Part shown: positions 1-64,000 of the stretch, one piece after another
Layout of the letters: each line of letters starts with the position of its first letter
Numbering within the stretch: position 1 is the first letter of the stretch
Assembly: GCF_009749385.1 (NCBI RefSeq)
Contig: NZ_WBIN01000012.1
Span: 124,001-188,000 of the forward strand
Length of the DNA: 64,000 nucleotides
From: Agromyces allii
GTDB lineage: Bacteria > Actinomycetota > Actinomycetes > Actinomycetales > Microbacteriaceae
Direction: 5' to 3'
Translations under genes and position numbers: made by a program
The notes under the pieces: model-generated
The model's input: the letters and a program-made list of their open reading frames with translations, nothing else
Databases searched by the model: none
What the model was told of the DNA's origin: nothing

Positions 1-1767
1 CTAGCGGTATTGCATCTGCCAGAGCTGCTGATAGCGGCCGCCAGCCGCGACGAGCTCATCATGCGCGCCCACTTCGACCACACGGCCGCGCTCAAGAACC
101 ACGATGCGGTCCGCGTTGCGGATAGTCGACAGACGATGCGCCACGACGAAAGTGGTGCGTCCGCGCATCAGTCGGTCGAGAGCATCTTGCACCTTCAGCT
201 CTGATTCCGAGTCGAGCGCACTCGTGGCTTCGTCCAGAATCAGGACGCGCGGGTTGCGGATGAGTGCTCGAGCAATGGAGATGCGCTGTCGCTGTCCGCC
301 GGAGAGGCGCGCCCCTCGCTCTCCGACCAATGTGTGCCATCCGTTTGGCAGTGCGTCGACGATTTCGATCGCGTTCGCCTGGGTGAGCGCTTCATGGACT
401 TCCTCGTCGGTGACCTGCCCGAGGCCGTATGTGATGTTGTCGCGAATTGAGCCCTCGAACAGGACGGACTCTTGAGGCACGACGGAGATCCGCCGCCGCA
501 CGGTTCGCATGTCGAGTTCGTCCATGTTCTGTCCGTCGAGCATGATGCGCCCCGACGTTGGGCGGATGAATCCGAGGATGGAGTTGATGAGGGTCGATTT
601 GCCCGATCCGGAAGCGCCAACGAACGCCACCGTCTCGCCCGCCTCTACAGTGAGGTCCACTCCAGCGAGGGCGGCGCGCGGTTCGCCTGGGAAGACCATG
701 CTGACGTGCTCCAGCTCGTAGCGGCCGGAGATGTCGGCTATCTGCTGCTTGCCTTCATTGAGCTCCAGGTCCGGCTCGTGCAGCACTTCCGCGATGGATC
801 GCACGGACTCGCGACCGCGAGCGATGATCGGCATGAAGCTGAGCACGGTCATCACAGTGCCCGTCAGAGTCGTGAAGTACGTGCCGAGCAGGACCACATC
901 ACCGGGACTGATCGGAAGCACATGCGCGATGGACAACGCGCCGGCCGTCAGGAGGCAACCGACTGCGAGCAATTGCATGACTACCCAGCTGAGGGCGCCA
1001 AAATGGCCGTTGACCATATCCAGGCTCAGCCCACGTTCTCGCACTCCCTCTGCGTCCTCAGCGACACGGTCGTAAGCGACGTGTTCGAGCCCGTGCGCGC
1101 GGGTGATCGGCATGAGCGTCGCCATTTCACCGACGCGTCGCGAATAACGTTCCATCTGTAGTCGGAATGCCTCGTTCGTGCGGTGCGATCGACGTCGCAT
1201 GATCCACCAGACACCGATGCCGCAGGGAATCGCGAACACGTAGACGGGAAGGAACTGCGGAACCGTGAGAGCCGTCATCGTGATGGCCCCGCAGAAGACG
1301 ACGATCGCCGATCCCAGCGGGTTGCCGACCTGCCCGTACATGAGCTCGATGTTTTCGACGTCTCGCACGACTTTGCTCTGCATCACCGCCGCGCTAGTGC
1401 GGCCGTAGTACCCGATGGAGAGGGTCTGCAGCCGCATCGTCACGGCATTGCGAAGGGTCACTGCAATCCGTCGGACGATGCCCATGTACAGCCGCGTGAA
1501 CAGCACGTGCATGGGATATACCTGCAGTAACAGGACGGCGCTTACGATCGCGAGGACGCCGATCGACGACAACGGTCCTTCCGCGACGACGATATCCACG
1601 GCGCGAGCGGTGATCACGGGGAGAAGCCAGATCGGGCTGTCCTTGACCAAGAAGATCGCGGAGATTCCAATGAGACGGCCGCGAAATGGCCGGAGGAGAC
1701 CGATCAGTGAGGAGCCCGGGCGTGTGGTGTCGAGGTGCACGTCCTCGGGCGGGTGCGCGGTGCTCAT
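1..1767 (-). CDS. ABC exporter, fused permease/ATPase half-transporter
   Basis: A 588-residue half-transporter of the type I exporter class (MsbA/MdlB-like), expected to work as a dimer exporting a hydrophobic compound, drug or peptide. An N-terminal membrane domain (about residues 25-330) precedes the nucleotide-binding domain. Walker A is GASGSGKST with Lys390, the signature LSGGQRQR starts at Leu488, Walker B is VLILDEATS with Glu513, and the H-loop is His544 in VAHRLSTI. The open frame extends 55 codons further upstream, but that part is proline/charge-rich and unlike the family, so I start at the ATG at 1767. There is no clear ribosome-binding site. The stop codon is the first three bases of the window, so the gene is complete. 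It is divergent from the epimerase gene. Its link to arabinogalactan use is unknown; it may be a bystander. Confidence 0.9.
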   Translation of the reverse strand: MSTAHPPEDVHLDTTRPGSSLIGLLRPFRGRLIGISAIFLVKDSPIWLLPVITARAVDIVVAEGPLSSIGVLAIVSAVLLLQVYPMHVLFTRLYMGIVRRIAVTLRNAVTMRLQTLSIGYYGRTSAAVMQSKVVRDVENIELMYGQVGNPLGSAIVVFCGAITMTALTVPQFLPVYVFAIPCGIGVWWIMRRRSHRTNEAFRLQMERYSRRVGEMATLMPITRAHGLEHVAYDRVAEDAEGVRERGLSLDMVNGHFGALSWVVMQLLAVGCLLTAGALSIAHVLPISPGDVVLLGTYFTTLTGTVMTVLSFMPIIARGRESVRSIAEVLHEPDLELNEGKQQIADISGRYELEHVSMVFPGEPRAALAGVDLTVEAGETVAFVGASGSGKSTLINSILGFIRPTSGRIMLDGQNMDELDMRTVRRRISVVPQESVLFEGSIRDNITYGLGQVTDEEVHEALTQANAIEIVDALPNGWHTLVGERGARLSGGQRQRISIARALIRNPRVLILDEATSALDSESELKVQDALDRLMRGRTTFVVAHRLSTIRNADRIVVLERGRVVEVGAHDELVAAGGRYQQLWQMQYR

Positions 1768-1911
1768 CCGGTACACGGTAGGCGCACCTACGGGCGAGTG
1801 ACATGGCCAGATCACGGAGAAACATGGACGTTCATCCTTCGCGTGACTGCCGTCGTATCGGAAGGGCACATGAAACGTGTTGGGTGACGAGTGATGCTCG
1901 ACTGAGCCCCA

Positions 1912-1945
1912 CTGATCGAGGAAATCTTGCATCCGCCTCGATCAG
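1912..1945. promoter_or_regulatory. 10-bp inverted repeat in divergent promoter region
   Basis: CTGATCGAGG (1912-1921) and CCTCGATCAG (1936-1945) are perfect inverted copies separated by 14 bases, in the gap between the divergent ABC exporter and epimerase genes. The spacing suits a dimeric repressor or activator site. No T-run follows, so it is unlikely to be a terminator. The regulator is unknown. Confidence 0.4.
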
Positions 1946-2016
1946 AGGATCGTCCTCCCGCCTTCATCCGTTCGTGCTTCAACAGATCAGAACGTAGCCG
2001 CGAAACTGGGCACGTG

Positions 2017-2973
2017 ATGAAGCACATGGTCGAGCGCGGGCCTACGGCCATTTCCGGAACTCAGTACCGAATCCGCGCCGCGGGATACGAAGCTGTCATC
2101 GCGTCGGTCGGTGCGTCAGTTCGGGTGCTGCAGGACGACCACGGCGATTTGATCGTTCCGTACGATGCAGACGTCATGCGACCCGCCATGCGCGGTGCAC
2201 TCTTGGCACCTTGGCCGAACCGGACGGCCCACGGCCGTTATGAGTTCGGCGGCGACGTCCACCAATTGCCGGTCAACGAACTCGATCGCGAGAACGCCGC
2301 TCATGGCCTGGTCGCCTGGCAGGACTTCACCATCGTGAGTCGGGACGAGAACTACGTGACTCTCGCTGGCGCGATCGAGGCGCAACCCGGTTATCCGTGG
2401 CGAGTGGACCTCGAAGTCTCATTCGTTCTCGACGCCGACGGGCTCACGCAACGTGTACTCGCGACGAACAACTCACGCGAGGCGGCTCCACTCGGAGTAG
2501 GCGGTCACCCGTATCTCGCCGCCGGCCCCGTCCTCCCTGGTGCGGTAGACCAGTGGTTCCTCGAACTGCCCGCAGACCTGGTCATGAAGGTCTCGTCGTA
2601 TCGGCTCCTCCCGATCGCGGTCGAGAGTGTCGCAGCTCGCGGCGGCATCCTCGACTTCCGTGAGCGGCGAGAGATCGGACAGACCGAACTGAACCATGCG
2701 TTCGGCGGCCTTCGCCGCGACAGCGCGGGCAATACGCGGGTGAGAGTCACAGACCGGCGTGGGTTCGGCGTCGAACTGGAGTGTGACGGTTCTGCGCGAT
2801 GGCTCCAGATCTACACGGCTGACGCAGCGGACCCGCTAGATCGGCGTCATGCCGTCGCGGTGGAGCCCATGACGTGCCCGCCCGACGCGCTGAACTCCAA
2901 AGTCGACCTGATCACGCTCGAGCCAGGCGCGACCTTCTCCACGCAATGGAGGATCGGGCGGGTCACCGCCTAG
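2017..2973 (+). CDS. aldose 1-epimerase family protein (mutarotase)
   Basis: A 318-residue protein of the galactose mutarotase fold, which interconverts alpha and beta anomers of free sugars such as galactose or arabinose. Family residues are visible: the first active-site His in NAAHGLV, the second in GGHPYL, and the acidic residue near the C terminus in VAVEPMTCPP. The reading frame is open from a TTG at 1927, which has GAGG in front of it. That would add 30 residues before the family's usual N terminus (SGTQYRI...GASVRVL), so I prefer the ATG at 2017; 2026 is also possible. It has no signal peptide, so it is cytoplasmic. It is convergent with the GH51 gene. Its likely role is anomer conversion of arabinose or galactose released by the neighbouring hydrolases. 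Confidence 0.85.
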   Translation: MKHMVERGPTAISGTQYRIRAAGYEAVIASVGASVRVLQDDHGDLIVPYDADVMRPAMRGALLAPWPNRTAHGRYEFGGDVHQLPVNELDRENAAHGLVAWQDFTIVSRDENYVTLAGAIEAQPGYPWRVDLEVSFVLDADGLTQRVLATNNSREAAPLGVGGHPYLAAGPVLPGAVDQWFLELPADLVMKVSSYRLLPIAVESVAARGGILDFRERREIGQTELNHAFGGLRRDSAGNTRVRVTDRRGFGVELECDGSARWLQIYTADAADPLDRRHAVAVEPMTCPPDALNSKVDLITLEPGATFSTQWRIGRVTA

Positions 2974-3016
2974 ACGCATGTCGCCGTCGTCAGAGCCAAC
3001 GGCGGCGACATGCGTC
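2973..3016. terminator. bidirectional terminator-like hairpin
   Basis: A perfect 14-bp stem, GACGCATGTCGCCG (2973-2986) with CGGCGACATGCGTC (3003-3016), encloses a 16-base loop. It begins on the last base of the epimerase stop codon and lies just downstream of the convergent GH51 stop. It lacks a T-tract, as is common in high-GC actinobacteria. Confidence 0.7.
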
Positions 3017-3028
3017 AGCTTCTCCTGC

Positions 3029-4588
3029 CTAGTCCAGTTCGAGTTGGACGGTCACGAATGAGTGCTGAGGCACGCGCACAAGCAGCGTCGTTCCGTTCAT
3101 TCGCACGTCCTCGAACGGTCGAGGCGAGACAGCGTCGCCGACGTCGACGGAGTTGTGTGCCTGCAGAGTCGGCGCGGTGAGAATCCTTCCCGCCACGCCG
3201 GCGACCTTGGCTCCGCGCAGCTCGAACTCGAGCCAGGCCGAGTCCGTCGCGTGGGCGTTGGTGATCGAAATGAGCGCCTGACCGTCTTTGGAACTTGCCG
3301 AAGTGCTGATGTGTGGCACCGCGCGTTCGCCGGAGAGGACCGATGGCACCTCATCAAGGAGATCGACCGAATGCGAAGTTGCATCCTGATGGCCGCTGTT
3401 CATCTCGAAGACGTGATAGGTCGGGGTGAGCACCATCGCAGCACCATCGGTCAGAATCATCGCCTGCAAGACGTTCACGGTCTGAGCGATGTTCGCCATC
3501 GTCAGTCGATCAGCGTGCCGGTGGAAGGCATCGAAATGCACTCCTGCGACGATCGCATCGCGCAACGTGTTCTGCTGGTACAGGAAGCCCGGGTTCGTGC
3601 CCGGTTCGACGTCGAACCACGTGCCCCATTCGTCGAGCACGAGGCCGATCGTCTTGCCGGGGTCGTAGGCATCCATGATGGCTGAGTGGCCTGCCAGCAG
3701 CGTCTCGATACGCGTCGCTTCGGCGAGCGTGCGGTAGTACTCCTCGGTATCGAACTGGGTCGCACTGCCCTTCTGCGCCCATGTGCCAGGCAACGTGTAG
3801 TAGTGGAACGAGATGGCGTCGTACGCGCCTACGCCGGGGCCGGTCGCTTCGCCTGACCCGATCGCGAACCCGAGCTCCTGCATGAGCACCTCGGTCCACT
3901 GATAGTCATCAGTCGAGGCGCCGGCCGCGATGCGATAGAGCTTGTTGCCGTTGTGGTCGCGGCTGTACGTGCCGAACGTTCGCGCCACCTGGGCGTACGC
4001 CTTCGGCCCGAACCGACCGCCGCACCCCCAAGGCTCGTTTCCGAGTCCCCAGAACCGCACCTTCCACGGTTCGTCTCGCCCGTTCTCGCGGCGTAGGCGG
4101 GCCATGGGGCTGTCATCCGAGCGCGTCAGGTACTCGATCCACTCGCCAGCCTCACGCGCAGTGCCGCTGCCGACGTTCGCCGAGATGTACGGCTCCGCAT
4201 CCAAGAGCTCACAGAGCGCCATGAATTCGTGGGTCCCGAAGCTGTTGTCCTCCACCACGTCACCCCAATTGGAGTTGACCATCGTGGGTCGGTTCTGGGT
4301 CGGCCCGACTCCGTCATGCCAGTGGTACTCATCGGCGAAGCAGCCACCGGGCCAGCGAAGGTTCGGGATGCGCAGCGCACGTAACGCTTCCACAACGTCG
4401 AGGCGGATGCCGCCCTCGGTGGGGACGTCGCCGCGGTCACCGATGAAGAATCCGTCGTAGATGCAACGGCCGAGGTGTTCGGCGAAATGCCCGTACACGT
4501 GCCGACTGATGGTCGGGCCCGGGAGATCAAAATTGATCACCGCCCGAAGTGAAGGCAGGTCTGGTTTCGGGGTGCCGGTCGTCATCAT
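3029..4588 (-). CDS. GH51 alpha-L-arabinofuranosidase
   Basis: A retaining GH51 enzyme of about 519 residues that removes terminal alpha-L-arabinofuranosyl units from arabinan or arabinogalactan oligosaccharides. The acid/base is Glu185 in GLGNEPWG and the nucleophile is Glu320 in VLDEWGTWF. The N-terminal pattern ISRHVYGHFAEHLGRCIYDG and the C-terminal beta-sandwich end (FVTVQLELD) are typical, and the length fits the family. The frame extends upstream, but AAGGA lies just before a double ATG (4588 and 4585), which fixes the start; the second ATG has the better spacing. There is no signal peptide, so it acts on imported oligosaccharides. It lies downstream of, and on the same strand as, the AraC regulator gene. 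A TTCGTCCAG motif about 95 bases upstream recurs before other genes of the island. Confidence 0.95.
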   Translation of the reverse strand: MMTTGTPKPDLPSLRAVINFDLPGPTISRHVYGHFAEHLGRCIYDGFFIGDRGDVPTEGGIRLDVVEALRALRIPNLRWPGGCFADEYHWHDGVGPTQNRPTMVNSNWGDVVEDNSFGTHEFMALCELLDAEPYISANVGSGTAREAGEWIEYLTRSDDSPMARLRRENGRDEPWKVRFWGLGNEPWGCGGRFGPKAYAQVARTFGTYSRDHNGNKLYRIAAGASTDDYQWTEVLMQELGFAIGSGEATGPGVGAYDAISFHYYTLPGTWAQKGSATQFDTEEYYRTLAEATRIETLLAGHSAIMDAYDPGKTIGLVLDEWGTWFDVEPGTNPGFLYQQNTLRDAIVAGVHFDAFHRHADRLTMANIAQTVNVLQAMILTDGAAMVLTPTYHVFEMNSGHQDATSHSVDLLDEVPSVLSGERAVPHISTSASSKDGQALISITNAHATDSAWLEFELRGAKVAGVAGRILTAPTLQAHNSVDVGDAVSPRPFEDVRMNGTTLLVRVPQHSFVTVQLELD

Positions 4589-4681
4589 TGGTCCTTGCGT
4601 GTCGGAAGAGCTGCGACAAGTTTTTCCGACAGTCTGCGACACCCGGCAAGTGAGGTGGGAGAGTTCAGGCGCCATCGCCAG

Positions 4682-4690
4682 TTCGTCCAG
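4682..4690 (+). promoter_or_regulatory. TTCGTCCAG motif upstream of GH51 gene
   Basis: This 9-mer is identical to the core of the motif upstream of the GH53 gene (24913-24924). Its first eight bases are shared with the motif upstream of the sugar-binding-protein gene (8775-8786). It lies between the AraC gene and the GH51 gene it presumably serves. It could be a half-site for one of the two AraC regulators; this is inference. Confidence 0.35.
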
Positions 4691-4764
4691 CACGGATCAC
4701 ACGAATGTCCCTGTGGAGAGCCCGAGTCCAGCCATGGCCGTGCGCGAAGGGCGGCGTCGCCCGA

Positions 4765-5703
4765 TCAGGCCGGCGCCAAAGACTCGAAATCTGCCTGTTG
4801 ACGGAACTGCGTCGGACTCACCCCATTCACGGCTCGGAATTGGCGAGAGAAGTACAGCGCATCGTCGTACCCGACGGCGTTCGCGATCTGCGTGACCGGG
4901 AGTTCCGTGGTCAAGAGGAGCTCGCGTGCACGCGCGCTTCGCAGTCGCTTCAGGTACTCCTTCACCGAGACTTCGGCCGCGGTGCGGAAGAGCGCCGAGA
5001 AATGCGAGGTGCTGAGGCCGGCCATCGCGGCCAGTTCCGGGACCGAGAATGTCGTGTCCAGGTTGTTGCGCAGGTACTCCTGCACATGGCGGATCCGATC
5101 ATTTCCGGGTCCCGCCCCTTGCATACGGCTAGCCGTGATCTGGGTGAGCACGCGCCAGGCCGCGCCAGCGGCGACCACCAGCATCGGCATCGACTCGTCC
5201 TCCTCGAGAGCCCCGACCACTTCTTCAAGCGATTGGACCGCCGAATAGACATCGCGAAGCGCCACCACCGGGCTCGCGCCGTCCTTCAGGATCACGGACA
5301 CGAAGTCATCGGCGTCATCACCCGTCACGTGGGCCCACCAGATCGTCCATGGATCCTGTCGGTCGGCCTGATATCGATGTCGGACTCGAGGCGGCAGCAC
5401 CACCGCATCGCCGCGTTCAACGCGTTGCGGACCTGAGCCGTCAACCTCCACCCACCCAGCGCCATCCGTGCAGACCATCACGACCGTCTCCCGAGCGCCG
5501 TGGGCCCGAGCGCGTCCGTGCTCCGCGGCGTGTGGAAAGTAGCCAGCGTCCGTCACGAGGAAACGACGGACGATTGGATGATTTTGCGCTTCCTTGACTA
5601 CGGGGCGCGGGAGTACCCGGAGGCGCTGGCCGAGAAACCCTTCTTGCAAGTACACGGCCACAGGATAACCCCTCCTTGCGATCAGCGGTTCGTCTATCTT
5701 CAT
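4765..5703 (-). CDS. AraC-family transcriptional regulator (cupin + HTH)
   Basis: A 312-residue regulator with an N-terminal sugar-sensing cupin domain (about residues 60-165; RGDAVVLPPRVRHRY, TIWWAHVTGDDA). The C-terminal AraC double helix-turn-helix spans about residues 200-305 (FSVPELAAMAGLSTSHFSALF, TQIANAVGYDDALYFSRQFR, GVSPTQFR). It probably activates the island in response to arabinose, galactose or an oligosaccharide. AGGA lies 11 bases before the ATG. It is divergent from the DUF5107-protein gene with a gap of only 107 bp, and upstream of the GH51 gene on the same strand, so it is well placed to control both directions. The inducer is not deducible. Confidence 0.92.
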   Translation of the reverse strand: MKIDEPLIARRGYPVAVYLQEGFLGQRLRVLPRPVVKEAQNHPIVRRFLVTDAGYFPHAAEHGRARAHGARETVVMVCTDGAGWVEVDGSGPQRVERGDAVVLPPRVRHRYQADRQDPWTIWWAHVTGDDADDFVSVILKDGASPVVALRDVYSAVQSLEEVVGALEEDESMPMLVVAAGAAWRVLTQITASRMQGAGPGNDRIRHVQEYLRNNLDTTFSVPELAAMAGLSTSHFSALFRTAAEVSVKEYLKRLRSARARELLLTTELPVTQIANAVGYDDALYFSRQFRAVNGVSPTQFRQQADFESLAPA

Positions 5704-5744
5704 CGCGTTGATCGTCCTACTCCGGCGATGGTCTCCGCCGTACC

Positions 5745-5756
5745 TTCATTCATATG
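5745..5756 (+). promoter_or_regulatory. degenerate copy of the island motif
   Basis: TTCATTCATATG differs from TTCGTCCATATG (8775-8786) at two positions. It lies in the 107-bp gap between the divergent AraC and DUF5107-protein genes. It is a plausible weak regulator half-site, supported only by similarity and position. Confidence 0.25.
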
Positions 5757-5810
5757 TGCTCGCCGCCGCGCAACTGCGTTGGCGACGTCGTGTTGAACCC
5801 TGAGGAACCG

Positions 5811-8762
5811 ATGACCATCGAAACCACCGCTAGATCCGTAGCCACCGAGGCGACGCTGCCGTTCACGCTCCCCGAGACGCCGACCGAGCTTCGCGCTTCC
5901 CTCGAAGCTGGAAATGCCATCGCCTGGTACGAGCCGGTAGAGATCCCCACCTACGAGCCGCACGATCCGTCGACGTTCCCGATGTATCTCGACCAGCGGG
6001 TGTACCAGGGATCTAGCGGACGGGTCTATCCGTTGCCCTTCACTGAGCGCATTGATTCCGTCCCCACATTGCGCCGATGGAACGCGATCCACGTCGAGAA
6101 CCAGTACATCCGCGTCATGATCCTGCCGGAGCTCGGCGGACGAATCCACGTCGCCTACGACAAGACCACGGACTACGACTTCTTCTACCGCAACAACGTC
6201 ATCAAGCCTGCACTCGTGGGACTCGCGGGATCTTGGATGAGTGGCGGCGTCGAGTTCAACTGGCCGCAACACCACCGACCCGCCACCTTCCTCCCCGTGG
6301 ACTCGACGATCGAGACCCATGACGATGGAAGTGTCACCGTCTGGTGCAGCGACCACGACCCGTTCGCTCGGATGCGCGGCACCCATGGCATTCACCTGAG
6401 CGCCGGAAGCTCGACCATCCGTCTTGACGTCCGGGTGCACAACCGCACGAGCCTGTCGCAGACCTTTCTCTGGTGGGCGAACGTGGCCGTTCGCGTCCAC
6501 GACGACTACCAGTCCTTCTTCCCCGAAGATGTCCGATACGTCGCGGACCATGCACGTCGCGCCATCACCGCCTTCCCGCAGGCGGACCGGCCCTACTACG
6601 GAGTCGACTACCAAGAGCGGGCTCGCGATACGCCCGGCGCCGACCGGCTCGACTTTTACCGCAATATCCCCGTGCCGACCTCCTACATGGTCGTGGATAC
6701 CGATCACGAGTTCTTCGGTGGCTTTGACCACCAGGTCGGTGCCGGGTTCGTGCACTGGGCGGACCGGCGGGTCGCGCCCGGCAAGAAGCAGTGGACCTGG
6801 GGCAATGCCCCATTCGGGCAGGCTTGGGACCGATTGCTGACCGATGCCGACGGACCCTACGTGGAGTTGATGGCGGGCGTCTACACCGATAACCAGCCCG
6901 ACTTTTCGTGGCTCGCGCCCGGCGAGTCGAAGCGGTTCAGTCAGTACTGGTACCCGATTCCCGCCATCGGAGTCGCGCATGAGGCTTCCCCAGAAGCAGC
7001 AATCCATGTCGAGCGGGGTGCGCAGTTCTCCGCAGCGGTCGCCGTCACCAGTCCCCAGCCCGCCGCCCGACTGGTCGTGTTAAGCAAGGACGGCGAACGG
7101 GTCGTCGAACTGTCCTCGGACCTGACGCCCGGTGTCGCGTGGCACGAGGAGTTCCCCCTCACGTACGAGGAGGGCATGGCCGTTCGGCTCGAGAGCGCGA
7201 TCGGGGCCACGCTCGTGGAATGGCTGGCACCCGTCGAGGTCGACGGATCAGCCGAGCCGTGGACCGCAAAAGCGCCACCAGCGCCTAGCGAGGTCGGTAG
7301 CGTCGATGAGTTGTACTTCATCGGCCTGCACCTGGTCCAGTACCGTCACCCGAGCCGCTCACCGCTCCCGTACTGGACCGAAGCGCTCCGTCGCGATCCT
7401 TCGGACTCACGCGTGTTGACCGGGCTCGCCGAACTGGCGTTCCGGGCTGGTGAATACGACATCGCCAGCGGGTACGTGAAGCGGGCGCTCACCCGAGTGA
7501 CCGAATTCAATGGCAACCCCCGGAACGCCGAGACGCTCTACCTGCTCGGCCTGATCGAGTCACGGCGTGGAGACCAGCACGCTGCCCACGCGGCATTCGC
7601 CAAAGCCGCATGGGACGCCCCATTCGTGGCACCGGCGGGACTAGAGATGGCACGCCAGTACGCCCGCGAGGGCAGGTACGAGGCAGCTCTTCACGACCTG
7701 GACGAACTCGACGCTGTCGCGCCCGACGATCGCCGCCGCGGCGTCCTCCGCGTCGTCCTGCTTCGCCGGCTGGACCGCCTCACCGAGGCAGATTCCGCAC
7801 TTTCAAAGCTGCTCAACGAAGAGCATCTGAATCCAACCCTGACCTTCCTCGCAAGTGGACGCTTGCCGGCTGACGGACCCACAGCCCTGGATGTTGGGCT
7901 CGAGCTCGTCCACGCGGGGGACGACGACGGCGCTCTCCAGGTACTGGCCGCGGCGACAGAGATCGGTCCGACCGGTTCCGGGAACGGCATGCCGCTCGCG
8001 CACTACCACCGCGCCGCGATCCTCGATCGCCTCGGACGTGCCGAGGAAGCGACGACCGAACGTGCCCTTGCGCGATCTGCGGATCGCCGATGGTGCTTCC
8101 CCGCTGGGCTCGACGACCATGATGCGCTCGTCGCGGCCGTTCGCGCGGAGAACGACCCGGTGGCCTCATCGCTGCTGGGTATGCTCCTGTTCGACGCAGG
8201 CCGCCGGGCGGACGCTCTCCAACTCTGGGAAGCCGCGATTCGTGCAGGTGGCAAGGATTCACTCCTGCATCGCAATGCTGGCCTCGCGAGCTACAACGTC
8301 GCCCATGACGACGCTCGCGCGGTCGAACATTACGATAGGGCCATCGAGATCGATCCTTCCGACGCCCGCCTGCTCTTCGAACGGGATCAACTCGCCGTGC
8401 GCCTGGGCGAAACCGACGAACAACGCCTCGCGCGCCTGTCCGAGCGCTTCGAGGTAGTTGAGGAGCGTGACGACCTGATCGTCGAGTATGCCGAATTGCT
8501 CGTCAGCACCGGTCGCCCCGACGCCGCGCTCGAGCTACTGCAGGAGCGAAACTTCCAGCCCTGGGAAGGCGGCGAAGGTCGAGTTCTTGGCGCCTGGGAT
8601 CGCGCGCGCACAGCGCTTGGGTTGCCGATCGCGGAACCGCCCCTGAGCCTCGGCGAAGGCCGGCCGCTCTACGAGGCCCCCGTGGCTCGTCGCGCCAACG
8701 GTGAGGTGGACTATTTCGCCACGAGTCTCCCCGACCTACTCCTGTTTTCAAGGTCCGAGTGA
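5811..8762 (+). CDS. DUF5107 domain protein with C-terminal TPR repeats
   Basis: A 983-residue cytoplasmic protein. The N-terminal part (about residues 40-330) matches the DUF5107 family, whose function is unknown to me. It has a galactose-mutarotase-like feel (NAIHVENQYIRVMILPELGG, SGGVEFNWPQHHRP, TFLWWANVAVRVHDDYQSF). The C-terminal half (from about residue 520) is a series of tetratricopeptide-like helix pairs, for example DSRVLTGLAELAFRAGEYD and ARAVEHYDRAIEIDPSDARL. A GAGGA site sits 5 bases before the ATG at 5811, which decides the start over earlier in-frame codons. It is the first gene of a run of four or five same-strand genes leading to the importer and GH35 genes. A carbohydrate-active role, or sensing of imported sugar, is likely but unproven. 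Confidence 0.85.
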   Translation: MTIETTARSVATEATLPFTLPETPTELRASLEAGNAIAWYEPVEIPTYEPHDPSTFPMYLDQRVYQGSSGRVYPLPFTERIDSVPTLRRWNAIHVENQYIRVMILPELGGRIHVAYDKTTDYDFFYRNNVIKPALVGLAGSWMSGGVEFNWPQHHRPATFLPVDSTIETHDDGSVTVWCSDHDPFARMRGTHGIHLSAGSSTIRLDVRVHNRTSLSQTFLWWANVAVRVHDDYQSFFPEDVRYVADHARRAITAFPQADRPYYGVDYQERARDTPGADRLDFYRNIPVPTSYMVVDTDHEFFGGFDHQVGAGFVHWADRRVAPGKKQWTWGNAPFGQAWDRLLTDADGPYVELMAGVYTDNQPDFSWLAPGESKRFSQYWYPIPAIGVAHEASPEAAIHVERGAQFSAAVAVTSPQPAARLVVLSKDGERVVELSSDLTPGVAWHEEFPLTYEEGMAVRLESAIGATLVEWLAPVEVDGSAEPWTAKAPPAPSEVGSVDELYFIGLHLVQYRHPSRSPLPYWTEALRRDPSDSRVLTGLAELAFRAGEYDIASGYVKRALTRVTEFNGNPRNAETLYLLGLIESRRGDQHAAHAAFAKAAWDAPFVAPAGLEMARQYAREGRYEAALHDLDELDAVAPDDRRRGVLRVVLLRRLDRLTEADSALSKLLNEEHLNPTLTFLASGRLPADGPTALDVGLELVHAGDDDGALQVLAAATEIGPTGSGNGMPLAHYHRAAILDRLGRAEEATTERALARSADRRWCFPAGLDDHDALVAAVRAENDPVASSLLGMLLFDAGRRADALQLWEAAIRAGGKDSLLHRNAGLASYNVAHDDARAVEHYDRAIEIDPSDARLLFERDQLAVRLGETDEQRLARLSERFEVVEERDDLIVEYAELLVSTGRPDAALELLQERNFQPWEGGEGRVLGAWDRARTALGLPIAEPPLSLGEGRPLYEAPVARRANGEVDYFATSLPDLLLFSRSE

Positions 8763-8774
8763 TGACAACGTCGT

Positions 8775-8786
8775 TTCGTCCATATG
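8775..8786 (+). promoter_or_regulatory. TTCGTCCATATG motif upstream of importer operon
   Basis: It lies in the 218-bp gap between the DUF5107-protein gene and the binding-protein gene. It differs by one base from TTCGTCCAGATG upstream of the GH53 gene. A separate promoter for the importer operon in this gap is likely. No convincing -35/-10 pair was identified. Confidence 0.4.
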
Positions 8787-8980
8787 CGGGCGCAGGATCG
8801 TTCTGCCGGGCCGTCCTCGCGCGGACGTATCGTCACCTTGTGTTCATCGTGGAACAGCAGATGCGTAGCAACAACGAACGTCCCGCGTTCGAGTCGCCTC
8901 GCCTCGCCCACATGCTCGACGGCAGCTCCAAGCACCAATCCGAAACGCAATCAGATACCCCGATCGGAAAGAGGACACCG

Positions 8981-10294
8981 ATGTCCAAACACCCCCGCGT
9001 CCGCCTCGCCGTAGGCGCCTTCGCACTCACCTCCGCAGTCGTCCTGACCGGCTGTACTGCCGGTGGCGCCGGTGGAGACGCAGGCGGCACCACCACCGTC
9101 ACGGTGATGTATGCGGTCAACGAGTTCACCGAGGACTACATCGCCGATTTCGAGGCCGACAACCCCGACATCAAGATCGAGTTCCTCGAATACGACGAGA
9201 ACCGACTGAACGCCATGCTCACCGCCGGTGACCCGCCGGACTTCGTCCGTGGCAGCCCGAGCGCCAACCTCTTCGCGCGCGGCCTCGCCGCTCCCCTCGA
9301 CGACTACATCGCGAAGAGCAAGGTCATCAAGGAGGACGACCTCCTCCCCGTCAACGACCTCTGGCGGTGGGATGGCAAGAAGCAGGGCGATGGCCCCCGG
9401 TACGGCATCGTCAAGGACTTCAGCCCCGACAACACCCTCTGGCAGAACGAAGCCATCTACGAGGCCGCTGGCGTCGAACCGCTGAGCACCACGGAGCCGG
9501 CGAGCTGGGACGATGTCCTCGAGACCGCGAAGCAGCTCAAGGCTGCCGGCGTCGAGATGCCGCTCGGCATCGAATGGCAGTGGGGTATCGCTGGAATCCT
9601 CAACACGATGGTCCAGCAGCAGGGTGGACAGGTCTTCTCGGACGACCTGACGACCATCGACCTGCAGTCGCCCGAGGCGCAGCGCGCCATCCAGTGGTTC
9701 ATTGACTACGGCAAGGCCGAAGTCGGACCCACGTCGCTGAACCCGCTCCCCGACAACCAGGACGCACCGTCGTTCCTCGCCGGCAAGATGGCCACCACCA
9801 AGGACGGGTTCTGGTTCGGCGGCAACCTCGCCTCCGAAGACGGCGCGGCGGTTGCAGCGACCTCGTCGATGGCACCCGCTCCCACCTTCGGTGAGCGACT
9901 CAGCCCCGCCCTCGGTGCCGTCGGCGCATGGATTCCCGTCGGCTCCGATGCCAAGGACCAGGCATGGAAGGTCATGGAGTACTTCATGGCCGGCCAGCCC
10001 GCGATCGACCGTGCATCCAGCGGCTGGGGACTTCCCTCGCTCGAGTCCCTCTGGGAGAACATCCCCGCCGACGAGCCCTACCAGAAGCAGTCCATCGAGC
10101 TGGCGAAGGACGAGGTCAACTACATCGTTCCCCTGCAGGACTCGCCCTACATCACGGCGACCCAGTGGAACGGCATCCTGGACCGTGAGATCCAGGCCGG
10201 CATCCAGGGCACGAAGACCGCCGAGGAGATCGCCAAGGCTGTCGAGGCCGAGGTCGACCCGCTTCTTGCTCAGGGCAAGGACCAACTCGGATGA
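8981..10294 (+). CDS. sugar ABC transporter substrate-binding lipoprotein
   Basis: A 437-residue extracytoplasmic binding protein of the family 1 solute-binding (MalE-like) type. The signal peptide ends in a lipobox with Cys near residue 23 (TSAVVLTGC), followed by a Gly/Thr-rich linker. Family features include TVMYAVNEFTEDYIADFE, NPDIKIEFLEYDENRLN and DGFWFGGNLASE. GAGG lies 8 bases before the ATG at 8981; the longer upstream frame would put residues before the signal peptide and is rejected. The stop overlaps the next start (ATGA). The ligand is probably an arabino- or galacto-oligosaccharide released by the secreted GH53 enzyme; this comes from context, not from ligand-binding residues. 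Confidence 0.93.
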   Translation: MSKHPRVRLAVGAFALTSAVVLTGCTAGGAGGDAGGTTTVTVMYAVNEFTEDYIADFEADNPDIKIEFLEYDENRLNAMLTAGDPPDFVRGSPSANLFARGLAAPLDDYIAKSKVIKEDDLLPVNDLWRWDGKKQGDGPRYGIVKDFSPDNTLWQNEAIYEAAGVEPLSTTEPASWDDVLETAKQLKAAGVEMPLGIEWQWGIAGILNTMVQQQGGQVFSDDLTTIDLQSPEAQRAIQWFIDYGKAEVGPTSLNPLPDNQDAPSFLAGKMATTKDGFWFGGNLASEDGAAVAATSSMAPAPTFGERLSPALGAVGAWIPVGSDAKDQAWKVMEYFMAGQPAIDRASSGWGLPSLESLWENIPADEPYQKQSIELAKDEVNYIVPLQDSPYITATQWNGILDREIQAGIQGTKTAEEIAKAVEAEVDPLLAQGKDQLG

Positions 10295-11289
10295 CCACCG
10301 AAGCGATGACCACTGTGTCGTCGCGGTCAGCGGCGGCCGCGGTCGCGGGTACTTCTACCCGCGGCCGCGGCTGGCGCCGCTATCGTGCACGCACGTTCTA
10401 CCTCTTCGCGTCGCCGTGGATCCTCGGCTTCATCTTCCTGACCCTCGCGCCGATCCTCTACGCGCTCGCCGTCAGCTTCACCAACTACGACGGCGCATCG
10501 CCCCTTTGGCGATGGGTTGGCCTCCGGAACTACGTCGAACTGTTCACCTCGAGCCCCGCCGTCTGGCAGAGCCTGCTGCGCACGTTCATCTACGCGAGCA
10601 TCGTCGTTCCGCTGAGCGTCGTGGGCGGGCTCTACCTCGCCGTCCTCGTCAATCGCCGCATTCGCGCACGCGGAGCGATCCGAGCAATCTTCTTCCTCCC
10701 GTCCGTGGTCCCGATCGTGGCGACCGCCATCATGTGGCGCCTCATGTTCAACCGCGATGCGGGATTCATCAACGGCTTGATCGTCCTGTTCGGCGGCGAG
10801 AAGCAGGCCTGGCTCGCCGATCCGCTCTCCTTCTACGCCCTGATCGTCATGTCGCTCTGGGGGCTTGGCGGTGGCATGATCATCTGCCTCGCGGCGTTGC
10901 AGGACGTCCCAGCCGAGCTCGAGGAAGCGGCCAAGATCGACGGCGCCGGAACCTTGCGCGTGATCTGGAACATCACGATCCCGATGATCTCGCCAGTGCT
11001 GTACTTCCTCGTGATCACCGGCATCATCGGCGCCCTGCAGGTGCTCGTACAGCCCCTCCTGCTCGTCGAGACCAACAAGATGGCCCAATCCGCCCTCGTG
11101 CCGCAGAGCTCCACGCTCTACATGGTGCACGTCTACAACGAGTTCTTCACGAACCATCGCTTCGGCTTCGGTTCCGCGATGCTGTGGGTGTTCTTCATCC
11201 TCATCCTCGCGCTCACCCTCATCATTCAGAAGATGAGCAAGCGGTTCGTCTACTACAACGTCGACTCCGACACCTCGAACGAGCGCTGA
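10291..11289 (+). CDS. sugar ABC transporter permease, MalF-type
   Basis: A 332-residue integral membrane subunit with six predicted helices after a basic N-terminal tail. The cytoplasmic EAA loop that docks the ATPase is EEAAKIDGAGTLRVIWNITI near residue 212. The start overlaps the binding-protein stop by 4 bp, indicating translational coupling. It pairs with the next gene to form the channel. No ATPase gene is in the operon, so a shared MsiK-like ATPase encoded elsewhere is expected, as known for actinobacterial CUT1 importers. Confidence 0.93.
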   Translation: MTTEAMTTVSSRSAAAAVAGTSTRGRGWRRYRARTFYLFASPWILGFIFLTLAPILYALAVSFTNYDGASPLWRWVGLRNYVELFTSSPAVWQSLLRTFIYASIVVPLSVVGGLYLAVLVNRRIRARGAIRAIFFLPSVVPIVATAIMWRLMFNRDAGFINGLIVLFGGEKQAWLADPLSFYALIVMSLWGLGGGMIICLAALQDVPAELEEAAKIDGAGTLRVIWNITIPMISPVLYFLVITGIIGALQVLVQPLLLVETNKMAQSALVPQSSTLYMVHVYNEFFTNHRFGFGSAMLWVFFILILALTLIIQKMSKRFVYYNVDSDTSNER

Positions 11290-11294
11290 TAATC

Positions 11295-12215
11295 ATGAGC
11301 CAACAAGACACCCTCAACCCCATCGCCCCGCTTGAAGCGCCCGCATCCGTGCGGAAGCCGCGACGCAAGCGCTCGCGAACCCCTCAGGAAGGCCAGAAAG
11401 CCTCCGTTTGGGTCTACATCGGCGTGTTCATCGCCCTCGCCCTGTTCGGGATCCCGTTCATCTGGATCCTCCTGACGTCGGTCGCCACGCAGCAGCAGTT
11501 CGCCGAAGGAGCGCTCGCGCTCCTCGACCTCAGCTCGCCGGCCTGGTCCAACTTCTACGAAGCAGTCACACGCATCGACTTCGGCGCGTACACGATCAAC
11601 ACGATCTTCCTCTCGACGATCACCGCGGTCCTCACCACACTGAGCAGCGCCACCGTCGGCTTCGCGTTCGCAAGACTGCGCGCCCCAGGGAAGAACGCGC
11701 TCTTCACCGTGATCCTTGCCACCATGCTGATCCCGTCGATCGCGACCCTGATTCCGACCTACATCCTCTTCGCGCGCGTCGGGCTGACCAACACCTACTG
11801 GCCCTGGGTGCTCTGGGGCATCGCGGGTACCCCGTACCTGATCTTCCTGTTCCGACAGTTCTTCAGCGCGATCCCGATCGAGCTCGAGGATGCAGCCATC
11901 ATCGACGGCGCCGGCTGGTTCCGCAGCTACATCTTCATCTTCCTGCCTCTCGCACGCCCGGCGATCCTCACTTCGCTCCTGCTGTCCTTCACCTGGACTT
12001 GGGGCGACTACCTGGCGCCGGCACTCTTGCTCAACCTGAAGAACACCACGCTCGCGGTCGCGACCGCTGCCGGATATCTGGACCCCCGCGGAGAGGGAAT
12101 CGTGACCGTTCAGGCTGCGGGTGCAGTGCTGTACCTGCTTCCGGTCGTCATCGTGTTCCTCTTCACCCAGAAGTACTTCATGGGCTCCGGCCTGGGTTCG
12201 TCCGTCAAGGGCTGA
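11295..12215 (+). CDS. sugar ABC transporter permease, MalG-type
   Basis: A 306-residue second permease with a basic N terminus (SVRKPRRKRSRT), about six helices and an EAA loop ELEDAAIIDGAGWFRSYIFI near residue 197. It ends in the family-typical GLGSSVKG. The ATG lies 5 bases after the stop of the first permease. It forms the CUT1 channel with that protein. Confidence 0.93.
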   Translation: MSQQDTLNPIAPLEAPASVRKPRRKRSRTPQEGQKASVWVYIGVFIALALFGIPFIWILLTSVATQQQFAEGALALLDLSSPAWSNFYEAVTRIDFGAYTINTIFLSTITAVLTTLSSATVGFAFARLRAPGKNALFTVILATMLIPSIATLIPTYILFARVGLTNTYWPWVLWGIAGTPYLIFLFRQFFSAIPIELEDAAIIDGAGWFRSYIFIFLPLARPAILTSLLLSFTWTWGDYLAPALLLNLKNTTLAVATAAGYLDPRGEGIVTVQAAGAVLYLLPVVIVFLFTQKYFMGSGLGSSVKG

Positions 12216-12248
12216 GCCCGAAATCGACCCCACCTGACTAGGACGCAC

Positions 12249-14525
12249 ATGACCAGCACAACCTCTGGCCTGAACTCGATCCAGCTCCGCGACTCGCGGC
12301 CACCGCTCATCGACCCGGCGATGAGCAACCAGGATGATCCACATTCCCGGATCCGACTGACCAGTCGATGGATCGAGATCGACGGCCGGCCCTCGCTCCC
12401 CGTGACGGGCGAGCTTCACTTCAGCCGTATCCCTCGCGCGCGTTGGGAGGAAACCCTGCGCCTGATGGTGGCGTCCGGACTCACCTCGGTGTCGACGTAC
12501 CTCTTCTGGATCCACCACGAGCCCGTTCGCGGTGACATCAGCTTCGACGGAGATCTCGACATCGCCGCGTTCCTCGAGACCGCGGAACGGGTTGGAGTCG
12601 ATGTCATCCTGCGCATCGGGCCCTGGTGCCATGGCGAGGTGCGAAACGGCGGCCATCCCGATTGGGTCATCGAGGCAGCACCAGCAGCTCGGACCAACGA
12701 CCCCGTGTACCTGGAACTCGCACGAGGCTGGTACGAACAGGTCGCGGCACAGGTCGCCCGCTTCTGCGGCCCCGATAGCCGCGTCATCGGCATCCAGATC
12801 GAGAACGAACTGTATGACCAGCCCGACCACATCGCCACCCTCAAACGCCTGGCACGCGAAGCCGGACTATCGGCTCCGATCTGGACGGCCACAGGGTGGG
12901 GCGGCGCGATCCTTCCACCGCACGAGGTCTTCCCGCTCTACAGCGGATATGCCGACGGTTTCTGGGCCGGTCAAGGCTCGACCTGGGACGACAGCTTCCG
13001 TGACCACTTCCGATTCACTCACGAGTGGGACGATCCGGGCGTCGGCGGCGACTTCCGTGAAGAGGGCGTCGAGATCGTGGTACGTGCCGTTGATCCGGAA
13101 TTCCCGCCCGCGACCTGCGAACTCGGCGGGGGTATGGCGACGGCATATCACCGGCGGCCGATCGCACGAGGACGTGACATCGCCGCTCTCGCGAACGTCA
13201 AGATCGGCAACGGCTCGGCTTGGCAGGGGTTCTACATGTACGCCGGGGGCGTCAACCCTGCCGACCACCTGCAGGAAACCCACGCGACCGGTTATCCGAA
13301 CGACCTACCGCGGTTCGACTACGACTTCCAGGCTGCGCTCGGCGCAACAGGCCACCCATCAGCGAGCCTCGGGCTCTTGCGCGACCACAATGCGTTCCTC
13401 GATGCCTTCGGCGAACGTCTAGTGCAGATGTACAGCTCCTTGCCGGATGACGCCCCGGTCGACGTGCACGATCTGACATCGCTGCGTTGGGCCGTCCGCA
13501 GTGACGGCGACACCGGATTCCTCTTCATCAACACGCATCAACCGCATGAGCCACTCGCAGGCTCCTCCGAAGTCCAGTTCCGCATCGACCTCGGCGGCGA
13601 TGAGCTCGTCGTGCCCGATCGTCCCCTCGACATCCCTAGCGGCCTCATCGCCCGATGGCCGCTTCGACTTGAGATCGCTGGCGTACGGATCGAGTGGGCG
13701 ACGGCCTCGGTCGCCGGCCTCGTCGACGGGGATGTCCCGACGCTCGTGCTGCGCGCACCTGACGACATCGCCGCCCGTATCCAATTCGCTTCGCCGACGA
13801 GTCTCCAGTTCAGCGACGAAGTCGTTTCCGCCGAGGAACCATTGGATATCCGGCCCGGGACGTCGCTGGTAGCCGATGGTGCGCTCCGCGTGCTCGTCGT
13901 CGACGAGCGGCAAGCAGAGCGGCTCTGGTACCTCGGCGACGAACTCATCCAATCGGACGACGCAGTCTGGCGGGAGCCACATGGCCTCGTCGTGCGGGCA
14001 TCGCAGCAGCCCTCCACGACCCGCTGGACGGGATCGAGCTTCGAACCGATCGTTCTGCGCGCCTCGTCGGCGCCCGTTACAACGCCGCTGGTATTGGAAG
14101 CTGTCCGTTCCGGAAGCGACGTGCCGGCGCGATACGGCGAGTTCATGGGTCGTTCGTCGGCGCCTACCGATCCGCAAATCGACCAGGTCGCGGCAGTTTG
14201 GCGAGTCGATCTGCCAACGACAGAGGCTCGGGCCCAGGGCGACCTGGTCGAGCTCGTCATCGACTGGGAGGGTGACGTCGCGCAGCTCCGCGCCGATGGC
14301 ACCGTCATTCGCGACCGGTTCTGGGACGGCCTTCCCTGGCGTGTGGACATCACCGATCTGGCACCCGGCACAGAGCTGACCCTCCACGTCGTGCCGATTA
14401 CCACCGACAGTCGGATCGATCTCGACGCCGCCGCACAAGCTCGAGTCGCGGCCGAGGGTCGCCTCTGCGCGGTGCAGCACATTGAGCGCGTCGTCTCCGT
14501 CCGATGGACTGAGCCGGCCAGATAG
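12249..14525 (+). CDS. GH35 beta-galactosidase
   Basis: A 758-residue GH35 enzyme that hydrolyses terminal beta-galactosyl residues. The TIM-barrel N terminus shows SLPVTGELHFSRIPRARWEE, then the acid/base Glu187 in QIENEL and the likely nucleophile Glu291 in TCELGGG. Beta-sandwich domains follow from about residue 400. AGGA sits 6 bases before the ATG at 12249. There is no signal peptide, so it should degrade galacto-oligosaccharides after import. It is 33 bases downstream of the permease gene and probably in the same operon. A beta-1,4- or beta-1,3-galactobiose substrate is likely from context. Confidence 0.9.
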   Translation: MTSTTSGLNSIQLRDSRPPLIDPAMSNQDDPHSRIRLTSRWIEIDGRPSLPVTGELHFSRIPRARWEETLRLMVASGLTSVSTYLFWIHHEPVRGDISFDGDLDIAAFLETAERVGVDVILRIGPWCHGEVRNGGHPDWVIEAAPAARTNDPVYLELARGWYEQVAAQVARFCGPDSRVIGIQIENELYDQPDHIATLKRLAREAGLSAPIWTATGWGGAILPPHEVFPLYSGYADGFWAGQGSTWDDSFRDHFRFTHEWDDPGVGGDFREEGVEIVVRAVDPEFPPATCELGGGMATAYHRRPIARGRDIAALANVKIGNGSAWQGFYMYAGGVNPADHLQETHATGYPNDLPRFDYDFQAALGATGHPSASLGLLRDHNAFLDAFGERLVQMYSSLPDDAPVDVHDLTSLRWAVRSDGDTGFLFINTHQPHEPLAGSSEVQFRIDLGGDELVVPDRPLDIPSGLIARWPLRLEIAGVRIEWATASVAGLVDGDVPTLVLRAPDDIAARIQFASPTSLQFSDEVVSAEEPLDIRPGTSLVADGALRVLVVDERQAERLWYLGDELIQSDDAVWREPHGLVVRASQQPSTTRWTGSSFEPIVLRASSAPVTTPLVLEAVRSGSDVPARYGEFMGRSSAPTDPQIDQVAAVWRVDLPTTEARAQGDLVELVIDWEGDVAQLRADGTVIRDRFWDGLPWRVDITDLAPGTELTLHVVPITTDSRIDLDAAAQARVAAEGRLCAVQHIERVVSVRWTEPAR

Positions 14526-14532
14526 GTGCGAC

Positions 14533-14563
14533 CGGTCGGCCGGAGCTCAGCTCCGGTCGACCG
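14533..14563. terminator. hairpin between convergent genes
   Basis: CGGTCGGCCGGAG (14533-14545) pairs with CTCCGGTCGACCG (14551-14563) around the loop CTCAG, with one mismatch in the stem. It lies between the stop of the GH35 gene and the 3' end of the convergent toroid-protein gene, overlapping the last codons of the latter. It could stop transcription in both directions. Confidence 0.55.
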
Positions 14564-15692
14564 CTCCAATCCTCACCAGCGGATCCGGGTTGTGCACGCC
14601 GGCCGGGCGATAGCCGAGTCCGTCCGACACACCGAGATAGTCGGCGAGCAACCAGACGATCGTCAGCCACATCTCCGTACCCTGAAGGCCCGGCACGCTA
14701 TCGGCCCCATCCGAGTGCGGCGCGAATGCGAAACCTTCGCCGTCATTCCAGTTGGTCAGAGCTCGATCCAGTTGCGCACGCGCCCACTCTTCTCCCTCTT
14801 CACGTCGGCGCGAGGACTGCCTTGCTGCCAGCCAGAGCGGGTGGATGATGTCGAGGATGTTGCACGCCGTATAGCCGTCCCCGGATTCGAGGGACGGATC
14901 CGCGGCGTGCGTGAGCACCGTTTCGATGCTCGCCTCGGGGTGCGGCAGTGACAGGCCGAACTGGGCGTAGGTGCCACGCGTCAACCGGTAGAACCCATTG
15001 ACGGGCTGGAGCCAACCGGTGTCCTTCTGACGTGCACCCCACATGCCCGTGGTCTCGTTTGACCGCGCGGTCAGCCATCCGAGCAGCGCGTACAGCGGAC
15101 CAAACCCCTCGTCGTCGAACAGGTGCCCGAAGTCTCGAATGTTGACAGCGCATGCGGTACCGATCGCGTCGACCGCAGCACCAGAGGCCCAAGCATGAGC
15201 GCCCCAGTCTCGTGACTCCAGGTCGGCCACCAAGTCGCGAGTGCTCAGACCGTGGACGATCCTGATCGGATGATCGAACGTCCGGCCGAGAAGCTTTAGC
15301 GCGTAGCCGACGCTAAGGATGTGATAGCTGGCCGACCCATCGAATGGTCGACGCTCGAGTTCGTAGCGGGCAGGGTTGTCCAGCCCACGGTCCGAGAGGT
15401 CGCCGTCAGGAATCAGACCAGTCGCCGGATCTTGAAGGGCGGTGAGGCGGCGCGCAAGATCATCAGTCTCGAATCCGAGCGGCGTTCTCCCGGTGAGCAC
15501 ATGCGCCAACTCGATCGCGTCACTCCAGGGACGGACCGCCGGGGGGAGCGGGCCAGAAGCCGACAAAGGTCGGTCAACGAATCGTCCATCCTCGAAGCAG
15601 CGGGAGAGGACGTCGTCAACCTGGGCCGGCAGCGCGCGGCCGAATCCGGCGAGTCGGCCCTCGAGCCCAGGGGCCGTCCGATGCCGGCTCAT
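14547..15692 (-). CDS. alpha/alpha-toroid-like protein, copy 1
   Basis: A 381-residue protein of unrecognised function. It is rich in paired amphipathic helices with squalene-cyclase/prenyltransferase-like QD-x-G turns (LQDPATGLIPDGD, TTGMWGARQKDTGW), suggesting an alpha/alpha toroid. It is clearly related to the protein at 19331-20440: RIVHGLSTRDLVADLE aligns with RYLAEASVRDLEAAVS, and PVNGFYRLTRGTYAQFGLSLP aligns with PHINRAFHVLRASWNLSGRP. The ATG overlaps the stop of the upstream acyltransferase by 4 bp. There is no signal peptide, so it is probably cytoplasmic. It may be a glycan lyase, hydrolase or isomerase; no family catalytic residues can be named. Confidence 0.75.
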   Translation of the reverse strand: MSRHRTAPGLEGRLAGFGRALPAQVDDVLSRCFEDGRFVDRPLSASGPLPPAVRPWSDAIELAHVLTGRTPLGFETDDLARRLTALQDPATGLIPDGDLSDRGLDNPARYELERRPFDGSASYHILSVGYALKLLGRTFDHPIRIVHGLSTRDLVADLESRDWGAHAWASGAAVDAIGTACAVNIRDFGHLFDDEGFGPLYALLGWLTARSNETTGMWGARQKDTGWLQPVNGFYRLTRGTYAQFGLSLPHPEASIETVLTHAADPSLESGDGYTACNILDIIHPLWLAARQSSRRREEGEEWARAQLDRALTNWNDGEGFAFAPHSDGADSVPGLQGTEMWLTIVWLLADYLGVSDGLGYRPAGVHNPDPLVRIGAVDRS

Positions 15693-16288
15693 CCGTCGCG
15701 CCGATCGCGGAGCTGTCGAGCAGGATTGCCGGCCACGATCGCCCAGTCGGCGACGTCCTTCGTAACGACCGCCCCTGCCGCGATGACGACATGGCTGCCA
15801 ATGCGTACACCGTCGAGGATGGTGGCGTTGGAGCCGACCCAGACGTCATCGCCGATGACGATCCCCTTGCTGAAGACGCCTTGTGTGAAGACGGGGGCAT
15901 CAGGCGACATCCGGTGGTTGAAGCCGAGGATCGACGTGTGCGCGCCGATCCGCACACCATCGCCGATCTGGATCTCGCCACGGACCACGGCGAACGGATT
16001 CACGGAGCAGTCGGCGCCGAACGTCAGCTCTCCGGTCAAGTAGGCGAGCGCCGCAACATAGGTTCGATCACCGACTGTCAGCTTGTCGCAATAGACGGCC
16101 GCATTCGGTGCGATGAACACACCGGCGCCGATGGTCGCCCCTTCAGCTTCGAGGGCGCGCTGCCGTTCACGCTGACGGGCTCCTTCCGCGGAATCGGCAT
16201 CGTACTCCCACGGGAGGAAGTCGACGCGGCGCACGGATTCTTCATTGAACTGTTCCACCCTTCCACGGTAGTAACCCCGGCCAGCCAC
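15689..16288 (-). CDS. hexapeptide-repeat (LbetaH) acyltransferase, copy 1
   Basis: About 199 residues. Imperfect hexapeptide repeats (IGAGVFIAPNAAVY, IGDGVRIGAHTSIL, IGDDVWVGSNATIL, IGSHVVIAAGAVV) form a left-handed beta-helix, as in maltose/galactoside O-acetyltransferases. The likely catalytic His is in GFNHRMSPDAP. It probably transfers an acetyl or other acyl group from CoA to a sugar. The longest frame starts at a GTG at 16288 with no Shine-Dalgarno, and internal GTGs at 16258 and 16234 are alternatives, so the start is uncertain. Its stop overlaps the start of toroid copy 1. It is related to the acyltransferase at 20437-20985. Confidence 0.85.
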   Translation of the reverse strand: MAGRGYYRGRVEQFNEESVRRVDFLPWEYDADSAEGARQRERQRALEAEGATIGAGVFIAPNAAVYCDKLTVGDRTYVAALAYLTGELTFGADCSVNPFAVVRGEIQIGDGVRIGAHTSILGFNHRMSPDAPVFTQGVFSKGIVIGDDVWVGSNATILDGVRIGSHVVIAAGAVVTKDVADWAIVAGNPARQLRDRRDG

Positions 16289-16290
16289 CG

Positions 16291-16320
16291 ATATGGAGGC
16301 AGTCCCGGATCACATGGAGG
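16291..16320 (-). promoter_or_regulatory. AraC-type direct repeat, 21-bp spacing
   Basis: ATATGGAGG (16291-16299) and ACATGGAGG (16312-16320) are direct repeats with starts exactly 21 bp apart. That is the geometry of adjacent AraC-family half-sites. They lie between the divergent acyltransferase and dehydrogenase genes. Read on the minus strand (CCTCCATRT) they resemble the TCCATATG core of the motif at 8775-8786. Confidence 0.45.
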
Positions 16321-16456
16321 ATGCTCCTGCACACACACATGCAGATCGGAGTTCTGTCCAGCAAAGCAGACGATTGCTCCATTCTCAGTACCACGGCCTC
16401 TGAGTAGCGTTGCGAGGGTGACAACGATGATGTCGGCGCAGGCGAGGAGGAGCGGT

Positions 16457-17422
16457 GTGAGACTTCGAGCCGCATGGTCGATGGACGCGGGACTCGAGAC
16501 GAGGCTCTTCGACGAGGCACAGCGCGGACGTATCCATCGGCACCTGGAGTTCGAGCCCGAGTCAGCATCGGGCACACAGGTCTTGATCACCGGATGGGGA
16601 GCCCAGAGCATCGGTCCTGCAGAGCTGGATCGGATGCCCGGCCTGCAGGCGATCCTCCACTCCGGTGGCACCGTCAAAGGAATCCTCTCTCCCGAGGTCT
16701 GGGCGCGCGGAATCCGCGTGACGACCGCCAGCGCAGCGAATGCCCTGCCGGTCGCCGAGTTCGCATTGGCGTCCATCCTGTTCGCAGGGAAGGATGTACT
16801 CGCGGCGGCCAGCGACTACGCCAGCGACCCCGGCATCGATCGAGACGGTGAACGCTTCGCTTCGATCGGCAACTACGGCCGCACGATCGGAATCGTCGGA
16901 GCCTCGCAGATCGGCCGCCGCGTCATCGAGTTGCTGCGCCCGTTCGATATGACCGTGATCGTGTTCGATCCGTACCTGGACGCTCGCGACGCGGCCGCCC
17001 TGGGGGTTTCAAGCGTCACACTGGACGAGCTCTTCCTGCGCAGCGACATCGTGAGCCTGCATGCCCCGCTTCTGCCCAGCACACGCGGCATGGTCACCGA
17101 GGACCTGCTGGCGAGCATGCCGCCAGGTGCGACGCTGATCAACACGGCGCGCGGCGGCCTCGTGGACCAAGACGCCTTGGTGCGCTGTCTCGGTGAGCGC
17201 CGGCTCAACGCGGTGCTCGACGTCACGGATCCTGAGCCGCTGCCGCGCGACCACCCGCTTCGTCAGTTGCCGAATGTGCTGCTGACACCACATCTTGCCG
17301 GTGCCCGAGGCAACGAGCTTCGCCGTCTCGGTGAGTCGGTCGTCCTCGAAGTGGAGGCATTCGCCGCGGGGCTGGCTGCCATTCATCCGTTCGGGCTCGC
17401 GGACCTGGAGAGATCTGCATGA
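16457..17422 (+). CDS. D-isomer-specific 2-hydroxyacid dehydrogenase
   Basis: A 321-residue NAD(P)-dependent oxidoreductase. The Rossmann domain has GIVGASQIGRRVIELLRPF with the acidic end of the fold in VIVFDPYLD. The substrate-domain arginine/glutamate/histidine set appears in NTARGGLVDQDAL, VTDPEPLP and TPHLAG. The frame is open far upstream, but GAGGAGG at 16444-16450 is 6 bases before a GTG at 16457, and the protein then begins VRLRAAWSMDAG, so I choose that start. It is the first gene of a six-gene same-strand run ending in an AraC regulator. The substrate is a 2-hydroxy or 2-keto acid or a related sugar acid, not identifiable here. Confidence 0.9.
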   Translation: MRLRAAWSMDAGLETRLFDEAQRGRIHRHLEFEPESASGTQVLITGWGAQSIGPAELDRMPGLQAILHSGGTVKGILSPEVWARGIRVTTASAANALPVAEFALASILFAGKDVLAAASDYASDPGIDRDGERFASIGNYGRTIGIVGASQIGRRVIELLRPFDMTVIVFDPYLDARDAAALGVSSVTLDELFLRSDIVSLHAPLLPSTRGMVTEDLLASMPPGATLINTARGGLVDQDALVRCLGERRLNAVLDVTDPEPLPRDHPLRQLPNVLLTPHLAGARGNELRRLGESVVLEVEAFAAGLAAIHPFGLADLERSA

Positions 17423-18078
17423 GTGCCGTACTGATCGTGTCGGGTGGCGGAACGTACAGCGATCCATGGCATCCATTCGACGAGACGTCCGGGCGGCTCG
17501 TCGACATCCTGGGAGCGCGGAACGACGTCACACTCACAACAGACGTGACCCAGGCGCTCGCGAATCTGCACGCCGGCGACTGGGACCTCGTCGTTCTGAA
17601 CTTTGGCAGCGCGGGAGTCGCACTGCCCACCGACACGGCATGCGTCGATGGAATCCTTCGGTTTTCGGAAGCCGGTGGAGCGATCCTCGCGTGTCACGTC
17701 GTGGCGACGGCGTTTCCTGGCGACGAACGTTGGGAGCAGATCCTCGGCGGCCGCTGGGTTCGCGGAACGTCAATGCACCCTCCTCGTGGAACTGCCGATA
17801 TCAGCGTCCTGCCTGTCGATCACCCTGTCACCCACGGCCACGACGACTTCGTCCTCGTCGATGAACGCTACAGCTACCTGAAGGTCTCGCCGGAAGTTGA
17901 GATTCTGGCGACGCACGACCACGACGGGCTGGTACACCCGCTCATCTGGGCGCACTCCCGACCTTCGTCGCGAGTCATCTACGACGGACTTGGCCACGAC
18001 GCGGCATCGTACGACTCTGAGGAACACCGTGCCCTCGTCCTGAGCGCAGCTGACTGGCTCCTCGAGGGGAAGGTCTAG
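17419..18078 (+). CDS. ThuA-like domain protein
   Basis: A 219-residue protein with the ThuA fold, a glutamine-amidotransferase-like sandwich often linked to sugar metabolism. Recognisable parts are VLIVSGGGTYSDPWHPF, GDWDLVVLNFGSA, GGAILACHVVATAFPG, DHPVTHG and RVIYDGLGHDAASY. The Cys-His-Glu amidotransferase triad is not obvious. The ATG overlaps the dehydrogenase stop by 4 bp. It may act on keto-sugars together with the dehydrogenase; this is inference. Confidence 0.82.
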   Translation: MSAVLIVSGGGTYSDPWHPFDETSGRLVDILGARNDVTLTTDVTQALANLHAGDWDLVVLNFGSAGVALPTDTACVDGILRFSEAGGAILACHVVATAFPGDERWEQILGGRWVRGTSMHPPRGTADISVLPVDHPVTHGHDDFVLVDERYSYLKVSPEVEILATHDHDGLVHPLIWAHSRPSSRVIYDGLGHDAASYDSEEHRALVLSAADWLLEGKV

Positions 18079-19326
18079 GTGTCCGACATCACCGATGTGA
18101 AGAAGATCCATGACGCCGGGATTCCGCCCGTCGGCGAGACATTCAACGAGTCGAGCCTCTTTCCAGACGAGGTCACCCTGCGCCCAACCCGAAGGCTGAC
18201 GCAGTTCCGCGACCGGAATCAGACGCCGACGTACCACCTGAACAACGGCTTCACCACTGATGGTCGGTACCTCGCGCTGATGACCCAGAACGACGGAGGC
18301 GGGTCGGCAATCCTACGAGCCGAGACGGCTACTGGCGATCTGACAGTCGTGGATGCCACGTCCCCAGGCGCAACCGACCACTTCATCGAGGGCAACGACA
18401 TGACCCTGTGGTCGCAGCCTGGACTCATCGTGACCAAGCTGGGAGAGGCCGCACTGTACGCGTACGACGTGGCCACCCTCGAGAAGAAGGTACTGATCGA
18501 ACGATTCGAATCGGATTACGCGTACGGGCACCCTGCCGGATCCGCTGACGGTCGCCACCTCTTCATCGCGAAGCATCATCTGCCGAAAGATGAATCCACG
18601 CACACGATCTACCTGCGCATCGACCTCGTCACCGGCCATGTCGAAGAAGTACTCCGCGACGAAGGCTCGGCCAACGTTCACATCCTCGCCCATCCGACGG
18701 ACCCGGATCTGCTCCTCTTCGACCGCAATTACTCTCCCGGGTGGCACGGCGGCAGCGATGGAAAGACAACCAGGGCTTGGCTCCTGGACGCGAAGACCGG
18801 CTCGTTGACCGAGGTGAAACCGCGCAATGCGAACACCTTCCAGATCCACACGAACTGGAGCGCCGATGGCCAGTACATCTACTACCACGGCTCCTCCGGT
18901 AACCCCGCGCAGCTGCCTCGAGAACAGAAGCGTGGCCTGCTGTATGACTACACCGATCGCGATTGGCTCCTCGACATGCGAGGCATCGACCACTACATCG
19001 GTGTCGCCGACCTGCACGGCAACGTCATCTGGGAATCGGACTATCCGTTCTTCCACTACGGTCATTCGAGCTCACATGCGACGCGCCAAGCGATCATCAC
19101 CGATGGCCTCATCACCCCGGACCTGATCACCGCGATCCATTGGAATGAACTCGACTCGCTCGGACTGCCGAGAACCGAAATCCTCGGGCGGCACGGCACG
19201 TACTGGAAGACGGGACAACAATTCGACCCGCACCCGATCATGTCCGCGGACGGCAAGTATCTGAGCTACAACCGTGGCCTCCGTGACGGGCGCTCAGACG
19301 TCTACCTGATGCAGTTGGAGGCATAG
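18079..19326 (+). CDS. oligogalacturonate-lyase-like beta-propeller (PL22-like)
   Basis: A 415-residue protein with TolB/WD40-like blades ending in SADGxYL turns (HTNWSADGQYIYYHG, HPIMSADGKYLSYNR). The layout and the His-rich late blades (FFHYGHSSSH, DPHPIMSADG) resemble family PL22 oligogalacturonide lyases, which cut unsaturated pectin oligomers by beta-elimination with a metal. That would fit a pectin island, but I cannot confirm all metal ligands. Otherwise it is an uncharacterised propeller enzyme. The GTG start directly follows the ThuA stop, with GAAGG 6 bases before it. There is no signal peptide. Confidence 0.7.
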   Translation: MSDITDVKKIHDAGIPPVGETFNESSLFPDEVTLRPTRRLTQFRDRNQTPTYHLNNGFTTDGRYLALMTQNDGGGSAILRAETATGDLTVVDATSPGATDHFIEGNDMTLWSQPGLIVTKLGEAALYAYDVATLEKKVLIERFESDYAYGHPAGSADGRHLFIAKHHLPKDESTHTIYLRIDLVTGHVEEVLRDEGSANVHILAHPTDPDLLLFDRNYSPGWHGGSDGKTTRAWLLDAKTGSLTEVKPRNANTFQIHTNWSADGQYIYYHGSSGNPAQLPREQKRGLLYDYTDRDWLLDMRGIDHYIGVADLHGNVIWESDYPFFHYGHSSSHATRQAIITDGLITPDLITAIHWNELDSLGLPRTEILGRHGTYWKTGQQFDPHPIMSADGKYLSYNRGLRDGRSDVYLMQLEA

Positions 19327-19330
19327 CCCG

Positions 19331-20440
19331 ATGCATGTACTGTCCGCGACGCATGACCTGGATACGCCGACGGTGTCCGACCTGCTGACGGGCATCGCCG
19401 ACCGAGCCGGCGCGTGGCTCACGCGCCGCCGCAGCCCTGACGGAATCGGATTCGGGCTTTGCGAAGGGTCGATCGTTCCAGTCGAGCTCAATGCCACAAC
19501 TGCAGGTGTGGAACTGTGGGTCGCGCTCGGGCTCCCGCTCACAGCCCAAGAGCGAGTGAGCTGGATCGAACATCTGGCCGCCTACCAACTGGAACGCACC
19601 GGACTGGTCGTCGACCGCACCTGGCGCGGACGGCAGCTCGTGGCGAACCCGCGGCAGCGATCCGACGGCGACACCTTCTTCACCATGACCACGACCGCCG
19701 CGCTCGACGCACTCGGAGGGCAGCTCCGCTACCCCGTGAGATACCTTGCAGAGGCGTCCGTTCGCGACCTGGAAGCCGCAGTCTCCTGGGAGTGGCTCGC
19801 GCACGCCCCGTTCGGCGTTGGAGACTTCGGGCCCTTAGTGCTCCACAACACGCGGCTGGCCGTCCCAGGTGCCGCCGAGCAATGGAGCTGGGTCAACGAG
19901 ATGCTCGTGCGCACTCAAGACCCCAGCGGCTTCTGGCCGGTCGGCACAATCGCTGGTCCGATCACACCCCACATCAACCGAGCCTTCCACGTGCTGCGCG
20001 CGAGCTGGAACCTCTCCGGGCGACCAATCGAGCGTGCAGAGTCCCTCATTGACGCCTGCCTCATCGCCGGCGACGACCCGACGTTCTACGGATGGGACAC
20101 GGGCTTCGCTTGCAACGATCTCGACCTTGCTCACGTCGCCTACTCCGCGGCTCGATGGACAGACCACCGACGCGACGAACTCGCCGACTGGGCGCGACGT
20201 TTGCTTGCGCGAGTACTCGCCGTCGAGAAGCCCGGAGGAGGCTTCTCGTTCTTCCACGAAACGGCCATGGAAGCGCACGCAGGAATCGCGATGAGCGGCC
20301 GCCGGCCCAAGGCAGACATGTGGGGAACGCTGATGTACCTCGGAGCGATCAAAATGACGGCCGAGCTCGGCTGGCCCGAGGTCAAGGCCCCCTGGGCCTT
20401 CAGCAAAGTCCACGCGGTACCGGAAGGCGGCAGACGATGA
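19331..20440 (+). CDS. alpha/alpha-toroid-like protein, copy 2
   Basis: A 369-residue paralogue of the protein at 14547-15692, with the same helix-pair pattern and a shared core (TPHINRAFHVLRASWNLSG, GWDTGFACNDLDLAHVAYSA). Turns such as QDPSGFWPVG recall squalene-cyclase/prenyltransferase toroids. Conserved Asp, Trp and His positions could form an active site, but no known family triad is visible. GGAGG lies about 9 bases before the ATG. Its stop overlaps the following acyltransferase start by 4 bp, so the two are translationally coupled, as in copy 1 but in the opposite gene order. Function unknown. Confidence 0.78.
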   Translation: MHVLSATHDLDTPTVSDLLTGIADRAGAWLTRRRSPDGIGFGLCEGSIVPVELNATTAGVELWVALGLPLTAQERVSWIEHLAAYQLERTGLVVDRTWRGRQLVANPRQRSDGDTFFTMTTTAALDALGGQLRYPVRYLAEASVRDLEAAVSWEWLAHAPFGVGDFGPLVLHNTRLAVPGAAEQWSWVNEMLVRTQDPSGFWPVGTIAGPITPHINRAFHVLRASWNLSGRPIERAESLIDACLIAGDDPTFYGWDTGFACNDLDLAHVAYSAARWTDHRRDELADWARRLLARVLAVEKPGGGFSFFHETAMEAHAGIAMSGRRPKADMWGTLMYLGAIKMTAELGWPEVKAPWAFSKVHAVPEGGRR

Positions 20441-20985
20441 CGAACGCATACAGCTGGTGGGAGGAGACCCGGACGGGTTCCCCCGAATCCATCCGCATTG
20501 GCTCGGGAACTCGGATCGCACCGGGCGCGCGACTCGACGGAGCGTCCGGGCCGATTTCTTTCGGAGAGAACTGCGAGATCCATGAAGGAGCCCTCTTGCT
20601 GCCGTACGGCGGTTCGATCCGGCTCGGCGACAACTGCACCGTGAACCCGTACACGGTGATCTACGGCCACGGCGGAGTTCAGATCGGCGACAACGTCAGG
20701 ATCGCGACGCACTCTGTGATCGTCTCCGCCAACCACGTCTTCAGCGACCCCGACCAGCCGATCTACCAGCAGGGTGTCACCGCCGAGGGGATCGTCATTG
20801 AAGACGATGTCTGGATCGGAGCGAATGTCACCATCCTCGACGGGGCGCACATCGGCCACGGATGCGTCGTCGCAGCTGGCAGCGTCGTCCGCGGCCACCA
20901 CGCGCCAATGTCGGTGCTCGGCGGCACGCCAGCACGTGTGTTGAAGAAGCGCAACGCGGGAGACCTCGTCACTCCGCTGCCGTGA
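20437..20985 (+). CDS. hexapeptide-repeat (LbetaH) acyltransferase, copy 2
   Basis: A 182-residue left-handed beta-helix acyltransferase with repeats IGSGTRIAPGARL, LGDNCTVNPYTVIY, IGDNVRIATHSVIV, IEDDVWIGANVTIL and IGHGCVVAAGSVV. The probable catalytic His is in SANHVFSDPDQPIYQQG, aligning with GFNHRMSPDAPVFTQG in copy 1. It probably acylates a sugar or glycoside. The ATG lies within the stop of toroid copy 2. An AraC-type regulator gene follows 25 bases later. Confidence 0.87.
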   Translation: MTNAYSWWEETRTGSPESIRIGSGTRIAPGARLDGASGPISFGENCEIHEGALLLPYGGSIRLGDNCTVNPYTVIYGHGGVQIGDNVRIATHSVIVSANHVFSDPDQPIYQQGVTAEGIVIEDDVWIGANVTILDGAHIGHGCVVAAGSVVRGHHAPMSVLGGTPARVLKKRNAGDLVTPLP

Positions 20986-21010
20986 CGGGCGAACGGTCGA
21001 GGAGAGCAAT

Positions 21011-21853
21011 GTGGCTCTAGACGCAATCGAGGAGCTCCTCGGGACAGTCGTGCTCCGCCAACATGGTGGATTCGGCCGCCGAGAATGCGAACCGGGCTGG
21101 GAGTGGAACCCGACCCTCGACGACTACGACTTCTGGTACGTCATCGCAGGCAGCGGCGCGCTGAGCATCAACGACGGACCTCAGCGCCAACTCGAGCCGG
21201 GGTCCCTCGCGGTGCTTCGGCCCGGCGATCATGTCCAGGCCACACAAGACTCGACCGCTCGTTTGACCGTCCTGTACTGCCACTTCGAGTTCGTCGACCG
21301 AACGACGGGACTTCCCGTCACGCTTCCACCCGAAAGCATGCCTGGCCCTCTTCTGACCGTGAAGCAGGTCGGACCCATCGCCGACGCTCTGTATCGGATC
21401 GTCAGGCGCTTGCGCGATCGCAGCGCCTTGGGGCACTACGCCGCAGGCGGGATGCTCATGGAACTGTTAGCCCAGGTCTACGTACAAGACGCCGCGCAAC
21501 GGGGCGGCGCTCAAGGCATCGACACTCGTTTGCAAGACGCCATCGAGCTCATTCTCGACCGCCCCGCCAGGAGATCGTCGCTGGATGAGGTCGCGCGGGC
21601 GGTCGGACTGTCGGCGGACCAGCTGAGCCGTCTGTTCGTCACCCAACTTGGCACGACCTTCCGACGCTTCACTGTTGACGCCCGTCTCGATCGTGCGTGC
21701 GAACTGCTCCAACACACGGTCATGACCGTCAGCCAGATCTCGCTCGTGCTGGGCTACTCCGATCAGTTCCTCTTCAGCCGGCAATTCCGCGCCAGATACG
21801 GCGAACCGCCATCTGCCTACCGCCGTTCGGTGCACAACAGTCAGGGTTCGTGA
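21011..21853 (+). CDS. AraC-family transcriptional regulator
   Basis: A 280-residue regulator. An N-terminal cupin (DDYDFWYVIAGSGALSI, LEPGSLAVLRPGDHVQ; about residues 25-90) precedes the AraC helix-turn-helix pair (about residues 175-275; SLDEVARAVGLSADQLSRLF, VSQISLVLGYSDQFLFSRQF, GEPPSAYRR). The GTG start has GAGGAG 6 bases upstream. It is last in the run that starts with the 2-hydroxyacid dehydrogenase gene, so it may autoregulate that operon through the direct repeat at 16291-16320. The inducer is unknown. Confidence 0.9.
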   Translation: MALDAIEELLGTVVLRQHGGFGRRECEPGWEWNPTLDDYDFWYVIAGSGALSINDGPQRQLEPGSLAVLRPGDHVQATQDSTARLTVLYCHFEFVDRTTGLPVTLPPESMPGPLLTVKQVGPIADALYRIVRRLRDRSALGHYAAGGMLMELLAQVYVQDAAQRGGAQGIDTRLQDAIELILDRPARRSSLDEVARAVGLSADQLSRLFVTQLGTTFRRFTVDARLDRACELLQHTVMTVSQISLVLGYSDQFLFSRQFRARYGEPPSAYRRSVHNSQGS

Positions 21854-21930
21854 CATGTACCGGGGCTATTCCCGCTTTCTAGGCTGAGTGTATTCATCAG
21901 GCATCCTGCCCGATCAGGAGGAGATTCACC

Positions 21931-22791
21931 ATGTCAACGGACACGCTTACCGGCGGGGTCGACACGCTCGGCGGAGAGTACTCGGAGCATCTCTACCGCA
22001 ACGACGTCGTTGCCCAAGCCGTTCCCGACCTCGCAGCGATCGACGCCGACGCGATCGAGGAGTACCGCGCAATGGGCTTCCTGGCCGTCGACCACGCTCT
22101 CACCGCCGAGGAGACCGCATCCGCGATCGTCGGTCTGAAGACGGTCATCGACGAAGCGTCCGACCGCATCGACCTCCAGTTCGAAGCCGCTGTCGCCGAC
22201 CAACTCGAATCGCTCACCCCTGACGAAAAGGCCGACTCGATCCGCCGTCTCATGAAGTTCGTGAACGAGGACGAACGCCTCCATTCCATCGCCTATCACC
22301 CGGAGATCCTTCGTGTAGCCCGCGAGATCATCGGAACGGACGACATCATCATGTTCCAGGACATGGCACTCCTGAAGCCCCCGGGCGTCGGCCGGGAGAA
22401 GCCGTGGCACCAGGACAAGGCGTTCTTCAACATCGACCTGAACGCAACGGTCGTCGGGGTCTGGATCGCGCTGGACGAAGCCACATTCGAGAACGGCTGC
22501 ATGCACGTCCTACCCGGCTCGCACAGTGAGGGCCCAGTTCCGCACTTCGCCCGACGAGACTGGCAGATCTGCGACACAGACGTCGCCCTCGCTAGGGACG
22601 TCGCTGTGCCCCTGAAACCCGGCGGTCTCCTCTTCTTCGACGGACTCATTCACCACGGCACGCCGGCGAACCGGACGGACACCCGTCGCCGGGCGATCCA
22701 GTTCCACTACGTGGACCGGAACGTATTCACCATCCCCGAGGAAGACCGCCTCGAGGTCTATGGTCTCGAGGGTCGCGGCGTCACGTGCTGA
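21931..22791 (+). CDS. phytanoyl-CoA dioxygenase family protein
   Basis: A 286-residue Fe(II)/2-oxoglutarate-dependent oxygenase of the PhyH family, which hydroxylates small molecules. The metal-binding HxD is His160 and Asp162 in WHQDKAFFNI. The distal His is 241 or 242 in IHHGTPANRTD, and RRRAIQFHYV carries the 2-oxoglutarate-binding Arg. AGGAGGAG lies ahead of the ATG. The next gene starts within its last codons. The substrate is unknown; context suggests a sugar derivative. Confidence 0.88.
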   Translation: MSTDTLTGGVDTLGGEYSEHLYRNDVVAQAVPDLAAIDADAIEEYRAMGFLAVDHALTAEETASAIVGLKTVIDEASDRIDLQFEAAVADQLESLTPDEKADSIRRLMKFVNEDERLHSIAYHPEILRVAREIIGTDDIIMFQDMALLKPPGVGREKPWHQDKAFFNIDLNATVVGVWIALDEATFENGCMHVLPGSHSEGPVPHFARRDWQICDTDVALARDVAVPLKPGGLLFFDGLIHHGTPANRTDTRRRAIQFHYVDRNVFTIPEEDRLEVYGLEGRGVTC

Positions 22792-23750
22792 CCTCCGAAA
22801 CGGCGGATACCGTGATCGACGGAGTTCGCTATCGGATCGAGATCGTCGACGCGCTGGACTCTGAAGCCACGGCCTGGGCGCACCCCGGCGTCTGTGTCGC
22901 GCCTGGGAACACGGTGCTGTGGACTGCCCCGGACGGATCCACCATTCGTAGCCTTGCAGCGGACGGGCGCGGCGCGCCTCGTGCCGTCGACGCAGTCGAG
23001 TGCCACGGGCTCGCATCGGACGATCACGGTGGTGTCTGGATCGCCGACCCTGGACGAAAGGCGCGGGCTGACGGCCCCGAGGTCGTTCGACGGGTATCGG
23101 AGGGTCGAGTCACACGAGTGAACGCAGTAGGCGTCACGACCCATGAGCTCGCCGACCCGGGGGATGGCTGGCGCCCATCCGGCATCGCGTTGCGCGACTC
23201 CCGAGCAGCACACGACGAACGGATCTGGGTCGCAGACGGCTATGGGCAGAGTTTCGTGCACTGCTTCTCGGCGGATGGAAAGGTCCTGTGGTCCAGCGAC
23301 GGCAGCGACAGCGGGACGCCGTTCCTCACCCCTCATGGCATCATCGTCGACGACCGCGGGGCCTCCCCGCGCCTCCTCGTTGCAGACCGAGGCAACGCGC
23401 GAATCGTTGCCCTCACGCTCGACGGTGTCTTCATCGAGTCGGTGGGCGAGGGCGAGCTGACCAGTCCGTCGAATTTTGCGCTCAACGGCTCGCGCCTTTG
23501 GGTGACCGAGCTTTTCGGCGCGATCATCGTGCTGAATGACGACGATCGCGTAGTGGGCTCGTTCGGAGACGCTTCGAAATCGGATGATCCAATCTGGCCC
23601 AACGTATTGGCTGACGGCCGCCTCGGAGGGCCGTCCGTTTCACCCGACCGGCTGCGGGCGCCGCACGGCATCGCGGTAACAGCGAACGGCGAGGTGTACG
23701 TCACAGAATGGATCATCGGAGGGCGCGTCATCAGGCTCGTGCCGACGTGA
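22785..23750 (+). CDS. NHL/SMP-30-like six-bladed propeller protein
   Basis: A 321-residue protein with repeated propeller strands (HPGVCVAPGNTVLWTAPDG, GLASDDHGGVWIADPG, PHGIIVDDRG...LLVADRGNARI, APHGIAVTANGEVYVTEW). This pattern is seen in NHL-repeat and gluconolactonase-like proteins. The GTG start overlaps the dioxygenase stop by 7 bp, indicating coupling. No secretion signal. A lactonase or hydratase role in sugar-acid metabolism is conceivable; function unassigned. Confidence 0.8.
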   Translation: MLTSETADTVIDGVRYRIEIVDALDSEATAWAHPGVCVAPGNTVLWTAPDGSTIRSLAADGRGAPRAVDAVECHGLASDDHGGVWIADPGRKARADGPEVVRRVSEGRVTRVNAVGVTTHELADPGDGWRPSGIALRDSRAAHDERIWVADGYGQSFVHCFSADGKVLWSSDGSDSGTPFLTPHGIIVDDRGASPRLLVADRGNARIVALTLDGVFIESVGEGELTSPSNFALNGSRLWVTELFGAIIVLNDDDRVVGSFGDASKSDDPIWPNVLADGRLGGPSVSPDRLRAPHGIAVTANGEVYVTEWIIGGRVIRLVPT

Positions 23751-23840
23751 CCCGCTCCGGCGAGTTCGCTCGTCGGATCGTCTATGCCCAACCCCGGTTC
23801 GATCCTGTCCGCGACTGCCCCTGCCCACAACACTCGAACC

Positions 23841-24833
23841 ATGCCCCACACTGCAGCGGCCGGCCGCTACGCATCGATGACCTATGTCCGTTCAGGCCGG
23901 AGCGGCCTGCGGCTTCCGCGGATCTCGCTCGGCATGTGGAACAACTTCGGCACGACGCGAGGGTGGGACACGCAACGCGCGCTCGTGACGCATGCCTTCG
24001 ATCGAGGCATCACGCACTTCGACCTTGCGAACAACTACGGTCCGCCTCCCGGCGCCGCGGAGAGCGCCTTCGGTCGGGTTCTCGCCGGAGACCTACGGCA
24101 CTACCGAGATGAGATCATCGTCTCGACCAAAGCGGGCTATCAAATGTGGGACGGCCCATACGGCGACTGGGGATCGCGTAAGTCGATGCTCGCATCGCTC
24201 GACCAATCCCTGCATCGGACCGGACTCGAGTACTTCGACGTCTTCTACTCGCACCGCCCGGATCCCGAGACGCCGATCGAAGAAACGATGGGCGCCTTGG
24301 CCGCCGCGGTGCGACAGGGCAAGGCGCTGTACGTCGGCATCTCCAACTACAACGCCGAGCAGACCCGTGCGGCGGTCATCGCGCTCCGCGCCGAGAACAT
24401 CCCCCTGACGATCCACCAACCTCGCTACAACATCTTCGACCGGAAGCCAGAGGATGCACTCCTGGCCACCCTCGACGAGCTGGGTGTCGGATGCATCGTC
24501 TTCTCTCCGCTCGCAGGCGGACTGCTCACGGAACGGTATCTCGAGGGCGTCCCACCGGGCTCGCGAGCGGCGGAAGGCCGATGGATGAACTCATCTGACA
24601 TCGGTGAGGAGTACCTGGCGACGGCGAACGCGCTCGCAGATATCGCAGAACGCCGGGGGCAGACGCTCTCCCAGCTCGCCCTGAGCTGGGTGCTTCGCCG
24701 ACCGGAGGTCACGAGCGCTCTGATCGGGGCTTCCAGCATCGACCAGCTCGACCGAAACCTCGCCGCGCTTGACGCGGCCGGGCTGACCACGGCTGACCTC
24801 GCGGCAATCGACGAATACGCCCGCCAGCACTGA
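23841..24833 (+). CDS. aldo/keto reductase, YghZ-like (AKR14)
   Basis: A 330-residue TIM-barrel NADPH-dependent reductase. The tetrad is visible: Asp and Tyr in HFDLANNYG, Lys in STKAGYQMW, His in FYSHRPDPETP. The N terminus (GRYASM...RSGRSGLRLP) matches the E. coli L-glyceraldehyde-3-phosphate reductase YghZ, whose alignment supports the ATG at 23841 rather than the longer frame from 23784. No strong Shine-Dalgarno is visible. It could reduce aldehydes or aldoses arising in the pathway. Confidence 0.9.
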   Translation: MPHTAAAGRYASMTYVRSGRSGLRLPRISLGMWNNFGTTRGWDTQRALVTHAFDRGITHFDLANNYGPPPGAAESAFGRVLAGDLRHYRDEIIVSTKAGYQMWDGPYGDWGSRKSMLASLDQSLHRTGLEYFDVFYSHRPDPETPIEETMGALAAAVRQGKALYVGISNYNAEQTRAAVIALRAENIPLTIHQPRYNIFDRKPEDALLATLDELGVGCIVFSPLAGGLLTERYLEGVPPGSRAAEGRWMNSSDIGEEYLATANALADIAERRGQTLSQLALSWVLRRPEVTSALIGASSIDQLDRNLAALDAAGLTTADLAAIDEYARQH

Positions 24834-24887
24834 GTGCGGACCCTGCGGATCGGCTCTGCTCGCCGATTCAACCACGCGGGGCGTGCG

Positions 24888-24924
24888 CATCTGGGTGGAC
24901 GTCGATCATCGTTTCGTCCAGATG
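24888..24924. promoter_or_regulatory. inverted motif upstream of GH53 gene
   Basis: CATCTGG (24888-24894) and CCAGATG (24918-24924) form an inverted repeat. The right arm is part of TTCGTCCAGATG (24913-24924), the motif shared with the importer and GH51 upstream regions. It lies about 95-130 bases before the GH53 start, a typical activator position. Confidence 0.4.
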
Positions 24925-25017
24925 ATTCCGGAAGATTCTCACTTCTCGGCCCCCTCGGCCCGGCCATACGTTCATGGGCGATCCCAAACAACTCGACCAT
25001 CACCACGAAGGAGTGAG

Positions 25018-28000
25018 ATGGCTACCAATCGCACGGTCCGAGGTCGCTTCCGCCGAGCCCTGGCTATCGTCGCCGCATCGGCAGTCGCACTTCCCGTCGC
25101 AGGTGTCGTGTTCGCTCCGGCCGCCGAGGCAGCCGTACCTGCGGCAACAAGCATGGCGAGTGCGGTGGCGGCGCCTGACGCGAATCTCGACTTCGAATCG
25201 GCTCTTTCCTCGTGGGAGACGACTGGCAATGTGACGGCACCCACATCGGGAGCCCAGCACGGCAATAGGTACGCGTCGCTCGCTGCGAATGCCACGGCAC
25301 GTGTCACCATCTCAGGGCTCGCCCAGGGCAGCTACAGTCTCGCGGGATGGTTCCGCGGTTCCGCCGGCAACAACAACGCGAACCTGACCGTGTCCGGCAC
25401 TGGAGGCCCCAATTCGGTCGCCTTGGTGGATGCCAACATCAACAACAACGCGTGGCAGCAGACCTCGCATCGCAATGTCTTGGTGTACTCCGGCGAGCTG
25501 ACGCTCTCGATCACCGCCGGAAGCACCGCTCTGAGCGTGGACAACCTCACGCTCACGCTCGACTCCGCAGACCTGTCCGTCCCCAACTGGGGATTCGAAT
25601 CAGGCCTTGACGGGTGGAACGCATCCGCTGGCGCCAGTCTGGACTCGAGCAGCGCCGATACCGGTCAGAACGCCGTCAAGCTCGCGGCAGACGCCACGAT
25701 CTCACGCCAGGTCGCAGTGGAGCCGAACACCCGCTACGGATTCACCGCCCGGGTGAAGGTCGACGAGCAGGACACCTTCTCAACCGAAAAGGTGAAGGAC
25801 GCGAAGGACCGGATCATCGGCGAACTCGTGCACCGTGAATCGACCGGCGACCGAGTGAACATCGGCGTCAAGTCCCTGAACGGGACTGTCCTGCGCCAGG
25901 CTCCTGCAGGCACGGACGGCTACTCACTCGTCTCGATCACCTTCGAGACCGGGCCCGACGACCACGCTGTCGAGCTGTACGCAAACACCGTCAAGGACGA
26001 CGCTTTCGAAGCCTCGGTCGAGCTCTGGAACTCCGATGGCACCTACGTAGAAGACCCCTGGAACGGCAACGACGACCACTTCGCGTACGTCGACACGATC
26101 GACCTGTTTGCAATCCACGACGATGAGAACATCCGCGGCGCCGACGTTTCGTTCCTGCCCGCCATCGAAGACCACGGCGGCAAGTACTTCGCCAACGGGG
26201 TTCAGCAGGACGGACTGCGGATCTTGTCCAACCACGGCGTGAACTCGATCATCTCGATGATCTTCGTGCAGGCAGGCAACACCGTGTACGACAACAACAC
26301 CCTTGAACCGATCTATTCGGCCGAGCTCGATGACGCCGGCAACCCGATCGAATACAAGATGATCGAAGGCTACTTCGACAAGGTGCACACCACGAAGCTC
26401 GCCGAGCGTGCAACTCAGCTGGGCATGAGCTACATGCCGAGCTTCCACTACTCCGACGCCTGGATCAGCGCCGGCAAGGCTTACGCGCCGAGCTCATGGA
26501 TCAACACCGACTATGCGGGAAAGCGCACGAACACCGACCTCGCGCACATCAAGTCGATCGTCTACAACTACGTCTACGACTTCATCTCGGGTCTCGTCGA
26601 GAAGAACGTCGACATTGCCGGCGTCAAGCAGGGCAACGAACAAGATGGCGGGCTCATCTGGCCCATCGGCCGTGGTGCCACCTCGGTCGGGCACGCCTCG
26701 ATCATCACCGCGACGTGGGACGCGGTGGAAGCCGCCGCACCCGGAACTGCCCGATCCGTTCACACCAACAACGGGTACGACACCGCCTACGTCGACAACA
26801 TCTTCAACGGTCTCGCGGCGAACGGGGCAAAGTTCGACGGTGAGTCCCACTCGCTCTACGGCGGCCGCTCGAGCGGCAACATCATCAAAATGGCCAACGT
26901 GCTGAACGCCAACCCGGACCGTCGATACCACGACTACCTCAACGTCGAAACGGGATTCGCCTTCACGAAGTACCTGGCCAGCTACAGCCAGCAGACCGCA
27001 TCGATGGGTCAATCCGCGTACTACCGGAGCAGCCCGAACGGCCAGTACAACTGGCTGCTCGACTACCAGCAGGCCGCCTTGGACACACCGAACCCGTACG
27101 GCCAAACCCGAGGCTTCTACTACTGGGAGACCGACTGGATTCCGACGCCAGGCGCCGGCAGCAGCCAGACCTCAAATGCCACTGTCGCCGGCCGCATAAT
27201 GTTCAACAACGGCGATGTCACCATCAAGGAAATGGGGAGCACCCGCGCCGGAAAAGCCGGCGACATGATGGATTCGATGTACGCGTACCTCTGGCGCGGC
27301 CTCCCGAAGGCGAAACCGAGCACCGCACTGACACCACTCAACTCCGACAACGGAATCGCCGATGGCGTGTATGCCGTCACCCCGACCGAACCGACCGGGA
27401 TCTCGCTCGCCGAGACGATCCTGTCCCTCACGACCGGTCGAAGCCAGCGGCTCAAGCCGACGATCATCCCGATCGACCAGGTGCTCAACGACAGCACGAT
27501 CGACTATTCCTCCGCCAACACCGCGGTCGCGACCCTGACCGACAACGGTTATGTGCGGGCCGAAGGGCCGGGCACAACGACCGTTACGGCCACGGACGCC
27601 GCAGGCCACACGGCCACGGCGACGGTGAACGTTGCCGCTCCCACCCTGGCGTCCAACGCCGACCTGACCATCACTGCCGGAACCAACACGGTCGCCGACG
27701 GCGGCACGATCACCGCCGCGGTCCTGGCTCGGGTCGACTTGACGGCAACCCTCGCCAACGCGACATCCAAGTCCGTCGTGTTCAGTTCCTCCAACCCGGG
27801 AGTCGCCTCGTTCTTCGGCGAGACCTGGCAAACGCCGGCGGGCAGCTTGCGAGGGCGAACGGATGACTCATCGAAGGTGCAGCTCAATGTGAAGCGTGCC
27901 GGCTCCACCACGATCACGGTGACCTCCACCGACGGTGGAGCGTCGAAATCCTTCACGCTCAACGCAACGAAGGTCGGCGTCACATCCGTCACGCTCAACA

Positions 28001-31000
28001 AGACGAGCGCAACCGTCAGCAACAGCCGCAAACTCCAACTCACCGCGACGATCGCACCCGCGAACGCAACCCTCTACAAGGTCCTATGGACCTCGTCCGA
28101 CCCGTCCGTCGCAACGGTCGACAAGACCGGACTCGTCACCGCAATCGGCGTCGGCACAGCCACCATCCGCGCGGAGTCTGATGACAGCCCGGCTACGGCA
28201 GCAACCGCGGCCATCACGGTCGTGCCGGTTCAAGCCGAAGGACTCGTCCTCAACAAGACCTCGCTCACGGTGCAGGAAGGGTCGACGAAAACTCTGTCGG
28301 CGCTCGTGCTCCCCGAGGATGCCGACAACAAGAACGTCACCTGGTCGAGTTCCGACGAGTCAGTGGCAACGGTGGATTCCGCAGGCGCGGTGACCGGCGT
28401 GCACACCGGCACCGCGACTGTCACCGCGACCAGCGAACAGGGTGGGTACACCGCTCACGCCACCGTCACGGTGCAATCGGAAGAAGTCGCCGTGACCGGC
28501 GTCACGCTCGACCTGGAGAAGCACTACTTCGCATCCGACTACTTCTCGTCCGTGAACCCTTCCTCGGTTGCACCGACGGTCGCAGCCTCGGCAACGATCA
28601 CCCCGGTCGACGCAACCAAGGACACCGTGCGCTGGTCCTCTGACACGCCATCGGTCGCGACTGTGAACTCGTTCGGCATCATCACGGCGGTCTCCGCAGG
28701 TGTTGCCACGATCACCGCATCTTCGGAAGACGGAGAGTTCAGCGACACCATGACGGTTTACGTGCCGACGATCAGCGATTCGTTCGACAACCGTGCGATC
28801 GGCGACAACTGGAACACCGGTCGTGCGGCCAACTACAGCGGCGTCATGAACGCGGCCGTCGCCGACAACTCCGGGAACTACGTGCTGTCCGCCTCCGGCA
28901 GCGGCACCGGAGGTCGTGGAGGGGCCCGCTATATCTCTCCCGTCGCGAAGAACGACCTCGTGACCTTCGACTTCGACTGGAACGTCGGCCAGCCAACCGG
29001 ATCAAATGGTTCGTTCCTCACCATCAACGACAGTGCAGAGAACCGATACCTCGCACTCCAATACGACTGGACCACCGAACTCGGCTACGCGAGCGGGGGA
29101 AAGTCGACCACCACGACCACCAACGTGCCGGTCGCCGGAACCACTCCCGTCGGAACCGGCTTCAACGTGAACAACGTCTGGTACGACGTTCACATCGAGC
29201 TCGATATGAAGGCCAAGCAGTCGGTCTTCACGATCACTCGAAAGGACGATCCGGCGATCACCGCCACGCACACCGTTCCGTTCGCGGCTGATTCGACCTT
29301 CAACGGAAACGTCGCCTCGCTGCAATGGTGGACGACCAGAACCCAGGGGTCGGCAATGTCGTGGACGACGATGCTCGACAACGTCAACATCTACAAGGGT
29401 GCGCCCGTCCCGAAGAGCACGACCGTGAACGCCGACAGCATCCGGTTCATCCCGATCGAGAACACACGGATGACTGAGTACCAGCTGTCCAGCACCGTGA
29501 ACCCGTCGACCGTGAGCCAAGAGGTGACCTACACGTCCGCGAACCCCGGCCTGGTCACCGTCACCAGTACCGGACTCGTCAAACCGACCCACCTCTACGC
29601 CAGCCTGAACGAAGTCGTCTCCGGCACCACGACGGTGCGCGTCGCATCGAACGCAGATCCCACCGTGTTCGTCGACGTGCCTGTGACCGTCACCAACGAG
29701 ATCCGGGCCTCCGAATTCTTCTGGGTCGAGAACGCTGCTGGTACCACCGTTTTCGAAGAAGGCGAATCGAAGCCGACCGAACAACTGGAGGCCGGCGACG
29801 AAGACCAGCTCAACGCGAAGCTCACGGGTGGTGACGGAGACACCGACGTGGCCAACGTCGAATGGGAAAGCAGCGACCCGGACGTGCTCGTGATCGATTC
29901 CAAGACTGGAGCGCTGACGGCGGTGGCCAACGGCACAGCAACAGTCAAGTTGACCGTGACCCTCTATTCGGGAGCACCCAAGACCGCGGAGATCAACTAC
30001 CGGGTCGGGCCCGAGCCGACAATAGCCGCGCTCAACATCTCGGAGGCGCCGACAAGGACCATCTATCGGGTCGGCGACGACTTCGACCCGACCGGTCTCG
30101 AGATCACGGCGACTTGGAGCGACGGCGCGTCGACGACACTCACCGAAGACGAGTATGAGCTGTCCGGATTCGACTCGACAGCGCCCGGCACGATCGACGT
30201 CACGGCCACGCTGAAAGCGAATCTCGCGCGCAGCGTGACATTCACCGTCACTATCGAAGCACCGCCCTCGGTGACCGAGATCACCATCACCCGCGAACCG
30301 ACGAAGACCAGCTATCAGGTTGGCGAAGACTTCGATCCGACTGGTCTCGAGGTCGCCGCCGCATGGAGCGACGGCGATTCCAAGACCCTGGACGCCACGG
30401 AGTTCGACTTGTCCGGGTTCGATTCTGCAGAACCGGGGACGATCGAGGTGGTGGTCACACTCACGGCAGATCCGACCAGGACAGCAACGTTCGCGGTCGT
30501 CATCGAAGTCCCCGTAACTCTGAGCTCGTTCAGCAACACGAACCTGACCAATGCGTTCAGTGTCGAACGCGGAGATCACAACGTACGCGGCGACTTCGAA
30601 TGCAACTCCCAAGTCCACGTCACCGGCACCGTGCGCGTCACCGGCAATGCCCACCTCACCAACACGTGCCAGATCGACGGCGACCTCATTGTCGGCGGGA
30701 ACGCGAAGCTCGACTCGACGCCGGCCGTGCTCGGTACGATCAGGGTCGTCGGCAACATCACATTCCAGTCGACCGCGCGGGTCGGCGGGGACCTCCTCAG
30801 CGGCGGCACCATCACGATCGCTGACGGAGTCTCGCGTGAAGCCCTGAAATCCAAGGGGCGGGTCGGCGGAGCGATCGCCGAGCATCAGGACATCGCCGCA
30901 CCCGTGGTGGACGCCTACTCGGCTCCTGCTCTGCCGACCTTCACTCAGACCTGGGTGCAGTGGCTGAACGACGCCGCATCCGCAGCGAACGCACCCGCCT

Positions 31001-31440
31001 GGATGTCCGGAAGGAGCGCGAAACCCGGCTGCACGATGGCCTCGTACAGCGTCAACTCGTCAAGCATCAGCGTGACCAGCGCAGCCGTCATCGATGCCCG
31101 ACGTGCCGCCACCGGATCGAACTGCGCGTCGATCGGACTGCAGGGCATGACCGTGAACCTCTCGGCGGACTTCACGATCGTCGCGGATGGCCTCTCTACC
31201 GTCAATGGCGCCCGATTCGTCAGCGCCAACGGCGAACGGCACCAGGTCACCGTCATCGTGCCCGGGCTTCCCTCGGCAGGAGCGGGCGGTATCGCCCTGT
31301 CGAGCGAGACGACCGCTGACGACCTGATCGAACTGCACTTGACCGCCCCGGGACGGGTCAGCGTTCAGAACGGTACGAACTTCCATGGCTCGATCTACGC
31401 CGGCGGGTTCTCGACCGCCGGGACGGTTCGCGTGAGATGA
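25018..31440 (+). CDS. secreted multidomain GH53 endo-beta-1,4-galactanase
   Basis: A 2140-residue secreted enzyme. The signal peptide ends near AAEAA (residue 38). Two carbohydrate-binding-like beta-sandwiches follow (about 54-186 and 188-365), then the GH53 catalytic domain (about 370-765; GADVSFLPAIEDHGGKYF). The acid/base is Glu541 in KQGNEQDGGLIWP and the nucleophile Glu644 in LNVETGFAF. Next come several BIG2-type Ig domains (about 795-1251), a LamG-like sandwich (1252-1464), two more Ig-like units, two Big_3-like repeats (1665-1831) and a C-terminal beta-helix-like region (1832-2140). AAGGAG before the ATG at 25018 fixes the start. It would cut galactan outside the cell to feed the importer. 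No LPXTG or C-terminal membrane helix is present. Confidence 0.92.
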   Translation: MATNRTVRGRFRRALAIVAASAVALPVAGVVFAPAAEAAVPAATSMASAVAAPDANLDFESALSSWETTGNVTAPTSGAQHGNRYASLAANATARVTISGLAQGSYSLAGWFRGSAGNNNANLTVSGTGGPNSVALVDANINNNAWQQTSHRNVLVYSGELTLSITAGSTALSVDNLTLTLDSADLSVPNWGFESGLDGWNASAGASLDSSSADTGQNAVKLAADATISRQVAVEPNTRYGFTARVKVDEQDTFSTEKVKDAKDRIIGELVHRESTGDRVNIGVKSLNGTVLRQAPAGTDGYSLVSITFETGPDDHAVELYANTVKDDAFEASVELWNSDGTYVEDPWNGNDDHFAYVDTIDLFAIHDDENIRGADVSFLPAIEDHGGKYFANGVQQDGLRILSNHGVNSIISMIFVQAGNTVYDNNTLEPIYSAELDDAGNPIEYKMIEGYFDKVHTTKLAERATQLGMSYMPSFHYSDAWISAGKAYAPSSWINTDYAGKRTNTDLAHIKSIVYNYVYDFISGLVEKNVDIAGVKQGNEQDGGLIWPIGRGATSVGHASIITATWDAVEAAAPGTARSVHTNNGYDTAYVDNIFNGLAANGAKFDGESHSLYGGRSSGNIIKMANVLNANPDRRYHDYLNVETGFAFTKYLASYSQQTASMGQSAYYRSSPNGQYNWLLDYQQAALDTPNPYGQTRGFYYWETDWIPTPGAGSSQTSNATVAGRIMFNNGDVTIKEMGSTRAGKAGDMMDSMYAYLWRGLPKAKPSTALTPLNSDNGIADGVYAVTPTEPTGISLAETILSLTTGRSQRLKPTIIPIDQVLNDSTIDYSSANTAVATLTDNGYVRAEGPGTTTVTATDAAGHTATATVNVAAPTLASNADLTITAGTNTVADGGTITAAVLARVDLTATLANATSKSVVFSSSNPGVASFFGETWQTPAGSLRGRTDDSSKVQLNVKRAGSTTITVTSTDGGASKSFTLNATKVGVTSVTLNKTSATVSNSRKLQLTATIAPANATLYKVLWTSSDPSVATVDKTGLVTAIGVGTATIRAESDDSPATAATAAITVVPVQAEGLVLNKTSLTVQEGSTKTLSALVLPEDADNKNVTWSSSDESVATVDSAGAVTGVHTGTATVTATSEQGGYTAHATVTVQSEEVAVTGVTLDLEKHYFASDYFSSVNPSSVAPTVAASATITPVDATKDTVRWSSDTPSVATVNSFGIITAVSAGVATITASSEDGEFSDTMTVYVPTISDSFDNRAIGDNWNTGRAANYSGVMNAAVADNSGNYVLSASGSGTGGRGGARYISPVAKNDLVTFDFDWNVGQPTGSNGSFLTINDSAENRYLALQYDWTTELGYASGGKSTTTTTNVPVAGTTPVGTGFNVNNVWYDVHIELDMKAKQSVFTITRKDDPAITATHTVPFAADSTFNGNVASLQWWTTRTQGSAMSWTTMLDNVNIYKGAPVPKSTTVNADSIRFIPIENTRMTEYQLSSTVNPSTVSQEVTYTSANPGLVTVTSTGLVKPTHLYASLNEVVSGTTTVRVASNADPTVFVDVPVTVTNEIRASEFFWVENAAGTTVFEEGESKPTEQLEAGDEDQLNAKLTGGDGDTDVANVEWESSDPDVLVIDSKTGALTAVANGTATVKLTVTLYSGAPKTAEINYRVGPEPTIAALNISEAPTRTIYRVGDDFDPTGLEITATWSDGASTTLTEDEYELSGFDSTAPGTIDVTATLKANLARSVTFTVTIEAPPSVTEITITREPTKTSYQVGEDFDPTGLEVAAAWSDGDSKTLDATEFDLSGFDSAEPGTIEVVVTLTADPTRTATFAVVIEVPVTLSSFSNTNLTNAFSVERGDHNVRGDFECNSQVHVTGTVRVTGNAHLTNTCQIDGDLIVGGNAKLDSTPAVLGTIRVVGNITFQSTARVGGDLLSGGTITIADGVSREALKSKGRVGGAIAEHQDIAAPVVDAYSAPALPTFTQTWVQWLNDAASAANAPAWMSGRSAKPGCTMASYSVNSSSISVTSAAVIDARRAATGSNCASIGLQGMTVNLSADFTIVADGLSTVNGARFVSANGERHQVTVIVPGLPSAGAGGIALSSETTADDLIELHLTAPGRVSVQNGTNFHGSIYAGGFSTAGTVRVR
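30012..30510 (+). repeat. tandem Big_3-like domain repeat within GH53 gene
   Basis: Two adjacent coding units of about 84 codons encode near-identical Ig-like domains. Both share VGxDFDPTGLE, WSDG and SGFDSxxPGTI motifs. They probably arose by tandem duplication and act as spacers. Confidence 0.8.
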
Positions 31441-31498
31441 CGGAGGTGAGCACACCGACCTCACCACTCGATTCTGAGTCGAGACCCGGAGACGGGCG

Positions 31499-33451
31499 GT
31501 GACGGTCCCACGACTCGAGGCCGTCGCCGCACCGCTCGTCAAGATCCTCGACGCCTATGAAGCGAACGCCCTCACGCAAACAGCGGACTACCTGCTCCGC
31601 CTCGAACCAGAACGGTTCCTGCACGGATTCTTCGTGCAGGCCGGACTCCCACCTGCCACAACCGTCGGATACGGCGGATGGGAACGGGCGACCGGTCCAC
31701 GATTCCAAGGGCACTTCTTCGGGCATTACCTCTCCGCACTCGCCCAGGCATACGCGGTCAGCACAGGCGTCCTCGCAGATGAGCTCCTCGTTCGACTCAC
31801 GGTCGCGGTGGTCGGACTTGAACGATGCCAACTCGCGTACGCACAGAACCACCCCGACAACACGGGCTATCTCTCCGCGTTCCCCATCGAGGCGCTTCCG
31901 GACGGGCGCGACGGCCTCATCGTCCCGTTCTACAACCTGCACAAGATCCTCGCCGGACTGCTTCACACCCATCAGCACGTGCCCGGACGACTGGGCAGAA
32001 CAGCCCTCGAAATCGCCAGCCGCTTCGGATCTTGGATCGCTGCGTGGGCCGGACGACTCGACGAGCCGTCCGACATCCTTGCCACCGAGTACGGCGGAAT
32101 GAACGACGCGCTCTACGAGCTGTACCGAATCACCGGCGACCCCACGCACCGCCGTGCAGCCGAGTACTTCGACGAGACATCCCTCTTCGACCGACTCGCC
32201 GCCGGCATCGATGTCCTCGACGGACTGCACGCCAACACCACGATCCCGAAGGTCATCGGCGCGCTCAAGCGCTACCTCGTCCTGTCAGACGTCTCCTCAT
32301 CGACAACCGCCGAACAGGCAGATCTCGCCCGATACCGCCTGACTGCGGAGAACTTCTGGCGAATGGTCACGGAGCACCACACGTACGCCAACGGCGGCAA
32401 CAGCCAGGGGGAGCATTTTCACGAGCCCGGCTCGCTTTACCGGCACGCCATGACCGGCAAGACCGACGGCTACGGCGAGAACTCCACCAGCGAGGGCTGC
32501 AACGAGTACAACATGCTCAAGTTGACGCGCGAGTTGTTCCTCCTCACCGGAGACGTTCGATATCTCGACTACTACGAGTCCACGGTCATCAACTCGATCC
32601 TCGCGTCGCAGCATCCTGAAACGGGAATGGTCACCTATTTCCAGCCGATGGCGCCCGGCTACGCAAAAGTGTTCGGCCGGGAGCTCGACGAGTTCTGGTG
32701 CGACCAAGGAACCGCACTCGAAAGCTTCACCAAGCTCGGTGACACCGTCTACTTCAGGTCTCCCTACGGCATCCTCGTCGCGCGCTTCGTCTCCTCCGTC
32801 TTCACCGACCCGGATCGCAATCTCCGCCTCACACAAACCTGCAGCGTGCCGGAACGAGATTTGGTGAGATTCACCATCGACGCGATTGACGGCGAAGAGA
32901 TCGCCGCCGGAACGGTCTTGCTTCTCCGGGTACCGCGATGGGTGGACGGGGAGCCGAGCTTGGCAGTGAATGGCTCGGCCAAGGACCTCGGCACCATCAC
33001 GAACGACGGCTGGGTCACTTTGCCGGTCGAGGCCGGTGATCGCATCGAATATCGTCTGCCCGCCACAGTTGAGGTCGTCGGCGCCACTGAGAATCCGAAT
33101 TGGGTGGCCGTTCGCTACGGCCCAGTCCTCCTTGCGACAGAGCTGAGTCGAGCCGACGTCGACGCGACGTACGAGGCAGGAGTGCTCGTCCGCCTGAGCA
33201 GCACGCGAGACCTCGACTCCGTCATCGTCGTCGATGATCCGGAGGCTTGGAAGGCCCATCCGCGTACCAACGTCGTACGGGTCTCGGACGGCCCGAATCT
33301 CAACGGCACCCAGACCATGCGATTCGAACTGCGCGATGTCGACGCGCGCGCCAGCGGATGGACGTTGCAGCCGTACTACAGCCTGCACGGAGCGAGATAC
33401 GCGACGTACTTCACGCTTAAGCCGCGCGAAACCACCGAACATCCGATCTGA
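31499..33451 (+). CDS. GH127 family beta-L-arabinofuranosidase
   Basis: A 650-residue GH127 (DUF1680) enzyme expected to release beta-L-arabinofuranose. The toroid domain carries the family pattern RFQGHFFGHYLSALA and FYNLHKILAGLL. In known members a zinc site of Glu and three Cys includes the nucleophilic Cys. Here Glu332 and Cys334 (SEGCNEYNMLK) and Cys401 (FWCDQGTALESF) are kept, but the residue after Cys401, usually Cys in CCxGT, is Asp402. The GTG start is 58 bases after the GH53 stop. There is no signal peptide, so it should act on imported oligosaccharides. Confidence 0.9.
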   Translation: MTVPRLEAVAAPLVKILDAYEANALTQTADYLLRLEPERFLHGFFVQAGLPPATTVGYGGWERATGPRFQGHFFGHYLSALAQAYAVSTGVLADELLVRLTVAVVGLERCQLAYAQNHPDNTGYLSAFPIEALPDGRDGLIVPFYNLHKILAGLLHTHQHVPGRLGRTALEIASRFGSWIAAWAGRLDEPSDILATEYGGMNDALYELYRITGDPTHRRAAEYFDETSLFDRLAAGIDVLDGLHANTTIPKVIGALKRYLVLSDVSSSTTAEQADLARYRLTAENFWRMVTEHHTYANGGNSQGEHFHEPGSLYRHAMTGKTDGYGENSTSEGCNEYNMLKLTRELFLLTGDVRYLDYYESTVINSILASQHPETGMVTYFQPMAPGYAKVFGRELDEFWCDQGTALESFTKLGDTVYFRSPYGILVARFVSSVFTDPDRNLRLTQTCSVPERDLVRFTIDAIDGEEIAAGTVLLLRVPRWVDGEPSLAVNGSAKDLGTITNDGWVTLPVEAGDRIEYRLPATVEVVGATENPNWVAVRYGPVLLATELSRADVDATYEAGVLVRLSSTRDLDSVIVVDDPEAWKAHPRTNVVRVSDGPNLNGTQTMRFELRDVDARASGWTLQPYYSLHGARYATYFTLKPRETTEHPI

Positions 33452-33466
33452 TCACTAGGAGACCCA

Positions 33467-33778
33467 TTGCCCGTCATCGTGACCGCAGTGTTCCATCCCC
33501 TCGAAGGACACCATGGCGACCTGATCGCGGCACTTCGCGACACCATCCCGGCCGTGCATGCGGAGGCGGGCTGCTGGCTGTATGCGATTCACGACGCCGA
33601 AGACGGAACGATCACCATGATCGAGAAATGGGACTCACGCGAACTGCTCGATGCACATGCATCCGGCCCCGCAGTCGCGGCGCTCAACGCCGCAGTCGAG
33701 GGGTTCCTCGCAGCGCCAACTACGGTCACGCTGATGGACCCACTACCTGCGGGGCAGCCGGCTCTTGGGGAACTCTGA
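33467..33778 (+). CDS. antibiotic-biosynthesis-monooxygenase-fold (ABM) protein
   Basis: A 103-residue dimeric alpha/beta-barrel protein of the YgiN/ABM type (VTAVFHPLEGHHGDLIAAL, GCWLYAIHDAEDG, IEKWDSRELLDAH). The TTG start at 33467 is supported by AGGAG 5 bases upstream. It follows the GH127 gene by 15 bases. Members act as small monooxygenases, or unexpectedly as mutarotase-like or heme-handling proteins. In this operon an accessory metabolic role is likely, substrate unknown. Confidence 0.85.
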   Translation: MPVIVTAVFHPLEGHHGDLIAALRDTIPAVHAEAGCWLYAIHDAEDGTITMIEKWDSRELLDAHASGPAVAALNAAVEGFLAAPTTVTLMDPLPAGQPALGEL

Positions 33779-33782
33779 TCGG

Positions 33783-34696
33783 CTAAGCGAGCGCGGAACG
33801 CAGAGGCGCTTGCGCCGATCGGAGGTCCCCTGCTTCCAATGAGGCGATCGGGTCAGCCGCCGCTGCCGGCTGGCGCGTTGCACCAATGCCCGCCCGTCCC
33901 GAACGGTGGGGCGTCTGGTCATCCGCCCGTCCCGCGATCCGTTGCTTCGGAGTCCACCGTGGACGTTGCTGCGATGCGAGCAAGAACATCGTCCCGATCG
34001 CTGCCCGACACTTCGGGCAGTCGAACCCGTAGTGCTGAACCCCCGACGCCTTCGTGGTGCGGAGGCTGATTTCCGCCGCAGCGGGAAGCTTGCTCACCAG
34101 CACAAGGATGCTGGGCTCGAGCTCGGCCGGCGGTTCTCCGGAGAAAGGCGCATCGATCCTGGTCGCCACCGATGAGGGTAAACGCCGAGCAACCGTCGGA
34201 CGGCCGCGCCGAGTTCGTGCGTTCCGAAGCCGACCATCTCCTGACCTTCGAGGGCGTTGAATACACCGCCGTCCTCGTTCAGTCCGAGAAGCGGGATCTT
34301 CGCATCCGGCATCCACCAGGACTCCGGATGGCGGACAAACCAGTAGCAGTCCACCCCGTCACGGCGGTACCGGGCGGTTCGCGCGAGGTGGTCGGCGCTG
34401 GCCTGGCTGGACCATTGCACCTCGAGCGCGACCCGGTACCCGTCACGGGTCGCGAGAACATCTGCGATCCAGGTGCGGCCCGGTGAGGCCACTTCAAGTT
34501 CAGCATGCCAACCGGCGGCGATCGCAGCACGGACAATGATCTCCTTCGCACGGAGATGCTGCGCGGACTCTGGCTGATGCTCTTCGTCGCAGTGCGAACC
34601 TGGCCAGTGCGCAAAGTACCGGGTGCCGAACCGGTTCTGCTTCGCGACCGCGTGGGCGTCGCACGGACGGTGCTGCCTTTGGCCAACCGCTAGATC
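33783..34696 (-). pseudogene. broken CoiA-like (competence/nuclease) gene
   Basis: The minus strand encodes a CoiA-type sequence: FGTRYFAHWPGSHCDEEHQP, a helix with QHLRAKEIIVRAAIAAGWHA, then the nuclease-like core WIADVLATRDGYRVALEVQW and DGVDCYWFVRH. Its frame runs into a stop at about 34697 with no start codon after it, so the 5' part with the first zinc-binding half is missing. Near 34180 the plausible sequence appears to switch frame: downstream ILVLVSKLPAAAEISLRTTK and YGFDCPKCRAAIG lie in another frame. Both lesions indicate an inactive remnant. Confidence 0.6.
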
Positions 34697-34719
34697 TCAC
34701 CCGAGGATCGCGCGCGAGC

Positions 34720-35292
34720 TCATGAACCGGCTCCCGTTGGAAGGTCGATCTTCGATCCCGATCGGGCTGCCTTCAGGAGTTTGGTCGCAGCACGCCCGGT
34801 GACCATCGAACCAATCGGAGCGCCCAGCAAGGCCGATTTTGCTCGCCACACGTAGACGCGACGGGTTCGCAGCCACGGAAGCATTGGACGTTGCCAGCTC
34901 ACGTCCACGACGATGCCACCAAGCTGAGGAACCGGAATGCGGCGTTCGGTGGCGCTGGGCGGAGATCCGAAGGTCGCGCCTTTTGGATCAAACAGTGTGA
35001 TGGTGTGGGCCTCGCCCGGGACGAGTGTTGCAAGCCAGGGACTGGACAGCTCGCCCGAGCGAAGAGCGCCAGACTCGTCGAACTTTGCGTACCCGAGATA
35101 CAGATTTCTTGCCGGGCTTGCTCCCTTGAAATGTTGGACGCGCAGCGTCGCAAGGTCTTTGGAATCCCACTGGGCGGTAAACGAGACCCTTGGCCGTGTG
35201 AGCCAGGTCGATGCCAACCCAGAAAATGCGAGAGCCGCCGCCAGAAGTGTCACGAGGTCGGCGACCCGGCCTAGTGCAACCCAAGTTTCCAT
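34720..35292 (-). CDS. hypothetical protein with one N-terminal membrane segment
   Basis: 190 residues. A single hydrophobic helix (LVTLLAAALAFSGLASTWL, about residues 10-30) is followed by a beta-rich soluble part (VSFTAQWDSKDLATLRVQHF, WLATLVPGEAHTITLFDP, GGIVVDVSWQRP). AAGGAG lies 5 bases before the ATG at 35292, which selects it over the longer frame. I do not recognise a family. It lies in a run of unassigned genes near the island edge. Confidence 0.6.
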   Translation of the reverse strand: METWVALGRVADLVTLLAAALAFSGLASTWLTRPRVSFTAQWDSKDLATLRVQHFKGASPARNLYLGYAKFDESGALRSGELSSPWLATLVPGEAHTITLFDPKGATFGSPPSATERRIPVPQLGGIVVDVSWQRPMLPWLRTRRVYVWRAKSALLGAPIGSMVTGRAATKLLKAARSGSKIDLPTGAGS

Positions 35293-35463
35293 GCTTCTCC
35301 TTAGTTGTAGGCAGCGTTCATGGGGGTGATCCATGGAGCCTGAGGCTGCGGCCCACTTTAGGCCCCGCCAGCCCGTACTCAATCGGGAGCGCTCACCAGC
35401 GATTGCATGCTGCAGATTCGGGACGGACCAGCGATTCGACGAAGGCTGAGCCGCGGCCTTGTG

Positions 35464-37284
35464 CTATCCGCGGGCGGGATGTATCCGTATGGGAGCCGTG
35501 GCAATCACCGCACCCAAAGCAACAGTGAGTAGCCCCCTACCCGACGCAGTTACGAGACGTCCGACATCATCGGAGGTCGTCCGGGTGCCGATACGCGTAG
35601 CTTCCTGCGCGAACTGCTCGAAAGACGCACCAGGTGCGATGTAGACCAGGCCGAAGAACCGGAAGGCTTCTTCTGAGAGCTGCACCCAGACGTACGCGAG
35701 GAAGAGCAGGGCAAGCCCCACGGCAACGAACGTGATGACTGCGCGCGCAGCCCAAAGGACGATGAGGCGAGTCGTTGTGAGCGCCCCGTTTCCAACCCGC
35801 CGCAAAGTTAGACCACGTTGGGCCGCATTCAGATCGATCGGCTGGTGACTCCATGTCATCCGCACAGTCGATTCGCTCTCTAGTTCTTTGCCACGGAGGA
35901 GCCTGCCGAGCGTCCAGGCCACCGAACTGTTGCGGCGTAAGGAGAGACCAGTGAGTGCAGCGCAAAGAAGCCAAATGAGCCCCAGCAGGTATTGGTCCTG
36001 GTGGTAGTCGAACAGCAGCGCACCGGCAGCCAAGACGAGTGGCACGATGCAGAACACGGCCCAACTTCGACTTGGCGCGAGTAGCGCACGGCGGATTGGT
36101 TCGTCATCCATCCTGACGACATACGCGAGGCTCAGACTCGGAACAATGAGTAGGAGCGACATTGCTGGGTCGAGGTGCTCCTGGATGTGGGTCAGGAACG
36201 CGAGTGGACTCAATTGAGCGAGCGCGCCTAGCGCGAGCAGGAGAGTTATCGCCCAAGTCCAGAGCAAGATCGGGGCCATTACGCGTTCCGGATCAGGGGT
36301 CAGAACAGCATGCACGTACCGGATTCGTGGCTGCTGACCCGGGCTTCCTGGGTGGTAGTAGATATCGCGCTGAGGACTCCGGCGATTCCAGTACGAGTAC
36401 TCGGGGATTGGTTTAGTGGGATGCCAGTACTGCATCAAGCCTGAACTCAGAAAAGTACCCCCGGGTGCGAGGACGCGGATGTGTTCGCGTACCGCACTTC
36501 GCACATCCGAAACGCGTAGAGACAGCACCCACGAGTCCTGGGGCACAGCGGAATATGTCTCGCGACGGCCAGCTACATCTCCGATGTGTTCGAGAAGGGT
36601 GTCTTGCTCGCCTTCTAGCCGGCGGTACTTGAGAATCTCAGGGCCATCTGTAACCGGATACCACAAAGTCGGGATGTAGCTTGCGAGGAAATACTGTTCG
36701 ACGAAATCGAAAAGGGTCTCGTCGGATTCAATTATGTTCCAGGCAGCCTTGGCGTCGGCCCCTCCCGTGAGTACGCATCTGGGGAGGATCTTGTTGTCGT
36801 GGATATACCAATCCGTGATGTCATCAACGTCGACGAATTCATTTGAGATCTCGTACCCAAGGTCGGCCACGGCATGCAGCTGGGCGTTCGAGATCTTCGA
36901 GACCTTCGAGTTCGGTGCGCGTACCTTCGCTGCGATGGCGAGGCGTGCGAGCAACGATTGTTCGCGGCTCGTAAACGACGACAGTGCGTGACCATCACCA
37001 TCGCGTAAGTCGAAGTCGAGGAGCAGGCCTTTCTGGAATACTGCAACTGGAAGTGGCACCTCTTGGAGATCACTGAGTTTGTGTTTCTGAATTCTGCTCG
37101 CGAGCTCGCGGGTGTCGATATCGAGGCTCACTCGACGGACACGATGCCTGCTGTCTTGGATCTCAATTGTCTCGACACGTCGTGCGACCCAGGTCCAGTC
37201 CTCGATTAGATCGAGGTAGAACATTCCCATCCGTTTGCGAAGACCATTGACTGGTTTACCGTGGATGAGCTCCTTATGTTTCAA
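35464..37284 (-). CDS. hypothetical polytopic membrane protein
   Basis: 606 residues with no recognised family. A soluble N-terminal region of about 340 residues contains DLIEDWTWVARRVETIEI and RRVSLDIDTRELASRI. About six hydrophobic helices follow (for example LLWTWAITLLLALGALAQL, AVFCIVPLVLAAGALLF, AVITFVAVGLALLFLAYVWV). The longest frame starts with TTG at 37284, overlapping the stop of the 77-codon frame as TTGA; no Shine-Dalgarno precedes it, so the start is uncertain. A signalling or surface function is possible; nothing specific can be claimed. Confidence 0.6.
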   Translation of the reverse strand: MKHKELIHGKPVNGLRKRMGMFYLDLIEDWTWVARRVETIEIQDSRHRVRRVSLDIDTRELASRIQKHKLSDLQEVPLPVAVFQKGLLLDFDLRDGDGHALSSFTSREQSLLARLAIAAKVRAPNSKVSKISNAQLHAVADLGYEISNEFVDVDDITDWYIHDNKILPRCVLTGGADAKAAWNIIESDETLFDFVEQYFLASYIPTLWYPVTDGPEILKYRRLEGEQDTLLEHIGDVAGRRETYSAVPQDSWVLSLRVSDVRSAVREHIRVLAPGGTFLSSGLMQYWHPTKPIPEYSYWNRRSPQRDIYYHPGSPGQQPRIRYVHAVLTPDPERVMAPILLWTWAITLLLALGALAQLSPLAFLTHIQEHLDPAMSLLLIVPSLSLAYVVRMDDEPIRRALLAPSRSWAVFCIVPLVLAAGALLFDYHQDQYLLGLIWLLCAALTGLSLRRNSSVAWTLGRLLRGKELESESTVRMTWSHQPIDLNAAQRGLTLRRVGNGALTTTRLIVLWAARAVITFVAVGLALLFLAYVWVQLSEEAFRFFGLVYIAPGASFEQFAQEATRIGTRTTSDDVGRLVTASGRGLLTVALGAVIATAPIRIHPARG

Positions 37285-37514
37285 CGAAGGAGCTTCGCGT
37301 CGAATCTATGCCGGTCGTGGCTCTTCGTCGCTGGGCCCAAGTAGTCAATGTTCGAACCCGTTGTCACTTCGACGAAGCGTACGAGTTGCTCCATGCCGGG
37401 TCCCAACCCATTTGCCCGGCGGCGGCGGCGGTACTGCCAGTATGCGAAAGTGAGCGGATTCCGCCGGATCGCCGGTGGAGCCGAACGAATCTCGCGATCG
37501 GACGCGTCAGACAT
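37281..37514 (-). CDS. small hypothetical protein, coupled to membrane-protein gene
   Basis: 77 residues, basic in the middle (YWQYRRRRRANGLG) and otherwise unremarkable. It starts with ATG, has no clear ribosome-binding site, and its TGA stop overlaps the TTG start of the large membrane-protein gene. That overlap is the main reason to believe it; it could also be an N-terminal part separated by a frameshift. Confidence 0.4.
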   Translation of the reverse strand: MSDASDREIRSAPPAIRRNPLTFAYWQYRRRRRANGLGPGMEQLVRFVEVTTGSNIDYLGPATKSHDRHRFDAKLLR

Positions 37515-37841
37515 AGCAGACGCTGTTCAGCGCAATTGATCTCAGTTCTCTGGAAATCGGGCTGGTCGGACCTGACATTTCCACGCCCCCTGTTTCTGGG
37601 ATCCGTCTGGCGGTTCCTTAGATCGAAGACTAGTTAATTGCGGGAACTGCGATCAATAGGGGCCGAGTGACACGCCGGTACGCAGACGGCAACCACAATT
37701 GCTCCAGCCCCGTCGTGAAACGAACAAGAACGATGCTCCTGGCGCTGACAACCGGCGTATGGCGATTAGGGAACGCACTGGGGTGAGGTCACGCGCGATG
37801 TAGCCAACGTCTACCGGCTGCGGGTTCCGAAAAAAGCGGGG
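37515..37841. other. 327-bp stretch without a recognisable gene
   Basis: No convincing reading frame, RNA or repeat was found. It is relatively AT-rich for the genome in parts (for example around 37615-37640) and probably carries the promoter of the minus-strand genes that follow. Confidence 0.5.
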
Positions 37842-39002
37842 TCAGCCTATGCGGAAGCGCGGACGGACACGCCGGTCTCTATCGAACGATCCCAGTATGT
37901 TCCATACGGCTCTTCCGGTCCTGCGCGCATGGGACGCCTCAACGAAGGCCTTCCCGATGTCGCGCACCGCTTCTACGGTGCCGGGTACAGCCCCGACAAC
38001 CGCGCCGGTGATGAGATTGGGATCGCTGGGGTTGAGCAGAGCCGCAACACCCGCTGATCCGGCCGCTCCCAGCGCTGTAATTGTGAGGCCGTCTCCAGCC
38101 GCGCGGAACGCGCTCAGCGCCGGCGATCGGCGCATCGATCTCGTCAAGTGTTCGGTGCTTCGAGTGAGTTCATCGCGCACGATGGCGGCAGCCTCTGCTC
38201 TTGCTTGTTCCGTGTCGTTAAGCAGATTGACCGCGCTCAGTGCTGAGCGTAAATGCCCTCGCCATTCGACGAACTCATCCGCCGAGGAACGCAACTGGAC
38301 AACAGATTGAAGAGTCCGTCCTTGGAGACCGGGCAGCTCAATCCGAGCGAGTGTGGACAGCTCCGACACCCGGCCATCAAGAATCGTGTGCCCGCCTAGA
38401 AGCGATCTGTAGGCCGTTTCATGATCAGCTGTCTGTGCAATTGGGGTCGCCGTTCCTTCCATGGCAGCGAGGACATTGCCGCTCATTTGCCATTCAGCGG
38501 AACTGCGCTCCGTGCCTCGGCCGAGAACCTGATCCCAAAGCCCAAACTTAGCTAGTCCCCTGTGCTTTGCAGTGAACAGAATCGATCCATCCTCGATCAA
38601 TGGACGGTTGTACATGAGCCATTCAAGATCGCGGCGAACCTCGCTTCGCACATAAACGTGGTCGCGTTGCGCGTCTTCCATACCGACGATGTTGAATGGC
38701 TCGAGCCGGTGGGAGTCCTCAACAACGGAATCGACATACAACAGCATTTTCGCCGCGGTGCGATAGTTGAAGGCAGCTGGCTCCATGGTTTCGCCCCAGA
38801 TAGGCCGGAGGCTTCCCTCCGGCAGCGACGGCAGGTGACCGCCCTCGTAGAGCCTTTGAAGATCATTGCCCTCTTCGTAAAATGCCACGAGGTGACTGAA
38901 CGGCGCTGAAGTGATGGCTTTGATCAGTTCGCGATCGAGGCGTTGCCCCCACCAGGTTTCGATATCGGCGATGACGCGAATAGCTTCGGGCTGACCACTC
39001 AT
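37842..39002 (-). CDS. hypothetical protein, 386 aa
   Basis: It starts at ATG 39002 without a clear ribosome-binding site. The N-terminal half is globular and acidic (IADIETWWGQRLDRELIKAI, FNIVGMEDAQRDHVYVRSEV). A helical region with many Arg/Glu follows. Two short Gly/Ala-rich hydrophobic stretches near the C terminus (ITALGAAGSAGVAALL, ITGAVVGAVPGTVEAV) could insert in a membrane. No family recognised. It lies at the edge of the accessory region. Confidence 0.6.
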   Translation of the reverse strand: MSGQPEAIRVIADIETWWGQRLDRELIKAITSAPFSHLVAFYEEGNDLQRLYEGGHLPSLPEGSLRPIWGETMEPAAFNYRTAAKMLLYVDSVVEDSHRLEPFNIVGMEDAQRDHVYVRSEVRRDLEWLMYNRPLIEDGSILFTAKHRGLAKFGLWDQVLGRGTERSSAEWQMSGNVLAAMEGTATPIAQTADHETAYRSLLGGHTILDGRVSELSTLARIELPGLQGRTLQSVVQLRSSADEFVEWRGHLRSALSAVNLLNDTEQARAEAAAIVRDELTRSTEHLTRSMRRSPALSAFRAAGDGLTITALGAAGSAGVAALLNPSDPNLITGAVVGAVPGTVEAVRDIGKAFVEASHARRTGRAVWNILGSFDRDRRVRPRFRIG

Positions 39003-39159
39003 GGCGTGAGACTATCTCTGGCCGGGAACCCTCCACGGTAGTTGGCTTCGGGCAACGAGAGGATTATTCCGGCCTGCGCAGAGGATGAACATCCATGGGC
39101 CGCGGTGGGGGCCCAGACGGCAGTAGGGCGTCAGAGTTTGCAGAATACGCCCACTTGAT

Positions 39160-39186
39160 CGAAACCCCTCCCAGTGAGGGGTTTCG
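39160..39186. terminator. strong hairpin at island/core transition
   Basis: A perfect 11-bp stem CGAAACCCCTC (39160-39170) / GAGGGGTTTCG (39176-39186) with the loop CCAGT, followed by TCGTTTCC. It is typical of terminators behind stable RNA or core genes, but the 290-bp gap in which it lies (39003-39293) shows no intact gene. It may mark the end of an integrated segment. Confidence 0.6.
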
Positions 39187-39293
39187 TCGTTTCCGGGCCG
39201 GTGCTCGTCGCCTCAGGGCCTGCCCGGGTGGCAGCGTCATGCCGGCGCGCTTAGGCTCGTGTGGTTACACAAAATGTAGGGAGTGCTGCCACC

Positions 39294-39719
39294 ATGCAGA
39301 AAATCATCACCACGTCCGCGCTGCTCTTCGCCGGTGCACTGCTGTTCACGGGTTGTGCCACGAGCACGTCCGACAACGCATCCGCCGACAACTGCGAGGT
39401 CGTCCGCGTCGCCGTGCGCGACATCTCGAACGGCGCGCAGAACGCCATCGCGTCGACGACCGACCAGTCGCTGACCGCGAAGCTCGAGGACTACTCGAAG
39501 CGCCTCGACGAGCTCGCCGCCGACAACGCCGACAACGCCGACCTCACGAAGGCGATCGAGGGCGTGCAGGACAAGATCACGGCCGCTGAAGACTACGCCG
39601 CCACGCTGCCGGCCGAGGCCGACGAGGAGTTCGTGCCCGACGCCGACGCGCAGGCGACGGCCTCCGGCGACATCCAGACCGCTGCGGTCACGGTCACCGA
39701 GGTCTGCACGGCCGAGTAA
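39294..39719 (+). CDS. small putative lipoprotein
   Basis: 141 residues. The signal peptide MQKIITTSALLFAGALLFTGC ends in a lipobox Cys. A helical Asp/Ala/Glu-rich mature part follows (LEDYSKRLDELAADNADNAD), probably a short coiled coil. The ATG at 39294 puts the signal peptide at the N terminus; AGGGAG lies about 12 bases ahead. Function unknown; it is anchored to the outer face of the membrane. Confidence 0.75.
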   Translation: MQKIITTSALLFAGALLFTGCATSTSDNASADNCEVVRVAVRDISNGAQNAIASTTDQSLTAKLEDYSKRLDELAADNADNADLTKAIEGVQDKITAAEDYAATLPAEADEEFVPDADAQATASGDIQTAAVTVTEVCTAE

Positions 39720-39747
39720 TCGGCTCCCGCACCACGGCACGACGCGA

Positions 39748-39779
39748 GCGCGCGGCATCCGGATCCGGATGTCGCGCGC
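39748..39779. terminator. terminator hairpin with GGATGCCG-type arms
   Basis: GCGCGCGGCATCCG (39748-39761) pairs with CGGATGTCGCGCGC (39766-39779) around the loop GATC, with one G-T pair. It follows the lipoprotein gene. The left arm is the same 14-mer as in the hairpin at 41485-41533. Confidence 0.7.
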
Positions 39780-39846
39780 TTCGCGTTCACGCCGCCGCAC
39801 GGGCGCGACGGGGCACCGGTCAGGGGAGGCCCAGCGCGGCGTCCGG

Positions 39847-39951
39847 TAGAATGGAACTCCTGTCTGGCCCCCGGTCAGAGCGGTCACGCCGTGCATCACG
39901 CGTGGTCCGAGGCTTGAAACCTCCGGCACTCTCACAAGACACCGGAGGTTT
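39847..39951 (+). promoter_or_regulatory. leader with -10 box, mini-ORF and SD-sequestering hairpin
   Basis: A TAGAAT -10-like box lies at 39847-39852. Downstream, a GTG-started mini-ORF (39891-39917) encodes MHHAWSEA. Its stop codon touches the left arm AAACCTCCGG (39917-39926) of a 10-bp perfect stem. The right arm CCGGAGGTTT (39942-39951) contains the GGAGG ribosome-binding site of the exporter gene. GAGG at 39908-39911 could pair instead with CCTC at 39920-39923. This is the layout of ribosome-mediated translational attenuation. Confidence 0.5.
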
Positions 39952-39955
39952 TCCC

Positions 39956-41473
39956 ATGTCCTCACGCGCCCGGATCCGACCCGATCGCAGCCCGAACGAT
40001 CTCAGCCCGACCGACGTCGGCCCGACCGAGGTCGGCCGCAAGGTCCGCATCCCGAATCGTTGGCTGGGCCTCGTCGTGCTCTCGCTGACGCAGCTCATGG
40101 TCGTGCTCGACGGCACGATCGTGAACATCGCGCTGCCCGACGCGCAGATCGAGCTCGGCATGTCCGACGGACTGCGCCAGTGGGTGGTCACCGCGTACTC
40201 GCTCGCGTTCGGCGCGCTGCTGCTGCTCGGTGGCCGCGTCGCCGACTACTGGGGGCGCAAGCGCACGCTGCTCGTCGGCATGGTCGGCTTCGGTGCGGCC
40301 TCGCTCTACGGCGGCATCGCGCAGTCGGCCGCCGAGCTCATCGTCGCGCGCGGACTGCAGGGCGCGTTCGCCGCGCTGCTCGCACCCGCCGCGCTCGCGC
40401 TGCTGACCGTGACGTTCCCGTCGGGGCGCGACCGCAACGTGGCCTTCGCCGTGTTCGGCACGATCGCGGGCGCCGGGGCGGCGGTCGGACTCGTGCTGGG
40501 CGGGGTGCTCACCGAGTTCGTCGACTGGCGCTGGTGCCTGCTCGTGAACCTCGTGTTCGTCGTGATCGGGTTCGTCGGCGGTCTGTTCACGCTCGGCGAG
40601 AGCCGCGCGGGCGGCGAGAACCGCTTCGACCTCGCGGGCGCGGTCACGGTGACGCTCGGTCTCGGTTCGCTCGTCTACGGCTTCAGCCTCGCCGAGGGCG
40701 GCTGGGGCCAGCTGTCGACCATCGGGTTCCTCGCGCTCGGCGTTGTGCTGCTCGCGCTCTTCGTGTGGGTCGAGTCGAAGGTCGCGCAGCCGCTGCTGCC
40801 GTTGCGCGTGGTCGCCGACCGCATCCGCGGCGGCGCGTTCCTGATCCAGGCGATCGCGGGCAGCGTCATGATCGGCTCGACGCTCTACCTGACGTTCCAC
40901 CTGCAGATCGTGCTCGGGATGTCGCCGCTCGGCGCCGGGCTCGCGAGCCTGCCGCTGCCGATCGCCATCACCCTGACGGCACCGGTCGTCACGCGTCTGC
41001 TCGCCCGCTTCGGACCGCGCCCGCTGCTCATCGGCGGACCGCTCGTCGTCGCGGCCGGACTCCTGCTGCTCAGCGGCATCACGGCCGGCGGCGTCTACGC
41101 GGCCGAGGTGCTGCCGGGCATGGTCGTCATGGGCGTCGGCATGGCGTCGGTGTTCGTGCCGCTGCAGAACCTGGCCCTGTTCGGCATCGCCCCGCACGAC
41201 GCGGGTGCGGCGTCGGCGACGGCGAACTCGGCGATGCAGATCGGCGGCTCGATCGGCGTCTCGGTGTTCACAGCGGTCTACGCGTCGGTCTTCGCGGCGA
41301 GCGGGCTCGCAGGTGCCGAGGCGCCGACCGCGATGACCGACGGCTACGGGGCGACGTTCGTCGCCGCCGCGATCGGCATGGTCGCGGCATCCGTCATCGC
41401 GATCGCCCTCGTGCGCGGCGCGCGCCTCCGCGAGCTCACGTACGAGACGGGCGCCGTCGCCGCGGTGCACTGA
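39956..41473 (+). CDS. MFS transporter, DHA2 (14-TM) drug exporter family
   Basis: A 505-residue proton-driven exporter with about 14 helices. Motif A-like GGRVADYWGRKRTLLVG follows helix 2, and VVLDGTIVNIALPDAQIEL is the usual DHA2 helix 1 signature. The ATG at 39956 has GGAGG 7 bases upstream; the in-frame extension from 39851 overlaps the probable promoter and is rejected. The ribosome-binding site lies inside a hairpin, so translation is probably inducible, consistent with an antibiotic-efflux role. Substrate unknown. Confidence 0.9.
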   Translation: MSSRARIRPDRSPNDLSPTDVGPTEVGRKVRIPNRWLGLVVLSLTQLMVVLDGTIVNIALPDAQIELGMSDGLRQWVVTAYSLAFGALLLLGGRVADYWGRKRTLLVGMVGFGAASLYGGIAQSAAELIVARGLQGAFAALLAPAALALLTVTFPSGRDRNVAFAVFGTIAGAGAAVGLVLGGVLTEFVDWRWCLLVNLVFVVIGFVGGLFTLGESRAGGENRFDLAGAVTVTLGLGSLVYGFSLAEGGWGQLSTIGFLALGVVLLALFVWVESKVAQPLLPLRVVADRIRGGAFLIQAIAGSVMIGSTLYLTFHLQIVLGMSPLGAGLASLPLPIAITLTAPVVTRLLARFGPRPLLIGGPLVVAAGLLLLSGITAGGVYAAEVLPGMVVMGVGMASVFVPLQNLALFGIAPHDAGAASATANSAMQIGGSIGVSVFTAVYASVFAASGLAGAEAPTAMTDGYGATFVAAAIGMVAASVIAIALVRGARLRELTYETGAVAAVH

Positions 41474-41484
41474 CGCACGGGTCG

Positions 41485-41533
41485 GCGCGCGGCATCCGTC
41501 GGTCTCGGATGCCGGATGCCGGATGCCGCGCGC
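41485..41533. terminator. bidirectional hairpin with three CGGATGC repeats
   Basis: GCGCGCGGCATCCG (41485-41498) and CGGATGCCGCGCGC (41520-41533) are perfect 14-bp inverted copies. The heptamer CGGATGC occurs three times in tandem (41506-41526). It lies between the convergent exporter and FetB-like genes. Confidence 0.7.
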
Positions 41534-41562
41534 TCGACCGGATCGGCCGGTTCGGAGGGAGC

Positions 41563-42312
41563 TCAACCGAGCGGGACCGGCTTGCGGGTGATGGGCGAGA
41601 GCCAGGTCACGATCAGCACGGCGGTGATCGAACCCGCAGCCATGATCGCGGCGAGCACGACGATCTGGAACCGGCCGGCCTCGAGGGGCGACACCCCGCC
41701 GAAGATCGCGCCCACGAACGCGCCGGGCAGCGTGACGAGGCCGGTCGTCTTCGTCTGGTCGGTCGAGGGGATGAGCGCGTTGTAGATCGCATTGCGCGCG
41801 ATGTCGAGCGTCGACTGCCGCGGTGTCGCGCCGAGCGCCATCCAGCCCTCGACCTCGTCCCACCGATCGATCGTGGCCTCGGTGAAGCGCCGGCCCGCGA
41901 GCGTCGCGATGCTCATCGCGTTGCCGATGACGATGCCCCCCATCGCGAGCACGTAGCGGGCCGAGAACTCGATCGCCCCGGTCGCGAAGACGACGACGAG
42001 GGCGATGAGGATGCCGGTGGCCATGCCGCCCGCGACCATCGCCGCGTGCCTCGTCGACCAGCCGATGCGGCGGGTGGCCGTCGCGGCGGCGACGCCGAAC
42101 ATGACGACCAGGGCCGCGCCCACCCAGAGCGGATCCGAGATGACGCCCGTGAGCACGAGGCTGATCACCGCGAGCTGGCCGGCGCCGCGCAGGATCGCGA
42201 GCGCGGGCGCCCACCGGTGCGGCACGCGCGCCATGCCGAGCACCACCGTGGTGAGCGCGATGAGGGCGAGCACGCCGACGAGCGTCGGAAGGAGCTCGCC
42301 GGGCCACGTCAT
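41563..42312 (-). CDS. FetB/YbbM-like ABC permease (UPF0014)
   Basis: A 249-residue membrane protein of the UPF0014 family, whose E. coli member FetB exports iron with the ATPase FetA. It has about seven helices. Conserved stretches include MGGIVIGNAMSIATLAGRRF and GATPRQSTLDIARNAIYNALIPSTDQTKTTGLVTLPG in the central loops. The ATG at 42312 removes a non-family extension. No FetA-like ATPase gene is adjacent. It is divergent from the second DHA2 exporter gene with only 35 bases between them. Confidence 0.88.
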   Translation of the reverse strand: MTWPGELLPTLVGVLALIALTTVVLGMARVPHRWAPALAILRGAGQLAVISLVLTGVISDPLWVGAALVVMFGVAAATATRRIGWSTRHAAMVAGGMATGILIALVVVFATGAIEFSARYVLAMGGIVIGNAMSIATLAGRRFTEATIDRWDEVEGWMALGATPRQSTLDIARNAIYNALIPSTDQTKTTGLVTLPGAFVGAIFGGVSPLEAGRFQIVVLAAIMAAGSITAVLIVTWLSPITRKPVPLG

Positions 42313-42347
42313 GGGGCCGAGCCTAGTGACGGGTCTAGGGTTCCCAC

Positions 42348-44087
42348 GTGACCACTTCACCGCGCCGCCGCTGGTTCGGCCTCGTCTTCATCAGCATCGC
42401 CGTGTCGCTCATCATCGTCGACTCGACGATCGTGAACGTCGCGATCCCGGCGATCGTCGACGACCTCGGCATCACCTCGACGCAGGTGCAGTGGGTGCAG
42501 GAGTCGTACACGCTCGTCTTCGCGGCGCTGCTGCTCGTGTTCGGCACGCTGGCCGACCGGTTCGGGCGACGCCGGATACTGCTCATCGGCGTCGTGATCT
42601 TCGCGCTGTCGTCGGTGGCGGCCGCCCTCGCGACCACCGGCGAGCTGCTGATCCTGGCGCGGCTCGTGCAGGGCGTCGGCGGCGCGATGATCCTGCCGAC
42701 CACGCTGTCGCTCATCAACGCGACCTTCCGCGGCCGGGAGCGGGGCATCGCGTTCGCGGTCTGGGGCTCGACGATCGGCGGCATGGCGGCCATCGGCCCG
42801 TTGCTCGGCGGGTGGCTGACGACGGACTTCTCGTGGCGCTGGGCGTTCGGCATCAACATCCCGTTCGCGATCGTCATCATCATCGGCGCGCTGCTCACGA
42901 TCGACGAGTCGCGCGCGCCGGGCGAGCCGAGGCGCATCGACGTCGTCGGGGCGATCCTCTCGGTGATCACGAGCGGGTTCCTCGTGTTCGCGCTCATCGA
43001 GGGCCGCACCTACGGGTGGTGGCTGGCGGAGGACGGCGTCGCGTTCGGCGACTGGACGTGGCCGTTGACGATCTCGCCGATCCCGTTCGCGTTCGCGATC
43101 GCCGCGCTCGGCCTCGTCTCGTTCGTGCTGTGGGGGCGGAGGCGCATGCGCCTCGGCAAGTCGACGATGCTGCCGTTCGCGCTCTTCGCCATTCCGTCGT
43201 TCCGCAACGGCAACGTCGCCGCGCTCATCGTCTCGCTCGGCGAGTTCGGCATCATCCTCTCGCTGCCGCTCTGGCTGCAGTTCGTGCTCGGCTTCGACGC
43301 CCTGCAGACCGGGTTCGTGCTGCTCGCGCTCGCCGTGGGCTCGTTCGGCGCGAGCGGCTTCGCCGGCGCGATGTCGGGGCGCCTGCCGGCCGTGTTCATC
43401 GTGCGGCTCGGCATCGCGCTCGAGATCGTCGGCGTCGTGTGGGTGGGCCTCGTCATCGCTCCGGATGCCACGTGGCAGTGGTTGCTGCCGGCGCTCTTCG
43501 TGTACGGGTTCGGCGTGGGCCTCGCGACCGCCCAGCTCACGGGCGTGGTGCTGCAGGACGTGCCCGTGGCCGACAGCGGCGCCGGATCGGGAACGCAGTC
43601 GACCTCGCGCCAGCTCGGCTCGGCGCTCGGCATCGCGATCCTCGGCACGGTGCTCTTCACGACGACCGCGAACGTGCTCGACGCGAGCCTCGACGAGCGA
43701 GGCCTGCCCGAGGCGCAGCGCGAGCAGACGGTCTCGGCCGTGGTCGACAGCGCTGGCGCGGCGATCGCCGGCCTAGAGGCGAACCCGAAGACCGCCGAGA
43801 TCGGCGCCGACGCCGCCGAGGCGTTCAGCACGGGCACGCGCTATGCGGCGTTCTCGGCCGCCGGATTCCTCATCGTCGGCTTCTTCGCGACGCTCTCGCT
43901 CGGTTCGGGCCGTCGCGACGAGCATGACGGCCAGGGCCAGGGCCAGGGCCAGGGCCAGGGCCAGGGCGAGGGCGAGGGCGAGGGCGGGACGGCGGATGCC
44001 GCGGCGGACCGCCCGGCTTCAGCCGACGCCGCGCCCGGAGACGTCGCGCCCGCGGGCACCGCAGACGCAGCCGAGCGCGAATCCTGA
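42348..44087 (+). CDS. MFS transporter, DHA2 family, with Gly/Gln/Glu tail
   Basis: A 579-residue 14-TM exporter (IIVDSTIVNVAIPAIVDDLG, LADRFGRRRILLIG, QGVGGAMILPTTLSLINATF). The GTG start has AGGG 8 bases upstream. After the last helix (about residue 520) comes a low-complexity cytoplasmic tail of GQ and GE dipeptides, then an Ala/Asp/Pro-rich end, unlike typical family members. The tail is encoded by a hexamer repeat. Substrate unknown. Confidence 0.88.
   Translation: MTTSPRRRWFGLVFISIAVSLIIVDSTIVNVAIPAIVDDLGITSTQVQWVQESYTLVFAALLLVFGTLADRFGRRRILLIGVVIFALSSVAAALATTGELLILARLVQGVGGAMILPTTLSLINATFRGRERGIAFAVWGSTIGGMAAIGPLLGGWLTTDFSWRWAFGINIPFAIVIIIGALLTIDESRAPGEPRRIDVVGAILSVITSGFLVFALIEGRTYGWWLAEDGVAFGDWTWPLTISPIPFAFAIAALGLVSFVLWGRRRMRLGKSTMLPFALFAIPSFRNGNVAALIVSLGEFGIILSLPLWLQFVLGFDALQTGFVLLALAVGSFGASGFAGAMSGRLPAVFIVRLGIALEIVGVVWVGLVIAPDATWQWLLPALFVYGFGVGLATAQLTGVVLQDVPVADSGAGSGTQSTSRQLGSALGIAILGTVLFTTTANVLDASLDERGLPEAQREQTVSAVVDSAGAAIAGLEANPKTAEIGADAAEAFSTGTRYAAFSAAGFLIVGFFATLSLGSGRRDEHDGQGQGQGQGQGQGEGEGEGGTADAAADRPASADAAPGDVAPAGTADAAERES
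43931..43984 (+). repeat. hexanucleotide tandem repeat in exporter tail
   Basis: Six copies of CCAGGG followed by three of CGAGGG, in frame, encode alternating Gly-Gln and Gly-Glu. Unit loss or gain would change tail length without a frameshift. Confidence 0.9.
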
Positions 44088-44121
44088 CCGACAGGACCCG
44101 CGCTCGGGGTCGTGACGAGGG

Positions 44122-44289
44122 CTACTCCTCGTTCTGGTGCTTCTCGGCCGCCGCCGCGGCGTTCTCGGCCTCGCGGCGCTCGGCGTCGTAGCGCGCCGCC
44201 GCGGCGTCCTGGGCGGCCCAGTCCTCGCCGTTGCGGGGGTCGCGGTCGGAGTCGAGCGGTTCTTCGAGCGGATCGACGAAATCGGTCAC
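44122..44289 (-). CDS. small acidic/helical protein downstream of Ku
   Basis: 55 residues with an Asp/Glu-rich N terminus (FVDPLEEPLDSDRDPRNGED) and an Ala/Glu helix (DAAAARYDAERREAENAAAA). The GTG start at 44289 has AGGAG 7 bases upstream. It starts 16 bases after the Ku stop and is probably co-transcribed. Function unknown. Confidence 0.65.
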   Translation of the reverse strand: MTDFVDPLEEPLDSDRDPRNGEDWAAQDAAAARYDAERREAENAAAAAEKHQNEE

Positions 44290-44305
44290 GGGTGTGCTCC
44301 TGTTC

Positions 44306-45232
44306 TCATGATGCGGCCTTGCGGGCCTTGGACTTCTCGGACGCGGGCTTCTCGGACTTCTTCGCGGATTTCGGCTTCTTCGCGGCCGCCCCGCCGGCCG
44401 ACGCCTTCGCGGAGGAACCCTCGGACTCGTCGTCCGCGGCATCCGCCCCACCGCGTTTCGACGCGATCGAGCGCCGCAGCGCCTCCATGAGGTCGATGAC
44501 CTCGCCGCCGGTCTCGTCGGGCTGTTCGCCGAAGGTGGCAGCGGTGTCGAGCGCGTCGCCCTGTTCGAGCTTCGCCGCGATGAGCGTGCGGAGCTCCTGC
44601 TGGTACTCGTCGACGTACTGGTCGGGCTCGAACTCGGCGACGAGGCTCTCGACGAGCTGCTTCGAGAGCTCGAGCTCCTTCGCCGTGACCTTGACGGCCT
44701 CGTCGAGCGCGGGGAACGCGGCCTGGCGCACCTCGTCGCTCCAGAGCAGGGTCTGCACCATGAGCACCTTGCCGTGCACGCGGAGCGCCGCGAGCCGGGT
44801 CTTCTGCCGCAGCGCCATGCGCACGATCGCCGTTCGGTCGGTCGACTCGAGGGTCTCGCGCAGCAGCACGTACGCCTTCGACGAGGCCGAGTCGGGCTCG
44901 AGGTAGTAGCTGCGGTCGAACATGATCGGGTCGATCTGGTCGGTCGGCACGAACTCGACGACCTCGATCTCGCGGCTGCGCTCGGCGGGCAGCGACTTCA
45001 GGTCTTCGTCGGTGATGACGACCGTGCGTTCGCCGTCGTCGTAGGCCTTGTCGATGTTCTTGTACTCGACGACCTGCCCGTCGATCTCGCAGATGCGCTG
45101 GTACCGGATGCGCCCGCCATCGGCGTCGTGCACCTGGTGGAGGGACACGTCGTGGTCCTCGGTGGCGCTGTAGAGCTTGACGGGCACATTGACCAGGCCG
45201 AATGTGACCGCCCCTTTCCAGACGGCTCGCAT
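44306..45232 (-). CDS. ku: Ku, DNA double-strand-break end-binding protein
   Basis: A 308-residue bacterial Ku. It binds broken DNA ends as a homodimer and recruits LigD for non-homologous end joining. The start MRAVWKGAVTFGLVNVPVKL is canonical; the Ku core follows (YKNIDKAYDDGERTVVITDED, EVVEFVPTDQIDPIMFDRSY). The C-terminal tail is Ser/Ala/Lys-rich (KKPKSAKKSEKPASEKSK), as in actinobacterial Ku, and probably contacts DNA. GGAGG lies very close to the ATG. It is divergent from ligD with 57 bases between starts. Confidence 0.97.
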   Translation of the reverse strand: MRAVWKGAVTFGLVNVPVKLYSATEDHDVSLHQVHDADGGRIRYQRICEIDGQVVEYKNIDKAYDDGERTVVITDEDLKSLPAERSREIEVVEFVPTDQIDPIMFDRSYYLEPDSASSKAYVLLRETLESTDRTAIVRMALRQKTRLAALRVHGKVLMVQTLLWSDEVRQAAFPALDEAVKVTAKELELSKQLVESLVAEFEPDQYVDEYQQELRTLIAAKLEQGDALDTAATFGEQPDETGGEVIDLMEALRRSIASKRGGADAADDESEGSSAKASAGGAAAKKPKSAKKSEKPASEKSKARKAAS

Positions 45233-45289
45233 GCCTCCAGTGAACACCTCATCCCGCCGCGGTGGAACCCCCGATGGCAGGATGGGGGC

Positions 45290-47785
45290 ATGGCCGAGGG
45301 TGCGCGGCAGTTGGTGGAGGTCGACGGCCGGAGGCTCCGGCTGACGAACCTCGACAAGGTCATGTATCCCGAGACGGGCATGACCAAGGGCGAGGTCATC
45401 GCCTACTACGCCGAGATCGCGCCGGTCATGGTGCCGGTCGTCGCGGGTCGCCCGGTCACGCGGCTCAGGTGGGTGCACGGCGTCGGTACGGCCGATTCCC
45501 CCGAGCGGCCGTTCTTCGAGAAGACGCTCGACGAGCACGCGCCCGAGTGGCTGCGCCGCGGGGTCATCCGCCATTCCGACGGCGACAAGCCGTATCCGAT
45601 CGCCGGCGACCGGGCCACCCTCGTGTGGCTGGCGCAGCAGGCGTCGCTCGAGGTGCACGTGCCGCAGTGGCGGTTCGCGGCCGACGGACAACCGGCGAAT
45701 CCCGATCGCATCGTGTTCGACCTCGACCCTGGCGAGGGCATGGGGCTGGTCGAGTGCGCCGAGGTGGCGCGGCTCGTGCGTGCGCTCATCGCCGGCATGG
45801 GGCTCGACGCCGTGCCGGTCACGAGCGGCAGCAAGGGCATCCACCTCTACGCCGCGCTCGACGGGCGGCAGACCTCCGAGCAGGTGTCGGATGTCGCGCG
45901 CGAACTCGCTCGCGCGCTCGAGTCCGATCACCCGGGCCTCATCGTGTCGAGCATGAGCAAGATCGTGCGCTCGGGCCGCGTGCTCATCGACTGGAGCCAG
46001 AACAACGGCAAGAAGACGACGATCGCGCCGTACTCGCTGCGCGGGCGGGCCCGCCCGACGGTCGCCGCACCGCGCACGTGGGAGGAGCTCGACGACCCCG
46101 GCCTGCGGCACCTCGAGGCGCACGAGGTGCTCGAGCGCGTGGCATCCGGGATCGACCCGATCGCCGTGCTCGCGGACTCGGGCGGAGGCGTCGGCGCGGG
46201 CGGTGCGGGCCCGCTCGCGACCTACCTCTCGATGCGCACCAGCGGGGTCACGCCCGAGCCGATGCCCGGGTCGAGCTGGGCCGTGCCGGGTGGGGGCGCG
46301 CCCTCGTTCGTGATCCAGGAGCATCACGCGAGGCGCCTGCACTACGACTTCCGCCTCGAGCGCGACGGCGTGCTGAAGAGCTGGGCCGTGCCGAAGGGCG
46401 TGCCCGACGATCCGGGCGTCAACCACCTGGCCGTGCAGACCGAGGACCACCCCATGGAGTACGGCGGCTTCGAGGGAACCATCCCGGCGGGGGAGTACGG
46501 CGCCGGGTCGGTCACGATCTGGGACTCGGGCACCTACGCCACCGAGAAGTGGCGCGACGACGAGGTCATCGTCGACGTGCAGGGGCAGGTCGGCGGGCCG
46601 CTCGGCGCCGTGCGTCTCGCGCTCATCCGCACGAACGGCGAGGGCGAGAAGAGCACGTGGCTGCTGCACCGCATGAAGGACCAGCGGCCGGGCGAGCTCG
46701 CGGCTGGCGCAGACCTCGCCGGTGGAGGAGCGGGTGAAGTCGCCGGTCGAGCAGGGAGCGCAGCGAGCGTCTCGAGACCAGCGGCGACGGGAGACGTCGA
46801 GTCGATCGCCGTGCGCCCCATGCTCGCCTCTCCGGGCACGCTCGGCCTCGTCGCGGCGGGGGACTGGGCGCTCGAGTACAAATGGGACGGCATCCGAGTG
46901 CTCGCGCGCACCGACGGCGGCGGCCTCCGCATCATCAGCCGGAACGGCAACGACGTCACCGCGCGGTATCCGGAACTCGCGGCCCTGCCGACCGCGCTCC
47001 GCGGGGATGCCCTCGTCGACGGCGAGCTCGTCGCCCTCGACGACGACGGGCGGCCGAGCTTCGAACTGCTCCAGTCGCGCATGAACCTGACCCGTGCTCG
47101 CGAGGTGCAGCGGCTCGCGGCATCCGCACCCGTGCGCCTGCTGCTCTTCGACGTGCTCGAGATCGCGGGCGACGACGTGACGGATGCCCCGTACCGCGAG
47201 CGCCGTCGTCGGCTCGAGCGGCTCGTACGGCCGGGGTCGGGCGTGCCGGTCGAGGTGCCGCCCCTGGCGACCGGGTCGGCGGCCGACGCGCTCGCCGAGG
47301 CGCGCCAGCTCGGCCTCGAAGGACTCGTCGCGAAGCGGCCCGACTCGACCTACCGACCCGGAACCCGTTCCGAGCAGTGGCTGAAGCTCAAGCTCACGCG
47401 CACGCAGGAGGTCGTGATCGGCGGCTACCGTCGGGGCGTCGGCACGCGTGCGGGCCGGATCCGCTCGCTGCTCGTCGGCATCCCGGGTGAGCACGGCGGC
47501 GAGCACGGCCTGGCGTTCGGGCTCGAGTACGCCGGGCGCGTCGGCAGCGGCCTGCGCGAGCTCGAGTCCGAACGCCTGCTCGCCCGACTCGACGACGCGG
47601 TGCGCGAGACGTCGCCCTTCGTCGAGGTGCCCGAGGCAGATGCCGCCGACGCGGTCTGGGTCGAGCCGCAGCTCGTCGGCGAGATCGAGCTCGCCGAGTG
47701 GACGAGCACGGGCGTGGCGCGGCATCCGCGTTGGCGGGGACTCCGGCCGGACAAGTCGCCCGACGAGGTCGTGCGCGAGTCCTGA
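45290..47785 (+). CDS. ligD: LigD, multifunctional NHEJ ligase (POL-PE-LIG)
   Basis: An 831-residue end-joining enzyme. The N-terminal polymerase (about 10-285) has the metal-binding pair Asp144/Asp146 in VFDLDPGEG. The 3'-phosphoesterase (about 330-470) has His345/His346 in QEHHARRLHYDFRLE. The ATP-dependent ligase (about 510-820) has the nucleotidyl Lys531 in YKWDGIRV and EGLVAKRPDSTYRPG. The ATG at 45290 gives the normal N terminus. The linker before the ligase domain (about 485-497) is encoded by a repeat-like sequence also found between genes in related bacteria. Confidence 0.96.
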   Translation: MAEGARQLVEVDGRRLRLTNLDKVMYPETGMTKGEVIAYYAEIAPVMVPVVAGRPVTRLRWVHGVGTADSPERPFFEKTLDEHAPEWLRRGVIRHSDGDKPYPIAGDRATLVWLAQQASLEVHVPQWRFAADGQPANPDRIVFDLDPGEGMGLVECAEVARLVRALIAGMGLDAVPVTSGSKGIHLYAALDGRQTSEQVSDVARELARALESDHPGLIVSSMSKIVRSGRVLIDWSQNNGKKTTIAPYSLRGRARPTVAAPRTWEELDDPGLRHLEAHEVLERVASGIDPIAVLADSGGGVGAGGAGPLATYLSMRTSGVTPEPMPGSSWAVPGGGAPSFVIQEHHARRLHYDFRLERDGVLKSWAVPKGVPDDPGVNHLAVQTEDHPMEYGGFEGTIPAGEYGAGSVTIWDSGTYATEKWRDDEVIVDVQGQVGGPLGAVRLALIRTNGEGEKSTWLLHRMKDQRPGELAAGADLAGGGAGEVAGRAGSAASVSRPAATGDVESIAVRPMLASPGTLGLVAAGDWALEYKWDGIRVLARTDGGGLRIISRNGNDVTARYPELAALPTALRGDALVDGELVALDDDGRPSFELLQSRMNLTRAREVQRLAASAPVRLLLFDVLEIAGDDVTDAPYRERRRRLERLVRPGSGVPVEVPPLATGSAADALAEARQLGLEGLVAKRPDSTYRPGTRSEQWLKLKLTRTQEVVIGGYRRGVGTRAGRIRSLLVGIPGEHGGEHGLAFGLEYAGRVGSGLRELESERLLARLDDAVRETSPFVEVPEADAADAVWVEPQLVGEIELAEWTSTGVARHPRWRGLRPDKSPDEVVRES
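46743..46779 (+). repeat. REP-like sequence within ligD linker
   Basis: The 37-bp segment (CGGTCGAGCAGGGAGCGCAG through GTCTCGAGACC) resembles intergenic repeats of Microbacteriaceae and the hairpin at 55953-55993, which shares CCGGTCGAG and GAGCGCAGCG. It sits in frame between the phosphoesterase and ligase domains and is translated as a Ser/Ala/Arg-rich linker. Confidence 0.5.
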
Positions 47786-47833
47786 GGGTTGGATGCCGAT
47801 GATCGGTGCCGCCCTCGTCAGGCGCCGCGGCGC

Positions 47834-48805
47834 TCAGCCCTCGGCGTCCCCGAGCAGGTCGAGCAGCGCCCGCTCGCGGCCTCCGCGCAGCGAGATCGTG
47901 CGATCGAGCTCGTAGGCGGCGATGACCCGCGGGTCGACGTAGCTGCCCTTCGCGATCGTGGGCGTGTTGCCGAGCACGAGGCTCGTCTGCTCGATCGCCT
48001 CGCGCACGGCCGCGTCGCGGGCTCGCTTCGTGGTCGCCGGTCCGAGCTGGGCGAGACGTTCGGCCGCCGTGATCGTGCCGCGCAGCGTGCGGAAGTCCTT
48101 CGCGGTGAAGTCGCCCCCGGTCCGCAGCCGGATGTGCTCGTTGACGTCGGACGGCCCGAGTGCGCGGAAGCGGCGTCCGTCGATCCACGCGTAGAGGCGC
48201 CCGGCCGACGACCGCTCACGGGTACGGTCGATGAAGCCCGCGAGCGCGGCATCCGTGAACCGCAGATCCTGGCGGATGCCGCCCTTCGCCTGGAAGCGGA
48301 GGCGCACCGTGTCGCCGTCGAGCGTCGCGTTGCGCACGAGCAGCGTGGTCAGTCCCCGGCTGCGGAACCCGGCGAGCGACTCCTCGGAGCCCACGCGGAT
48401 CGCCCCGAGCTCGAGCGTGCGGAAGGCCGCCGCGAGCACGCGTTCGCGCGGGAGCTCGGGCAGTGCGAGGTCGAGCGCGGTCGCGCGGCGGGCGTCGGGA
48501 AGCCGGCGGGCGAGTTCGAGCATGCGATCGAACTTCTCGGCGTCCTGCCGTTCGCGCCACGCGGGGTGGTAGATGTACTGGCGACGCCCGGCCGCATCGA
48601 CGCCGACCGCGAGGATGTGGGCGTTCGCGGCATCCGCGATCCACACCTCCTCCCAAGCCGGGGGAACGGCGAGCTCGAGGATGCGCGCTCGCTCGGCGCG
48701 GCTCGCCGCCGAGCCGTCGACGTGCACGAACGCGAACCCGCGACCCCGCCGCACCCGCGTGTAGCCGGGTGCGGTGTACGGTTCGACGTGCCTGAGCCGC
48801 GGCAT
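47834..48805 (-). CDS. DNA topoisomerase IB (poxvirus type)
   Basis: A 323-residue type IB topoisomerase that relaxes supercoils through a 3'-phosphotyrosine. N-terminal YTRVRRGRGFAFVHVDG and AVPPAWEEVWIADAANAHI, the catalytic-domain Arg/Lys in FRTLRGTI, and the nucleophile Tyr289 in KGSYVDPRV are visible. The start is the ATG at 48805. It is convergent with ligD and 4 bases downstream of a small gene, probably in one transcript. Confidence 0.93.
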   Translation of the reverse strand: MPRLRHVEPYTAPGYTRVRRGRGFAFVHVDGSAASRAERARILELAVPPAWEEVWIADAANAHILAVGVDAAGRRQYIYHPAWRERQDAEKFDRMLELARRLPDARRATALDLALPELPRERVLAAAFRTLELGAIRVGSEESLAGFRSRGLTTLLVRNATLDGDTVRLRFQAKGGIRQDLRFTDAALAGFIDRTRERSSAGRLYAWIDGRRFRALGPSDVNEHIRLRTGGDFTAKDFRTLRGTITAAERLAQLGPATTKRARDAAVREAIEQTSLVLGNTPTIAKGSYVDPRVIAAYELDRTISLRGGRERALLDLLGDAEG

Positions 48806-48809
48806 CCGC

Positions 48810-49076
48810 TCAGTGGTTCCGCAGCGCCGAGATGAGCTCGGACTTGCGCTTGCCGCTGTACCCCGTGAGGCCGAGTTCCTTGGCGCGCCTCTTCAGGTCG
48901 GGCACGGTCCAGTCGTCGTAGTCGCCGCTCTCGCCGCCCTTGCGGCCGATCTCGCTGCGGCCCTGCGCGGCGGCGGCGTTCGAGATGCGTGCGGCCTTCT
49001 CCTTCGAGGCGCCGTCGTCGCGGAGCTTCTCGTAGAGTTCGGGGTCCTTCAGCGACGCGTTCCGGCGTCCGGGCAT
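48810..49076 (-). CDS. small Rho-N/SAP-like domain protein
   Basis: 88 residues. The N terminus (RRNASLKDPELYEKLRDDGA) and GRKGGESGDYDDW are typical of a small actinobacterial family. The C-terminal part (TVPDLKRRAKELGLTGYSGK) is a Rho-N/SAP-like helix-hairpin that binds nucleic acid. GGAGG lies 5 bases before the ATG. It precedes the topoisomerase gene with a 4-base gap, so a DNA-related role is plausible. Confidence 0.82.
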   Translation of the reverse strand: MPGRRNASLKDPELYEKLRDDGASKEKAARISNAAAAQGRSEIGRKGGESGDYDDWTVPDLKRRAKELGLTGYSGKRKSELISALRNH

Positions 49077-49124
49077 GTCACCCTCCTTCCACTGAGGTTC
49101 GACGACGGCGGGAGGCGGGCGGGG

Positions 49125-50009
49125 TCACAGTCCCCGCCCGCCGGTCACCGGCAGCACTGCACCCGAGACGTACGACGCATCCTCTGACGCCAGGTAGACG
49201 TACGCCCCTGCGAGCTCCGAGGGCTGCCCCGCGCGGCCGAGCGGGGTGTCGCGGCCGAAGCCGGGCAGGTGATCGGGCCAGCCGGTCGCCGGGATGAGCG
49301 GCGTCCAGATCGGACCCGGTGCGACGGCGTTCACCCGGATGCCGCGCGGCCCGAGCTCCTCGGCGAGGGCCTTCGTGAACGCCACGAGCGCGGCCTTCGT
49401 CATGGCGTAGTCGACGAGCGACGACGACGGGTCGAAGGCCTGGATCGACGAGGTCGTGATGATCGACGAACCGGCTCGCAGGTGCGGCACGGCCGCCCTG
49501 GCGAGGAACACGGGCGCGAAGAGGTTCACGCGCATGACGCGCTCGAAGTCGTCGGTGGGCAGCTGCTCGATGCCGCCGCGATCGCGCTGGTGCGCGGCGT
49601 TGAGCACGAGCAGGTCGAGCCCCCCGAACGCCGCCTCGGTGTCGTGCACGAGGTCGGCGCAGTGCGACTCGCTCCGCAGGTCGCCCGGCAGCAGCAGGGG
49701 GTCGCTGCCGGCATCGGCGACCCAGACCGCGGTCTCCTCGGCGTCGGCCTGCTCGCTCGGCAGGTACGAGATCGCGACCTGCGCGCCCTCTCGGGCGAAC
49801 GCGATGGCCACCGCGCGGCCGATGCCCGAGTCGCCGCCCGTGATGAGTGCGCGCCGCCCGTTCAAGCGGCCGGCACCGCGGTAGCTCTGCTCGCCGTGGT
49901 CGGGTTGCGGCGACATCGCCGCCGTGAGACCCGGTGGGTCCTGCTCCTGCCTGGGGAACGGGTCGGTGGTGTGCATCGTCGTCGGATCGATCAGACGGTC
50001 GCTGTGCAT
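49125..50009 (-). CDS. SDR-family oxidoreductase (YghA/YhdF-like)
   Basis: A 294-residue NAD(P)-dependent short-chain dehydrogenase with the long N-terminal arm of the stress-associated YghA-like group (PFPRQEQDPPGLTAAMSPQP). The nucleotide site is ITGGDSGIGRAVA, then LNAAH, the catalytic Ser region SSIQAF and YAMTK. GGAGGAG 5 bases before the ATG at 50009 decides the start. Substrate unknown. Confidence 0.9.
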   Translation of the reverse strand: MHSDRLIDPTTMHTTDPFPRQEQDPPGLTAAMSPQPDHGEQSYRGAGRLNGRRALITGGDSGIGRAVAIAFAREGAQVAISYLPSEQADAEETAVWVADAGSDPLLLPGDLRSESHCADLVHDTEAAFGGLDLLVLNAAHQRDRGGIEQLPTDDFERVMRVNLFAPVFLARAAVPHLRAGSSIITTSSIQAFDPSSSLVDYAMTKAALVAFTKALAEELGPRGIRVNAVAPGPIWTPLIPATGWPDHLPGFGRDTPLGRAGQPSELAGAYVYLASEDASYVSGAVLPVTGGRGL

Positions 50010-50291
50010 GGCTGCTCCTCCCGTGATCGCCTCAACGCTAGGTCGGGCGCAACGGGGCTCGCGCGGGGTTGACATCGGCGGATGCCGGTGCGCGGCGTGC
50101 GAGGGGCAGTGCGCGCTACCGCGTTACCAGTCCCCCCGGTCGAGGGTCAACCCCCAACCGCGGATCGCCGCCCGGGCATAGCGTGGTGGACACGGAGCGC
50201 ATCCGCCCCGAGGTTCCGACGATCGCAGATCCGAGGAGGCCGAACGTCCGACGTCCCGACCAGGGACGCCGGATCATGAGAAGGAGAGATC

Positions 50292-50456
50292 ATGAACATC
50301 CTCGTCGCCATCATCGCCATCGTCGCCGTCATCCTGCTGTTCACCGGTGGGTTCGTGCAGTCGCTGAACTTCCTGCTGTGGGTCGGCCTCGTGCTCCTGA
50401 TCCTCGCCGTCATCGTCTGGCTCGTGCGCTTCCTCGGAGGCAAGCGAACCGTCTGA
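50292..50456 (+). CDS. 54-aa hydrophobic membrane protein
   Basis: Two hydrophobic helices (ILVAIIAIVAVILLFTGGFV and LLWVGLVLLILAVIVWLV) with a short basic C terminus (RFLGGKRTV). AAGGAGAG precedes the ATG. It is followed directly by a terminator, so it is monocistronic. Such peptides are common in actinobacteria and may be stress-related; function unknown. The 282-bp gap upstream (50010-50291) shows no other gene. Confidence 0.8.
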   Translation: MNILVAIIAIVAVILLFTGGFVQSLNFLLWVGLVLLILAVIVWLVRFLGGKRTV

Positions 50457-50474
50457 CCGACGCACCACACTTCC

Positions 50475-50504
50475 GACGCGGGCGGCCTTCGGGCCGCCCG
50501 CGTC
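50475..50504 (+). terminator. strong terminator with UUCG tetraloop
   Basis: A perfect 13-bp stem GACGCGGGCGGCC / GGCCGCCCGCGTC closes a TTCG loop, 18 bases after the stop of the small membrane-protein gene. Confidence 0.85.
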
Positions 50505-50626
50505 GTCGTGTGCACCGGGTCGGCTCCGCCGCCCGGGTCGGCGGTGCTCGAGCACGCGACACCCCCGCTCGATTCCGGTGCTGAATCGGCTTCTCGCCGG
50601 GGATTCCGCCGACGTATGCTGTGCGA

Positions 50627-51019
50627 GTGGGCACCCTTTACTACGGCGACTCAGGCACGCCGATCGGCATCGAGGATCGCGCGCTCGCGCACCTCAAGGT
50701 CGCGATCACGACCAAGCTCCGTCGAGGCGAGAGCTTCACGCTCTCGTGGCGGCACACCGACGACCAGCCCCGTGGCCGCTCGACGCTCTGGCTGCACGCG
50801 TCGATCCCGCTCCGGTTCGTGTTCGACGAGCCCGAGACGCCCGAGCTGAGCCGCGAGTGGATCGAGGAACTCATGCGGTCGGCCAACAGCACGGGCGGCA
50901 TCAGCCTCGTTCCCGAGCACCTCGACACGAACCCGATCCCGACGCTGGCCGATCAGCCCGTGCAGGTCGGCGTCGACGTGCAGGAGGTCGAAGCAGACGA
51001 GGCCGCGCCCCCCGCGTGA
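50627..51019 (+). CDS. small conserved protein of the MGxLxY family (DUF7882-like), copy A
   Basis: 130 residues. The start is set at the GTG at 50627 (VGTLYYGDSG) by comparison with the paralogue at 51102-51425, which begins MGRLIYNSS. Shared core: EDRALAHLKVAI, KLRRGESFTLSWRH, STLWLHASIPLRFVF, RSANSTGGISLVPE. Such proteins are sometimes labelled ATP-dependent DNA ligase, but no ligase motif is present. The C-terminal tail is acidic. Function unknown. Confidence 0.75.
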   Translation: MGTLYYGDSGTPIGIEDRALAHLKVAITTKLRRGESFTLSWRHTDDQPRGRSTLWLHASIPLRFVFDEPETPELSREWIEELMRSANSTGGISLVPEHLDTNPIPTLADQPVQVGVDVQEVEADEAAPPA

Positions 51020-51101
51020 GCGGATGCTGCGGCGCGGAGGTCATTCGAGCGCCGCACGCCGTCGAGGCTGCCCGCGTACGGGCACGCGGCCGATCGAGCG
51101 G

Positions 51102-51425
51102 TCAGTCGTCGTCGATCGGGTCGTTCTCTTCGGGCTCGGGCACCCAGTGCAGGCCCGACGTGCTGTTGGCCGTGAGCAGCAGCTGCTCGATCCACAGCCG
51201 GTTGAGCTTGGCCGGGCGGTTGCCGCTGAACACGAACTGCAGCGGGATCGACTCGTGCAGCCACAGCGTGGTGCGGCCGCTGCCGTTCGAGACCCCGTGA
51301 TCCCAGGTCATCGCGAAGCTCTCTGATCGGCGCAGCTTGTTGAGGATCGCGACGCGGAGATGGGCCAGCGTGCGGTCGTCGATCTCGAGTTCGCGCGGTG
51401 AGGAGTTGTAGATGAGCCTGCCCAT
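51102..51425 (-). CDS. small conserved protein of the MGxLxY family (DUF7882-like), copy B
   Basis: 107 residues, convergent with and homologous to copy A (MGRLIYNSSPRELEIDDRTL, NKLRRSESFAMTW, TTLWLHESIPLQFVF, TANSTSGLHWVPEP). It ends with an acidic tail. No Shine-Dalgarno is evident before the ATG at 51425. Function unknown; it is probably cytoplasmic. Confidence 0.75.
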   Translation of the reverse strand: MGRLIYNSSPRELEIDDRTLAHLRVAILNKLRRSESFAMTWDHGVSNGSGRTTLWLHESIPLQFVFSGNRPAKLNRLWIEQLLLTANSTSGLHWVPEPEENDPIDDD

Positions 51426-51514
51426 GCGCCGACTCTAGTCGCGCCGAACCCCTGTTCGGCAGCCTGCGAGCGCCGTGCGTCCGCCTGTCGAGTTCTTGCG
51501 CGACCTGCCGTAGC

Positions 51515-52531
51515 ATGGCGCTCATGTCGAGGAGGCTGGCGGATGTCGCGCGCAAGGTCGGTGTCAGCGAGGCCACGGTCAGCCGGGTCCTGAACGGAAA
51601 GCCCGGCGTCTCGGCGTCGACGAGGGACGCGGTGCTCACCGCGCTCGACGTGCTCGGGTACGAGCGGCCGACGAAGCTGCGCGGCGAGCGCGCCAGGCTC
51701 GTGGGGCTCGTGATGCCCGAGCTCCAGAACCCGATCTTCCCCGCGCTCGCCGAGTCGATCGGCGGCGGGCTCGCGCAGAACGGGTACACGCCCGTGCTCT
51801 GCATCCAGACGGCCGGCGGCATCTCCGAGACCGACTACGTCGAGCTGCTGCTGCACCAGCAGGTCTCGGGCGTGATCTTCGCGGGCGGCGCGTACGCGCA
51901 GGCCGACGCGAACCACGAGCACTACGAGCGCCTGCGGGAGCTGAAGCTGCCGACCGTGCTCGTGAACGCGCCCGTCGACGGCATCGGGTTCGCGACGGTG
52001 TCGTGCGACGACGTCACGTCGATGGAGCAGGCCTTCGGGCACCTGCTGCAGCTCGGGCACGAGCGCATCGGCATCCTGCTCGGGCCGCGCGACCACATCC
52101 CCTCGCGGCGCAAGCACGAGGCGGCGGTGCGCATGGCCGAACGGCACGGCGTCGAACTCGGCGAGGATCGCGTCGTGCACTCGCTGTACTCGCTCGAGTC
52201 TGGGCAGACCGCCGCGACGAAGCTCATCGCCGCGGGCGTCACGGGCATCATCTGCGCGAGCGACCCGATGGCGCTCGGCGCCATCCGCGCCGTGCGTCGT
52301 GCCGGGCTGCGCGTGCCCGACGACGTGTCGGTCATCGGCTACGACGACTCGGCGCTCATGAACTGCACCGAGCCGCCGCTGACCACGGTGCGCCAGCCGA
52401 TCGAGGCCATGGGCAAGATGATCATCGAGCTGCTCATGCGCCAGATGTCGAGCGAGCGCAGCATCGGCGACGAGGTGTTCTTCGCGCCCGAGCTCGTGGT
52501 GCGCGCCTCGACGGCGCCGGTTCCGCGCTGA
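51515..52531 (+). CDS. LacI-family repressor of the alpha-glucoside operon
   Basis: A 338-residue regulator (335 if the ATG at 51524 is used). The N-terminal helix-turn-helix is RLADVARKVGVSEATVSRVL, then the hinge and a periplasmic-binding-protein-like ligand domain (GLVMPELQNPIFPALAESIG, ICASDPMALGAIRAVRRAGL, VSVIGYDDSALMNCTEPPLT). It lies just upstream of the GH13 and importer genes and probably represses them until maltose-type sugars appear. Confidence 0.93.
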   Translation: MALMSRRLADVARKVGVSEATVSRVLNGKPGVSASTRDAVLTALDVLGYERPTKLRGERARLVGLVMPELQNPIFPALAESIGGGLAQNGYTPVLCIQTAGGISETDYVELLLHQQVSGVIFAGGAYAQADANHEHYERLRELKLPTVLVNAPVDGIGFATVSCDDVTSMEQAFGHLLQLGHERIGILLGPRDHIPSRRKHEAAVRMAERHGVELGEDRVVHSLYSLESGQTAATKLIAAGVTGIICASDPMALGAIRAVRRAGLRVPDDVSVIGYDDSALMNCTEPPLTTVRQPIEAMGKMIIELLMRQMSSERSIGDEVFFAPELVVRASTAPVPR

Positions 52532-52546
52532 CGTGCCCCGGCCCTC

Positions 52547-52567
52547 GCTTGCGCGGAATTCGCAAGC
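52547..52567. promoter_or_regulatory. putative LacI-type operator
   Basis: GCTTGCG (52547-52553) and CGCAAGC (52561-52567) are inverted 7-mers around CGGAATT. Further CGCAA half-sites follow at about 52574, 52583 and 52593. TTGCGCAA-like palindromes are usual operators of MalR/AglR-type regulators in actinobacteria. Confidence 0.6.
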
Positions 52568-52621
52568 CTGATCCGCAATTTCACGCAAGCCGTCGCAAAT
52601 TTCTGCCGGATTGTTGAATAG

Positions 52622-52650
52622 TTGCATCATTCTGTTGCCTTCAATACCTT
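52622..52650 (+). promoter_or_regulatory. putative promoter of the alpha-glucoside operon
   Basis: TTGCAT (-35-like) and TACCTT (-10-like) are separated by 17 bp in a locally AT-rich stretch, about 80 bases before the GH13 start and just downstream of the operator-like repeats. Confidence 0.45.
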
Positions 52651-52730
52651 GACGGACATCGACGCCGTCGTCTCCCGCTGACGCGGCGCCCGGCGCATCG
52701 ACGCCCCCCGCTCGCAGAGGAGACCACCGC

Positions 52731-54440
52731 GTGACCACGCCACTCACCACCATCGGCTCGGCGGCCCCTGCCCTGCCGACCGAGGACGCGCTGTGGTGGC
52801 GCAGCGCCGTGATCTACCAGGTCTACGTGCGCAGCTTCGCGGACTCCGACGGCGACGGCACGGGCGACCTCCGCGGCGTGCGCAGCCGTCTCGGCTACCT
52901 CAAGGAGCTCGGCGTCGACGCGCTCTGGTTCAACCCCTGGTACCCGTCGCCCCTCGCCGACGGCGGCTACGACGTGAGCGACTACCGCGACATCCACCCG
53001 ACCTTCGGCACGCTCGAGGACGCGGAGCTGCTCATCAGCGAGGCGCTCGCCCTCGGCATCCGCACGATCATCGACATCGTCCCGAACCACGTCTCGAGCG
53101 AGCACGAGTGGTTCCAGGCCGCGCTCGCCGCGGCGCCGGGCAGCCCTGAGCGCGAGCGCTTCTGGTTCCACCCCGGCAAGGGCGAGCACGGCGACGAGAT
53201 GCCCACGAACTGGACCTCGAACTTCCAGGGCGACACGTGGACCCGCACCACCAACCCCGACGGCACGCCGGGGGAGTGGTACCTGCACCTGTTCACGCCC
53301 GAGCAGCCCGACCTCAACTGGAACCACCCCGACGTGCGCGCCGAGCACGAGGACGTGCTGCGGTTCTGGTTCGATCGCGGCGTCGCCGGCGTGCGCATCG
53401 ACTCCGCGGGCCTGCTCATCAAGGACCCGACGCTGCCGGAGGTGCCCGCGCAGGTCGAGCCCGGCGGCCACCCGACCGAGGATCGCGACGAGGTGCACGA
53501 CGTCTACCGCGCGTGGCGCCGCATCGCCGACTCCTACGAGGGCACCCGCGTGCTCGTCGGCGAGGTCTGGGTTCCGGATGCCGCCCGCTTCGCGGCCTAC
53601 CTCCGGCCCGACGAGATGCACACCGCCTTCAACTTCGACTTCATGACGCGTCCGTGGCAGGCCGACGAGCTGCGCGCCTCGATCGACCTCATGCTCGCGG
53701 CGCACGCCCCCGTGGGTGCTCCGAGCACCTGGGTGCTCTCGAACCACGACGTGACCAGGCCGGTCACCCGGTACGGCCGCGAGGACTCGAGCTTCGCCTT
53801 CGCGAAGAAGCGGTTCGGCACCCCGACCGACACCGAGCTGGGCCGACGCCGCGCTCGCGCCGCTGCACTGCTCACCGCAGCCCTGCCCGGCTCGCTCTAC
53901 CTCTACCAGGGCGACGAGCTCGGCCTGCCCGAGGTCGAGCTGCCTCGTGAGGTGCTCGAGGATCCGATGCACTTCCGGTCCGGCGGGGTCGACCCCGGGC
54001 GGGACGGATGCCGCGTGCCCCTGCCCTGGCGCGGCGCCGCGTCGCCCTTCGGGTTCAGCCCGGACAGCGGCCGCGACGCGCGCGGCCAGGCCGGCGCGGT
54101 CGGCACCCCGACGGCCCCCTGGCTGCCGCAGCCCGCGGACTGGGCCGAGCTCACCGTGCAGGCGCAGGAGGCCGACCCCGGCTCGATGCTCTGGCTGTAC
54201 CGGCAGGCGCTGCGCATCCGCAAGCGCGAGCACTCGCTCGGCGACGGCCCGATGACCTGGCTCCCGAGCGCGCCGGGCGTGCTCGCCTTCAGTCGCGGCG
54301 ACGACGTCGTGAGCGTCACGAATCTCGGCACCGACCCGATCGCCCTGCCCGACCACGACCGCATCCTCCTCAGCAGCGCGCCGCTCGTCGGCGGGCTGCT
54401 GCCCCCTGACTCCACGGCCTGGCTGCACCGGAACGCCTGA
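52731..54440 (+). CDS. GH13 alpha-glucosidase
   Basis: A 569-residue cytoplasmic alpha-amylase-family enzyme that hydrolyses alpha-glucosidic bonds in imported maltose-like sugars. Region I is IIDIVPNHVS. The nucleophile is Asp224 in GVRIDSAG, the acid/base Glu278 in LVGEVW, and the transition-state Asp340 is in SNHDVT. The start DALWWRSAVIYQVYVRSFAD is typical of oligo-1,6-/alpha-glucosidases. The GTG start has GAGGAG 9 bases upstream. It is the first gene of the operon after the LacI gene. Confidence 0.95.
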   Translation: MTTPLTTIGSAAPALPTEDALWWRSAVIYQVYVRSFADSDGDGTGDLRGVRSRLGYLKELGVDALWFNPWYPSPLADGGYDVSDYRDIHPTFGTLEDAELLISEALALGIRTIIDIVPNHVSSEHEWFQAALAAAPGSPERERFWFHPGKGEHGDEMPTNWTSNFQGDTWTRTTNPDGTPGEWYLHLFTPEQPDLNWNHPDVRAEHEDVLRFWFDRGVAGVRIDSAGLLIKDPTLPEVPAQVEPGGHPTEDRDEVHDVYRAWRRIADSYEGTRVLVGEVWVPDAARFAAYLRPDEMHTAFNFDFMTRPWQADELRASIDLMLAAHAPVGAPSTWVLSNHDVTRPVTRYGREDSSFAFAKKRFGTPTDTELGRRRARAAALLTAALPGSLYLYQGDELGLPEVELPREVLEDPMHFRSGGVDPGRDGCRVPLPWRGAASPFGFSPDSGRDARGQAGAVGTPTAPWLPQPADWAELTVQAQEADPGSMLWLYRQALRIRKREHSLGDGPMTWLPSAPGVLAFSRGDDVVSVTNLGTDPIALPDHDRILLSSAPLVGGLLPPDSTAWLHRNA

Positions 54441-54532
54441 CCGTCGAGGCCGCTGCCGACTCCATCCGCACCACCGGCACCCTGCGGCATCCCTCACCAC
54501 ACCGCATCACACAGCACCGAAAGGACTGGACA

Positions 54533-55894
54533 ATGAAGTCACCGAGAACAGTCGTGATCGCCGGCATCGCCGCGCTCGCGATGGTGGGCTCGCTCGCCGC
54601 CTGCTCGCAGAGCAGCGGAAGCGAGGACGGCAAGCTCGAGCTCCGAGTCGCCACCTTCCCGCCCGGCGCCGACCAGGCGGCCTACGACGCCTTCGCCGAG
54701 CAGGAGAAGCAGTTCGAGAAGGCCAACCCCGACATCGACGTCGTCGGCCTCGAATACGAGTGGACCGCCCCGACGTTCGCCGCACAGCTCGCGGGCGGCA
54801 GCCTGCCCGACGTCTTCACGGTGCCGTTCACCGACTCGAAGACGCTCCTCGAGAACGGCCAGCTCATGGACGTCACGAAGGAGATCGACGACCTCGGCTA
54901 CTCCGACAAGTTCAACCCGATCATCCTGAACGAGGTCACGGGCAGCGACGGCGAGCTCTACGGCTTCCCGCGCCAGGCGTACGCCAACGGCCTGCACTAC
55001 AACCGCGCCCTGTTCGAGCAGGCCGGCCTCGACCCCGACTCCCCGCCGACCACGTGGGACGAGGTGCGAGCGGACGCCAAGATCATCGCGGAGAAGACCG
55101 GCAAGGCCGGTTACGCCACCATGGCCGCCGGCAACACGGGCGGCTGGCAGCTCTCGGTCCAGGCCGATTCGCGTGGCGCGTCGCTCCAGACCGACAACGG
55201 CGACGGCACCTACACGTCGACGATCGACAACGACGCCACGAAGTCGACCCTCGAGTTCCTGCACGACCTCCGCTGGGAGGACGACGCGATGGGCTCGACC
55301 TTCGACCTCGACTGGGGCACCATCAACCAGGAGTTCGCGGCCGGCAACATCGGCATGTACACGTCGGGCTCCGACGTCTACACCGCCCTCGTGCGCGACT
55401 TCGGCATGGCGCCCGACAACTACGGCCTCACGGTCATCCCGACCGAGGACGGCGGCGGAGTGCTCGGCGGCGGCGACATCGCCGTCATGCCTCCCACGCT
55501 CGACGCCGACACCAAGGCCGCCGCGGTCAAGTGGATCGACTGGTACTACATGCAGAAGCTCCTGAACGAGGACGCCGCCGTCACCGACGCGAAGGCGCTC
55601 GCCGCCTCCGACCAGGCCGTCGGAACCCCCGTGCTGCCGGTGCTCGACAAGGACACCTGGGACCAGCAGCAGGAATGGATCGCGCCCTACGTCAACGTGC
55701 CGCAGGACCAGATGACCGGCTTCTTCGACGGCATCTTCGAGCAGACGCCCGTCGGTGAGTTCAAGGGCCAGACCCAGCCGATCTACGCCCTGATGGACAA
55801 CCTCGTGCAGGCCGTCCTGACCGACCAGAACGCCGACATCGACGCGCTGCTCACGCAGGTCGACGTCGACGCGCAGGCCCTGCTCGACCAGTAA
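54533..55894 (+). CDS. alpha-glucoside ABC transporter binding lipoprotein
   Basis: A 453-residue family 1 solute-binding lipoprotein. The signal peptide ends in a lipobox with Cys24 (MVGSLAACSQSS). Family features include LPDVFTVPFTDSKTLLENGQ, YGFPRQAYANGLHYNRALFE and QEFAAGNIGMYTSGSD. AAGGA lies ahead of the ATG. It is 92 bases after the GH13 gene. The ligand is likely maltose, trehalose or another alpha-glucoside from operon context. Confidence 0.93.
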   Translation: MKSPRTVVIAGIAALAMVGSLAACSQSSGSEDGKLELRVATFPPGADQAAYDAFAEQEKQFEKANPDIDVVGLEYEWTAPTFAAQLAGGSLPDVFTVPFTDSKTLLENGQLMDVTKEIDDLGYSDKFNPIILNEVTGSDGELYGFPRQAYANGLHYNRALFEQAGLDPDSPPTTWDEVRADAKIIAEKTGKAGYATMAAGNTGGWQLSVQADSRGASLQTDNGDGTYTSTIDNDATKSTLEFLHDLRWEDDAMGSTFDLDWGTINQEFAAGNIGMYTSGSDVYTALVRDFGMAPDNYGLTVIPTEDGGGVLGGGDIAVMPPTLDADTKAAAVKWIDWYYMQKLLNEDAAVTDAKALAASDQAVGTPVLPVLDKDTWDQQQEWIAPYVNVPQDQMTGFFDGIFEQTPVGEFKGQTQPIYALMDNLVQAVLTDQNADIDALLTQVDVDAQALLDQ

Positions 55895-55907
55895 CGGACG
55901 AGCGGAT

Positions 55908-55993
55908 GCCGCGGGGCGGCCCCCGACGCCCCGCGGCCTCGAGCCGCACCCCGCGCTCCTCGACCGGCGTTCCCCTCGCCGGTCGAGGAGCGC
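55908..55993. promoter_or_regulatory. two successive intercistronic hairpins after binding-protein gene
   Basis: The first stem is GCCGCGGGGC (55908-55917) / GCCCCGCGGC (55928-55937). The second is a perfect 17-bp stem, GCGCTCCTCGACCGGCG (55953-55969) / CGCCGGTCGAGGAGCGC (55977-55993). They sit between the binding-protein and permease genes, where hairpins often favour the 5' cistron. The second is similar to the REP-like segment in ligD. Confidence 0.6.
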
Positions 55994-56039
55994 AGCGTCC
56001 CGAGATCCACGTCACGACCGCCCACCAGAAGGATCACCG

Positions 56040-57023
56040 ATGACCCTCACCGCGAAACCTGCGGCGGCCACCCCGCCCGCCGACGAGCCAGGGCCGCCCG
56101 CGGCATCCGCTCGCCCGAAGCGCGCCCGTCGCAGCCCGCTGACCTGGATCCGCGGCGGCGGCGCGTGGAACCTCGCGTTCCTCGCCCCGATGCTCATCGT
56201 CTTCGGCGTCTTCAGCTGGGGTCCGATCGTGCAGTCCGTGGTCATGAGCTTCCAGAAGACCAACCTCGTCAGCCCGCCCGTCTGGGTCGGACTCGACAAC
56301 TTCGCGCGTGTGCTGAGCGACCCGAACCTGAGCACCGCGGTGCTCAACACCATGTACTTCGCCGGCCTCGCGCTGCTCTTCGGCTTCCCGCTGCCGATCA
56401 TCATGGCCGTGCTCATGAGCGAGGTGAAGCGCGGCAAGGGCCTCTACAGCGCCCTCGCCTACCTGCCGGTCGTCGTGCCGCCCGTCGTGGCCGTGCTGCT
56501 GTGGAAGGTCTTCTACAACGCGAGCCCCGACGGCGTGTTCAACACGATCCTCGGCTTCTTCGGCATCCCGCCGCAGCCGTGGCTCCAGTCCTCGGCGACC
56601 GCGATGCCCTCGCTCGTCATCGAGGCGACCTGGGCCGCCGCAGGCGGATCGATCATCATCTACCTCGCCGCGCTCATCGCCGTTCCGCCGGAGCTCTACG
56701 ACGCCGCCGAGGTCGACGGTGCGGGCATCTGGCGCAAGATCTGGCACGTCACGCTGCCGCAGCTGCGCGGCATCCTCTTCATCATGCTGATCCTGCAGGT
56801 CATCGGCACCGCGCAGGTCTTCCTCGAGCCGTACCTCTTCACCGGGGGCGGGCCGAACAACGCCACCCTCACCGTGCTCCTGCTCATCTATCGCTACGCC
56901 TTCCAGAACAGCCTCGGCGGCGCGTACGGCGAGGCCACCGCCCTCAGCCTCATGCTCGCGATCTTCCTCGGCCTGCTGAGCTGGCTCTACTTCAAGCTGA
57001 CCGACCGTTGGAGCACGAATTGA
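56040..57023 (+). CDS. alpha-glucoside ABC transporter permease, MalF-type
   Basis: A 327-residue permease with a Pro/Ala/Arg-rich N-terminal tail, six helices and an EAA loop ELYDAAEVDGAGIWRKIWHV near residue 219. AAGGA is 7 bases before the ATG. It overlaps the next gene by 4 bp (TTGA). Confidence 0.93.
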   Translation: MTLTAKPAAATPPADEPGPPAASARPKRARRSPLTWIRGGGAWNLAFLAPMLIVFGVFSWGPIVQSVVMSFQKTNLVSPPVWVGLDNFARVLSDPNLSTAVLNTMYFAGLALLFGFPLPIIMAVLMSEVKRGKGLYSALAYLPVVVPPVVAVLLWKVFYNASPDGVFNTILGFFGIPPQPWLQSSATAMPSLVIEATWAAAGGSIIIYLAALIAVPPELYDAAEVDGAGIWRKIWHVTLPQLRGILFIMLILQVIGTAQVFLEPYLFTGGGPNNATLTVLLLIYRYAFQNSLGGAYGEATALSLMLAIFLGLLSWLYFKLTDRWSTN

Positions 57024-58006
57024 CCACCCCGGGAACGACCGCCCCCGCCACGACGCCCGTGTCGGGCCGGCTGCGCGCACAGCTCTCGGGCCTCGTGCGT
57101 CGACGCGAGAAGGACGCCGGCGACGACGGTGTCGACCGCGGCATCCTGAGCGATCACGACCGCAAGCGCGGTGGCGTCCGCGTCTCGATGTCGACCGTGC
57201 ACGTGATCCTCTTCGTGGGACTCGTGATCGCCGGCCTCGGCCCGCTGCTCTGGCTCGCGAAGGCGGCGATCACGCCGACGCAGGACACCCTGAGCCAGCC
57301 GTTCGCCCTGTGGCCGAACGGCATGGACTGGGAGAACCTGTCGGCCGCGTGGAACGACATCCACATCGACCGCTACTTCTTCAACACCCTCGTCGTCGCG
57401 GCCGGCTCGTGGTTCTTCCAGGTGTTCATCGCGACCACCGCCGGCTATGCGCTCAGCGTGCTGCGGCCGAAGTACGCGCCGATCCTGAACGCGCTCGTGC
57501 TCGCGACGCTGTTCATCCCGGCCGTCGTGCTGCTCGTGCCGCTCTACCTCACGATCCTGCACCCGCCCGTCATCGGCGTCTCGATGCTGAACACCTATTG
57601 GGCGGTCTGGCTGCCCGCCGCCGCGAACGCGTTCAACATCCTGCTCATGAAGCGGTTCTTCGACTCGCTGCCGCGCGAGGTGTTCGAGGCGGCCCGCACC
57701 GACGGGGCCGGGCCGTTGCGCGTCTTCTGGTCGATCGTGCTGCCCATGTCGAAGCCCATCATCGGCGTCGTCTCGGTCTTCGCCGTGATCGCCGCGTGGA
57801 AGGACTTCCTCTGGCCGCTGCTCGTCCTGCCCGACCCCGCCGTACAGCCGCTGTCGGTGCGCCTGCCGGCCGTGCAGTCGCAGACCGAGCTCGACGTGTT
57901 CCTCGCGGCGCTCGCGATCTCGACGCTGATCCCCGTCGTGCTGTTCCTCGTCTTCCAGCGGCTGTTCCTGCGCGGCGCCGGCCTCGGCGGTGCGGTGAAG
58001 GGGTGA
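57020..58006 (+). CDS. alpha-glucoside ABC transporter permease, MalG-type
   Basis: A 328-residue permease. The TTG start at 57020 overlaps the previous stop (TTGA) and has GGAG 6 bases upstream. A long charged N-terminal tail (about 60 residues) precedes six helices. The EAA loop is EVFEAARTDGAGPLRVFWSI and the C terminus LGGAVKG is typical. As in the first importer, no ATPase gene follows. Confidence 0.92.
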   Translation: MTTPGTTAPATTPVSGRLRAQLSGLVRRREKDAGDDGVDRGILSDHDRKRGGVRVSMSTVHVILFVGLVIAGLGPLLWLAKAAITPTQDTLSQPFALWPNGMDWENLSAAWNDIHIDRYFFNTLVVAAGSWFFQVFIATTAGYALSVLRPKYAPILNALVLATLFIPAVVLLVPLYLTILHPPVIGVSMLNTYWAVWLPAAANAFNILLMKRFFDSLPREVFEAARTDGAGPLRVFWSIVLPMSKPIIGVVSVFAVIAAWKDFLWPLLVLPDPAVQPLSVRLPAVQSQTELDVFLAALAISTLIPVVLFLVFQRLFLRGAGLGGAVKG

Positions 58007-58075
58007 GCGGATGCCGCGGGCGGGCCACGCGGCCACGACTGCCGGATGTCGCAGGGCGGGCGTAGGCTGCCCGGC

Positions 58076-58474
58076 GTGGAGCATCCTCAGGTCGTCGACC
58101 CGCGGCATCCCCTCGTCGAACGCGTCCGGAGCCTGTGCCTCGTGCTGCCCGAGGCCGTCGAGGTCGAGGCGTGGGGCCGCCCGACGTTCCGCGCCGCCAA
58201 GCCGATCTTCACGTACGTCGGCGCGAGCATGGATCGCCCCCTCTCGATCGTCGTGAAGACCGACCCCGAGGAGCATCGCGCCCTCGTGCAAGACGACCGC
58301 TTCTACGGCGTGCCCTACTTCGACCGCAACCACTGGGTCGGCACCGACCTCGACGCGACCGGTACCGATTGGCAGCTGCTGGCGGAGCTCATCGAGACCT
58401 CGTACCGCCAGGTCGCGCTGAAACGCCAGCTCGCGGCGCTCGATTCACCGGGCGCCGCTGAGCGCTCGCTGTGA
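58076..58474 (+). CDS. MmcQ/YjbR family protein
   Basis: 132 residues with the YjbR double-wing fold (CLVLPEAVEVEAWGRPTFRA, IFTYVGASMD, SIVVKTDPEEHRAL, HWVGTDLDATGTDWQLLAEL). The GTG at 58076 gives a family-like N terminus. Members are presumed DNA-binding, but their role is not established. It stands alone between the sugar operon and the tRNA gene. Confidence 0.85.
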   Translation: MEHPQVVDPRHPLVERVRSLCLVLPEAVEVEAWGRPTFRAAKPIFTYVGASMDRPLSIVVKTDPEEHRALVQDDRFYGVPYFDRNHWVGTDLDATGTDWQLLAELIETSYRQVALKRQLAALDSPGAAERSL

Positions 58475-58497
58475 AAGGCGGTGCGGCCGGCGCTCGA

Positions 58498-58527
58498 TTG
58501 GCGCGAGCACGAAGTGTGGGATAGAGT
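58498..58527 (+). promoter_or_regulatory. putative tRNA promoter
   Basis: TTGGCG and TAGAGT hexamers are separated by 18 bp and end 54 bases before the tRNA. Confidence 0.6.
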
Positions 58528-58581
58528 AACGGGGTTGCCTGCTGCTGAACACAGCGCAGAATACGACACAATTGAAGATCT

Positions 58582-58654
58582 GCGCCCGTAGCTCAACGGA
58601 TAGAGCATCTGACTACGGATCAGAAGGTTGGGGGTTCGAATCCCTCCGGGCGCA
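58582..58654 (+). tRNA. tRNA-Arg (anticodon ACG)
   Basis: A 73-base cloverleaf: acceptor GCGCCCG/CGGGCGC with discriminator A, D-stem GCTC/GAGC, anticodon stem TCTGA/TCAGA around the loop CTACGGA (anticodon ACG at 58615-58617), and T-loop TTCGAAT. The 3' CCA is not encoded. It decodes CGN arginine codons after A34-to-inosine editing. Confidence 0.97.
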
Positions 58655-58686
58655 CGTGCATTGCCACAGTACTGGTTGAGACAGTA

Positions 58687-58720
58687 CGAAAAGGCCCCGT
58701 CTTCGGACGGGGCCTTTTCG
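58687..58720 (+). terminator. intrinsic terminator of the tRNA
   Basis: A perfect 15-bp stem CGAAAAGGCCCCGTC / GACGGGGCCTTTTCG with a TTCG loop, followed by CTTTC, 32 bases after the tRNA. Confidence 0.9.
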
Positions 58721-58736
58721 CTTTCCCGGCTGAGTC

Positions 58737-58916
58737 CTACGAGCCGTCGTCGGGGTCGCCGCCCGAGGCGGTGTCGGTCTCCTGGTTCGGATCGTCGGCC
58801 GCGTCGCCGGTCGTCGACCCGTCGCCGAGCTGCTCGGTGTACCGACGGCGTTCCTCGGAGACGTGGGTCGAACCCTCCGATTCGTCGGGCGGGGTGGGGC
58901 GTTCGGTGTCGCTCAT
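58737..58916 (-). CDS. small acidic hypothetical protein
   Basis: 59 residues, Asp/Glu/Ser/Thr-rich and probably disordered (MSDTERPTPPDESEGSTHVS, DDPNQETDTASGGDPDDGS). The ATG is at 58916, without a clear ribosome-binding site. The stop lies next to the tRNA terminator, which may serve both. Function unknown. Confidence 0.5.
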   Translation of the reverse strand: MSDTERPTPPDESEGSTHVSEERRRYTEQLGDGSTTGDAADDPNQETDTASGGDPDDGS

Positions 58917-58989
58917 GCTGCGACCGTACGCCGACCGCGTCCCGACGGCACGGGCTTGACAGGTGCCGCCGTGCGCCGGGCGGCCGTTC

Positions 58990-59823
58990 TCAACCCGGGA
59001 GGCCGACGCGCCGCGCGCTCTCCGCCCAGAACGCGTCGACGAGAGCCGCGTCGTGCTGTTGCGGGTGCGGCCGCCGCGGCGGCCTGCGGGCCTCGTAGTA
59101 CCCTCCTGAGGCCCACGCGGCATCCGGTTCGCCGTCGATCGCCCAGAGCAGCTCGGCCGCGCCGCCGTCGGGCCGCTTCAGCACCCGGGCGAGCGGGCTG
59201 CCGTAGAAGAGCCGCATCGCGCGCGTGCCGGTCTGCCGGCCGAAGTTGGAGGCGACGTCGCCGGGGTGCACGGCGACCGAGGCGATGCCGTCGCGACGAT
59301 GGCGGTCGTGCAGGCCTCTCGTGAAGAGGATGTTCGCGAGCTTCGCGTCGCCGTACGCCTTCAGCGGGTCGTACACGCCGGTCTGGTCGAGGTCGTCGAG
59401 ATCGAGCCGGCCGTACTTGCGGGCCGCGGCGCTCGAGGTCGTGACCACGGTCGCGCCGCTCCGGCCGAGCACGTCGACGAGCAGGTTCGTGAGCAGGAAC
59501 CCGGCATCGTGGTCGACCTGCATCGTGCGCTCGTGGCCGTCGACCGTCACGGCCCGGCTGCCGAAGACGCCGCCCGCGTTGTTCGCCAGCACGTCGATGC
59601 GGTCGGTGCGTTCCCGGATGGCCCGTGCGAGTTCGCGGACGTCGTCGAGCCGTTCGAAGTCCGCGACGAACGCCTCGGCGCCGAGCGGTTCGGCCACCAG
59701 CGCGAGCTTCTCCGCCGACCGCCCGACGAGCAGCAGCCGATCACCGCGTTCGGCCAGCCGCCGGGCGAGCGCGGCGCCGATGCCGTCGGAGGCACCCGTG
59801 ATCACGATCGTGCGTTCGGTCAT
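58990..59823 (-). CDS. SDR-family oxidoreductase
   Basis: 277 residues, NAD(P)-dependent. The cofactor motif is ITGASDGIGAAL, then NNAGGV, the Ser region VTTSSAAA and the catalytic Tyr/Lys in YGDAK. The pattern resembles retinol-dehydrogenase/WW-domain-oxidoreductase-type SDRs (LFTRGLHDRH, VHPGDVASNFGRQTG). The ATG is at 59823. Substrate unknown. Confidence 0.9.
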   Translation of the reverse strand: MTERTIVITGASDGIGAALARRLAERGDRLLLVGRSAEKLALVAEPLGAEAFVADFERLDDVRELARAIRERTDRIDVLANNAGGVFGSRAVTVDGHERTMQVDHDAGFLLTNLLVDVLGRSGATVVTTSSAAARKYGRLDLDDLDQTGVYDPLKAYGDAKLANILFTRGLHDRHRRDGIASVAVHPGDVASNFGRQTGTRAMRLFYGSPLARVLKRPDGGAAELLWAIDGEPDAAWASGGYYEARRPPRRPHPQQHDAALVDAFWAESARRVGLPG

Positions 59824-59900
59824 CTCCGGCCTTTCGGGGTCGCCCGAGAATACTCGACGCCACGGCGCGGTCGGCCCCGTCGAACGGCCCGGGAACGGGT

Positions 59901-59930
59901 GAGGCCCCCGATCCGCAGATCGGGGGCCTC
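59901..59930. terminator. terminator-like hairpin
   Basis: A perfect 12-bp stem GAGGCCCCCGAT / ATCGGGGGCCTC with a 6-base loop, between the TauE/SafE gene and the SDR gene on the minus strand. Confidence 0.75.
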
Positions 59931-59984
59931 ACGTTGATGCGAGCGAGCGGATGCCGCGTCGCGGCGTTCGCGCCTCCGTCGGGG

Positions 59985-61025
59985 TCAGCGCGTCTCGCCG
60001 CCCGACGGGGCCGCGCTCTCGGCGACCAGGCGCTCGTCGCCGCCGGCGGCTTCGGTGGAGGACCCGGTCGTCGCGGCATCCGTCACCGCATCGCCTTCGG
60101 CCGAGCCGGACGCGGAGTCGGCGCCCTCGGACTCGGCGGTGGCTGCGGCGAGCTCCGCCTCGAGGCGACGGTCGGCACGCAGCGTGCGGATCGCGAACGC
60201 CACGGCTGCGGCCCAGATCACGGCGATGGCGATGAGCACCGAGCTCGTGACGAGCGCCGACGCCTCGGCGACGATGAGGATCGTGCGGGCGTTCGTGAAC
60301 ACGATGAGGCCGCCGACGAGCGAGCCGAGCAGGCGCGGGGGCAGCTTGCGCACGAGCCACGCGGCGAGCGGGGCGGCGAGCACGCCGCCGGCGAGGAGCG
60401 CGAGCACCCACCCGAGGTCGAAGCCCTCGGCGCCGAGGCCGATGAAGAAGCCGATGCTCGCGGCGACCGAGACGAGGAACTCGCTCGTGTCGATCGAGCC
60501 GATGACCTTGCGGGGCTCGATGCGGCCCGAGGCGAGCAGGGCGGGCGTGCCCACGGGGCCCCAGCCGCCGCCGCCGGTGGCGTCGAGGAATCCGCCGATG
60601 AGGCCGACCGGCGCGAGGAAGCGCAGGCGGAGCGGCTTGGCGGAGTCGACCTTCGGCAGGGCGCGGAACGTGAAGCGCACGAGGAGGTAGGCGCCGAGGG
60701 CGAGGAGGATGCCGGCCATGAGGGGCTTCGCGGCATCCGTCGACAGCGACGACAGCACGGTCGCGCCGAGGAAGGCGCCGATCGCGCCCGGGATGCCGAT
60801 GCGGAGCACGACCTTCCAGTCGACGTTGCCGAAGCGCCAGTGCGAGGCGCCGGAGGCGAGGGTCGTGCCGATCTCGGCGAGGTGCACCGACGCGCTCGCC
60901 GCTGCGGGGTTCGCACCGATCGCGAGCAGCAGGGTGGTCGACGTGACGCCGTACGCCATGCCGAGCGCGCCGTCGACGAGCTGGGCGGCGAACCCGACGA
61001 GCGCCAGGAGGACGAGGGTCTGCAT
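59985..61025 (-). CDS. TauE/SafE-family anion exporter
   Basis: A 346-residue membrane protein with about eight helices (VGFAAQLVDGALGMAYGVTS, HLAEIGTTLASGASHWRFGN, PVGLIGGFLDATGGGGWGPV). The family exports sulfite, sulfonates or other small organic anions. The ATG at 61025 has AAGG 6 bases upstream and gives the standard N terminus. The C-terminal 80 residues are an acidic, low-complexity cytoplasmic tail. Confidence 0.9.
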   Translation of the reverse strand: MQTLVLLALVGFAAQLVDGALGMAYGVTSTTLLLAIGANPAAASASVHLAEIGTTLASGASHWRFGNVDWKVVLRIGIPGAIGAFLGATVLSSLSTDAAKPLMAGILLALGAYLLVRFTFRALPKVDSAKPLRLRFLAPVGLIGGFLDATGGGGWGPVGTPALLASGRIEPRKVIGSIDTSEFLVSVAASIGFFIGLGAEGFDLGWVLALLAGGVLAAPLAAWLVRKLPPRLLGSLVGGLIVFTNARTILIVAEASALVTSSVLIAIAVIWAAAVAFAIRTLRADRRLEAELAAATAESEGADSASGSAEGDAVTDAATTGSSTEAAGGDERLVAESAAPSGGETR

Positions 61026-61408
61026 CACGCCTTCTTTCCGAGAGGTTGGGGTCCCTGGACGGGACTGGATCACCCGGGAATCTATGGGCGTCGCGGGAGA
61101 GCCGACAACCGTCATGTCGAACCAAGTCCCCGCATGACGCCGCACGTCGTAACACGGGAATGCGCTCGAAGCCGGCCCGGATCGGTCGCCCGAGCGCATG
61201 GAGTCGTGCAGCGGAGGCCCGCCGACCGGTGCGGAGAGCACTCTCCGGATCCTGAGGATTCGCTGTGCAGCGCCTGCCGCGATGCCGTATGATCTTTCCC
61301 CTGCCGGTCTGTCCGGTTACGCTCGGTGGAACTTGTGATGGAACGCCGACCGCGAAGGCTCGGGACATGGCCGCACGGTTCTCAGGGGGTCTTCGGGTGG
61401 CGTCGGTG
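61026..61408. other. 383-bp divergent intergenic region
   Basis: It separates the TauE/SafE gene (minus) from the DUF998-like gene (plus). A TATGAT -10-like box at 61288-61293 with TGTGCA 18 bp upstream may drive the plus gene. No ORF or RNA is supported, although the plus gene could start earlier (ATG at 61367). Confidence 0.45.
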
Positions 61409-62851
61409 ATGACGACCACCGACATCGACGAGCGTTCGACGGTCGGTGCAGCGGGGGGCAACGCCAGACTCGCCGACTCCGGCGAGCCCGCGGGTGGGCG
61501 CCGGCCTTCCGACAGGCGGCCTTCCGGTGGCCGGACTTCCAGTGGTCGGCCCTCCGATGGGCGGCCCGACCAGCGGCGGCCTGTCACCAGGAGGGATGCC
61601 GCTTCGCGACGCGATGCCGCGGCCAAGCGCCGCGAGGCCCGCCGCCGGCTCGACGGGCTCCGCGACAACGCCACGGCCACCGTGATGCGCCGCGTGCTCG
61701 CGATCCTCATCTCGCTGTTCCTGGGCGTCGCCGTGTTCCAGGTGTTCGCGCCGCGGCTCGGCGCTCCGATCGACGCCGCCTGGCACGACCGTCACGCCGG
61801 CGCGATCCTCATCGGCGCGTGCGCCGCCGTCGGCGTCTTCGTGGCGCTGACGATCGCGTCGGCCTCGCGCTCGGGCGTTGAGCTGCTCCACCGGGTCGGC
61901 ATCCACTCGACGCCCGAGAACCGGGCGGTGCTCGCGGCGGGCTCGTGGTTCGCGGCAGCTGCGCTCGGCGTGCACTTCTCGGCCGCGGCGTTCAATCCCG
62001 TGCCAGGCGGGCAGTGGGTGGTCGCGGTCGTGCTCGGCGGCGGGCTCGCGCTCGCCGTGTTCTGCCTGCACCGCATCGCCGTGCACGACCACGCGTACCG
62101 CACCTTCAACCTCGCGGCGCTCACGCTCGCGGCCGGTGCGATCGCGAGCATGAGCCTGACCGGCACCGGGTCGTGGTGGGCGCTGAACTTCAGCACGCTC
62201 GGCACGACCGACGATGCCGCGGCCTTCTCGTTCAACGCGGGTGCCGTGCTCTCCGGGCTCGCCATGGTGCTGCTGGCGCGCGCGCTGACGAGCGGGCTCG
62301 CCGCGCCGCGCTTCGGCGCCTCCGTGGTCGGCATCCGCGTGCTGCGGGTGTTCATCGTGCTGCTCGGCCTCTGTCTCGCGGGCGTCGGACTCGTGCCGAT
62401 CGACACCGCGACGGCCGTGCACAACGGGTTCGCCCTCGGTGCGGCGGTGTGCTTCGCGGTGCCGGCGTTGAGCCTGCGGCTGCTGGTGCCGGCCGCACCC
62501 CGCCGCCTCGTCGCGCTCTCCATCGGATTCGTCGTCGTCGAGGCCTGCGCGATGGTGTTCTACGACGGCCTGCACGTGTTCAGCCTCACCGTGTTCGAGA
62601 TCGTCGCCTTCTCGCTCATCTTCATCTGGCTCATCGCGCTCACGGTCATGTCGCGCGAGCCGGGCACGATCAAGGCCACGGCGTCGGATGCCGCGGGCGC
62701 GGCGCTCGCGGCCCTGCAGGTCGCACAGCGCAGCGTCTCCCGCAAGGTGAAGGTGCTGCACGTCGAGTTCCCGGCGATACTGGCCGAGGAGCGCGTGCCC
62801 GACGGCACGGAGCTGGAACACGTCCCGAAGGCGAGAGGGGTCCCGCGGTGA
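61409..62851 (+). CDS. DUF998-like membrane protein
   Basis: 480 residues. A disordered Arg/Ser/Gly/Pro-rich N-terminal tail (about 95 residues, with repeated RRPSDRRPSGGR-like units) precedes about eight helices (VLAILISLFLGVAVFQVFAP, AILIGACAAVGVFVALTIAS, VFIVLLGLCLAGVGLVPIDT). The VGLVPIDTATAVHN-type sequence is characteristic of DUF998. The start is ambiguous between 61367 and 61409. Its stop overlaps the next start. Function unknown. Confidence 0.75.
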   Translation: MTTTDIDERSTVGAAGGNARLADSGEPAGGRRPSDRRPSGGRTSSGRPSDGRPDQRRPVTRRDAASRRDAAAKRREARRRLDGLRDNATATVMRRVLAILISLFLGVAVFQVFAPRLGAPIDAAWHDRHAGAILIGACAAVGVFVALTIASASRSGVELLHRVGIHSTPENRAVLAAGSWFAAAALGVHFSAAAFNPVPGGQWVVAVVLGGGLALAVFCLHRIAVHDHAYRTFNLAALTLAAGAIASMSLTGTGSWWALNFSTLGTTDDAAAFSFNAGAVLSGLAMVLLARALTSGLAAPRFGASVVGIRVLRVFIVLLGLCLAGVGLVPIDTATAVHNGFALGAAVCFAVPALSLRLLVPAAPRRLVALSIGFVVVEACAMVFYDGLHVFSLTVFEIVAFSLIFIWLIALTVMSREPGTIKATASDAAGAALAALQVAQRSVSRKVKVLHVEFPAILAEERVPDGTELEHVPKARGVPR

Positions 62852-63156
62852 GCGATGCAGAGGCTGTCGACGAGGTCGTCGAGATCGAGCGAGAGGATGC
62901 CGCGCGCCGCTACGTCGTGACCGTCGACGGCGTGCAGGCGGGCGTCGCGGTGTTCGTGGCCTCGCCGTCGGCGGTGACCTTCACGCACACCGTCGTGGAT
63001 CCGGCGTTCGGCGGGCGGGGCATCGGCAGCCGACTTGCGAAGTTCGCCCTCGACGACACGGTCGCGCGCGGACTCCGCATCGTGCCGCGGTGCCCGTTCA
63101 TCGCGGCGTACCTGCGCGAACACCCCGGGTACGAGGCATCCGTCGACTGGCCCTGA
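62848..63156 (+). CDS. GNAT-like N-acetyltransferase (YidJ/DUF-type)
   Basis: 102 residues: a minimal GNAT fold (TFTHTVVDPAFGGRGIGSRL, with the acetyl-CoA loop GGRGIGSRL, then IVPRCPFIAAYLREHPGYEA). The GTG start overlaps the membrane-protein stop (GTGA). The substrate is probably a small amine or protein N terminus, unknown. Confidence 0.85.
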   Translation: MSDAEAVDEVVEIEREDAARRYVVTVDGVQAGVAVFVASPSAVTFTHTVVDPAFGGRGIGSRLAKFALDDTVARGLRIVPRCPFIAAYLREHPGYEASVDWP

Positions 63157-63482
63157 ACATCACTCATTTACCCCTCTTTCGGGGCACTGTGCGCGGCGCC
63201 TGACGGGGATAGCATTCGAGCAGACCAGAGTCGGCCCGATACCGACCGGTCCGCCATGTGCGGGTCCGGGGACCATGACATGACTGATATTCCCTCTGGA
63301 ATGCCTCGCCGAGCTCAGTTCGGGTCGCTCGGCAGGGGGAGGCCTCCAGAGAGGCCGCGGTGGGGCGGGAGGTAGGGTTCCCGTCCCACTGTCATGTCGT
63401 CTGCCTGGTCGGTGCATGGCTGGCGCCCAGCCGACCGCATGCGCGCGCGGAGACGGCTTGCGGGCGCGCGTCGGGGTGCGCG
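63157..63482. other. 326-bp gap between convergent genes
   Basis: No gene recognised. Small hairpins are present, such as CCCC-TCTTTC-GGGG near 63174 and GGCCTC-CAGA-GAGGCC near 63343, which may terminate the flanking convergent transcripts. Confidence 0.5.
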
Positions 63483-63956
63483 TCAGTCGCGGGACTCGGG
63501 GCCTTCGCCCACCAGTGGGTCGGCGATCGCCAGGCGCATGCGGCGGCAGAGATCGGTGAGCGCCACGAGTTCGTCGTCGTCGAGCCCGGCCCCGACGTTG
63601 CGCTCGATGGCGAGCATGTGCTCGAGTGCGACCTGACGGTACAGCGAGAAGCCGTGGTCGGTCATCGCGACGATCGTGCCGCGACCGTCGTCGGGGTCTG
63701 GCGACTTGGTGACGAGGTCTCGCGCCGCCAGTCGGTCGACCATGCGGCTCACGCTCGGCTGGCTGATGAGCACGGAGCGGTTCAGGTCCTTCAGACGCAG
63801 CCGGCGACCCGGCGACCGCGAGATGTTGAACAGCACGTCGTATTCGTTCAGCGAGATGAGCGCGGTCGGGAACGTGTCGGCCAGGGCGCGCATCACGGTG
63901 ACCTGTGCTCGGAACAGGGATTCCCAAGCGGAGACGGCGATCACTCGGTCGGCCAC
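63483..63956 (-). CDS. MarR-family transcriptional regulator
   Basis: A 157-residue winged-helix regulator (LNEYDVLFNISRSPGRRLRL, LNRSVLISQPSVSRMVDRLA, the wing DPDDGRGTIVAMTDHG). The GTG start has AAGGAG 5 bases upstream. Target genes are probably beyond the right edge of the window. Confidence 0.92.
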   Translation of the reverse strand: MADRVIAVSAWESLFRAQVTVMRALADTFPTALISLNEYDVLFNISRSPGRRLRLKDLNRSVLISQPSVSRMVDRLAARDLVTKSPDPDDGRGTIVAMTDHGFSLYRQVALEHMLAIERNVGAGLDDDELVALTDLCRRMRLAIADPLVGEGPESRD

Positions 63957-64000
63957 GCGACTCCTTCGGCTCGATGGTCGGCATTGGAGTCCGGATGCCG

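Follow-up and report, generated by a model that had tools for sequence, protein, structure and literature searches.

Among hexapeptide enzymes, LacA acetylates sugars that the cell cannot metabolise, so that they leave, and CysE makes O-acetylserine, a comparison for acetyl as a leaving group. Why sugars are acetylated inside catabolic loci is the old, unsettled LacA question. In protein prenyltransferases the zinc ligands are Asp, Cys and His. We know of no substrate, product or activity for any member of the family in which a hexapeptide (LbH) acetyltransferase is fused to an alpha/alpha toroid. The window, the whole 64,000-nucleotide stretch of Agromyces allii DNA analysed here, carries two pairs of separate acyltransferase and toroid genes. 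The two genes of each pair are best explained as halves of one widespread two-part enzyme that is usually a single protein; to this explanation as a whole we give a probability of about 0.5.

Two acyltransferase and toroid pairs in the window

The first-pass annotation of this DNA had described two toroid and hexapeptide acyltransferase pairs with 4-bp overlaps and with the gene order reversed between them. All four reading frames lie where it had placed them, on the same strands (Table 1), and the overlap is ATGA in each pair; P0004 is also preceded by a GGAAGG ribosome-binding-like stretch. The toroids P0001 and P0002 align with 27% identity over 279 columns (pairwise BLAST, E 7e-16) and the acyltransferases P0003 and P0004 with 42% over 167 columns (E 1e-38), values at which neither similarity is due to chance. 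Its word "duplicated", applied to the module as a whole, is the wrong one, because according to the tree the pairs do not come from a recent local duplication: pair A derives from the splitting of a fused gene, and pair B is an old divergent version.

Table 1. Coordinates of the two pairs and of the genes that accompany pair B in the window.
Feature	Position	Strand	Remarks
Pair A toroid P0001	14547..15692	-	381 aa; translated downstream of the acyltransferase; fold from AlphaFold2 and VIA-align 2
Pair A ATGA stop/start overlap	15689..15692	-	falls in the linker of fused relatives (fission point)
Pair A acyltransferase P0003	15689..16288	-	GTG start, 199 aa; PF00132 2.6e-23; putative catalytic His125
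D-isomer-specific 2-hydroxyacid dehydrogenase P0005	16427..17422	+	PF02826 4.1e-51; ATG at 16427 is one choice of start
ThuA-like protein	17419..18078	+	PF06283 6.3e-20
PL22-like (oligogalacturonate lyase family-like) beta-propeller	18079..19326	+	weakly assigned
Pair B toroid P0002	19331..20440	+	369 aa; divergent lineage; fold from AlphaFold2 and VIA-align 2
Pair B acyltransferase P0004	20437..20985	+	182 aa, behind the toroid; PF00132 5.9e-22; putative catalytic His100
AraC regulator, PhyH-type dioxygenase, NHL-repeat protein, aldo/keto reductase	21011..24833	+	Pfam; short spacings, the run continues

The run of genes containing pair B opens with the dehydrogenase, which shares an ATGA overlap with the gene behind it. 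The operon partners named earlier stand for the dehydrogenase (PF02826) and the ThuA-like protein (PF06283), whereas the PL22 label of the propeller is weakly backed: it derives from tblastn, which aligned the propeller at 23-24% with two haloarchaeal proteins annotated "oligogalacturonate lyase family", no Pfam family scores above its cut-off (best PF07676 at 0.026), and a PDB sequence search at E<=0.01 gave none. At locus L017 a ThuA-like gene likewise lies downstream of a fused gene. In the window the two-part enzyme is located within a GH51-type/GH35/GH127 cluster of arabinogalactan type.

Partnership elsewhere and origin of the two pairs

The Hexapep matches of P0003 and P0004 both exceed the 27-bit cut-off. 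His125 and His100 occupy a column conserved in 43/43 non-gap rows and align with the histidine of maltose acetyltransferase (MAT) and 3nz2, which we take to be the catalytic residue at the inter-subunit site. Maltose and galactoside O-acetyltransferases are relatives of this domain, and P0003 scores far under the NCBIfam cut-offs of both (67.8 against 314 bits and 51.6 against 347 bits, respectively).

The toroid is consistently found together with this acetyltransferase. In all 72 loci examined outside the window (sets of 40, 3 from Rhizobium, and 29), an acyltransferase stands directly N-terminal of the toroid, and the normal form outside the window is a single polypeptide that begins with the acetyltransferase: 68 loci have a single intact frame, three are broken or degraded and one is split at the linker with a 4-bp overlap of its own. 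By set, the first is fused in 40/40 (37 intact frames; L056, L074 and L076 broken or degraded), the Rhizobium set in 3/3 and the third in 28/29, the remaining locus, L156, being split with a GTGA overlap. The hosts include Actinomycetota, Rhizobiaceae and one haloarchaeon. The earlier proposal that the two products belong together is supported, the outside genes being joined or adjacent throughout and both window toroids having one predicted fold; the lack of acyltransferase association among homologues that it had named as a refutation was not found in this neighbourhood survey.

The tree and the junction show that pair A is an ancestral fused gene split at its linker into an ATGA-overlapping two-gene operon. 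P0003 nests within the clade of fused LbH domains (supports 100/95, 97/85 and 98/96), which is the ground for reading the pair as a fission, and a fused clade excluding P0003 is rejected with an AU p of 0.0015 for a group that was named only after the tree had been seen. As in the fused family, LbH is followed directly by the toroid, the order being kept and the break falling at the linker, and the junction 'QLRDRRDG*' / 'MSRHRTAPGLEGRLAGF' matches in layout that of the fused locus L020, 'PIRDRRTRSRPANDLEGLLAAF'. An ordinary fused gene that had been misread in sequencing or assembly would give a similar picture, given that a one-base frame change near the junction parts the halves and that nearly all relatives are fused. 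We consider such an error very improbable, as the break falls within the linker, which makes up about 4% of the gene, and leaves a clean ATGA overlap, and L156, from another family, is split at the same linker, though its contig could also hold an error.

Pair B represents a deeply divergent version with the gene order inverted. It does not follow the LbH-then-toroid arrangement, the best tree places P0004 outside the clade of fused domains, and no close relative of P0002 or of the pair was found in the genomes searched. The pair may also have arisen independently, a divergent toroid having recruited a different acyltransferase, so that the likeness of the modules would be partly convergent; we regard this as a serious possibility, at somewhat less than even odds. 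The opposite gene order speaks for it, as do the stand-alone acyltransferases L091, L128 and L129, which in that tree branch between P0004 and the fused sequences. Furthermore, P0004 is as close to stand-alone polysaccharide acyltransferases (L090, E 2e-40; L091, 1.4e-38) as to fused ones, the former scoring slightly better than the fused Rhizobium rows (3.4e-37), which counts against a joint origin. However, a tree in which P0004 joins the fused clade passes the AU test (p 0.318), the P0004 branch is long, and a Trp near the domain start (W27/W8) is kept in 42/44 LbH rows, both window proteins included.

Fold and conserved residues of the toroid

The AlphaFold2 models of P0001 (pLDDT 92.0, pTM 0.92) and P0002 (pLDDT 75.1, pTM 0.82) are both alpha/alpha toroids, so that the unrelated folds which would have spoken against the first-pass annotation are not seen. 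Compared by VIA-align 2, the P0001 model matches RabGGTase beta (4ehm_B, Z 19.6 over 273 residues at 3.4 A) and the P0002 model farnesyltransferase beta (2f0y_B, Z 19.1 over 297 residues at 4.7 A); for P0001 the next fold group after the prenyltransferases stands at Z 14.5 among the matches listed. As modelled, the two toroids share the fold of protein prenyltransferase beta subunits; function is a separate matter. Foldseek gave nothing at E<=0.001, and its list opens not with prenyltransferases but with a GH146 enzyme, an Actinoplanes protein and an isomerase, a heparin-specific unsaturated glucuronyl hydrolase coming fifth. Neither toroid matches a Pfam family at E<=1, none of 21 toroid members matches the prenyltransferase repeat PF00432 at that threshold, and no PDB sequence family covers the toroids.

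E61, N232, R239, D281, H284 and R296 are invariant in 42/42 rows of the multiple alignment, P0002 included, and E340 is kept in 41/42; at this last position P0002 has D in the pairwise BLAST alignment only and L in the multiple alignment. These polar residues suggest an active site. By our assignment of the helices in the P0001 model, inner helix 5 carries D281-x-x-H284 and inner helix 6 carries E340; we take these to be the helices that hold the prenyltransferase zinc ligands, a comparison by helix and not residue by residue.

Gene neighbourhoods, possible function and known systems

Neighbouring genes of the acetyltransferase-toroid loci frequently point to sugar catabolism. At least one of eight scored recurrent clusters for sugar uptake, lyases or LacI is carried by 22/40 loci; among the remaining 18, which are mostly unannotated, annotation shows GH28 and GH78 in L053. 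Nine actinobacterial loci combine a heparinase II/III-like gene, a LacI-type regulator and the fused gene, divergent from DUF2264, a solute-binding protein and permease(s), and Allorhizobium L055 has much of this set. GH88 is a neighbour in two loci; the Haloarcula locus pairs it with DUF2264. The Streptomyces locus has two GH28 and one GH78, and four Promicromonospora loci have LacI, ThuA and Gfo/Idh/MocA. The five Rhizobium loci examined here (L051, L054, L092-L094) adjoin proline/hydroxyproline-betaine genes, not CAZymes. DUF2264 occurs in 10/11 same-family carriers other than the window genome versus 5/50 same-family non-carriers (Fisher p 3e-7), which also favours a sugar setting, the carriers with DUF2264 linked to the fused gene being related to each other. 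It is absent from the window genome, with which the count becomes 10/12 (p 1.5e-6); where DUF2264 is not next door the figures are 2/4 versus 5/50 (p 0.08, not significant alone).

The LbH part of the two-part enzyme would form the usual trimer and, with acetyl-CoA as donor, would acetylate a hydroxyl on a small product in the cytoplasm, either a sugar or a sugar acid. This trimer would carry three toroids, each of which would bind the same molecule in its central cavity and probably process it there; E61, N232, R239, D281 and H284 likely point into this cavity. Many loci (the 22/40 counted above) probably serve the breakdown of imported oligosaccharides of uronic-acid or pectin/arabinogalactan type.

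A simpler, LacA-like housekeeping role, in which the acetyltransferase caps non-metabolisable sugars for exit and the toroid serves only to recognise the substrate or to shape the oligomer and does no chemistry itself, would suit the relation to maltose and galactoside O-acetyltransferases, the sugar uptake genes and LacI-type regulators beside part of the loci, and the joint presence of both domains in 72/72. It is rather unlikely in our judgement, since the six invariant polar residues exceed the needs of a mere scaffold and P0003 falls far under the NCBIfam cut-offs. A two-step enzyme seems unlikely too, and slightly more so. Here acetylation would turn a hydroxyl into a leaving group, and the toroid would then carry out an elimination or isomerisation of the acetylated sugar acid, perhaps at a metal bound by D281, H284 and E340. 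The constant fusion would suggest successive steps, D281-x-x-H284 and E340 lie on helices presumably matching the zinc-ligand helices, and heparinase II/III-like and GH88 genes are lyase-type neighbours, but the residue of P0002 at E340 fits only in the pairwise alignment. The fullest version is more doubtful still: a prenyltransferase-fold domain, always paired with an acetyltransferase, would have become a metal-dependent sugar-processing enzyme, with LbH acetylating a sugar acid that the toroid then eliminates or rearranges, arranged in the window by fission and by an independent reversed pairing. If true, this "acetylate-then-process" would be a new step of oligosaccharide catabolism common to actinobacteria, rhizobia and haloarchaea.

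Whatever its chemistry, the two-part enzyme occurs in an archaeon as well as in two phyla of bacteria, and in it a sugar-type acetyltransferase is joined to a toroid for which Pfam has no family. The fused second domain with its conserved polar residues is a direct handle, as its ligand would reveal the purpose of the acetylation, and because the partnership outlasts fission and reversed order in the window, the halves are easy to test as separate proteins.

Like the window LbH proteins, MAT, LacA, WbbJ and NeuD have hexapeptide repeats, His at the catalytic place and partly a sugar-operon setting. In contrast to them, the window LbH is fused to or encoded beside a toroid, and it scores below the cut-off of every NCBIfam model listed (best 25 models per protein). 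Fused relatives are annotated "acyltransferase", "putative acetyltransferase protein" or "DapH/DapD/GlmU-related protein" (e.g., WP_283200584.1, WP_324761041.1), which names the acyltransferase half but not the toroid. GH88-type unsaturated glucuronyl hydrolases, GH146 enzymes and dextran dextrinase are alike in overall toroid/barrel shape; no sequence relation of the toroid to them was found, and although Foldseek places GH146 first (E 0.11) and the glucuronyl hydrolase fifth (E 0.29), they score lower in VIA-align, the best among the matches listed being dextran dextrinase at 14.5. The beta subunits of RabGGTase, FTase and GGTase have the same alpha/alpha-toroid fold of six helical hairpins and, like the window toroid, presumably carry polar residues on the fifth and sixth inner helices. 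Unlike them, the toroids have about 8-14% identity to these subunits, leave PF00432 unmatched, come without an alpha subunit and, as we take it, do not keep the Cys of the zinc site as such.

The two gene pairs and their relatives

Each pair joins a toroid gene (alpha/alpha-toroid domain) to an acyltransferase gene (left-handed beta-helix hexapeptide domain, LbH), and the four genes that the first-pass annotation had placed there are all present (see table), the overlap claimed within each pair being ATGA in both. The proposed likeness between the pairs also holds: the toroids P0001 and P0002 are homologous (27% over 279 columns, E 7e-16), as are the acyltransferases P0003 and P0004 (42% over 167), which both match the hexapeptide family PF00132. 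Neither window toroid has a Pfam match at E<=1, and Pfam and NCBIfam searches with toroid sequences gave no useful family: the single NCBIfam match of P0001 (E 0.055) lies far under that model's cut-off, and among 21 toroid rows one matches DUF7012 (1.7e-4) and one EBV-NA1 (0.066). PDB sequence searches with the toroids gave no match (phmmer E<=1; profile E<=10), and the window's own genome holds no third copy at E<=1.

Coordinates of the two toroid-acyltransferase pairs
Gene	Position	Strand	Place in pair
Pair A acyltransferase, P0003	15689-16288	minus	precedes toroid
Pair A toroid, P0001	14547-15692	minus	second gene of pair
Pair B toroid, P0002	19331-20440	plus	first gene of pair
Pair B acyltransferase, P0004	20437-20985	plus	after toroid

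Relatives of P0001 were found in 11 of 249 same-family genomes (own genome included), at 10 loci in a genome-contig search and in 136 plasmid records, 115 of them from Rhizobium; the other plasmid hosts are further Rhizobiaceae, Streptomyces, Frondihabitans and the archaeon Haloarcula. A joint profile matched one locus among viral contigs and, with five candidates scored per genome so that members may be missed, two of 396 phylum genomes, own included. The sets of family, class, order and phylum genomes drawn for these searches and for those with P0002 share some of their members. One fused gene, L057, lies on IMGVR_UViG_3300019487_000065, a contig filed as viral.

Elsewhere the two domains typically form one gene. 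LbH directly precedes the toroid at all 40 loci of the first set, as 37 intact single frames and three broken or degraded ones (L056, L074, L076); the three Rhizobium loci L092-L094 are fused, and so are 28 of the 29 loci of a further set, the last (L156) being divided at the linker between the two domains, its halves overlapping by GTGA. The neighbourhood survey that the first-pass annotation had suggested thus gives an acyltransferase, always first, at 72 of 72 loci outside the window; not all of these are independent, as L020 and L068 are almost identical and five Rhizobium loci closely related. Among these 72 none has a toroid without an acyltransferase or in the other order. The plasmid loci opened were L051-L056 (six, from the toroid searches of 136 and 12 records) and L092-L094 (through an acyltransferase search). 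The order-level search with P0002 gave 37 rows, comprising the 29 new loci examined, two of the window's own, one (G488) already covered as L075 and five left out, with frames of 568-960 aa.

Genome G450, which carries the broken or degraded L074, has an intact copy (L077) elsewhere, and the toroid is matched twice in each of four genomes of one genus (G1009, G1022, G1082, G1157), every time within a long open frame. A third domain in the extra-long frames (up to 1070 aa) was considered and dropped: seven such frames gave hexapeptide-type Pfam matches only. Codon-based gene starts of these frames fall near the LbH part in most, and L017 is called at 931 aa.

Probable origins of the two pairs

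The LbH tree covers 79 domains and is drawn midpoint-rooted; it leaves out any domain shorter than 110 or longer than 260 aa, rows identical to another, and L099 with L100 (the places of L128 and L129). All 42 fused domains and P0003 form one clade (100/95), within which P0003 nests among Promicromonospora and Microbacteriaceae (100/95, 97/85, 98/96). A fused clade without P0003 is rejected (AU p 0.0015, for a group chosen after the tree was seen). At the junction of pair A the acyltransferase ends in 'QLRDRRDG*' and the toroid starts with 'MSRHRTAPGLEGRLAGF', where the fused L020 reads 'PIRDRRTRSRPANDLEGLLAAF'; the break falls in the linker, which makes up about 4% of the gene's length. Because P0003 lies inside the fused clade and the junction parallels that of L020, pair A is, from these sequences, best read as the fission product of a fused gene. 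Sequencing error could also split a frame at this point; it is disfavoured as the cause, since L156, from another family, is split alike.

Pair B has a different placement. For P0002, searches of family, class and order genomes (249, 394 and 386, in partly overlapping draws), of plasmids (best E 2e-13 among 12 records) and of viral contigs gave no close relative. P0004 falls outside the fused clade, with the stand-alone acyltransferases L091 and L128/L129 between, yet the AU test does not reject (p 0.318) a tree in which it joins the clade; thus pair B would be either an old version of the family, unfused, or a pairing that arose independently. The LbH tree rules out P0004 as a recent copy of P0003, so that the duplicated module of the first-pass annotation does not stand in the sense of a recent local duplication. 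The stand-alone acyltransferases nearest the fused clade, L128 (genome G359) and L129 (G323), each follow an unassigned frame of 395 aa. That of G359 looks propeller-like by eye and recalls the propeller upstream of pair B (P0007, PL22-like). A propeller shared between pair B and these two genomes was set aside as a weak lead, the G359 propeller giving only scraps against P0007 (best E 0.01).

Genomic context and co-occurrence with DUF2264

Genes were called and clustered at 40 loci, with Pfam family names taken from one representative per cluster; 22 of the loci carry at least one of eight clusters counted as sugar-related. Nine actinobacterial loci (L022, L058, L060, L062-L066, L078) share a heparinase II/III-like gene, a LacI-type regulator and the fused gene, and divergent from the latter a DUF2264 gene, a solute-binding protein and permeases (just one in L022, where the locus ends). 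In Allorhizobium (L055) two permeases, GH88, a solute-binding protein, DUF2264 and the fused gene lie on one strand, and a heparinase-like gene is cut off by the locus end. GH88 and DUF2264 also accompany the fused gene in Haloarcula, GH78 and two GH28 genes in Streptomyces (L053), and LacI, ThuA and Gfo/Idh/MocA genes at four Promicromonospora loci. Around both pairs in the window are genes for an arabinofuranosidase C-terminal domain (GH51-type), GH35, GH127, a sugar ABC system and AraC regulators.

At the five opened Rhizobium loci (L051, L054, L092-L094) proline/hydroxyproline-betaine genes adjoin the fused gene. It is fixed there beside a LysR regulator, a Rieske-type dioxygenase, a 4-hydroxyproline epimerase and proline-betaine-type transport genes, with a proline racemase in place of the epimerase in L054. 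The window also encodes a 1002-aa DUF5107 and TPR-repeat protein (5754-8762) between an AraC regulator and a sugar-binding protein, a relative of which occurs near the fused gene in L017. After the gene run of pair B comes a repeat-rich frame of 2185 aa (24883-31440), whose product is probably secreted.

DUF2264 was found in 10 of 11 same-family genomes with a toroid match (window genome excluded) versus 5 of 50 without one (Fisher p 3e-7; 1.5e-6 with the window genome, which has no DUF2264, counted). The 50 were taken in order from the 238 genomes of the family in which no match had appeared, after omission of G005, G009, G010, G012, G013 and G015, which are small or incomplete. Overall, 19 of 24 carriers and 2 of 14 control genomes have the family. 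In eight of the ten same-family carriers that have it, its distance from the fused gene is about 5 kb or less, and the excess among the remaining carriers is not significant (p 0.08). The open-licence PMC literature searched contains no paper that mentions DUF2264.

Predicted fold, conserved residues and proposed function

AlphaFold2, given 13-row alignments of the window proteins and their relatives, produced models of P0001 (mean pLDDT 92.0, pTM 0.92) and P0002 (75.1 and 0.82). As first proposed for structure prediction, the two can be compared, and they share a predicted fold resembling protein prenyltransferase beta subunits, which rank first for both in VIA-align 2: P0001 against RabGGTase beta 4ehm_B (Z 19.6, 273 residues, 3.4 A) and P0002 against farnesyltransferase beta 2f0y_B (Z 19.1, 297 residues, 4.7 A). 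Among the matches listed, the best protein of another kind for P0001 is dextran dextrinase (Z 14.5); the best 50 for P0002 are all protein prenyltransferases, down to Z 16.3. The assignment rests on VIA-align 2, which re-scored Foldseek's candidates. Foldseek itself found no toroid match in the PDB at E<=0.001, and its weak, mixed matches were headed by a GH146 enzyme (E 0.11); next came an Actinoplanes protein, and in fifth place a heparin-specific unsaturated glucuronyl hydrolase. The best 50 VIA-align 2 matches listed include neither GH88-type nor squalene-cyclase-type chains, which does not in itself exclude them. At about 8-14% identity, the modelled relation to prenyltransferases would be one of fold only, with no bearing on function.

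In the acyltransferases, His125 of P0003 (His100 of P0004) is kept in all 43 non-gap rows and aligns with a histidine of maltose-type acetyltransferases that we take to be catalytic. Toroid invariants over 42 rows, counted without L056, L074 and L076 and including P0002, comprise E61, W163, W218, N232, R239, C277, D281, H284, R296, G338 and T339, among others. E340 is Glu in 41 of the 42, P0002 having Leu in the multiple alignment and Asp in pairwise BLAST. By our assignment of inner helices in the P0001 model, N232 and R239 lie on helix 4, D281 and H284 on 5 and E340 on 6. The zinc ligands of protein prenyltransferases are on inner helices 5 and 6; the toroid may conceivably bind a metal.

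Beyond what is established, namely the constant association in the loci examined, the fission, the predicted fold and the conserved residues, we give about even odds (roughly 0.5) to the reading, taken as a whole, that both halves act jointly on a sugar. The LbH trimer would transfer acetyl to a small imported sugar or sugar acid, and the toroid would bind, and probably process, the molecule that LbH acetylates. The main rivals concern the toroid, which may merely recognise the substrate or, in a two-step form, carry out the second step; recognition, elimination, isomerisation and hydrolysis are the candidate roles.

In all four annotated records checked, the fused protein is named for its acyltransferase half alone, and none of the titles and abstract openings listed by searches of the open-licence PMC literature describes an acyltransferase-toroid fusion. 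Within the reach of these searches, neither the combination nor the toroid family seems to have been described; both halves have known folds.

What the first reader, a model, noticed from the sequence alone, without database searches (positions are those of the whole stretch)
39847..39958. Candidate ribosome-mediated attenuator before a DHA2 exporter
A mini-ORF encoding MHHAWSEA ends exactly where a 10-bp stem begins. The other arm of the stem carries the exporter's GGAGG site. A ribosome stalled on the mini-ORF would cover the left arm and free the ribosome-binding site, the logic of erm-type antibiotic-induced leaders. A competing short pairing (GAGG/CCTC) is also possible.
Basis: partly seen in the sequence, partly recalled or inferred. 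Interest (0 to 1): 0.6.

Follow-up and report, generated by a model that had tools for sequence, protein, structure and literature searches.

The report
Riboswitch-like leader of drug exporter genes
Upstream of a drug-exporter gene lies a conserved, undescribed folded RNA that hides the ribosome-binding site and probably opens it when it senses a toxic compound; it is shared by many actinobacteria, and the proposed antibiotic-stalled mini-gene plays no part.

Summary
The stem that hides the exporter's GGAGG site is real. The mini-ORF is accidental: its start region is the least conserved part of the leader, its TGA stop is lost in over half of the relatives, and the closest relative lacks its start.

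What is conserved is a ~95-nt structured RNA that begins at a promoter and ends at the start codon. It has hairpins P1, P2 and P3 and a probable 3-bp closing stem P0, forming a compact four-way junction. Covariation is strong (219 double-change cells against 73.5 in shuffles). The strand CCUCCRG pairs either into P3/P0 (site free) or with CYGGAGG (site hidden). Rfam 15 has no match.

The RNA occurs in 58 of 400 Microbacteriaceae species and sporadically in Streptomyces, Cellulomonas, Nocardioides and others. It nearly always precedes one clade of DHA2 exporters, whose sister clade carries a divergent TetR gene instead. Exceptions precede an ABM-like protein with an AlkA-like glycosylase, and a Qnr/AlbG-like pentapeptide-repeat protein.

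Best reading: a new candidate riboswitch class, a translational ON switch for toxin defence, ligand unknown. No experiment supports ligand binding yet.

The parts
39847..39852 (+). Predicted -10 promoter element TAGAAT; transcription start expected near 39859
   Evidence: A TAnnnT hexamer lies 9 or 10 nt upstream of P1 in 58 of 67 relatives. No full sigma-70 consensus match. Start site not measured.
39860..39862 (+). P0 5' strand CUG, pairs with 39924-39926 (CRG)
   Evidence: 97.4% of cells pair over 67 sequences, mostly invariant, with U-G/U-A/C-G at the middle pair. Moderate support only.
39863..39879 (+). P1 hairpin: 39863-39869 pairs with 39873-39879
   Evidence: All 7 pairs have compensatory changes, 95.5% of cells paired.
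39882..39908 (+). P2 hairpin of variable length: 39882-39889 pairs with 39900-39907 (or, shifted by one at its base, with 39908 and a bulged U39906)
   Evidence: 5 of 8 pairs have compensatory changes; the GG/UC base is invariant. The mini-ORF lies across its loop and 3' arm.
39909..39923 (+). P3 hairpin GAGG-CUUGAAA-CCUC (the freeing alternative)
   Evidence: 100% of cells paired over 67 sequences, with A-U, G-U and G-C at the second pair.
39917..39951 (+). Sequestering stem: 39917-39926 with 39942-39951, mutually exclusive with P3 and P0
   Evidence: 88.3% of cells paired; G39925-C39943 becomes A-U in 14 sequences; AAGCCUCC/GGAGGCU double change in L092. Median probability that the site is unpaired is about 0.001 by default and 0.29 with P3 forced.
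39944..39948 (+). Exporter ribosome-binding site GGAGG, 7 nt before the ATG
   Evidence: Read directly.
39956..41473 (+). DHA2-family MFS exporter, 505 aa, LmrA/EfpA-like
   Evidence: NCBIfam LmrA 2.2e-64 and EmrB 1.1e-63, both below the curated cut-off; Pfam MFS_1; EfpA structures 1e-61.

Best explanation
The leader is a cis-acting structured RNA, best read as a new riboswitch class working as a translational ON switch. By default the strand AAACCUCCGG pairs with CCGGAGGUUU and hides the exporter's ribosome-binding site. In the other state the same strand is held in P3 (CCUC) and probably P0 (CGG) of a compact four-way junction formed with P1 and P2, and the site is free. A toxic compound that stabilises this junction would switch on its own exporter. 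The aptamer is transcribed first and P3 forms before the 3' arm of the hiding stem exists, so the decision is probably made while the RNA is being made. Shown here by computation: structure, covariation, mutually exclusive pairings, gene association. Inferred: direct ligand binding, ON direction, co-transcriptional timing. Ligand unknown; associated genes point to a toxic, possibly DNA- or gyrase-targeting, aromatic compound.
For: Covariation: 219 double-change cells against 73.5 +/- 9.8 in shuffles, 89.8% of cells paired against 22-56% when partners are slid; the P0-P3 form pairs at 93.2%. Promoter at a fixed 9-10 nt before P1. Distribution: 58/400 Microbacteriaceae, 14/16 in one genus, 6/247 Streptomyces (one weak hit discounted). 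Downstream gene nearly always a DHA2 exporter, 50-86% identical to the window's. RNA-linked exporters form one clade except for one row inside it, 2 label changes against 13 in shuffles; the sister clade carries a divergent TetR gene in 6 loci. Other controlled genes also fit defence: ABM-like protein with AlkA-like glycosylase, and a Qnr/AlbG-like pentapeptide-repeat protein. Energetics and growing-chain folding.
Against: No ligand, no binding data, no expression data. P3 is only 4 bp and hardly varies; P0 has no double changes in the alignment. In one subtype (GATCCGGGCTGG, e.g. L048, L056, L062) the hiding stem is weak, so the platform differs or works less well there. Some Streptomyces lack the 5' CUG. 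A protein or small RNA could act on the same structure.
Confidence: 0.65

Rival explanations
1. The RNA is a binding site for a protein (or small RNA) that stabilises one of the two folds, so the sensor is not the RNA itself.
For: Structured leaders can be protein targets; nothing here shows direct ligand binding.
Against: Invariant letters cluster in junctions and in the P3 loop rather than in one hairpin loop. It occurs in several families but is sparse and patchy, and no regulator gene was seen to travel with it. The sister exporters use a TetR gene where the RNA is absent.
Confidence: 0.17
2. The same RNA controls transcription termination or RNA stability rather than translation initiation.
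For: The hiding stem is GC-rich and in some relatives is followed by 6-7 U (L010, L049).
Against: In the window only UUUU follows and no terminator is called. The 3' arm is itself the ribosome-binding site at the right spacing, and many relatives have UUUCUC or similar.
Confidence: 0.1
3. The leader only damps translation or acts as a thermosensor, without ligand.
For: The hiding stem alone would reduce translation.
Against: Does not explain covarying P1 and P2 and invariant junction letters far from the ribosome-binding site.
Confidence: 0.06
4. Ribosome-mediated (erm-type) attenuation by the MHHAWSEA mini-ORF.
For: An ORF ends at the stem in this genome.
Against: Start lost in the closest relative L032; stop letter varies; 50 of 67 relatives have no such frame; peptide not conserved.
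Confidence: 0.02

Closest known systems
yjdF (azaaromatic) riboswitch, RF01764
   Same: Leader RNA that turns ON a defence gene by freeing the ribosome-binding site; suspected toxic planar ligands; a PadR regulator gene takes its place when absent (PMC4793209), as TetR does here.
   Different: Different sequence, structure, phylum and controlled genes; no Rfam match here.
Guanidine riboswitches (ykkC, ykkC-III and others)
   Same: RNA sensors of a toxic compound upstream of exporters, some in Actinobacteria.
   Different: Those control mainly SMR and other guanidine genes; no cmscan match; different architecture.
erm-type and related antibiotic attenuators
   Same: Stem hides the ribosome-binding site of a resistance gene.
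   Different: They need a translated leader ORF; tested and not met here.
LmrA/TcmA/EfpA-like exporters under TetR-family repressors
   Same: Same exporter family and presumed purpose.
   Different: Sensor is a DNA-binding protein, as suggested by the divergent TetR genes of the sister clade.

Membership tests
Riboswitch (general kind) | Conserved structured domain in a 5' untranslated region with covarying pairs | tested here: met
   promoter position.
Riboswitch (general kind) | Expression platform with mutually exclusive pairings that include the ribosome-binding site | tested here: met
   P3/P0 against hiding stem. Computational only; weak in the GATCCGGGCTGG subtype.
Riboswitch (general kind) | Direct, selective binding of a ligand by the RNA alone | not testable with these tools
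   Needs in-line probing or SHAPE.
Riboswitch (general kind) | Ligand-dependent change of gene expression | not testable with these tools
   Needs reporter assays.
Any family of Rfam 15 (including yjdF, guanidine, T-box, TPP, SAM, FMN) | Match to the covariance model | tested here: not met
   No match at gathering score, nor at E up to 1 in six relatives; only two chance miRNA hits (E 0.29 and 0.69) in the window leader.
erm-type ribosome-mediated attenuator | Conserved translated leader ORF | tested here: not met
   start absent in L032.
erm-type ribosome-mediated attenuator | Induction by ribosome-targeting antibiotics | not testable with these tools
   Not assayed.
DHA2 (14-TMS) drug:H+ antiporter exporters | Sequence match to the family models | tested here: inconclusive
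   MFS_1 above cut-off; EmrB 215.7 bits, just under the curated 230.2; EfpA, QacA-type and EmrB structures are the best relatives.

The most novel reading that the evidence does not exclude
A new riboswitch class that directly senses a natural DNA- or gyrase-attacking aromatic antibiotic and switches on its exporter, and in some genomes a gyrase-protecting pentapeptide-repeat protein, an ABM-type oxygenase or a DNA glycosylase.
Probability: 0.25. Interest if true: 0.88.

Novelty: new variant of a known kind. Interest (0 to 1): 0.68.

Why it matters
Riboswitches that sense toxins and turn on exporters are few, and a drug-sensing one is rarer still. This RNA is compact, well supported by covariation and linked to multidrug-type exporters in plant- and soil-associated actinobacteria, including Streptomyces. 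Its absence from Rfam, and the swap with TetR regulators in sister exporters, make it a ready test case for direct drug sensing by RNA; finding the ligand would also reveal what these exporters expel.

Tried and rejected
Mini-ORF attenuator: rejected by comparison. Intrinsic terminator: not called. Known Rfam family: none. Mobile spread: no plasmid match and no exact core pattern in viral contigs. In-frame longer exporter start at 39851: overlaps the predicted -10, so not expected in the transcript. Weak model hits L168-L170 and L189 (33 bits or less) were inspected and set aside as chance. Papers: no description of this motif found, but the 224-motif survey (gkx699) is not held, supplements could not be read, and the searches of the main texts of the 26- and 50-genome surveys found no mention. 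SbcD- and LigD-like genes 60-70 nt after the exporter in single genomes (named by eye) were not counted as evidence.

Full report
Observation. The stem folds far better than shuffles. The window lies in a Microbacteriaceae-type genome; the closest exporter found is 86% identical, in Agromyces salentinus.

The mini-ORF does not survive comparison. Relatives were collected by DNA similarity in the same family and by exporter protein similarity. The letters of the mini-ORF start (39891-39899) are among the least conserved of the leader, while flanking letters are invariant. Only 17 of 67 relatives have any start-to-stop frame ending there, with unrelated peptides, and the letter that makes the TGA varies. 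In L032 the GTG is already gone.

What is conserved is an RNA fold. An alignment of 45 leaders gave P1, P2 and the hiding stem with strong covariation. A model built from it and its hits gave 67 sequences: 219 cells with changes on both sides against 73.5 in shuffles, and the signal collapses when partners are slid by 1-3 columns. The alternative form with P3 pairs at 92.6%. A three-pair closing stem P0 (CUG at the very 5' end with CRG) pairs in 97.4% of cells, though with little variation. RNAalifold finds P1, P2 and the hiding stem independently and suggests a one-base shift at the base of P2 with an invariant bulged U. P0, P1, P2 and P3 together form a compact four-way junction. This junction is a model, not an observation.

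Switch logic. The strand CCUCCRG is shared: it lies either in P3 and P0, or in the hiding stem. R39925 covaries with Y39943 (G-C to A-U in 14 sequences), and L092 carries a double change at two pairs of the same stem. By energy the hiding form is preferred: -33.7 against about -22 kcal/mol for the simple evaluated structures in the window. The median probability that the ribosome-binding site is unpaired is about 0.001, rising to 0.29 when P3 is forced. As the chain grows, P3 is present until about 39941 and is replaced once 39942-39948 are made. This fits a ligand that must act during transcription, but that is inference. A subtype with GATCCGGGCTGG (L048, L056, L062 and others) has a weak hiding stem and is unexplained.

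Promoter. A TAnnnT hexamer lies 9 or 10 nt before P1 in 58 of 67 sequences, so the RNA should begin right at the fold.

Distribution. 58 of 400 Microbacteriaceae species have it, 14 of 16 in one genus, 6 of 247 Streptomyces, 7 of 81 in another family of the order, and about 1% phylum-wide (three clear hits, while hits at or below 26 bits look like chance). By protein search it also precedes exporters in Cellulomonas, Oerskovia, Cellulosimicrobium, Nocardioides, Nakamurella and Pseudarthrobacter. There is one copy in the window's own genome.

Controlled genes. Nearly always a DHA2 exporter, 50-86% identical to the window's. In three species of one genus (the one that includes G172) it precedes a 254-255-aa protein with a weak ABM match (Pfam E 0.022; structure match E 0.004), followed by an AlkA-like DNA glycosylase (E 9e-9 to AlkA structures; no Pfam match). 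A 79% identical glycosylase gene directly follows the exporter in Curtobacterium L054 and L072. In one species it precedes a pentapeptide-repeat protein whose best solved relatives are a McbG-like protein (2XT2, AlbG by my recollection), MfpA and Qnr proteins. Such proteins protect gyrase from poisons such as albicidin, microcin B17 and quinolones (PMC7897471, abstract). These few exceptions are the only pointer to the ligand, and it is a weak one.

Regulatory swap. In a tree of 50 exporters the RNA label needs 2 changes against 13 in shuffles; the sister clade includes 6 loci with a divergent TetR-type gene and no RNA, five of which were confirmed by Pfam. The yjdF RNA shows the same pattern with PadR (PMC4793209).

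Known or new. No Rfam 15 family matches, and no paper found describes it, within the limits of an open-access library without supplements. I file it as a candidate new riboswitch class: the kind is known, the class is not. It is not an erm-type attenuator.

Noticed in passing
window 1-39200 against 39261-64000: Sharp step in base composition (GC about 0.63 left, 0.71 right) just upstream of the 152-aa ORF beside the exporter (its C-terminal end is conserved beside the exporter in L032): probably the end of an acquired island.
   Followed up: partly
window 35464-37284 and 37842-39002, - strand: Two proteins (606 and 386 aa) in the lowest-GC part with no match in NCBIfam, Pfam or PADLOC.
   Followed up: partly
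window 42348-44087, + strand: A second DHA2 exporter without this leader, separated from the first by a FetB-like gene on the other strand; in L032 a second DHA2 gene with a similar N terminus follows the first directly.
   Followed up: no
L196, near 1440-1640, - strand: G172 has a second, divergent copy of the RNA before a 51% identical exporter, besides the copy before the ABM-like gene.
   Followed up: partly
L048, L056, L062, L066, L178, L181: Subtype with GATCCGGGCTGGAAACCC and a short or weak hiding stem; how it hides the ribosome-binding site is unclear.
   Followed up: partly
L047, after the exporter: An alpha/beta-hydrolase-like gene (named by eye) overlaps the exporter stop, suggesting a drug-modifying partner in one Herbiconiux.
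   Followed up: no
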